Virus record (IMG/VR): IMGVR_UViG_3300024346_000327
Span: 1-31,247 of that record
DNA from: a virus
Length of the DNA stretch: 31,247 nt
Direction: 5' to 3' (one strand)
Positions 1-31,247 of the stretch are shown in pieces; the stretch's first letter is position 1, and every line of letters starts with the position of its first letter. Position numbers and translations under genes: made by a program. The notes beneath the pieces were generated by a model. The model did not search any database and was not told the origin of the DNA. It worked only from the letters and a program-made list of their open reading frames with translations.

Positions 1-180
1 GCTGACGTTTACTCTAAGAAGCCTGTTGAATACTTGGAAGCAATTGCTCGTGGAGAAGTTCCACGTTGGGATTCAGAATCTAAAAAATATGTTTACGGTG
101 ATGACGCTACTGAAGTATTCGGTGGAACACCTGTGGACCCACAAGCAGGTATGTCACCTGACGAGGAATTACCATTCTAA
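1..180 (+). CDS. Single-stranded-DNA-binding protein, C-terminal fragment (partial, 5' end outside window)
   Basis: The reading frame is open from base 1 and stops at TAA 178-180, giving 59 residues with no start in the window. The last residues are MSPDEELPF. This closely resembles the acidic tip (DDDIPF/DDDLPF) with which bacterial-type SSB proteins recruit partner enzymes. The stretch before it is polar and probably a flexible tail. Known biology: SSB coats single-stranded DNA at forks and recombination intermediates, and its tip docks other replication proteins. The next gene is a UvsX-like recombinase, a sensible neighbour. The OB-fold that would settle the family lies upstream of the window, so the call rests on the tail motif and context. 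An unrelated protein with a similar acidic end is the alternative. Confidence 0.62.
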   Translation, partial: ADVYSKKPVEYLEAIARGEVPRWDSESKKYVYGDDATEVFGGTPVDPQAGMSPDEELPF

Positions 181-193
181 TAAACTAAAACAC

Positions 194-229
194 ATCATGT
201 GCGGTATCATGTACGGTACCGCACATGAT
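194..229 (+). terminator. Perfect 13-bp inverted repeat between the SSB-like gene and uvsX
   Basis: The arms at 194-206 (ATCATGTGCGGTA) and 217-229 (TACCGCACATGAT) are perfect reverse complements around a 10-base loop. Inside, T207-G216 and C208-G215 could extend the stem. The sequence after the right arm is TAATTTATAT, T-rich but not a clean T-run. It could act as a terminator, a 3'-end-stabilising hairpin for the upstream transcript, or an operator, since it is also palindromic DNA. It lies 14 bases after one stop and 15 bases before the next start. Confidence 0.6.
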
Positions 230-244
230 TAATTTATATCATAT

Positions 245-1252
245 ATGGCTATTAAAAAAAATGATTTCAGCTCAGTAAAGAAAAAATTCTCTACTTCAGC
301 TAAGTACAAACCGCAAAGATTTTTTGACTTAGGTTCTGATTTCTTAGATGCGGTTGGACTACCAGGTCCTGCAATTGGACACTTAAATATGTTCTTGGGT
401 CACTCAGACACAGGAAAAACAACCGCTTTGGTTAAAGCCGCTGTTGATGCACAAAAGAAAGGTATTCTACCTGTATTCATTATTACAGAACAGAAATGGT
501 CTTTTGAACACGCGAAGATTATGGGTTTTGAATGTGGGGAAGTTATTGACGAAGAAACTGGTGAATCGGATTGGGATGGATTTTACATCTTCAATAATAA
601 CTTTAACTACATTGAACAAATTACTGACTACATTAATAGTTTGTTAGATGCACAAGAAAAAGGTGAATTAGATTATAGTTTGTTATTCTTGTGGGACTCT
701 GTTGGTTCAGTTCCTTGTAAAATGACTTTTGATGGTAAAGGTGGTAAACAACACAACGCATCTGTACTTGCCGATAAGATTGGTATGGGTATTAACCAAC
801 GTATTTCAGGTTCACGTAAATCTGATTCAAAATACGAAAACACGTTGGTTATTGTTAATCAGCCTTGGGTTGAATTACCTGACAATCCATTTGGTCAACC
901 AAAGATTAAAGCAAAAGGTGGTGAAGCTATTTGGTTGAACTCATCTTTGGTATTCTTATTCGGTAATCAAAAAGGTGCTGGAACAAACAAGATTACTGCA
1001 ACAAAAGACAAAAGAAGTGTTAAGTTTGCAATCAGAACAAAAGTGTCCGTAATGAAAAACCACATCAACGGTTTGGGATATGAGGATGGAAAAATCATTG
1101 TAACCCCACATGGATTCTTGGCAGGTAAAGAAGCTGCAGAAGAGAAGGTGTCTATTGAGAATTACAAAAAAGAATATGCTGACTATTGGAAAGATATTCT
1201 TGGTGTAACATCATTGGACTTTGAATTGAAAGAAGAAAAGGAAATTGACTAA
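245..1252 (+). CDS. uvsX: UvsX/RecA-like recombinase
   Basis: This 335-residue protein is an ATP-dependent strand-exchange recombinase of the RecA/UvsX family. It would form filaments on single-stranded DNA for recombination-dependent replication and repair. Visible motifs are Walker A GHSDTGKTT (residues 52-60), TEQKWSFE (81-88) where RecA has its catalytic glutamate region, and Walker B LLFLWDS (146-152). VIVNQPW (202-208) matches the RecA NQ motif, and KAKGGEAIWLNSS (223-235) resembles the segment after loop L2. T4 UvsX is 391 residues, so this is somewhat shorter. The ATG at 245 is preceded by AT-rich sequence with no Shine-Dalgarno. The gene sits between an SSB-like end and a 5' nuclease, as expected for a T4-like recombination cluster. 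Confidence 0.93.
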   Translation: MAIKKNDFSSVKKKFSTSAKYKPQRFFDLGSDFLDAVGLPGPAIGHLNMFLGHSDTGKTTALVKAAVDAQKKGILPVFIITEQKWSFEHAKIMGFECGEVIDEETGESDWDGFYIFNNNFNYIEQITDYINSLLDAQEKGELDYSLLFLWDSVGSVPCKMTFDGKGGKQHNASVLADKIGMGINQRISGSRKSDSKYENTLVIVNQPWVELPDNPFGQPKIKAKGGEAIWLNSSLVFLFGNQKGAGTNKITATKDKRSVKFAIRTKVSVMKNHINGLGYEDGKIIVTPHGFLAGKEAAEEKVSIENYKKEYADYWKDILGVTSLDFELKEEKEID

Positions 1253-1263
1253 ACAATAAACAA

Positions 1264-2271
1264 GTGGTTAAAACTTTAATAGTTGACGGAGATAACTTAT
1301 TCAAAATTGGATTTCACGGGGTTAGAGATTTCTACCACGAAGGAAAACATATTGGGGGTATTTTCCACTTTGTTAATGTTCTTCGTAGATTCCTATCGGA
1401 ATACAACTACGACAAGGTAATAGTTTTTTGGGACGGGAATAATAACTCGTCCCAAAGAAAATTACTGTTTTCTGAATATAAAGAAAACCGTCGTTTAACA
1501 ATGAACGAAGAAAAGAAAGAATCTTATTATGGACAAAAAGAAAGATTGAAACAATATCTTGAAGAAATGTTCATTAGACAAATTGGTATTGACGACCACG
1601 AGTGCGATGACTTAATTGCTTATTACACACAAATAAGTCAAGATGAGAAAATAACAATCCTTTCTTCTGATAAGGACCTTACACAACTTATCACACCAAA
1701 AGTACACATCTACTCACCCATAGTAAAACAATGGGTTACAGACAAACACAAGATTAAATTAGGTACAATTGAAGTACCTATATCAAATGTGAAATTAGTT
1801 AAAATTTTATTGGGCGACAAGTCAGACAACATTGAAGGAATTTATAGCTTCGGTGAAAAGAAGTTAGTTAAATATTTTCCTGAGGTTATTGAAAGAGAAC
1901 TAAATGTTGACTATATTTGTACAAGAGCACAAGAAATTTTAGATATAGATGACACAATCAAGCCACTTAAGAATTTATTATCAGGTACCACCAAGTCAGG
2001 TACCTACGGAAAGGAATACTACGATATTCGTGAAAAAATCGTTAGTTTGTCAAATCCTTTAATGACCGAAGAAGCAAAAAAAGAAGTAGAACTTTATTAT
2101 TCAGAAGATATGGACCCTGACGGTAGGGGATATAAGAATCTGATGAAAATGATGATTGAAGATGGATTCTTTAAGTACCTACCAAAACAAGACGATGCGT
2201 GGGTAGAATTCCTTCAACCAATTATGAAACTAACAAGAAAAGAAAAAAAACGATACAACAACAACAATTAA
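1264..2271 (+). CDS. 5'-3' exonuclease / flap endonuclease (T4 RNase H-like)
   Basis: This 335-residue protein carries the acidic residues of the FEN/5'-nuclease superfamily in order: LIVDGDN (5-11), VIVFWDG (52-58), DDHECDD (110-116), ILSSDKDL (132-139) and GDKSDNIEGI (184-193). The last is the start of the helix-hairpin-helix that grips DNA behind the nick. These residues bind two metal ions. In T4 the equivalent enzyme removes RNA primers and flaps from lagging-strand fragments. The start is GTG at 1264, 11 bases after the uvsX stop; it places the first strand (VKTLIVDGDN) at the usual position next to the N-terminus. The C-terminus is very basic and Asn-rich. The length is close to that of T4 RNase H (305 residues). 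Confidence 0.9.
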   Translation: MVKTLIVDGDNLFKIGFHGVRDFYHEGKHIGGIFHFVNVLRRFLSEYNYDKVIVFWDGNNNSSQRKLLFSEYKENRRLTMNEEKKESYYGQKERLKQYLEEMFIRQIGIDDHECDDLIAYYTQISQDEKITILSSDKDLTQLITPKVHIYSPIVKQWVTDKHKIKLGTIEVPISNVKLVKILLGDKSDNIEGIYSFGEKKLVKYFPEVIERELNVDYICTRAQEILDIDDTIKPLKNLLSGTTKSGTYGKEYYDIREKIVSLSNPLMTEEAKKEVELYYSEDMDPDGRGYKNLMKMMIEDGFFKYLPKQDDAWVEFLQPIMKLTRKEKKRYNNNN

Positions 2272-2273
2272 TT

Positions 2274-2726
2274 ATGAAAGAAACACAAGATTTAACGAAA
2301 ATGGAGTTTTTAATTAAACTCAACGACAACATCGTCGTTCAAAGGTTTTTCAATGTTAAGGGTTACAATGAGACTGCAAAACACAGTTTAGAACTTCATG
2401 ATTACATGAAGAACATTGCCGACTACATGGAAAGATATTTGAAAGACAAAAGTTTGGACTACATGGCAGAAAACGCAGAGTTGATTATGAATGACTCTTC
2501 AGTCATGAATACGTCAAAAACTGATGGACCTGAATGGTTTTACCTATACATTAAGATGGGGGAACAGACAATTTGTCATAGGGGTTTTGACGCCAAGGTA
2601 TACCCACCAAAGGCTAGATACACCGTAGACATACGACCAGAGATAAAAAATATTTTGAAGTCGTTGACTGACATTTTTTCAGGTGAAAACTTTTCTACAA
2701 CATATATGAATTATCAACTTGCTTGA
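2274..2726 (+). CDS. Unknown protein of the replication cluster (150 residues)
   Basis: I do not recognise this protein. The ATG at 2274 lies two bases after the stop of the 5' nuclease. The frame stays open upstream to 2199, but that would only translate the tail of the nuclease gene out of frame, so 2274 is preferred; ATG 2304 (MEFLIKLND) is the alternative. The N-terminal part looks like a beta hairpin (FLIKLNDNIVVQRFF). A helical segment follows (about residues 35-75), then a second mixed region with EWFYLYIKMG and Cys-His (TICHRGF). No catalytic motif, signal peptide or membrane segment is visible. Its place between a FEN-like nuclease and the helicase suggests an accessory replication role, but that is only inference. 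It is shorter than the T4 helicase loader gp59 (217 residues) and I see no link to it. Confidence 0.8.
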   Translation: MKETQDLTKMEFLIKLNDNIVVQRFFNVKGYNETAKHSLELHDYMKNIADYMERYLKDKSLDYMAENAELIMNDSSVMNTSKTDGPEWFYLYIKMGEQTICHRGFDAKVYPPKARYTVDIRPEIKNILKSLTDIFSGENFSTTYMNYQLA

Positions 2727-2729
2727 TAG

Positions 2730-2736
2730 TATTTAT
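2730..2736 (+). promoter_or_regulatory. TATTTAT intergenic motif, upstream of the helicase gene
   Basis: TATTTAT lies in the 36-base gap before the helicase start (26 bases between motif end and ATG). It sits inside a short palindrome, TTGATA-GTATT-TATCAA (2723-2739). The same 7-mer occurs in five other gaps of this window. A promoter -10-like role is inferred, not shown. Confidence 0.35.
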
Positions 2737-2762
2737 CAAAACACGTCAAAGTAAAAACAGTT

Positions 2763-4142
2763 ATGTCAAGCGAGAAAAATTTTGGATATTTAGGAAACAC
2801 ATTTCAAATTCAACTAATCAATCAACTTATTCTAAACAAAGAATTCGCACGTGCGATTGTTGATGTTTTGGATTCAAAATACTTTGATAACCAATACTTT
2901 AAAATCATTACCCAAATGATTAAGGAGTATTATGTTAAGTATGAAAGTGTTCCTACTTTTGAAACTTTAGACCAATTGACTCGTTCTGAGATTAGTTCTG
3001 AAAGTGCAAGAAAAATCGTTCTTGACACATTAACCCAAATTCGTGATGTAAGTTTTGAGGGTCACCAATTCGTAATTGAAAAGGCACTTAAGTTCTGTAA
3101 ACAACAAGAACTTCAAAAAGTAATGACCAAAGCTCAAAAGATTATTGACAAAGGTGACTTTGAAAGTTATGACCAATTAGAAGAGATGGTTAATAAAGCT
3201 CTTCAGGTTGGTGAAATTGACGAAGCAGAACACGATGTATTCACAAATTTGGACCAAGTGTTAGATGAAGATTATAGACACCCAATCCCAATGGGAATTA
3301 TCGGTATTGACAATTTGTTGAAAGGTGGATTGGCAAAAGGAGAATTGGGAGTAATCTTAGCACCTACAGGTGTTGGTAAAACAACAGTACTAACAAAAAT
3401 TTGTAACCACGCATTTAATTTAGGTTACAACGTTCTTCAAATATTCTTTGAAGACAACCCAAAAATTATCCAAAGAAAACACTTCACACTTTGGACAGGA
3501 ATCGCCCCTGATGAACTTTCATTCCAAAAAGATGTTGTTATGGAAAAAGTTAGAGATATTAAAGAAAATACAACGAACAGGTTGATTTTAAAGAAATATG
3601 CCTCTGACACCTTAACAATGAGTCAAATCAAAAATCAAATTAGAAAGATGATTGCCGAAGGAACAAAAATTGATATGATTAGTTTAGATTATATTGATTG
3701 TGTTGTTCCTGACAAAAACTTAGGGGATGAATGGAAAAGTGAAGGTTCCGTGATGAGAGGATTTGAAGCAATGTGTCACGAATTGGACGTAGCAGGATGG
3801 ACTGCGACTCAAGGAAATAGAAGTTCAATATCATCAGATGTTGTTACTACTGACCAAATGGGAGGGTCAATTAAAAAGGCACAAGTAGGACACGTTATCA
3901 TAACAGTTGCAAAGAGTTTACAACAAAAAGAAATGAAACTCGCAACAATAGCTATTACCAAATCAAGAATTGGACGAGATGGTATTGTGTTTGAAAATTG
4001 TAAATTTGACAACGAACTCATGGAAATTGATACAGAAAGTTCAGTAACTTTCTTGGGTCTTGAAGAACAAAAAGAAGAACGAAACAGAAACAGAGTTAAC
4101 GAACTATTGACAAAAAGAAAACAACAACAACAAATTAATTAA
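2763..4142 (+). CDS. 41: Replicative DNA helicase, DnaB/T4 gp41-like
   Basis: This 459-residue protein has the two-part DnaB layout. A helical N-terminal domain (about 1-150) begins with FQIQLINQLILNKEFA, followed by a RecA-type motor domain. The motor starts near PIPMGIIGIDNLLKGGL (175-190), with Walker A APTGVGKTT (200-208), a glutamate after the second strand (IFFED, 227-231; catalytic base E230), and Walker B MISLDYID (305-312). A glutamine switch motif, GWTATQGNR (345-353), and an arginine-rich segment near 385-400 follow. DnaB-family hexamers unwind DNA 5'-3' at the fork and work with primase. The length matches T4 gp41 (475 residues). No primase or loader is in the window. The last residues are Lys/Gln-rich, probably a disordered tail. 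There is no Shine-Dalgarno before the ATG. Confidence 0.92.
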   Translation: MSSEKNFGYLGNTFQIQLINQLILNKEFARAIVDVLDSKYFDNQYFKIITQMIKEYYVKYESVPTFETLDQLTRSEISSESARKIVLDTLTQIRDVSFEGHQFVIEKALKFCKQQELQKVMTKAQKIIDKGDFESYDQLEEMVNKALQVGEIDEAEHDVFTNLDQVLDEDYRHPIPMGIIGIDNLLKGGLAKGELGVILAPTGVGKTTVLTKICNHAFNLGYNVLQIFFEDNPKIIQRKHFTLWTGIAPDELSFQKDVVMEKVRDIKENTTNRLILKKYASDTLTMSQIKNQIRKMIAEGTKIDMISLDYIDCVVPDKNLGDEWKSEGSVMRGFEAMCHELDVAGWTATQGNRSSISSDVVTTDQMGGSIKKAQVGHVIITVAKSLQQKEMKLATIAITKSRIGRDGIVFENCKFDNELMEIDTESSVTFLGLEEQKEERNRNRVNELLTKRKQQQQIN

Positions 4143-4148
4143 AAATTT

Positions 4149-4155
4149 AAAGGAG
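4149..4155 (+). promoter_or_regulatory. Shine-Dalgarno sequence of the ribonucleotide reductase gene
   Basis: AAAGGAG ends 11 bases before the ATG at 4167. It is one of only two convincing Shine-Dalgarno sequences I see in the window; most other starts have A/T-rich leaders. It fixes the start of the reductase gene and suggests that this gene is translated differently or was acquired separately. Confidence 0.6.
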
Positions 4156-4166
4156 AAAAATAAAAA

Positions 4167-6026
4167 ATGGACGCATCACAAAAGATATTGTCAGACCTCA
4201 CGGTGTATATGAAATACGCTAAATTCTTACCTGATGTAAACAGGAGAGAAACGTGGGAAGAGTTAGTAACAAGAAACATGAACATGCACATCAAAAAATA
4301 CCCACTATTAGCTGGTGAAATAGTAGATGTGTACAAGTATGTTTATGATAAAAAAGTTTTACCATCAATGCGCTCAATGCAGTTTGGTGGTAAACCAATT
4401 GAAATTTCACCAAACAGAATTTACAACTGTGCTTATTTACCGATTGACCACTTAGACGCATTTGCTGAAAGTATGTTCTTATTGTTAGGTGGAACAGGTG
4501 TTGGATATTCAGTTCAAAAACATCACGTAGAAAAACTACCTGAAATTAGAAAACCTAACACAAATAGAACAAGAAGATTCTTAGTTGGAGATTCAATTGA
4601 AGGTTGGGCTGACGCAATCAAAGTACTAATGAAATCTTACTTTGGTGAAAATTTGTCAACACCTGAATTTGATTTTTCAGATATTAGACCAAAAGGTGCC
4701 CAACTTGTAACATCAGGTGGTAAAGCACCTGGACCACAACCTTTGAAAGATTGTATTCACAAATTAAAAGGTATGTTGGACGCAAAAGAAGATGGTCAAA
4801 AATTATCATCAATTGAAGTTCACGATATGGTATGTCACATTGCAGACGCAGTTCTTGCTGGTGGTATTCGTAGAGCGGCTTTGATTTCTTTATTCAGCGC
4901 TGATGACCAAGAGATGATTTCTTGTAAGTCAGGCACATGGTGGGAAACAAACCCACAAAGAGGAAGAGCTAACAATTCAGCGGCTTTGGTTAGACACAAA
5001 ATTACAAAAGAATTTTTCTTAGATTTGTGGAAACGTGTTGAAGCATCAGGAGCTGGTGAACCTGGTATCTATTTTACAAATGATAAAGATTGGGGAACTA
5101 ATCCATGTTGTGAAATCGCATTGAGACCAAACCAATTCTGTAACTTATGTGAGGTAAATGTTTCTGACATTGAATCACAAGAAGATTTGAACAACCGTGT
5201 TAAAGCAGCAACTTTCATCGGAACACTTCAAGCTGGTTATACCGACTTCCATTACTTGAGAGATGTGTGGAAACGTACAACTGAAAAAGATGCGTTGATT
5301 GGAGTATCAATGACAGGTATCGGTTCAGGTGTTGTATTGGGTTATAACATGAAAGAAGCGGCTAAACTTGTTAAAGAAGAAAACGCAAGAGTTGCTGACT
5401 TGATTGGTATCAACAAATCAGCTCGTACAACTACTGTAAAACCAGCAGGAACCACATCTTTGACATTGGGAACATCTTCAGGTATCCACGCATGGCACAA
5501 CGACTATTATGTTCGCAGAGTTCGTGTAGGTAAGAACGAATCTATTTACCAATACTTGGCGATGAATCACCCTGAGTTGGTTGAAGATGAATATTTCCGT
5601 CCACATGACACGGCAGTTATTTCAGTTCCACAAAAAGCACCCGAAGGAGCAATTTTAAGAACAGAATCACCTTTCCAATTGTTGGACCGTGTTAAGAAAA
5701 TCACACAAGAGTGGGTTAAACCTGGACACAGAACTGGTTCAAACAGTCACAACGTATCCGCAACAATCAGTTTAAAACCTGAAGATTGGGAATTGGCTGG
5801 TGAATGGATGTGGAATAACAGAGATTTCTATAATGGATTATCGGTATTGCCCTATAATGGAGGCAGTTATATTCAAGCACCTTTTGAGGATTGTACCAAA
5901 GAAGAATACGAAAGATTATTTTCTAAATTACAGTCAATTGACTTATCAAAAGTTATTGAATTACAAGATGATACATCACTTTCAGATTCTGTCGCTTGCG
6001 GCGGGGGAGCGTGTGAAATTGTTTAA
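4167..6026 (+). CDS. nrdJ: Class II (adenosylcobalamin-dependent) ribonucleotide reductase, compact monomeric type
   Basis: This 619-residue protein would reduce ribonucleotides to deoxyribonucleotides for phage DNA synthesis, using B12 to make its radical. The active site reads NPCCE (312-316): Asn312, thiyl-radical Cys314 and Glu316, as in the N-x-C-x-E motif of all reductases. The redox pair is probably Cys88 (RIYNCAY) and Cys325, 11 residues after Cys314 as in the Lactobacillus RTPR enzyme (C408 to C419). PSMRSMQFGG (66-75) and LLLGGTGVGYS (105-115) are also typical. The C-terminus CGGGACEIV holds the Cys pair that relays electrons from thioredoxin or glutaredoxin. RTPR is about 739 residues, so some insertion is reduced. 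No small radical subunit gene (nrdB) is adjacent, which fits class II. I infer class from sequence resemblance; a class I large subunit is less likely. Confidence 0.87.
   Translation: MDASQKILSDLTVYMKYAKFLPDVNRRETWEELVTRNMNMHIKKYPLLAGEIVDVYKYVYDKKVLPSMRSMQFGGKPIEISPNRIYNCAYLPIDHLDAFAESMFLLLGGTGVGYSVQKHHVEKLPEIRKPNTNRTRRFLVGDSIEGWADAIKVLMKSYFGENLSTPEFDFSDIRPKGAQLVTSGGKAPGPQPLKDCIHKLKGMLDAKEDGQKLSSIEVHDMVCHIADAVLAGGIRRAALISLFSADDQEMISCKSGTWWETNPQRGRANNSAALVRHKITKEFFLDLWKRVEASGAGEPGIYFTNDKDWGTNPCCEIALRPNQFCNLCEVNVSDIESQEDLNNRVKAATFIGTLQAGYTDFHYLRDVWKRTTEKDALIGVSMTGIGSGVVLGYNMKEAAKLVKEENARVADLIGINKSARTTTVKPAGTTSLTLGTSSGIHAWHNDYYVRRVRVGKNESIYQYLAMNHPELVEDEYFRPHDTAVISVPQKAPEGAILRTESPFQLLDRVKKITQEWVKPGHRTGSNSHNVSATISLKPEDWELAGEWMWNNRDFYNGLSVLPYNGGSYIQAPFEDCTKEEYERLFSKLQSIDLSKVIELQDDTSLSDSVACGGGACEIV
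6003..6009 (+). promoter_or_regulatory. Putative Shine-Dalgarno for the DUF5522 gene, inside the end of nrdJ
   Basis: GGGGGAG ends three bases before GTG 6013, inside the codons for the reductase C-terminal CGGGAC motif. The G-run is partly forced by the Gly codons, so it may be coincidence. It is nevertheless the best reason for choosing GTG 6013 as the start of the next small gene. The spacing is short. Confidence 0.35.
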
Positions 6027-6228
6027 TCAAAATAAAACTATTAATAATTTGGAAGGGGGAAGTCAAAAACTTCTCCCTTCTGATTTTTATATTGAAAATG
6101 GAATTTATGTGTTCACAAAAGAGTTTCATTTAAGGAGGGGTAGTTGTTGTGGTAATGGTTGTAGACATTGTCCTTTTTTTCCTGCTCACAAAAAAGGGAA
6201 TACAACTATATTTATAGACAATGGCTAA
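6013..6228 (+). CDS. DUF5522 family small protein (Cys-rich, probable metal site)
   Basis: The frame encodes FYIENGIYVFT, then FHLRRGSCCGNGCRHCPFF. This is the hallmark of DUF5522, a family of short proteins I know mainly from Bacteroidota, whose function is unknown. The four clustered cysteines and a histidine (CC-x3-C-x-H-C) look like a metal-binding site. The start is uncertain. GTG 6013 gives 71 residues, overlaps nrdJ by 14 bases and has a G-rich stretch just upstream. ATG 5968 would overlap nrdJ by 59 bases, and TTG 6019 or 6046 are also possible. The stop overlaps the first 8 bases of the gp25-like gene, suggesting coupling. A strong hairpin lies within the N-terminal third. A host-derived accessory gene is the likely origin. 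Confidence 0.72.
   Translation: MKLFNQNKTINNLEGGSQKLLPSDFYIENGIYVFTKEFHLRRGSCCGNGCRHCPFFPAHKKGNTTIFIDNG
6052..6088 (+). terminator. Terminator-like hairpin inside the DUF5522 reading frame
   Basis: The arms GAAGGGGGAAG (6052-6062) and CTTCTCCCTTC (6070-6080) pair over 11 positions with one G-U, around a 7-base A-rich loop. They are followed by TGATTTTTATATT. Stem, loop and T-tract fit an intrinsic terminator placed 26 bases after the nrdJ stop. It would end the DNA-metabolism transcript just before the baseplate genes. It also lies in an open reading frame, so read-through or a start downstream of it is needed for the DUF5522 protein. Confidence 0.55.
6209..6215 (+). promoter_or_regulatory. 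TATTTAT motif just before the gp25-like gene
   Basis: TATTTATA (6209-6216) lies four bases before the ATG at 6221, within the last codons of the DUF5522 gene. It is the exact reverse complement of the T4 late promoter box TATAAATA. The tight spacing argues against a simple promoter for this gene unless the transcript is nearly leaderless. Confidence 0.3.
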
Positions 6229-6679
6229 TGGTGTAACTTATGGTATTAATTTTCCTTTTAATGATTCATTAAAGGGGGATTACCTTTCTTTGTCTCAAAA
6301 TCCTGACCAAGAAATAAGAAGTAATTTAATTCATTTGATTTTAACCCGAAAAGGTAGTAGATATTATTTACCTGATTTTGGTACTAAAATTTATGAATTT
6401 ATTTTTGAACCATTAGATGGTGTTACGTTTGAATCAATTAAAGATGATATTAGAGATAATGTTAGTAAGTATATTCCTAATTTAATTATTAATGATATTA
6501 TTGTTTTACCATATAATGAGTATGAGTCAGTTGGTACTTTAAACACAGAAAATTTAGGAAATGGTGTTTATAGAGTTGCCGGTAGAAACACTTCAGAGTA
6601 CACGGCTAAAATGAGAATTGATTATACAATTAGCGATAACGCATTTCAAACAAAAGATTTTGTAATTATAAATATTTAA
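6221..6679 (+). CDS. 25: Baseplate wedge protein, gp25-like (GPW/gp25 family)
   Basis: The 152-residue protein has the gp25 pattern. A short N-terminal segment is followed by QEIRSNLIHLILTRKGSRYYLPDFGTKI, the conserved helix and R-x-G-x-R...P-x-F-G-T motif seen in gp25 and GpW-like baseplate proteins (about 30-56). Then come IYEFIFEPLD and a second helix (FESIKDDIRDNVSKYIP). In T4 gp25 lies at the inner baseplate, contacts gp6 and gp53, and starts sheath assembly. The length fits T4 gp25 (132 residues) with a small C-terminal extension. The gp6-like gene follows after five bases, matching this partnership. There is no Shine-Dalgarno. Confidence 0.88.
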   Translation: MANGVTYGINFPFNDSLKGDYLSLSQNPDQEIRSNLIHLILTRKGSRYYLPDFGTKIYEFIFEPLDGVTFESIKDDIRDNVSKYIPNLIINDIIVLPYNEYESVGTLNTENLGNGVYRVAGRNTSEYTAKMRIDYTISDNAFQTKDFVIINI

Positions 6680-6684
6680 CATAA

Positions 6685-8502
6685 ATGGCTGAGAAAAGAA
6701 TATCCTATACCGTCCGAGATTTTGCGGCTATAAGACAAGAACTTATTGATTATACTAGACAGTATTATCCTGAATTAATTGACAATTTTAATGACGCATC
6801 AATTTTTTCAGTATTGATGGATTTAAACGCTGCCGTAACCGATAACTTACATTATCATATTGACAGAAGTATTCAAGAGACGGTTCTTGAATTTGCCAAA
6901 CAAAGAAGTTCAATTTACAACATCGCAAGAACTTACGGTTTAAAAATACCTGGTAATAGACCATCAATAGCAGTTTGTGACATTAGTATTAATGTACCTG
7001 TATTTGGTGATAGACCAAACCCTGAATATATGGGTGTATTAAAAGCGGGTTCACAATTTGTTGGTGCGGGACAAACATTTGAAAATCCAAATGATATTAA
7101 TTTCTCTTCTGCATTTAGTTCATCAGGAATCGCAAACCAAAAAGTAATACCAATTTTAGATGCGTCAAACAACGTCCAAAGTTATAATATTGTAAAAAGA
7201 GAAGTAGTGGTTAATGGTATTACAAAAGTATTCAAGAAAGTTATTACACCGGCAGATGCAACACCATTTTTAAGTTTGTATTTGCCCGAAAGAAATGTTG
7301 TTAACGTTTTGTCAATTATACAAAAAGACGGTATAACCTATAATAACGTTCCATCATACCAAGAATTTTTAAGTCCTGTTGGTAAATGGTATGAAGTTCA
7401 AGCTTTAGCCGAAGACACTGTTTTTATTCCTGAACCGGGAAAAACAACTGACCAATCAAATATTAGTGTTGGAAAATATCTTAAAACTAGCAATAAATTT
7501 ATTACTGAGTTTACACCTGAAAACTTTTTAAAGTTAACATTTGGTGGTGGTAATACATCCGCTGATGACCAATTAGCTTCTTTTGCACAAACAGGTGTAC
7601 CACTAAGAATTAATGACTATCAAAATAATTTAAGTTTGGGTTATATCCCAACACCTAATACCACTTTATTTATTCAATATAGAGTTGGTGGTGGACTTGA
7701 AAGTAATGTTGGTGTCAATGTTATCAATACTGTTGGTAATGTATTGTTTGATGTTAATGGAGCGTCTGCTGAAATTGCAAACGCTGTTAGAAACTCAATT
7801 CAATGTACCAACGTAACTGCAGCTATTGGCGGAGCAAATCCACCATCGGTTGAAGAAGTAAGAAATTTGGTTACTTTTAATTTTTCATCACAAAACAGAG
7901 CGGTAACAATTGGTGACTATTATTCTTTAATACAAAAAATGCCAGGACAATTCGGAATACCAGCTAAAGTAGGTATTATAGAAAATAATAACAAAATAAA
8001 TGTTGTATTATTAACACAGGATACTAATGGTAAAATGACACAAAATGTACCAACAGTATTAAAAGATAATGTTGCAAATTATTTAGCAAAATACAGAATG
8101 ATGAATGACTATATTAGTGTTACAACTGGTAAAGTTATTGATTTAGCATTTGAAATTTATATTTCTATTGCAAAAAATACAAACCAAAACTCAATCATTT
8201 CTGATGTTATTACAAAGGTTAATGATTATATGATACCACAAGCAAGAGAATTTGGCCAAAATGTTTTAATATCTGAAATTAAAAGTATAGTTCAAAATAT
8301 TGAGGGTGTTGTTAATATATCTGATGTTAAGGTGTTTGGAAGAGTGGGTGGCAAGTACTCATCATCACAAACAGCACAAAAATACGAAGATTCAACCACA
8401 AAACAAATTAAGTTAATTGACGATATTATCTACGCAGAACCAACAGAATTTTATCAAATCAGATATTCCAATACAGATATCGGTGTCCGTGTGAAACAAT
8501 AA
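6685..8502 (+). CDS. 6: Baseplate wedge protein, gp6-like (baseplate J family)
   Basis: This 605-residue protein starts ISYTVRDFAAIRQELIDYTR and continues with DFNDASIFSVLMDLNAAVTDNLHYHIDR-type sequence (about 37-62). This is the N-terminal signature of T4 gp6 and baseplate J-like proteins. gp6 dimers form the continuous ring of the inner baseplate that opens when the tail contracts. The C-terminal part carries a J-like segment, NRAVTIGDYYSLIQKMPGQFG (about 406-426), then VINISDVKVFG-type strands. T4 gp6 is 660 residues. The gene is five bases after the gp25-like gene, and 70 bases of AT-rich sequence follow it. No Shine-Dalgarno is seen. Confidence 0.88.
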   Translation: MAEKRISYTVRDFAAIRQELIDYTRQYYPELIDNFNDASIFSVLMDLNAAVTDNLHYHIDRSIQETVLEFAKQRSSIYNIARTYGLKIPGNRPSIAVCDISINVPVFGDRPNPEYMGVLKAGSQFVGAGQTFENPNDINFSSAFSSSGIANQKVIPILDASNNVQSYNIVKREVVVNGITKVFKKVITPADATPFLSLYLPERNVVNVLSIIQKDGITYNNVPSYQEFLSPVGKWYEVQALAEDTVFIPEPGKTTDQSNISVGKYLKTSNKFITEFTPENFLKLTFGGGNTSADDQLASFAQTGVPLRINDYQNNLSLGYIPTPNTTLFIQYRVGGGLESNVGVNVINTVGNVLFDVNGASAEIANAVRNSIQCTNVTAAIGGANPPSVEEVRNLVTFNFSSQNRAVTIGDYYSLIQKMPGQFGIPAKVGIIENNNKINVVLLTQDTNGKMTQNVPTVLKDNVANYLAKYRMMNDYISVTTGKVIDLAFEIYISIAKNTNQNSIISDVITKVNDYMIPQAREFGQNVLISEIKSIVQNIEGVVNISDVKVFGRVGGKYSSSQTAQKYEDSTTKQIKLIDDIIYAEPTEFYQIRYSNTDIGVRVKQ

Positions 8503-8551
8503 CCTTCACAAGGAAATTACTTCAACTATTTTTGTAAAATAAGAGATTAAC

Positions 8552-8558
8552 TATTTAT
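8552..8558 (+). promoter_or_regulatory. TATTTAT motif before the 1767-residue protein gene
   Basis: The gap 8503-8572 holds no gene and no strong hairpin. It carries TATTTAT 14 bases before the ATG at 8573, followed by an A/G-rich leader (GAGAAAGAACAATT). It is one of six such motifs in gaps of this window. A promoter or leader role is inferred. Confidence 0.35.
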
Positions 8559-8572
8559 GAGAAAGAACAATT

Positions 8573-11500
8573 ATGCCTAAAACTTATAGGATACGAACAT
8601 CAGTAGGAAATAGTACACAATCTGACAAAACCATCAAAGTACAAGTTGACCAAGATTTTGATTTCTTGGAAATTCTTTCTTTGAAACTTACACAATCTGA
8701 TGTGTATAGAAGTTTTTGTTCTGACTACGGTGTTGTCGTTGGTCGTGTTGTTGCCAACGGTGGATACGGTGTACCAAATGCAAAAGTATCTGTGTTTGTA
8801 CCAATTGATGCTGTTGACCAAAATGACCCTGTAATATCAGCATTATATCCTTATAAGAATGTTACAGATAAAAATGAAGATGGTTATAGATATAACTTAC
8901 TTCCGTATACACCTTCATATGAAGGACACGCAGCCACAGGTACTTTTCCAACAAGGGATGATGTTTTAACAAGAACTGAAGTATTACAAATATATGAAAA
9001 ATATTACAAGTACACAGTAAAGACAAATGAATCGGGTGACTACATGATTGTTGGTGTTCCTTTGGGAAATCAACAAGTAATGTTGGATTTAGATTTATCT
9101 GACATGGGTTGTTTCTCATTAAGACCAACAGATTTACTTAGAATGAATCTTGGTAACCCAAAACAGTTTGACGGTAACCAATTTAAAAGTTCAGTTGATT
9201 TATCATCATTACCACAGATTGTTAACCAAAGAAGAAGTATTTCTGTTTCTTCATTTTGGGGAACAGGAGATGTTTGTGATGTTGGAATTACAAGAGTTGA
9301 TTTTGATTTAAGAGATTCAAATATCACGATTGAGCCTACGGCAACTTTTATGGGTTCAATCATGACATCTAACGATGGTGTCATGTTGAAAAACAATTGT
9401 AAACCAAGTTCAGAACAAGGTGACTTGTGTGGTATGGTTGCAGGACCTGGTAGAATTTTAGCCGTAAGACAAACAATAAATACCAATCTTAATGGTGACC
9501 CAATATTAGAACAATACCAATTAGAACAAGGTGGTAAAGTTATTGATGAAAATGGTGCCTTTGTTGTTGATGTACCAATGAACTTGGATTATGTAACAAC
9601 AAATGAATTTGGTGAATTAATATTTTCAAATATTCCAAGTGTTGGGATTCCAACAAAAGGTAAGTACCGATTTAAAGTTAAAACAAATGAAGGTGAAAAA
9701 GAAGTTGGAGCAATACAAACATCAAGTAGTATTATTGGTCCAAACTTATTAAATCTTTCAGCATTCAATCCAAAAGGTAGTTTATTACGTGGAAACTTTT
9801 TGGTTCCAAATATTAGAGAATATGGTTGGGATGGCAATGTTGACCCATCAACTAAAAGTAATGAAACTACAACATTTTCACCAATATTTAATGATAACAC
9901 CAAATTAATTGAAACAAAAACTTTTGATTCATCTAATTTTGGTTCAGGTGGAAGAGCGTTATTAATTAGTTCAGTTTTAGGTGAATATAAAAGTATAACA
10001 TATAAAATTAATAATGTTAGCGATAATTCTAAATGGGTTGATTTACCAAACTTAATAGACAAATTAGAAATTACAGTTGAGAAAAAAACAACCACAACCG
10101 TTGTTAACGGAGTTGTAATTGAAACACCACAAACAATAACTATTAATTTTAATAGTTACGATTATAAATTTTCACTATTTCAAAGGTCATACGCCTTTTC
10201 ATTAGATTGGGATGATTACCCTAATAAAAACGAAGCCATTGGTTGTCAAGATTTTTTCTATGAATTTAATTATAACAAAGTTTATACAACCGCACAACTA
10301 ATTGATGAGTATAGGAAAGGAACAAATAGAAGTAGATTCCTATCTATTAAAGAAATATTAGACAGAAGTTGTGACTCAGAAGTAAATAAGTTTCCAATCA
10401 ATGACGGGGTTAGAAACTTTGATTTACTATATTTCATAGTTTCAATTTTATTCCAAATATTTGGTATTATAGGTGGGTTAATAATAATAATCTATCATAT
10501 TATTAAATTTTTATGGAACAACTTCGCACCTGTAATATTACTTGGATTAATTACTCTATCAATTGTCAACGGGGTTAATGAATTTGCGGCTGCTCTTGGA
10601 ACTACTGTTTTGGCTGGTACAACATTTGGAGCTGCGTTAGTACTTTACCTACCATTTATTGCCAAATCAATTGCTTGGTTTGCAGCCGCGGCAACACTAA
10701 CAATACTGTTTAATAAAATTAGAAAATTTAGATTTCCATCCTTTAATTTACCTATGATTACATACCCCGATTGTTCAACATGTGATTGTGGAACATCAGG
10801 AGACAATAACTTTGCGGTGGATACTTTAGGTAATGGTGATGTCAACTCATCCCCGATGGCTGATGTAAATCTACCCGGAGCTTATGTATCATTTGATGGT
10901 GACGATATAGTATCACTTAAGAAAAATGGTGGGTACGGTGAAGTATTTGCAGGTAATGATACTGTAGACACTAAAAACTTTGCTCGTACACCATTTTATA
11001 GTAATGCTGCTAAAGAATTTTATTGGAGTAGAAATAATATACCAATCCCTGAAAGGATTAACCTATACAATACAAAGGGACATTATTTTACAACTTTACC
11101 TGGCGGTGGTTCTAATAGAATTAAAGTTTATCCAAACTACATAGATAATGGTGGTAAAACTTCTTTCACAAACGCTGTGTTTTATGAAGACCAACCAATG
11201 GTCTTTTTGGTAGACTCAGACGCTTTAACAACATTCCAAACAGGAAGTTTAATATCTTTTGTTAGTTTGGCAAAAACTTATGATGTGAATATTTTAAGTG
11301 TATCAACAGTTCAAAATGGGTTAAATAATTATTCTGTCACAGGAACAACAATTCCATCGGGACTTACTACACCTATCAGTATTAGCTATGCAAATCCAAA
11401 CGGTAGTGGTGTTTTAACACCGAAATTTAACGTTAAACAAACATTATATGACGGTATTGGTAGTTACACATTCCCATCTGATATTGAATATCACCAAGTG

Positions 11501-13876
11501 GTTACAGCAACTACAGTAGGTGCAATACAAAATATTGTTAATTCAAAAACACATGATACAACATTATATGAAAGTAGTTTTTACAATAGAATTATTAATG
11601 GTCAGATGACTGTTTATTTTGATAAAGTTAAAGATGAAAATAATGAAAACCCAAAAAGTGGTGATGACACAAAAACACCACTACAATTAATTGAAAATTA
11701 TAAAAACTTAGGGGTGATAATCTTAATGAAGGGAGTTGACCCATATACTACAAGACAAAAAACAAAAATTGATATTTCAAAACCATTTGGACTTGTTGAT
11801 GGCTCTATGGTTGTTGAGTCGGATTATAAGTTAAACATACCAATAGCGCCAAATTTAAATCTTCTTAGACATGATTCATTAGTTAATAATAATGTTACAT
11901 TATTCAATCAATCATATGTGTTTACACCATCAATTGGTAGTGACTCATTTAAGTACAGTGCTTACACAACACACAACCATTCACTTTATTCAAATTTTGA
12001 TTCTGACCATGACTCTAATAATACAACAATTGGAGTTACGTCAACAATTGATTCTATTGGTACTCAGATAAGCGGTTATTATGCCGCAGGAACTAATGTA
12101 CCATCAGGATTTTGGGTGGGACCAAATACCTATGTATCAGGTCCTAATGGATATTATACTAATGAATATGTTGAAGGTGGTGGATTAATGACTAGAAAAT
12201 GTTCTAAAGAAGGCACAAACAACTTTTTAGGACAATGTGGTGCTGGTTCCGTAACCTACAGTACAAATGTTTATTCAACGGGCATTACTCTTGATATGTC
12301 AACAAGTACTAAAATTATCATGAGGTCGGATAGATTACCACGTTCAAGCTCATTTGATGATAGATTTGTTTTTGCGCAAAATAAGGCTTTTTCTGTTTAT
12401 GTTGTTTCGGATGATGGAGTTTCATCTGAAATTGAAGGTAGCGTAACTTCAAACTCTGATTATACGACAAATAGTGCTGTTGATTTTGAAAATGCTTACG
12501 GTTCAGGAACAACATCAGTTATGAGTAGTTTTAGTTGTAATACAATTGTTCCTTTAGGGGCTTACCAACAAACACCACCAAATCAAATGACACTTAAACC
12601 AAAAGAAGATTCTGTTTATTATACTGATGGTGATACCGAATACCCAATTATAACAAATGGGTGTTATACTTTAGTTGCCAAAGATTTGGCAATCAGTGCT
12701 GATTTAAAATCATTTGCAGAATGGAAATCAAGATTCTTAATGGGTTTTGCAATTTGTAGAAATGTGTTTGGTATGACATTTACAAACAATTGGATTAATG
12801 GTGTTTTATATATGCCAGGGTTCCAAAATGACAAGATATACCCAGGTATTGAAGTTACAAACCCAACCTATGTTTATTGTAAACAAAAGATTGTATTCAA
12901 AGAAGAAAACAATTCATTCTTTTATCGTTCATCACCATTCAATGAAAACAATGGCAACTTTGTTGGAATGAGAAATACTCAAGTTACCGATAATTTTGGC
13001 AATCAATACTTTTTAGGTAATCCGACAACGATTGTAGATTTAGGACCAAAAGACAATATTATTAAAAATGTTTGTGCTCAACCTGAATTTCAAGGATATG
13101 TCTTAGACACATTAAAGGCAACATCCTTCCAAGGAATTAGTGACTTGATACAATTTTTTATTGTAAGTAGATTAACCAACGCAAGTTTCTTAGAAAGACT
13201 TTTAAGTTTGGGTGATTCATCAATTAGCGAGTTATTTAGTAGACCAGCACAAAAAATTGATGGTGATTTTGCACAATTGAACAGTATTAACAATGAAATA
13301 GGTGTTGTACCTTTTTCACCTGAATCATATAGTCAACAGAATTTATTTTACGGAGCAACTCCAAAACCTGTTGTTGGTGTGTTCTTTAGTTCTGATACGG
13401 TAACCAGAGATTATATTTCACCTGGTCGTGAAATATTTATAGACACATCAACAAAATTTGGTTACAACACATTTGGACATAAAACACAACAAGTACCAAT
13501 GTATAAATGGGAAATTAGACAAGGTGATGCAAAATCACCAAGTATCTTTGGTGGTGAACTAAACAATTGGTTAACATCACCTTCAGACTTTTACATCACA
13601 CCGTATCAAGGAATTGATAGGTTAAATGATAGTACATATTTTGCAAGTGAGGTAAAACACCCAACAGTACAAAGACCTGGTTATATTTATAACTCAATAC
13701 CTTTAAAAGATGTTAGTGGTAATGTAACAGGTTTTACATACACAGGATACACAACACCTCCAATAAACGCAGGTAATAGAGTTGTGGTTGGAGCACCTTA
13801 TCATTTCTATTTTGGATTGAAAAAAGGTAAGACTGCCTTTGACATATTTGTAACTAAAAATCTAATTAATATATAA
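8573..13876 (+). CDS. Giant baseplate/tail protein with carboxypeptidase-regulatory-like and membrane-type segments
   Basis: The 1767-residue protein follows gp25 and gp6, where T4 has gp7 (1032 residues), so a baseplate wedge or peripheral role is likely. I do not recognise the whole protein. Residues 54-78 (VVVGRVVANGGYGVPNAKVSVFVP) and 147-177 (TVKTNESGDYMIVGVPLGN) look like a carboxypeptidase-regulatory-like beta domain, with a second copy suggested near 255-370. Residues 618-713 are strongly hydrophobic (about 618-646, 651-665, 671-696 and 698-713), enough for three to four membrane helices. A basic run (KIRKFRF) and a CSTCDC cluster (734-739) follow. The rest is beta-rich and Asn/Ser/Thr-rich, as in tail proteins. 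There is no signal peptide. Alternatives are a membrane-contacting spike component or an internal hydrophobic core. The stop overlaps the next start (TAATG). Confidence 0.85.
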   Translation: MPKTYRIRTSVGNSTQSDKTIKVQVDQDFDFLEILSLKLTQSDVYRSFCSDYGVVVGRVVANGGYGVPNAKVSVFVPIDAVDQNDPVISALYPYKNVTDKNEDGYRYNLLPYTPSYEGHAATGTFPTRDDVLTRTEVLQIYEKYYKYTVKTNESGDYMIVGVPLGNQQVMLDLDLSDMGCFSLRPTDLLRMNLGNPKQFDGNQFKSSVDLSSLPQIVNQRRSISVSSFWGTGDVCDVGITRVDFDLRDSNITIEPTATFMGSIMTSNDGVMLKNNCKPSSEQGDLCGMVAGPGRILAVRQTINTNLNGDPILEQYQLEQGGKVIDENGAFVVDVPMNLDYVTTNEFGELIFSNIPSVGIPTKGKYRFKVKTNEGEKEVGAIQTSSSIIGPNLLNLSAFNPKGSLLRGNFLVPNIREYGWDGNVDPSTKSNETTTFSPIFNDNTKLIETKTFDSSNFGSGGRALLISSVLGEYKSITYKINNVSDNSKWVDLPNLIDKLEITVEKKTTTTVVNGVVIETPQTITINFNSYDYKFSLFQRSYAFSLDWDDYPNKNEAIGCQDFFYEFNYNKVYTTAQLIDEYRKGTNRSRFLSIKEILDRSCDSEVNKFPINDGVRNFDLLYFIVSILFQIFGIIGGLIIIIYHIIKFLWNNFAPVILLGLITLSIVNGVNEFAAALGTTVLAGTTFGAALVLYLPFIAKSIAWFAAAATLTILFNKIRKFRFPSFNLPMITYPDCSTCDCGTSGDNNFAVDTLGNGDVNSSPMADVNLPGAYVSFDGDDIVSLKKNGGYGEVFAGNDTVDTKNFARTPFYSNAAKEFYWSRNNIPIPERINLYNTKGHYFTTLPGGGSNRIKVYPNYIDNGGKTSFTNAVFYEDQPMVFLVDSDALTTFQTGSLISFVSLAKTYDVNILSVSTVQNGLNNYSVTGTTIPSGLTTPISISYANPNGSGVLTPKFNVKQTLYDGIGSYTFPSDIEYHQVVTATTVGAIQNIVNSKTHDTTLYESSFYNRIINGQMTVYFDKVKDENNENPKSGDDTKTPLQLIENYKNLGVIILMKGVDPYTTRQKTKIDISKPFGLVDGSMVVESDYKLNIPIAPNLNLLRHDSLVNNNVTLFNQSYVFTPSIGSDSFKYSAYTTHNHSLYSNFDSDHDSNNTTIGVTSTIDSIGTQISGYYAAGTNVPSGFWVGPNTYVSGPNGYYTNEYVEGGGLMTRKCSKEGTNNFLGQCGAGSVTYSTNVYSTGITLDMSTSTKIIMRSDRLPRSSSFDDRFVFAQNKAFSVYVVSDDGVSSEIEGSVTSNSDYTTNSAVDFENAYGSGTTSVMSSFSCNTIVPLGAYQQTPPNQMTLKPKEDSVYYTDGDTEYPIITNGCYTLVAKDLAISADLKSFAEWKSRFLMGFAICRNVFGMTFTNNWINGVLYMPGFQNDKIYPGIEVTNPTYVYCKQKIVFKEENNSFFYRSSPFNENNGNFVGMRNTQVTDNFGNQYFLGNPTTIVDLGPKDNIIKNVCAQPEFQGYVLDTLKATSFQGISDLIQFFIVSRLTNASFLERLLSLGDSSISELFSRPAQKIDGDFAQLNSINNEIGVVPFSPESYSQQNLFYGATPKPVVGVFFSSDTVTRDYISPGREIFIDTSTKFGYNTFGHKTQQVPMYKWEIRQGDAKSPSIFGGELNNWLTSPSDFYITPYQGIDRLNDSTYFASEVKHPTVQRPGYIYNSIPLKDVSGNVTGFTYTGYTTPPINAGNRVVVGAPYHFYFGLKKGKTAFDIFVTKNLINI

Positions 13877-15645
13877 TGGGTAACATTCAAAACGATATAA
13901 CAATTATTAAAGGTAACCTTAGATACAAAGGTGCCTCTGAAAGGTTAATATCTTTACCTGTTGAATTTGTTGGTGACCGAAAACAATTAATAGATTCAGA
14001 TAGAAGTAGAAATATTAACGCTGCGGAACAAACTGAAGTTGAAAGACAAGCGTCAACAACATTTAGAATTGGTGGAAAAATATCAAACATATTTTCAAAT
14101 ATTATTTCAGGGACAACTGATTATGATGGGTATAAAAATTTCTTATATCTAACAAATCCATTATCTGTTGTCCAAAACAATCAAATTTTATTTAACAATT
14201 TTGAAAGAGTTCCTGATACATTTGGTTTAAAGTGGGGAGGACTTCCACAGTATAATGAATTTAATTTTATTAGAAACGATGTTGAAAATCCTCACAATGT
14301 TTTACAACCACAAAGTGCTTCAACATATAATTGGGGGGTTTACTTAAGTTATCCATTTTCATCTGACACCAAACAAAAAATGTCATATGTTGATAAACAA
14401 ATTAATGGTACACCATTAACATTTATTGCCGAAGAAGGGATACCTTTTACAATTATTAATACCGTTCAGAAAGGTGTTAACTATATTACTTTCAGATGTG
14501 CTGGTAATCACAACTTAAGAACATATCAATATGTTGAATTATCAATCAACTACAATGGTAATCGTTTATTTAGGGTTGATGTATTGGGTGAACAAGGATA
14601 TGATAATGAAAACACAAGTTTTTCATTCATCAATCCTGGTTATACAGGAACCACATTTGTAAATGGGGTGTCAGGTACATTTAAAAGAATTGGTGACATT
14701 TCAAATTCAGGTGAAAGTAAATCAAGATATTATATTAGATTACATAAAATCTTAACCAATGAAAATGAATCAGATGTTTCCAAAATGGGATTTGAACATG
14801 TACCATTTTCAAATCAGCAAAAAATTGAATATTCGGCACTAACACCAAATTTACAACAAAGAGTTTCTATTAAAGAAAACTCACAGTCATATAGTTTTAC
14901 GTTTAAAAAAGATTTAAATATTGATACAATGGTTGATAACAATATGAAACCAATTACTGACGTATTTGTAACAATTGTTAATAAAGGATATTATGGGTGG
15001 TTTAATAAACCAAAACCAACCATTACTGATAAATATGGATTACAAAAAGGTTGGTCATTTAATTTTCATTCAGATAGTTTGGATGATTGGTGGGAAACAA
15101 ACAACAATAAAAACTTGGTTGAAATACCAATTAGTTCATATAATAAAGTGTCAAACGGTAATACATATACATTTTATTATAATCAACCTTTAAAAATTGA
15201 TGATGTTTTATCAGGTGATTTTTGTGAATATAATGACATTGAGCAGATGGAATATGTTATATCCAATTGTAAACATAAGATAACCTTTAATGATACATTA
15301 TATCAGACTCAAATGTTCACAAGTAATAATCCACCTGGTTATTTTTATACACCACACAATCCTGTTAAGTTAAGGGATTTTGCTGATTCAGTGACAGGTG
15401 CCGTAGGTCAAAATGTGAATACAAGACCATCATGGGCATATTTCTCACAAAACCGTAATACTTGGCTATGGAGAACAATTTTGGAGTATGGTGTTTTTGA
15501 AAATGGAAACGGTGTTGATTATCCGTTTTTAAATGATGCGCATTATCCGTTTTCACAAATATTGTTCTTGCAATCAACACCATTTAGTAACATAAACCAA
15601 TCAGTTGCGGTAACCGCTCAACCAATCAAAGATTTGTGTGAATAA
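13876..15645 (+). CDS. Unknown tail/baseplate structural protein (589 residues)
   Basis: I do not recognise a family. The ATG at 13876 shares its A with the stop of the preceding gene (TAATG), so translation is probably coupled and both products are likely needed together. The sequence is rich in Asn, Thr, Tyr and Phe and looks mostly beta-stranded, with an Arg/Asp-rich N-terminus (about 30-60: VGDRKQLIDSDRSRNINAAE). The C-terminal part has aromatic-rich segments (SWAYFSQNRNTWLWRTILEYG near 530-550). No enzyme motif, signal peptide or membrane segment is seen. Position and composition suggest a virion protein of the wedge or its outer edge. Confidence 0.8.
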   Translation: MGNIQNDITIIKGNLRYKGASERLISLPVEFVGDRKQLIDSDRSRNINAAEQTEVERQASTTFRIGGKISNIFSNIISGTTDYDGYKNFLYLTNPLSVVQNNQILFNNFERVPDTFGLKWGGLPQYNEFNFIRNDVENPHNVLQPQSASTYNWGVYLSYPFSSDTKQKMSYVDKQINGTPLTFIAEEGIPFTIINTVQKGVNYITFRCAGNHNLRTYQYVELSINYNGNRLFRVDVLGEQGYDNENTSFSFINPGYTGTTFVNGVSGTFKRIGDISNSGESKSRYYIRLHKILTNENESDVSKMGFEHVPFSNQQKIEYSALTPNLQQRVSIKENSQSYSFTFKKDLNIDTMVDNNMKPITDVFVTIVNKGYYGWFNKPKPTITDKYGLQKGWSFNFHSDSLDDWWETNNNKNLVEIPISSYNKVSNGNTYTFYYNQPLKIDDVLSGDFCEYNDIEQMEYVISNCKHKITFNDTLYQTQMFTSNNPPGYFYTPHNPVKLRDFADSVTGAVGQNVNTRPSWAYFSQNRNTWLWRTILEYGVFENGNGVDYPFLNDAHYPFSQILFLQSTPFSNINQSVAVTAQPIKDLCE

Positions 15646-16489
15646 TTTTAGACTAAGATATAACCCCCTTCAAAACGCAAATACAGATATTGATTTGGCG
15701 TTACAGACACCCATCTTAACAACATGGGATTTAAATGGTGTAAATGAAAGTATTGATGTTTTTGAAAATGAAATTGTTCAAAAAGCTGTTAACCCAATTG
15801 ATAACTTTGAAACCATAAGATATTCACATGCACGTTGGGCTCCTCAGATTATCAATGTTGACCCAAAAACTAGTACCCATTATGATTTTTATTTTTATTC
15901 GGCAACAACTGATTCATCAATAACAGCAACAACAACAAATACGGCATGGGTTACCGATTATAGGGCAAACGGATTTACAAGTAGACAAATTTATTATAAT
16001 GAAGATGTTTTTTCAAAATCATATTTCAAATTAGATTTTTATGATTCTAAAAAAAGTACATCACAACAAAATTTATTAACAATTATAATTCCAACACAAC
16101 AAGGTTTAACAACGTCAGCAGTAATTGGACAAAACACCGTTCAAATTAGAAAACCTGAATATCAATTAAACTTTACTGGTGACAAGGAAGGTTATTTTGT
16201 TTATTGGTTAAAATCACCTGAATTTTTTAATCCTGAAATTAACACCTTATATATGTCTGCAAAATTTTATGATGCAAGCATTGGTGGATTTAAAAGAATG
16301 ATGAATTCACCACAAGGTACAATAGATAATAAATTTAACTTTTCACAAGAAACGTATTTTTACTATACACTTAACTTGAATTACGATGATTATACCTATG
16401 AGGTATTTTTAGGTAATGAACTAAATCCATTGACCAAAGTAGGTACTGATTATAACCCTATTAAATGGTATGAATATGTTAATCCATGA
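15638..16489 (+). CDS. Unknown tail/baseplate structural protein (283 residues)
   Basis: The start is GTG 15638, which overlaps the end of the previous gene by 8 bases; no ATG start fits as well. The product begins NNFRLRYNPLQNANTDIDLALQ and is polar and beta-rich, with several Tyr/Phe-rich strands (YDFYFYSATT, YFVYWLKSPEFF, YFYYTLNLNYDDYTYEVF). I recognise no family. It ends in an ATGA overlap with the next gene. This chain of overlapping starts and stops suggests one translationally coupled set of structural proteins made in related amounts. Confidence 0.78.
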   Translation: MNNFRLRYNPLQNANTDIDLALQTPILTTWDLNGVNESIDVFENEIVQKAVNPIDNFETIRYSHARWAPQIINVDPKTSTHYDFYFYSATTDSSITATTTNTAWVTDYRANGFTSRQIYYNEDVFSKSYFKLDFYDSKKSTSQQNLLTIIIPTQQGLTTSAVIGQNTVQIRKPEYQLNFTGDKEGYFVYWLKSPEFFNPEINTLYMSAKFYDASIGGFKRMMNSPQGTIDNKFNFSQETYFYYTLNLNYDDYTYEVFLGNELNPLTKVGTDYNPIKWYEYVNP

Positions 16490-17589
16490 ACACAGAACAA
16501 TATAATATAGTAGTATCACAAGAATTTTTAGAATCAGCCAAAGTTGATGTCTATGTTCCATATCCTGACGGGGGTGGTAGAGGTGAACCTGCTTGGACGG
16601 GATTAACTTATTTATTATCGGGTGGAACCAATGGGGCATCAGTGTTAACTGGTTTAACAATTCCTATTATGTTTAAACAAACATATAAAGACATTGGATA
16701 TTACTCAGGTTTTGATGGTGCGATATATCAAAAAGATATTAATAATAATTTTATTTATAGTGGCGTAACGGGAAACTCAGCATATACTTTATATCTTTAT
16801 AATACATCAGAAGTATTGGCTCAAGATATAACATATACCGTTGATTGGGGTGACAACCAACCAACAGAAACAATTATAAAAAAATATCCTGATTACACAT
16901 CACATGATTATCCACCACTTACAAGTGGTACACCAAAAACATATGAAGTTAGATTAAGTGGAACCGCAGCTTGGGGTACAACAGTTACCACAAAAAATAT
17001 AACAATGCCATATACTGAAATAAGTTTTGATAATCCTGAGGGAGAATATTATTTTGTTCCTCGTGATGGATATTGGTCAGGAACACCAGTTTCGTATAAA
17101 TGGATATTCACAGGAGACAGTGAAAACAATATTCAAGCGCAAATATCTTCAAATTACACAACAATACCATTTTTGGTATCAGGATTTACAAGTTCAAAAA
17201 TAACACAATTAAAACAATATGGTCCAAATCCTTATATTGAAGGAGCGCCCGTAATTCAAAAAGGTGAAATTGTAGGATATGTAAAAAACTTGGGACCTGA
17301 TTATACAGGTTATACGTATTTGAATACTTTATACTATGACTTCCCACAAGGGTATACATTATTCATTGCAAACTCATCAGGATTAACCGAAAACAATATA
17401 ACACCAGTACCAATTGTTAAAGAAGAAATATTAATTGGTATGGTAAACGCGACAGAAATACAATCAAATGTTTTCATTAATAGAGGAAAATTATCAGGTA
17501 CGGAAAGTTTACTTAGATTGGGTGAAGTAGACAATCTTGGGGACCTTATAAAATACGGATATGGATATTTTAAACTGACTGAACAATAA
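16486..17589 (+). CDS. Unknown structural protein with PKD-like beta domain (367 residues)
   Basis: The ATG at 16486 overlaps the preceding TGA (ATGA). The N-terminus contains VDVYVPYPDGGGRGEPAWTG. Around residues 110-165 the stretch ITYTVDWGDNQPTETI, later HDYPP, and TYEVRLSGTAAWGTT resembles a PKD fold: a WGDG-like turn, then H-x-Y and a V-x-L strand. A second Ig-like stretch with SYKWIFTGDSENN follows. Such domains are common in phage tail and surface proteins and mediate contacts rather than catalysis. No membrane segment is visible. Its fine role in the tail is unknown; context alone places it in the virion. Confidence 0.78.
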   Translation: MNTEQYNIVVSQEFLESAKVDVYVPYPDGGGRGEPAWTGLTYLLSGGTNGASVLTGLTIPIMFKQTYKDIGYYSGFDGAIYQKDINNNFIYSGVTGNSAYTLYLYNTSEVLAQDITYTVDWGDNQPTETIIKKYPDYTSHDYPPLTSGTPKTYEVRLSGTAAWGTTVTTKNITMPYTEISFDNPEGEYYFVPRDGYWSGTPVSYKWIFTGDSENNIQAQISSNYTTIPFLVSGFTSSKITQLKQYGPNPYIEGAPVIQKGEIVGYVKNLGPDYTGYTYLNTLYYDFPQGYTLFIANSSGLTENNITPVPIVKEEILIGMVNATEIQSNVFINRGKLSGTESLLRLGEVDNLGDLIKYGYGYFKLTEQ

Positions 17590-17607
17590 TGATTTTTTGA
17601 TTTATAG

Positions 17608-17614
17608 TATTTAT
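17608..17614 (+). promoter_or_regulatory. TATTTAT motif before the HNH endonuclease gene
   Basis: The 29-base gap after the PKD-like gene contains GATTTTTTGATT and then TATTTAT, four bases before ATG 17619. The flanking TAG-TATTTAT matches the copy at 2727-2736. If it is a promoter, the inserted endonuclease gene may bring or use its own transcription signal; the spacing is very short. Confidence 0.3.
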
Positions 17615-17618
17615 TAAT

Positions 17619-18143
17619 ATGAAATCTTGTAGTGTGTGTAATATAGTTAAGAATTTAACCGAATTTAATAACCAAGAAAAAGGTAAATTTGGTAAAAGAA
17701 GTTATTGTAGGGAGTGCCAATCAAGAAATAAAAAAGAATACGATAGTAAAAACAAAGAAAAAAATAAAAATTATTCAATTGAATACCGTAAAAAAAATCC
17801 AAAATATGTCAGTGAATATCAAAAAAATAGAAGAAAAAAAGATTTAAATTTTAGGTTAATTGGAAACTTACGTGCTAGATTATGTAATATTGTCAAAAAT
17901 AAAACTAAAAATACATTAGACTGTTTAGGTGTTGATATTGATAAGTTTAAACAACATATCCAAAAACAATTCCAAAATGGGATGTGTTGGGATAATTATG
18001 GTGAATGGCATATTGACCACATAATACCAATTAGTTATGGTAAGAATCAAAAAGAAATTTACAAATTAAATTATTATACCAATTTAAGACCTTTATGGAA
18101 AATTGAAAATTTAAAAAAATCAAATAAATTAATACAACAATAA
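17619..18143 (+). CDS. Free-standing HNH homing endonuclease
   Basis: This 174-residue protein starts with a zinc-ribbon-like element: CSVC (4-7) and CREC (30-33) around KNLTEF. A very basic Lys/Asn/Tyr-rich linker follows, then LRARLCNIVKNKTK with LDCLG and F-x2-H-I. It ends with the HNH core WHIDHIIPIS (130-139) and NLRPLWKIENLKKSNK (155-170). This layout is common for phage HNH homing endonucleases, which cut one or both DNA strands at cognate sites and spread their own gene. It lies between two intact structural genes and breaks the otherwise overlapping gene chain, so it is probably a mobile insert. Its sequence is visibly richer in AAA and AAT codons than its neighbours. The product is full-length by eye. 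Confidence 0.9.
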   Translation: MKSCSVCNIVKNLTEFNNQEKGKFGKRSYCRECQSRNKKEYDSKNKEKNKNYSIEYRKKNPKYVSEYQKNRRKKDLNFRLIGNLRARLCNIVKNKTKNTLDCLGVDIDKFKQHIQKQFQNGMCWDNYGEWHIDHIIPISYGKNQKEIYKLNYYTNLRPLWKIENLKKSNKLIQQ

Positions 18144-18144
18144 A

Positions 18145-19056
18145 ATGGCACTAGGAACATATGGTATAACTCGCCCAGCCGACATGGCACCTGAAGATGT
18201 AGAAATCATCATGGTGTATACACCGTCAAGAGATTTTACGTCAACACCAATAATTAAAAAACTTAACTCATCTCAGATATTAACACCGTATTTTAATAAC
18301 GCAAGTACAGGTGGTAATACAAATGAAATATTGGGGGGTCTTTATAATTTAAAACTACCAGCAACTGAATTTAATAAAATTGGTATCTACACTTTAATGA
18401 TTAGACCGGCACAAATCAGAACAACATTAACTGATTGCGGTGTTTTATCAGCATTACCAAGTGTTAAAGGTGTTGTGGTGGATACAAACAACGTACCTTC
18501 AGCCTTTAGAAATAGATTTGTGTCTCAAGGATTGGTTGGATATCGTATTGAATATTTAAACACAGATGGTACAAAGATACCAAATTTTTATAGAATTATA
18601 ACTTCATCATTTTTTGTTGATACTGTCGTTAGTAACCCTGCGGCGGGTAACACAAACTCTGTTAGATATAGATACATTGATTCACCAAGTGCAAGAAACT
18701 TAGTGTTTGCAACGGTATCACCTTCAAGTGCACCGTCAAACAATCCAAACGCAGTTCCTTACATTGGACAGCCAGGACAACAAGTTGTTTTAACAAATAC
18801 ATTCTTTAACCCATTCACAGTTGAAATTGAAATGGCGGAATACGACTTAAACAGTGTTGCAATCGCTCTTTATGGTAATCAGACCAAAGCAATTGATACT
18901 GGATTATACACTATCTACGACTCAGATAATAGAATTTACAAACAATACAACTTGTTTGAAATCAGAAGTGACTTTAACGACTTATTATATGAGGTTCGTC
19001 AAGATAGAAACAATAACATTGACTTTAGTGTTAGTTTTGACAACATCATACCATAA
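18145..19056 (+). CDS. Unknown tail/baseplate structural protein (303 residues)
   Basis: The ATG at 18145 lies one base after the endonuclease stop, and the gene ends in a TAATG junction with the next one. The product begins MALGTYGITRPADMAPEDVE and includes IIMVYTPSRDF and a central IYTLMIRPAQIRTTLTDCGVL segment. Near the C-terminus are VEIEMAEYDLNSVAIALYGNQ and YDSDNRIYKQYNLFEIRSD. I do not recognise the family. There is no membrane segment or enzyme motif. Its close coupling to the 973-residue protein, and its probable coupling to the 367-residue protein before the endonuclease inserted, suggest a baseplate role. Confidence 0.8.
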   Translation: MALGTYGITRPADMAPEDVEIIMVYTPSRDFTSTPIIKKLNSSQILTPYFNNASTGGNTNEILGGLYNLKLPATEFNKIGIYTLMIRPAQIRTTLTDCGVLSALPSVKGVVVDTNNVPSAFRNRFVSQGLVGYRIEYLNTDGTKIPNFYRIITSSFFVDTVVSNPAAGNTNSVRYRYIDSPSARNLVFATVSPSSAPSNNPNAVPYIGQPGQQVVLTNTFFNPFTVEIEMAEYDLNSVAIALYGNQTKAIDTGLYTIYDSDNRIYKQYNLFEIRSDFNDLLYEVRQDRNNNIDFSVSFDNIIP

Positions 19057-21977
19057 TGGCTAAAATAGTAGTCCCAAATACCGGCGCCGGTTTTATTAGT
19101 CCCAACGAAGATTTAGTTGGATTTCAGACTACGCAAGGTGGTGGATTAACAAATACCAATTTTATTTGGAATTACGGAGTTGTTGAAAAAATTGATAAAG
19201 ATTATCAATCGGGTGTTTTTTCAAATCCAATTACTTTAAGTGATTTAAATGTTGATATTGAAGAAGCGAAAAAGGCATTATCGGTTGACCTAAAAGTTTA
19301 TCCATCATATGATTTAACTGAGGTAACCAATTTTACATTATACGGTTCACTAACCAAAAGATTTTCAGCATCGGTAACACAAATTATTAATTTCTTTCCA
19401 GCGGCGATTGAAGTTGATGAAGTTTATTTTGATTACAGTACCGCAAATACGGCAACAAATATAGTTTATAATCAAAACGAAAATACGACAAGTTTTGATG
19501 TTGACGTATCAAGGATTAAAAATATTTTTGATATTGATTTTTCACAAAACGCGGCAAGAAATATCGCTCTTAGACCAACACCTGTTAGTCCATTAAGAGA
19601 TATGACAAGTTACTATAAAGATTATTCTTTATTTATTGGAACTGGCTCAACTGAATACCAATTCCTTTTATTCACACCATCAACATCAATAAGTGCTGGT
19701 ACAATATCAGTTATTGTTAGTGGTAATCCTTTTTCAAATGTTAATACAACAACAAACACTTTGGTAATGAGACCAAACAAAATGAAAACCGAAATGGTTT
19801 TTGAAAATGATTTTGATGCTGTTGAAAAATTCTTATTAAATAGATTTATTGTTCCAAAATATACGGCACAATTTAAACTTCCAAAACAAACTGATGATGG
19901 AACTTTTTATACATCATATGTATTTTTAACTTGGCCGTTATTGGGTGTTTGGAATTTAGATATCCTAACAACTGCCTATGAAGCTTACTTAGAAACATTG
20001 AGTTCATATGGTGAACAACTTGATACTTTTAAAACAAATTTAATTAGCAGATTTTTAACCACAGATGCTTTTCACGAATTTGATACAAAAGACCAAAAGG
20101 TAGATAAAGTATTACAAATATACGGTAGAAGTTTTGATGAAACAAAAGTTTTTATTGATTCATTGGCAACAATGACATCAGTGGGTTATGTTCCTGAAAA
20201 TGATATACCATCTGCATTGTTGGTTTATTTGGCCAAAACTTTGGGTTGGGACACTGGTATTTCACCAATAACTAATGAGGATTTTTTAACTGCAATTTAT
20301 GGTGTTAAAAACAAATCAATTTATGAAGGTTGGACAAGAGACCAAACACCATCAGAATTAAACTTTGAATATTATAGAAGATTAATATTAAACGCATCAA
20401 ATTTATTCCGTTCAAAAGGTACAAGACAGTCTGTTGAATTTTTAATGAGAACAGTTGGAGCACCCGACGCTTTAGTTGAATTCAATGAAACAATATACAC
20501 CGCAGACAGGAAATTAAAATATGTGGATTTCATAACACAATATGTTCAAATTTCGGGTGGAACATATTTACAACAATTACCTGGTTATTTACCTGGTTCA
20601 GAATATAAAATTAAAGGACAGACATTTAGTGCGTTCACAACAAACTTAGCGTCATCTGTATCTGATTTTTCAATTACCGACTATCCAATTAACATTGATG
20701 GATACCCTAAGACACCTGACCAAACAACAAATTTCTTTTTTCAACAAGGACAAGGTTGGTACGAACAAAATTCATTTCACGTTAGTGAAAACGTAGTTCA
20801 AGTTTCAACTTTAACATTTACAGGAACAAGCCCAAATACACAAGTGACACAATTAGCTCCGTCATTTGGACAACAATTTTTACAAAGATACAGAAACTTC
20901 CCAAATATGGGTAGTTTAGGATTTAATATTAGTGCTAATAAAGATAACCAAAAATCTTTAGCTGGTGGAGTACAAACTGAACTTGATAATAGTTTAGTGT
21001 TAAACGTTAAAAATGTTGATTTATTTTTAAATGTTGGACAAGGTATTACTTATGATGTTTGGTCACAATCAAATGAATATGATTACCCAATTCCATATAC
21101 AGGATTAACAACACCATATCCATCACCTGGTAATATTGATTGGACGGTTATAAATCCACAGCCACAAACAAAGACATTTGCCGAGTTCGCCCAATCATTC
21201 TACCATAACATGATTAATGTTAGAAACAGATGGTTCACAAACGATGGAAAATCTTCAGGATACCCAACACTTCAATTAGTGTATTGGAATTATTTACAGT
21301 CATTAGAACTAGCGGGTGTTGACACATCAAAATACACTTACCAAAAAATGATTGACTATTCAATTGGACTTGGTAGTTATTGGACAAAATTGGTGGAACA
21401 AGTAATTCCTTCATCAACCATTTGGAATGGTGGAATTAAATACGAAAACTCAGCCTTCCACAGACAAAAATATGTTTATAGAAAACAAAGAGGTTGTCAG
21501 TTCATTGCGGTACCATGTGTACCTTGTACAGCAAACGGTGTTCTATATGCTTACGATTGTATTGATGAAACAATATCAGGGGCAACAATTCCTTGGAGTG
21601 GAACAAGCTCAACAATTGAATCTTTCTCAGATGCGTTGTATACTGCGTTAAATGGTGTTGTAGCTTCACAAGGATATCAATTACAAAACTGTGACCTTAA
21701 CTCAATTACATCTGTTTGGTATATTGATTTAAGATTAGATAGTACAATATTAGTACAACAACCATTCTTTACTGGGTACGGAATAACAGGGGTACCAACA
21801 GAACAACAATGGATTGACGGATTGGATACTTACCTATCAACTATTTACCAATATGGATTAAACTATAATGTTAATTCAGAAAGAATTATAATATCAAACT
21901 CAGGTTGTATGGAATTATTTAAAAACAAAACACTCACTCTTAATATAGGGATAAACGCAAATATTTCTTGTGGATAA
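19056..21977 (+). CDS. Large baseplate/tail protein (tail protein I / gp7-like segment) with C-terminal shared module
   Basis: This 973-residue protein has a central helical part with LIVYLAKTLGWD-like sequence and FRSKGTRQSVEFLMRTVGAP (about 451-470). The latter resembles the F-R-S-K-G-T-R-x-x-x-E-x-L motif of P2 gpI-type and wedge proteins that link baseplate to fibres. I treat this as a probable, not proven, homology. Its N-terminus (FISPNEDLVGFQTTQGGG) is beta-rich. The last about 145 residues, from YAYDCIDETISGA, form a separate module that closely resembles the C-terminus of the following protein (FFTGYGITGVPTEQQW against FYTGTTLTDVPTESEW). It contains several Cys (CQFIAVPCVPC region). 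The start overlaps the previous stop (TAATG). The role is probably wedge-to-fibre connection. Confidence 0.8.
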   Translation: MAKIVVPNTGAGFISPNEDLVGFQTTQGGGLTNTNFIWNYGVVEKIDKDYQSGVFSNPITLSDLNVDIEEAKKALSVDLKVYPSYDLTEVTNFTLYGSLTKRFSASVTQIINFFPAAIEVDEVYFDYSTANTATNIVYNQNENTTSFDVDVSRIKNIFDIDFSQNAARNIALRPTPVSPLRDMTSYYKDYSLFIGTGSTEYQFLLFTPSTSISAGTISVIVSGNPFSNVNTTTNTLVMRPNKMKTEMVFENDFDAVEKFLLNRFIVPKYTAQFKLPKQTDDGTFYTSYVFLTWPLLGVWNLDILTTAYEAYLETLSSYGEQLDTFKTNLISRFLTTDAFHEFDTKDQKVDKVLQIYGRSFDETKVFIDSLATMTSVGYVPENDIPSALLVYLAKTLGWDTGISPITNEDFLTAIYGVKNKSIYEGWTRDQTPSELNFEYYRRLILNASNLFRSKGTRQSVEFLMRTVGAPDALVEFNETIYTADRKLKYVDFITQYVQISGGTYLQQLPGYLPGSEYKIKGQTFSAFTTNLASSVSDFSITDYPINIDGYPKTPDQTTNFFFQQGQGWYEQNSFHVSENVVQVSTLTFTGTSPNTQVTQLAPSFGQQFLQRYRNFPNMGSLGFNISANKDNQKSLAGGVQTELDNSLVLNVKNVDLFLNVGQGITYDVWSQSNEYDYPIPYTGLTTPYPSPGNIDWTVINPQPQTKTFAEFAQSFYHNMINVRNRWFTNDGKSSGYPTLQLVYWNYLQSLELAGVDTSKYTYQKMIDYSIGLGSYWTKLVEQVIPSSTIWNGGIKYENSAFHRQKYVYRKQRGCQFIAVPCVPCTANGVLYAYDCIDETISGATIPWSGTSSTIESFSDALYTALNGVVASQGYQLQNCDLNSITSVWYIDLRLDSTILVQQPFFTGYGITGVPTEQQWIDGLDTYLSTIYQYGLNYNVNSERIIISNSGCMELFKNKTLTLNIGINANISCG

Positions 21978-24100
21978 TGGCAAATTTTCAGTATGAGTTT
22001 TCAGTAACGGGCGATTGTACAAGTAATGGTAGTGGTGCTATCTATATATCTCTTTCGGGAGGTGTTGAACCATATACAATTGATTGGGTAAATCCAAATA
22101 TTGGAACAGGTGACTATAAAACAGGATTAGATGCCGGTGTTTACATTGTAAGAGCTAATGACTCTTTGGGTGATGTTAATAATGAATTCTATATTAACAT
22201 AATTGTGTCAAGCGGTGGTTGTTTAAGTGTAAGTTCTGTTAGTGCAACAACTTGTGGACAAAATAATGGGGTGGTAACTATCAGCGGTGCGTCTACAGCG
22301 TACCCAATTACTGTTAACATTTATTCAGGTAGTACATTAATCCAATCTGCAATTACAACAACAGGTGATGTTTCTTTTATAAATTTAGCGCCTGGCGTTT
22401 ATAGAACATATTATGAAGATTATGGAGGTTGTTCAGGGTATTCAGAATCTGTAATTGTAAATTCATCAACACCTGTTGATTATGGATTTTTTATTGTAAA
22501 TGATACAAATTGTTTTGGGGCAACAGGTAAATTACAAATTACAGGATTAACGGGTTCAGTACCATTTACATACCTTTGGAGTAATGGTTCAACAGGAACA
22601 ACAATAACAGGATTAACAGCATCAACTTACAGTGTTACCGTAACTGATTCTGAAGGGTGTAGTGTAACCAAAGCGGTTGAAGTTAAAAAAGCTGACCCAT
22701 TACAAATAGTATCTTTCCAAACAGTTAGCCCAAGTTGTTTTGCGGCAGATGGTTCCGTTAATTTAATTATTACAGGTGGAACTGGTCCATATTTTTATTC
22801 AGGTAGTAATGGAACAACTTTAATTAGTTATGCGACCAATCTAACATTTACTGGATTTACGCCAGGAACTGCAATTTTTACTGTTACCGACTCAACATTA
22901 TGTTCAGTAGTTGGTAGTACATATTTACAAGCCGATGCAGGATTTTCAGTATTATCTATTGGAACACAAAATTCAACATGTTCAGCAAGTGGCGGAACAA
23001 TTAGTATTAATGTTGTTGGTAATGGACCGTTTACATATACGTTAGTTAAACCTGATTCAAGTACCGAATCTTTTACAACAAATTTAACAACTCAAAATTA
23101 TAACGATTTAGATTCGGGTGATTATACTGTAATTATTACCAATACTAATGGTTGTGTATTTACACAAGATGTTACTTTATATACAACAGACAAATTTAGT
23201 TTAACAACAATACTTTCAGGTACAACATGTGGACAAAATAATGGTTCATGTCAATTACAAGTTGGTACTGGATATACAGGTGTGTTAGATATGATTTTAA
23301 CTAAAAATAATGTACCTGTAATTCAATACATTGATGTACCACAATCAGCGGTTACATTTAATGGATTATCTTCAGGTAGTTATACATTACAAGTAAGAGA
23401 CGCAGACAACTGCTCTGTTTATAAATCATTTTCAATCAGTGTTTCTAATTCATTGGACTTTGGAATGAGTAGTACTAGTTGTGGTGATAGTAACTCAGGT
23501 GGTACTATTAATGTAAGTGTTTTTTCAGGTACACCACCATTTACATATCAATGGTCAGACAATGTTCCAATTAGTGAATCAGGACCAAGTATTTCAAATT
23601 TAACAGGTGGAACATATGGTTTAACAATTTTAGATTCAAGTAATTGTGTTTTAACAAGAAGTGTTGTTGTTCCATGTACACCTTTTATCAGTAACTACCA
23701 AGTTATACCAATTATTAGTAATGGATTTACAACCACAGTTAATAACAAAAGAGATTTTGAGACAATGGTTAATGAAGGGTTTTACGATTTAACCACAGGC
23801 AATACTAATTGTGTTTTATCAGCGGTTACATATGTTGCAACCATTGAGATTAGTGGTAACACATATGAACAAAATTTTTATACAGGAACAACATTAACTG
23901 ATGTACCAACTGAATCAGAATGGGTGGATGCGTTGGAAGGTATATTATCAGGAATCACAGGTGTTGGAAGTTATACCGTTAATCCATCAACAAATACAGT
24001 TGAAATAAAATCTTATTGTAATGGTAGTCAAAACACATTAAGTAATTCTGAATTTATCATGGGGTTAAGTATTAATTATAGTATTAATTGTCAAACATAA
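21977..24100 (+). CDS. Tail-associated adhesin-like protein with SprB-type repeats
   Basis: The 707-residue protein starts at ATG 21977, sharing its A with the previous stop; an in-frame TTG at 21968 is less likely. It has about seven repeats of 75-90 residues, each ending G-x-Y-x-V-x-x-x-D-x-x-x-C. Clear ends are at Cys152 (EDYGGC), 228 (TDSEGC), 309, 393, 479 and 557; the first repeat (VYIVRANDSLGD) lacks the Cys. Strands such as PFTYLWSNGSTGTTITGLTA (196-215) match the SprB repeat of flavobacterial gliding adhesins. TTCGQNNG begins two repeats (91-98 and 416-423). Residues about 571-707 form a different module, shared with the preceding protein. A surface-exposed stalk or adhesin on the phage tail is likely. 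No signal peptide is seen. Confidence 0.85.
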   Translation: MANFQYEFSVTGDCTSNGSGAIYISLSGGVEPYTIDWVNPNIGTGDYKTGLDAGVYIVRANDSLGDVNNEFYINIIVSSGGCLSVSSVSATTCGQNNGVVTISGASTAYPITVNIYSGSTLIQSAITTTGDVSFINLAPGVYRTYYEDYGGCSGYSESVIVNSSTPVDYGFFIVNDTNCFGATGKLQITGLTGSVPFTYLWSNGSTGTTITGLTASTYSVTVTDSEGCSVTKAVEVKKADPLQIVSFQTVSPSCFAADGSVNLIITGGTGPYFYSGSNGTTLISYATNLTFTGFTPGTAIFTVTDSTLCSVVGSTYLQADAGFSVLSIGTQNSTCSASGGTISINVVGNGPFTYTLVKPDSSTESFTTNLTTQNYNDLDSGDYTVIITNTNGCVFTQDVTLYTTDKFSLTTILSGTTCGQNNGSCQLQVGTGYTGVLDMILTKNNVPVIQYIDVPQSAVTFNGLSSGSYTLQVRDADNCSVYKSFSISVSNSLDFGMSSTSCGDSNSGGTINVSVFSGTPPFTYQWSDNVPISESGPSISNLTGGTYGLTILDSSNCVLTRSVVVPCTPFISNYQVIPIISNGFTTTVNNKRDFETMVNEGFYDLTTGNTNCVLSAVTYVATIEISGNTYEQNFYTGTTLTDVPTESEWVDALEGILSGITGVGSYTVNPSTNTVEIKSYCNGSQNTLSNSEFIMGLSINYSINCQT

Positions 24101-24429
24101 TGTCATCAAGATTAACCATACAGTCAATAACAGGAACGTCACCGTATAATTTTTACGTTTGTGATATATATGAAAATAATTGTTCTTTATTAGGGTCAGT
24201 ATCAACTGATTCACCTGACCCAATTTTTATACTACCAAGTTTATTTAATTTGGCACCACAAATCATGATTAAGATGATTGACGCTAATAATTGTGTGATT
24301 AAAAAAATATTAACATGTGACTTAACTTGTAGTTTCCAAGTCATAATTAATACTGCTGAGTGCACATTTTGTGTTGTTGTTGAACCTGATTTAACATGTG
24401 GGTTCGCTCCATACATTGAAACAATTTAA
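24100..24429 (+). CDS. Small Cys-rich protein, SprB-repeat-like (109 residues)
   Basis: The ATG at 24100 overlaps the previous TAA (TAATG); an in-frame TTG at 24088 is less likely. The sequence resembles one and a half repeats of the preceding protein: TGTSPYNFYVCDIYENNC, then FNLAPQIMIKMIDANNC, which matches the L-x-P-G-x-Y-x-V-x-x-x-D-x-x-x-C ending. It has eight cysteines, and the C-terminal third (TCDLTCSF, AECTFC, LTCGF) is especially Cys-rich. It may cap or extend the SprB-type stalk. I do not know a named family. No signal peptide or membrane segment is present. Confidence 0.72.
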   Translation: MSSRLTIQSITGTSPYNFYVCDIYENNCSLLGSVSTDSPDPIFILPSLFNLAPQIMIKMIDANNCVIKKILTCDLTCSFQVIINTAECTFCVVVEPDLTCGFAPYIETI

Positions 24430-24469
24430 AAAAATAAATTGTTCCACAATATTAAACTGATTTTAATTG

Positions 24470-24476
24470 TATTTAT
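24470..24476 (+). promoter_or_regulatory. TATTTAT motif in the gap before the Thr/Pro-repeat fibre gene
   Basis: The gap 24430-24497 holds an A-run, a weak stem (ATTGT-TCC-ACAAT) and then TTGTATTTATG, with TATTTAT ending 21 bases before the ATG at 24498. I see no gene here. This is the best-spaced candidate among the six motif copies for a promoter of the fibre genes. Confidence 0.4.
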
Positions 24477-24497
24477 GTATTAACCAAGATAATAATT

Positions 24498-26219
24498 ATG
24501 CCATCTTTAGATACTGTTTCCATTTATATTGTAAATAACGCACCAGGGTGTTCAGACTTAACCGTTGAATCACAAGTAAGTTTTTCATCATGTGCTCAAA
24601 CATATATAGTAAGAATTTCTAATCAATCTAATGCGGTAGGACCATTCAGTATTTATTCAGGTTCAACATCAGGAACACCTATAGTATCAGGTGTTACAAG
24701 AGTTAATATGGTTGCAGGTCAAAGCATTTTATTATACAACGACGACCAAACAGGATGTGAAACACCAACTCCAACACCAACCGTTACACCAACTCCAACA
24801 CCAACTCCAACACCAACCGTTACACCAGCCTCGGGAGCAACAAGCACTCCTACACCTACTAATACAGTTACGCCAACCAATACGGTAACACCTACCAATA
24901 CGGTAACGCCTACCAATACGGTAACGCCTACTAATACGGTAACGCCTACTAATACGGTAACACCTACCAATACAGTTACTCCGACCAATACGGTAACACC
25001 GACCAATACGGTAACACCAACTAATACGGTAACACCAACTAATACAGTTACGCCAACTAATACAGTTACGCCAACCAATACGGTAACACCTACTAACACA
25101 GTTACGCCAACCAATACGGTAACACCAACTAACACGGTAACGCCAACTAACACACCAACCAATACCGTAACGCCTACTAACACTGTTACTCCGACTAATA
25201 CGGTTACCCCTACTAAAACAGTTACACCAACCAATACGGTTACACCAACTAATACACCTACCAATACCGTTACTCCAACCAATACGGTTACTCCAACTAA
25301 TACTGTAACACCAACTAAGACACCAACTAATACGCCAACTAATACGCCAACCAATACTGTAACACCTACTGAAACCCCAACTAATACGCCAACGGTTACA
25401 CCAACTAAGACACCAACTAATACGCCAACTAATACGCCAACTAATACTGTAACACCAACTGAAACTCCAACTAATACACCAACTAACACACCGACTAACA
25501 CTCAAACTCCAACAACAACTCAAACACCAACTAATACCGTGACACCGACCAATACCGTGACACCAACCAATACCGTGACACCAACTAATACGCCAACACC
25601 ATCAACAACTCCGCCACCATTACAAGCGTTGTTATTTATGGAATCAGCTGATGATGCTTTAGATAGTGGTAATGTTAATACTGATATTACTTCATATATG
25701 TTGGCGTACAATCCTCTTTCATGGTTAGGATTCCAAACTAGCGGATTACCAACTTTGTCGGACCCTGCCCAAGTTGACGCCTTTAAACATTGGATAGATT
25801 GGCCGGGATTCAAAACAGGTACAACAAATAATTTAAATGGAACATTTAAAATAACTATACCACAAACAAGTGGGGGAGTAGACTCATTTGGAAATTCAAT
25901 TGAAGCCTATAAATTTTTAACAACCGAAGTACCAGCAAATACTGTTAGAGGTAATATTTGGTATGTTGTATTAGCGCCACTATCTATGACAAATAATCAA
26001 ACATATGAAAAAGTAGGTATTAATTATAATGGTAATGCGTCATCACTTACTCTTACAAATACCGACCCGGATACTAGAGCTCAGAATATTGTGTATAGTG
26101 GGTCAAATTTTGTAAACACAACTTATCGTATATACACTAATAGTTCAAATTGGAACGTGGGTGCACCTGGTGTTTTTGATACAACAAATAATTATTTCAG
26201 AGGTGGAACTTTAATCTAA
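24498..26219 (+). CDS. Tail fibre with long Thr-Pro-Asn-Val repeat stalk
   Basis: This 573-residue protein has three parts. Residues 1-88 form a small beta domain with three Cys (APGC, SSC, TGC) that resembles SprB-type strands ([27 protein letters not shown]). Residues 89-374 are a low-complexity Thr/Pro/Asn/Val stalk. Residues about 375-573 form a globular C-terminal domain starting [17 protein letters not shown], with aromatic and Asn-rich strands, probably the receptor-binding tip. The N-terminal domain would attach to the tail. Its C-terminal opening (LFMESADD) weakly recalls the end of the next gene (WLFYEPEGD). There is no catalytic motif. A Thr-rich stalk like this could be glycosylated, which is speculation. 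Confidence 0.82.
24762..25619 (+). repeat. Thr/Pro-rich 18-bp coding repeat (TNTVTP)n
   Basis: The tract encodes PTPTPTVTP-type residues, then 16 uninterrupted copies of the hexapeptide TNTVTP (24858-25145, 16 x 18 bases). Mixed TNTP, TKTP, TETP and TNTV units follow. The peptide is almost invariant in the first block but the codons are not: AAT ACG GTA ACA CCT and AAT ACA GTT ACG CCA alternate. Selection therefore appears to act on the peptide while DNA identity between copies is reduced. Both antisense frames stay open for about 260 codons purely because of this composition. Confidence 0.95.
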
Positions 26220-26242
26220 AAAAAAACTAATATAAAGATAGA

Positions 26243-28897
26243 ATGGCATTTCCGTATAAAAACCCCATATCAGCAATACAACTTTCAGGACCTGATTCAG
26301 TTTTACTTACTGATACATTTGGAACAAATTTTAGTGTATCATCAGTAGGTGGATACATGGAAGTTTGGAATATTTCCGATTTAAATTTTCAAACTTTTGG
26401 TGGAACAGGAACAATTCAAAATTCTGGAAATACAATTCCTGTAACTTTTTTTAAAAGAACCTCAGGGGCGGTTTCAGATAGAATAACATTAAATTCAGAT
26501 GCAATTTCTTCAGGTAGAAGAAGAATTGGAATGTTGGTTTATGTATATGAAACTGACACAACATATCAATATCAAATTGCTAATTATGAAACTTTATGGA
26601 ATAATGCTGTCGCTGTTTCAAATGTAGTAACTACCGCTAGTACAACGTACACAGTATTTAACCGAGTTTCAGGTGTTGAAAGACCAGCGGGACAGGCTTT
26701 AATAGCTGCTTGGACAGGTTCAACAATTGAAAGTCTTTCAGGAGCAACAGCCGCAAATGCCAATTGGAAAATTTATAGAGGTGGTGGGGTTCAAATCACA
26801 GGTGGAACATATAACTCAGGAACAACAACATTAAATTTATTCAACAACACTGGTGGAACAATTTCAATCACTGGATTTACATCAGGTGGTGGAGGTGGAA
26901 CCACAGTTACAGGTGGAACTTTTAACAAAAATACAGGTACATTAACAATTAATAGTAGTGACGCATCTTCTGTTAATATTTCAGGATTTACGGATGTTTA
27001 TACCACAGGTGGAACCTTAAGCGGCTCAACACTTGTATTATATGATTCAACGGGTGGAACTGTTAATATTTCAGGATTTACAATTTTGGACCATATTAGT
27101 TATGGTGAAGCCTCAAATTTAGATACAGGATTAAGAGTTATTGATACCGAACCTACGAGTGGGGTTACAGGTGTTTTTTATAATTATATTTTAACAAATA
27201 ATGACACCAATTACAGAGCGGGAACATTTACAATCATAACCGATAGAACAAATGTAGATTGGACTGAAGTATGTACCTTAGATTTGGGTTATACTGATGA
27301 TGTTGTTTTAAGTGCTGATATTAATTCAGGTTTAATTAGATTTTTGGGAACCTTCCCAAGCAATGATTGGCAGTTGAATTATGTTAAAAATACTGTTGGT
27401 TCAACTTTTGTGAACCCAGCACCATCAGCAACACCAGCACCAACAGCGACACCAACGGTAACACCAACTAATACACCAACCAAAACGGTTACACCTACTA
27501 ATACGCCAACACCAACAGTAACACCAACCAATACTCCAACACCTAGCTCAACACCTTATGCGTATGGTTGTTCATATACATTAGGATATACAGGTGGTGG
27601 ATTTACGGCACCTCCTTCATATACAATTACATGGAATGATTACTATGGTAATCCAATGTCACATGAATTTACTGGCGATAACCAAGTACCAGGTTATACA
27701 TTCTGTGCTCAATGTGGTTCATTCTACAATGGTGGAAATGTTGATATTGTTGCTAATTTAATTGGACCATGTGGTTCATTACCGACACCAACACCTACGA
27801 CAACTACAACACCTACCAACACACCAACGGTAACTCCTACTAATACCCAAACGGTAACTCCTACTAATACGCCAACATCAACAAATACACCAACTCCTAC
27901 GATTACACCAACACCAACCGTAACAAATACACAAACACCAACAGGAACAGCTTTACCTTCAGCAGTATTAAATTTTACAGTACAACAAGTAGGTTCTGAT
28001 GTAGTTATATCAGGAAGTGGAAGTGTTAACACATCATTCTTAACGTTTCAATACACTCAATTTGATAATGCTTGGATAGTCGAAAACACAGCAACATTAC
28101 TTGTGGCGGATGGAGATTATGATGCATACTCTCAAATATCAGGCCCAAGAAGGTTTGGTCCTAACAATAAGACTAATTTTGCCAATTCATTCAGTGGAGA
28201 TGCGTTTGGATTTGAAGGTCAAAATGTTTCCAGGTTAGTTTATGTACCATCAGGATATACATCTAATTCACCTTTAAATGGTGTATCAACATATAATAAT
28301 AAAACAATATCAACAGACTTTGGATTTTCTGCAGTAACGTATACTTGGACATATAGTGGAGGTTCAATTAACTTAAATGTTATTCCACCACCAACTCCTA
28401 CGGTAACTCCGACTAATACACCAACTCCTACTAATACACCAACGGTGACTCCAACAGGAACGCCTATTGGTGAGACACCAACACCAACTCCTACACCTAC
28501 AAATGCGGGACTAAATGGATGGTTATTTTATGAACCTGAAGGTGATACATCACCTGCAGAACCTACAGCAAATGGTAATGCCTTATTTTTTAACACAGGA
28601 GTCCCTATAACAACTTATAATCCAAATTACACAGGAGCAACACTGGGATTATACTTTAATACAGGAACAACACTTGGAACAAGTTATTTAACCCAATTCC
28701 AAGGATTAGACGCAACAGGTGGAACAATGACAATAAGTCAAGGAATTAATACCGTAATTTATTCAGGAGCCTCTAATAGATATAATATCGCCCCTAATGG
28801 ATACTTATTACTTGAAATTGTGAGCCCAGCACAAATGATTCAATCGGCATCAACGGCATTTGTTTCAGGAACTACAATAAATGTGGTAACAAGTTAA
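26243..28897 (+). CDS. Multi-domain tail fibre with three Thr/Pro linkers
   Basis: The 884-residue protein begins MAFPYKNPISAIQLSGPDS, a virion-attachment-like N-terminus. Residues about 185-280 hold three short beta repeats of the type TGGT-(Y/F/L)-x-x-G-T-x-x-L-x-x-x-x-x-x-(G/A)-x-x-x-x-I-x-G-F. The first is very like the N-terminal module of the next gene. Three Thr/Pro-rich linkers then separate globular domains: one of about 75 residues after the first (starting YGCSYTLGYTGGG), one of about 145 residues after the second (starting AVLNFTVQQVGSDV) and a C-terminal domain (GLNGWLFYEPEGD to the end). The bead-on-a-string design suggests a flexible fibre with several binding heads. It lies 23 bases after the preceding gene, with no TATTTAT and no Shine-Dalgarno. 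Confidence 0.82.
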   Translation: MAFPYKNPISAIQLSGPDSVLLTDTFGTNFSVSSVGGYMEVWNISDLNFQTFGGTGTIQNSGNTIPVTFFKRTSGAVSDRITLNSDAISSGRRRIGMLVYVYETDTTYQYQIANYETLWNNAVAVSNVVTTASTTYTVFNRVSGVERPAGQALIAAWTGSTIESLSGATAANANWKIYRGGGVQITGGTYNSGTTTLNLFNNTGGTISITGFTSGGGGGTTVTGGTFNKNTGTLTINSSDASSVNISGFTDVYTTGGTLSGSTLVLYDSTGGTVNISGFTILDHISYGEASNLDTGLRVIDTEPTSGVTGVFYNYILTNNDTNYRAGTFTIITDRTNVDWTEVCTLDLGYTDDVVLSADINSGLIRFLGTFPSNDWQLNYVKNTVGSTFVNPAPSATPAPTATPTVTPTNTPTKTVTPTNTPTPTVTPTNTPTPSSTPYAYGCSYTLGYTGGGFTAPPSYTITWNDYYGNPMSHEFTGDNQVPGYTFCAQCGSFYNGGNVDIVANLIGPCGSLPTPTPTTTTTPTNTPTVTPTNTQTVTPTNTPTSTNTPTPTITPTPTVTNTQTPTGTALPSAVLNFTVQQVGSDVVISGSGSVNTSFLTFQYTQFDNAWIVENTATLLVADGDYDAYSQISGPRRFGPNNKTNFANSFSGDAFGFEGQNVSRLVYVPSGYTSNSPLNGVSTYNNKTISTDFGFSAVTYTWTYSGGSINLNVIPPPTPTVTPTNTPTPTNTPTVTPTGTPIGETPTPTPTPTNAGLNGWLFYEPEGDTSPAEPTANGNALFFNTGVPITTYNPNYTGATLGLYFNTGTTLGTSYLTQFQGLDATGGTMTISQGINTVIYSGASNRYNIAPNGYLLLEIVSPAQMIQSASTAFVSGTTINVVTS
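27414..27556 (+). repeat. Thr/Pro linker 1 in the multi-domain fibre
   Basis: This tract encodes repeated TPT, TNTP and TKTV units ([15 protein letters not shown] and similar). They are the same peptide vocabulary as the stalk of the preceding gene, joining the first beta repeats to a Cys-containing domain. Confidence 0.9.
27781..27955 (+). repeat. Thr/Pro linker 2 in the multi-domain fibre
   Basis: This tract encodes [20 protein letters not shown] and TPTITPTPTV-like units between two globular domains. The unit order differs from linker 1 although the peptide types are shared. Confidence 0.9.
28386..28506 (+). repeat. Thr/Pro linker 3 in the multi-domain fibre
   Basis: This tract encodes [19 protein letters not shown], then [16 protein letters not shown], leading to the C-terminal domain. 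It is the shortest of the three linkers. Confidence 0.88.
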
Positions 28898-28907
28898 AAA
28901 TTAAAAA

Positions 28908-28914
28908 TATTTAT
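28908..28914 (+). promoter_or_regulatory. TATTTAT motif before the collagen-like fibre gene
   Basis: TATTTATA (28908-28915) lies 13 bases before the ATG at 28928, in a 30-base gap made almost only of A and T. The leader AAAAAATAAAA before the ATG is typical of the SD-less starts in this window. Confidence 0.35.
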
Positions 28915-28927
28915 ATAAAAAATAAAA

Positions 28928-31247
28928 ATGGCTCACGAATTTAAAGTTAAAAATGGTCTTATAGTAGATGGAAAATTCTACGTAAAAAGTGGTTTCACGT
29001 ACAATGATTTACCACAAATTTTGGTTTATAATAGTGGGACAACAGAAGTTGGTTTTAGAGATGTTGATACTATTGAAGGTGTCACAATTACAGGTGGAAC
29101 ATATTATTCGGGCACAAGTACTTTAGATTTATTTAATTCAACAGGTGGTACAATTTCTATTACGGGAATAACTTCAGGGGGAGGGGGTTCAGGAACAAGT
29201 GGAACTTCAGGTAGTTCAGGAACATCTGGCTCAAGCGGTTCATCAGGAACGTCAGGGTCAAGTGGCTCTTCGGGAACATCAGGTTCAAGCGGTTCATCAG
29301 GAACATCAGGTAGTTCAGGAACGTCAGGGTCAAGTGGCTCTTCGGGAACTTCAGGTTCATCTAGTTTAACAACAATAAGCGATGGGACAACCTCAATTTC
29401 GGGTGTTACAGAAATTCAATTTAGTGGTGCAACAGTTTCAAGTATTTCAGGAACTACAGTATTAGTGAATATAACGGGTGGAACTGGAACATCGGGTTCA
29501 AGTGGTAGTTCAGGTACTAGTGGAAGCTCAGGTTCAAGTGGTTCATCGGGAACATCAGGTTCAAGTGGAGATAGTGGTTCAAGCGGTTCTTCAGGAACTA
29601 GTGGTAGTTCAGGTATAAGTGGTATTGATGGTTCTTCAGGAACTAGCGGTAGCTCAGGTTCATCAGGAACTTCAGGTTCAAGTGGAGAAAGCGGTTCAAG
29701 TGGTTCTTCAGGAACATCAGGTTCAAGTGGAGAAAGCGGTTCAAGTGGTTCATCAGGAACATCAGGTTCAAGTGGAGAAAGCGGTAGCTCAGGTTCATCA
29801 GGAACTAGCGGTAGCTCAGGTTCTTCAGGAACATCAGGTTCAAGTGGAGAAAGCGGTTCAAGTGGTTCTTCAGGAACTTCAGGTTCAAGTGGAGAAAGCG
29901 GTTCAAGTGGTTCTTCAGGAACTAGCGGTAGCTCAGGTTCTTCAGGAACATCAGGTTCAAGTGGAGAAAGCGGTTCAAGTGGTTCATCAGGAACATCAGG
30001 TTCAAGTGGTGATAGCGGTTCAAGTGGTTCTTCAGGAACATCAGGTTCAAGTGGAGAAAGCGGTTCAAGTGGTTCATCAGGAACTTCAGGTTCAAGTGGA
30101 GAAAGCGGTTCAAGTGGTTCTTCAGGAACTAGCGGTAGCTCAGGTTCTTCAGGAACATCAGGTTCAAGTGGAGAAAGCGGTTCAAGCGGTTCTTCAGGAA
30201 CTTCAGGTTCAAGTGGAGAAAGCGGTTCAAGTGGAGAAAGCGGTTCAAGTGGTTCTTCAGGAACATCAGGTTCAAGTGGTTCATCAGGAACATCAGGTTC
30301 AAGTGGAGATAGCGGTTCATCAGGTTCATCAGGAACAAGTGGTTCTTCAGGTTCATCAGGAACATCAGCGGTAATTTGTACACCATTCTTAGCTGGAGAT
30401 TATTATTTTCAAGCTGTAGAACAGCCCTACAATGGACCTTCGTATCCAAATATGTCATGGGCACCAGGACAAACATTGAGTGTATATGCTCCTGATAATG
30501 TTATAGAAGATATTTTAATTAGCGGTTATACCGCTGCAACTGGAGCTTTAGTCGCGGTTATTACATATTCTCAAAATCCTGGTTATAAAACACAAGCAGG
30601 AGTTACTCTTTGTCTTGTAGGTGCACGAGGTTCAAGCGGTTCTTCAGGAACATCAGGTTCAAGCGGTTCTTCAGGAACTTCAGGTTCAAGTGGAGATAGT
30701 GGTTCAAGCGGTTCATCAGGAACTTCAGGTTCAAGTGGAGAAAGCGGTTCAAGTGGTTCATCAGGAACTAGTGGAACGGATGGTAGTTCAGGTACATCGG
30801 GTTCTTCAGGAACATCAGGTTCAAGTGGTTCGTCAGGAACTAGTGGAACGGATGGTAGTTCAGGCACATCAGGTTCTTCAGGAACATCAGGTTCAAGTGG
30901 TTCATCAGGAACTAGTGGAACGGATGGTAGTTCAGGCACATCAGGTTCTTCAGGAACATCAGGTTCAAGTGGTTCGTCAGGAACTAGCGGAACAGATGGT
31001 AGTTCAGGAACATCGGGTTCTTCAGGAACATCGGGTTCTTCAGGAACATCAGGTTCAAGTGGTTCATCAGGAACTAGCGGTAGCGATGGTACCTCAGGTA
31101 GCTCAGGTTCTTCAGGAACATCAGGTTCAAGTGGTTCTTCAGGAACTAGCGGTAGCAGTGGAACAGATGGAACATCAGGTTCAAGTGGTTCTTCAGGAAC
31201 ATCAGGTTCAAGTGGTACATCAGGAAGCAGTGGTTCTTCAGGAACAT
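28928..31247 (+). CDS. Collagen-like tail fibre (partial, 3' end outside window)
   Basis: The frame is open from ATG 28928 to the window end, with 773 complete codons and no stop. Residues 1-50 (MAHEFKVKNGLIVDGKFYVKSG) look like a tail-fibre attachment domain. Residues about 54-86 are a TGGTYYSGTSTLDLF-type beta module also found in the preceding gene. Gly-X-Y triplets start at about residue 87: almost all GSS, GTS, GES, GDS or GTD. Two islands interrupt them: about residues 146-186 (LTTISDGTTSISGVTEIQFSG-like) and 481-567, a globular domain with two Cys (VICTPFLAGDYYFQ, TLCLVGARG). Gly at every third position implies a collagen-type triple helix, here without proline. A trimeric fibre shaft for host binding is likely. 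The missing C-terminus probably holds the receptor-binding head. Confidence 0.85.
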   Translation, partial: MAHEFKVKNGLIVDGKFYVKSGFTYNDLPQILVYNSGTTEVGFRDVDTIEGVTITGGTYYSGTSTLDLFNSTGGTISITGITSGGGGSGTSGTSGSSGTSGSSGSSGTSGSSGSSGTSGSSGSSGTSGSSGTSGSSGSSGTSGSSSLTTISDGTTSISGVTEIQFSGATVSSISGTTVLVNITGGTGTSGSSGSSGTSGSSGSSGSSGTSGSSGDSGSSGSSGTSGSSGISGIDGSSGTSGSSGSSGTSGSSGESGSSGSSGTSGSSGESGSSGSSGTSGSSGESGSSGSSGTSGSSGSSGTSGSSGESGSSGSSGTSGSSGESGSSGSSGTSGSSGSSGTSGSSGESGSSGSSGTSGSSGDSGSSGSSGTSGSSGESGSSGSSGTSGSSGESGSSGSSGTSGSSGSSGTSGSSGESGSSGSSGTSGSSGESGSSGESGSSGSSGTSGSSGSSGTSGSSGDSGSSGSSGTSGSSGSSGTSAVICTPFLAGDYYFQAVEQPYNGPSYPNMSWAPGQTLSVYAPDNVIEDILISGYTAATGALVAVITYSQNPGYKTQAGVTLCLVGARGSSGSSGTSGSSGSSGTSGSSGDSGSSGSSGTSGSSGESGSSGSSGTSGTDGSSGTSGSSGTSGSSGSSGTSGTDGSSGTSGSSGTSGSSGSSGTSGTDGSSGTSGSSGTSGSSGSSGTSGTDGSSGTSGSSGTSGSSGTSGSSGSSGTSGSDGTSGSSGSSGTSGSSGSSGTSGSSGTDGTSGSSGSSGTSGSSGTSGSSGSSGT
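29186..29362 (+). repeat. Gly-X-Y collagen-like repeat block 1
   Basis: This block of about 59 codons has Gly every third position, encoding GTS, GSS and similar triplets with no proline. The DNA copies are similar but with AGC/AGT/TCA/TCT exchange for serine. Confidence 0.9.
29486..30367 (+). repeat. Gly-X-Y collagen-like repeat block 2 (36-bp higher-order unit)
   Basis: This block has about 294 codons. A higher-order unit of about 36 bases, GSS-GTS-GSS-GES, recurs many times and is nearly identical in DNA, unlike the Thr/Pro tract upstream. GDS and one GIS-GID pair (near 29610-29630) break the pattern. Acidic triplets (GES/GDS) are spaced fairly evenly. Confidence 0.92.
30629..31247 (+). 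repeat. Gly-X-Y collagen-like repeat block 3 (continues past the window)
   Basis: This block starts after the globular island and runs to the last base. It uses GES/GDS units first, then a different higher-order unit with GTD (GSS-GTS-GTD-GSS). The window ends inside the repeat, so its true length is unknown. Confidence 0.92.

Follow-up and report, generated by a model that had tools for sequence, protein, structure and literature searches.

The window, i.e. the whole 31,247-nucleotide stretch of viral DNA that was analysed, carries on its + strand a gp25-like baseplate wedge/sheath initiator gene (6221..6679; phrog_261, 2.3e-17) and the gene of a gp6/Baseplate_J-like wedge protein (6685..8502; phrog_219, 5.7e-24). 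Directly downstream of the latter lies an open reading frame for a giant baseplate-module protein of an uncharacterised family (8573..13876, + strand), and its translation confirmed the 1767 residues given for it in the initial annotation, with an ATG start and no internal stops. The next gene encodes a conserved 589-residue neighbour to which no function is assigned (13876..15645, + strand). The order gp25, gp6, 1767-aa, 589, 283, 367, 303, 973, 710 is kept across loci; gp6 is found directly upstream of the 1767-residue gene in 102 of 103 loci, and the 589-residue gene directly downstream in all 53 loci showing a downstream reading frame. An endonuclease VII/HNH-like gene (17619-18143) sits between the 367 and 303 genes; it is shared with L012 and L030 and missing in most relatives.

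Membership of this region in a T4-like contractile-tail module is supported by the adjacent gp25 and gp6 genes, and by sheath and tube genes in the same genomes. A tail sheath was found in nine of the 11 longer family records, and a record of 133,752 bases also encodes a tail tube, a hub protein and a T4-type portal. The sheath frames of the nine records (including G001 49039-52218) span 1037-1281 residues, as compared to 659 residues in T4 gp18. A 532-residue candidate tape measure is separate from the 1767-residue protein and lacks a hydrophobic segment. The nearest cultured relatives are Flavobacterium phage immuto and Microcystis phage Mel-JY01, with 26% identity in gp6 and 38-39% in the portal.

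The most conspicuous part of the 1767-residue protein is a membrane-type helical block at residues 618-716 (10424..10720, + strand), delineated by hydropathy, insertion scan, AlphaFold and family alignment, the first helix (618-649) being the best conserved. The hydrophobic stretch described for residues 618-713 in the initial annotation is real: segments with a Kyte-Doolittle (KD) value of at least 1.6 are confined to residues 615-713, and the 19-residue mean peaks at 2.76 (residue 622). Other reading frames of the window reach 1.6 or less, none coming near the strength of this block, and 20 shuffled versions of the whole protein gave zero to two short isolated segments, mostly none. An insertion free-energy scan, whose values serve as a relative scale, returned a strong helix at 619-641 (dG -1.45); three more, at 646-666, 671-693 and 697-717, were marginal (dG 0.4 to 1.5), which fits the proposed three to four helices. 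AlphaFold, run with 48 homologues, placed helices at 618-681 and 687-718, with a block pLDDT of about 60-85 (mostly 70-85). The monomer model of the N-part, of low overall confidence (pTM 0.36), does not fold the block into the core of a soluble domain. The two features noted behind the block are likewise present, namely a basic run after the last helix (NKIRKFR, residues 714-720; 10712..10732, + strand, from the sequence) and the cluster CSTCDC (residues 734-739; 10772..10789, + strand), of which the C-x2-C-x-C pattern is invariant in 48 aligned sequences. The mean net charge is -1 before the block and +1.3 after it, a positive-inside bias too weak to decide the topology.

With the family alignment as query, at least 498 tblastn-confirmed stretches were found in IMG/VR; the window protein alone recovered 44 confirmed loci, and divergent family members used as queries returned further confirmed relatives. 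Sequence searches gave no match to the family in Pfam, PHROG or the PDB, tblastn of INPHARED with two family members detected no cultured-phage relative, a profile search of the whole records of three cultured relatives found no homologue, and a contig scan of bacterial genomes and prophages yielded zero relatives. By these searches, the libraries covered contain no description of the family. In L142, L143 and L221 the reading frame of the homologue is broken at differing places, probably due to assembly or consensus errors.

The block and the C-x2-C-x-C motif are kept in all 121 distinct homologues that reach this region, i.e. the hydrophobic segment is conserved next to gp6 and no homologue among the 121 lacks it. 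Homologue sequences without the motif either stop short of it or have broken frames; L144 is an exception in being a fragment that begins at the block and retains both block and motif. The number of helices predicted at dG<0 just before the motif is one in 29, two in 64 and three in 28 of the 121 homologues. A constant helix number, which would fix the topology, was not seen (one to three at dG<0, one to four at dG<2). Conservation of the block was measured on 28 sequences below 80% identity. In this set the block shows a mean identity of 27%, a length of 50-121 residues and a mean KD of 1.58, while the flanks show 66% (residues 539-617) and 56% (720-740) identity. Charged residues make up 7% of the block and 1% of its first helix, and beyond the first helix identity drops to 17-20% with hydrophobicity retained. 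Judged from the alignment, what the block conserves is hydrophobicity, not exact packing.

Outside the block, the protein is largely beta-rich. The initial annotation had placed carboxypeptidase-regulatory-like domains on both flanks, of which only an N-terminal one is discernible, and there as a weak call (residues 52-175; 8726..9097, + strand), where family members have a mean pairwise identity of 68%. PF13620 was matched at E <= 0.1 by 29 of the 48 members, the best at 6e-4, and not by the window protein itself. This region has weak fold similarity to beta-sandwich proteins, and the PDB matches of the N-part (lambda tail fibre gpJ, a dioxygenase, CNA-B-like sandwiches) had TM-scores too low to say more than “beta-sandwich”. 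The block is preceded by a strongly conserved run-in (residues 539-617; 10187..10423, + strand) that ends in NKFP-NDG-RNFD and contains the invariant C558 and C600, and is followed by a beta-rich region (residues 760-1290; 10850..12442, + strand) with a mostly confident model (pLDDT largely 70-95). A fold search with the C-part returned nothing at E<=0.001 in the PDB or BFVD. Thirteen cysteines are invariant in the family (49, 235, 276, 286, 558, 600, 734, 737, 739, 1322, 1364, 1395 and 1436). In the N-part this applies to nine of ten cysteines, as against 17% of all residues, which suggests metal sites or disulphides.

None of the T4 wedge proteins could be recognised in the 1767-residue protein. 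Comparison with T4 gp7, gpI-type and the relatives' gp7-position proteins gave a best hhalign probability of 6.4 over all targets, and gp8, gp9, gp10, gp11, gp12 and gp53 gave neither a profile match (hhalign) nor a PDB match. A better candidate for gp7 lies further downstream, where a 973-residue reading frame (19056..21977, + strand) without Pfam or PHROG match resembles the large protein after gp6 of immuto and Mel-JY01 (hhalign probability 88 and 86) and is thus probably the gp7 equivalent. It follows that the 1767-residue protein, together with the 589, 283, 367 and 303 genes, is probably a clade-specific addition between the gp6 and gp7 equivalents, and by any test applied here not gp7, gp8 or gp10. 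When the complete records of immuto and Mel-JY01 were searched by profile, no homologue emerged, and their post-gp6 proteins are free of a hydrophobic block.

Contrary to the initial annotation, hydrophobic segments of this kind are not missing from all T4 wedge proteins: gp7 (L223:6061-9159) has one predicted membrane segment (880-902, KD 2.07) and is annotated in RefSeq with “C-terminus is predicted integral membrane domain”. The T4 tape measure gp29 has one as well (KD 2.2). T4 gp7 resembles the 1767-residue protein in its large size, its position directly after gp6 and its predicted membrane segment; it differs in that this segment is single and near the C-terminus, whereas the 1767-residue protein has a multi-helix block followed by C-x2-C-x-C, and no profile match connects the two.

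Hydrophobic helices in tail proteins have precedents. The tape measure pb2 of phage T5 contains 46 hydrophobic residues proposed to insert into the outer membrane as two helices upon infection (PMC10038345). Here the likeness lies in a hydrophobic stretch sufficient for two membrane helices in a tail protein; pb2 is, however, the tape measure of a non-contractile tail tube and without homology to the 1767-residue protein, which adjoins the wedge gene gp6. That membrane helices have moved from the tape measure to the 1767-residue protein is only an idea, the 532-residue tape measure being itself a candidate. Contractile baseplates with membrane segments encoded among or beside the baseplate genes are found in the thylakoid contractile injection system (CIS), with Cis13 and Cis11-12, and in Streptomyces, with CisA (PMC8894136, PMC12237407). 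Deletion of the membrane domain of Cis13 detached the CIS from its membrane (PMC8894136), and firing in Streptomyces requires CisA, a membrane protein whose gene lies just after those of the CIS baseplate (PMC12237407). By description, both differ from the present case in that the systems are bacterial injection machineries fixed in the cell that produces them, with Cis13 resembling a tail fibre and CisA being small and bitopic.

On this basis we tentatively favour, at somewhat less than even confidence, a structural baseplate protein whose stowed helices insert into or grip the host membrane when the tail fires. The 1767-residue protein would be a structural part of the contractile-tail baseplate of an uncultured T4-like clade, situated between the gp6 and gp7 equivalents, with its large beta-rich parts serving as baseplate attachment or cage. 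In the free particle, the two-to-four-helix block would be stowed within an oligomer; rearrangement of the baseplate on the cell would release it, and the released block may insert into or grip a membrane of the host (the outer one being the most likely), where it would anchor the tail or line the entry path. Of this picture, the block with its conservation, the gene order and the contractile tail are observed, whereas virion location and copy number, like stowage, release and insertion, are what we infer for this protein. The reading is favoured because hydrophobicity is kept without sequence or length, as in lipid-facing helices, and it is supported by the gene order with gp25 and gp6, the sheath in the longer records, and the T5 and Cis13 precedents; the conserved membrane-type helices are those expected of an integral membrane or membrane-inserting tail protein. 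Against it speak that only one helix of the window protein is strongly predicted to insert on its own, that a comparable lone segment occurs in T4 gp7, which is yet a soluble wedge protein with solved structures, that confidence in the N-part model is low, and that the helix count varies in the family. The earlier proposal of membrane contact is partly supported.

The main rival is that the helices form the permanent core of a symmetric baseplate oligomer (trimer or hexamer) and never touch a membrane, which we consider possible but rather unlikely. T4 gp7 is a case in point, with a predicted membrane segment (880-902) in a protein that is soluble and has solved structures, and gp6/gp7 junctions are as a rule built around core helix bundles (PMC10457771). 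Moreover, the near-invariant H642 and W648 and the conserved polar positions 624 and 628 of the first helix suggest specific contacts. The wide length range of the block and its low identity past the first helix are, however, difficult to reconcile with a core packed in fixed symmetry, which should be more constrained.

More improbable is an anchoring role at the inner membrane of the host while the phage is assembled, with the baseplate built on, or parts delivered from, that membrane. CisA (PMC12237407) and the anchoring of the CIS baseplate to thylakoids by Cis13 (PMC8894136) offer analogues, and the shift in net charge across the block points the same way, albeit weakly. The protein has no N-terminal signal, however, with 617 soluble residues ahead of the block, and the block belongs to a conserved baseplate-module protein with over 1600 further residues, which suits a structural part over a helper. 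A non-virion membrane protein for host takeover or superinfection exclusion, placed in the operon by chance, would agree with the absence of homologues from described phages, but is very improbable given that the gene keeps its position between gp6 and the 589/973 genes in every group, that a large, beta-rich protein is typical of structural components, and that the family is conserved to the same degree as its structural neighbours.

Returning to the stowed membrane-inserting helices, the constant presence of a membrane-type block and a cysteine cluster suggests that these phages may carry a membrane-piercing or membrane-anchoring baseplate part of their own. It is at present a doubtful proposition that, throughout a large uncultured clade of contractile phages, the membrane anchor or pore of entry is formed by the baseplate and not by the tape measure or spike, through an additional protein between gp6 and gp7 that has a multi-helix membrane-insertion module and a fixed cysteine motif. 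New is the undescribed family; membrane-type helices in tail proteins were already known. For contractile phages it is poorly understood how DNA, once the spike is through the envelope, passes the membranes, and a conserved, common and as yet unnamed protein in which a baseplate position and membrane-type helices come together would provide a concrete, testable part for this step.

The phages concerned are abundant in aquatic metagenomes and have no cultured member. The SprB repeat is a repeat of Bacteroidota adhesins. Such repeats (PF13573, 3e-18), along with a Hoc-like PHROG match, are found in the 710-residue reading frame of the tail module (21968-24100). A related record (G001, the record of L029) encodes at 123606-128141 (L115:3606-8141) a 1511-residue protein whose N-terminus has a hydrophobic segment and whose C-terminal domain is of the CHU_C type IX secretion type. 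Together, the SprB repeats and the secretion signal of this relative indicate that the host of the T4-like clade is probably a member of the Bacteroidota. Three further stretches of the window (24498-26219, 26243-28897 and 28900-31247) encode long TPTNTVTP/GSSGTSG repeat proteins that are probably fibre-like, and coding TPTNT repeats also occur in relatives.
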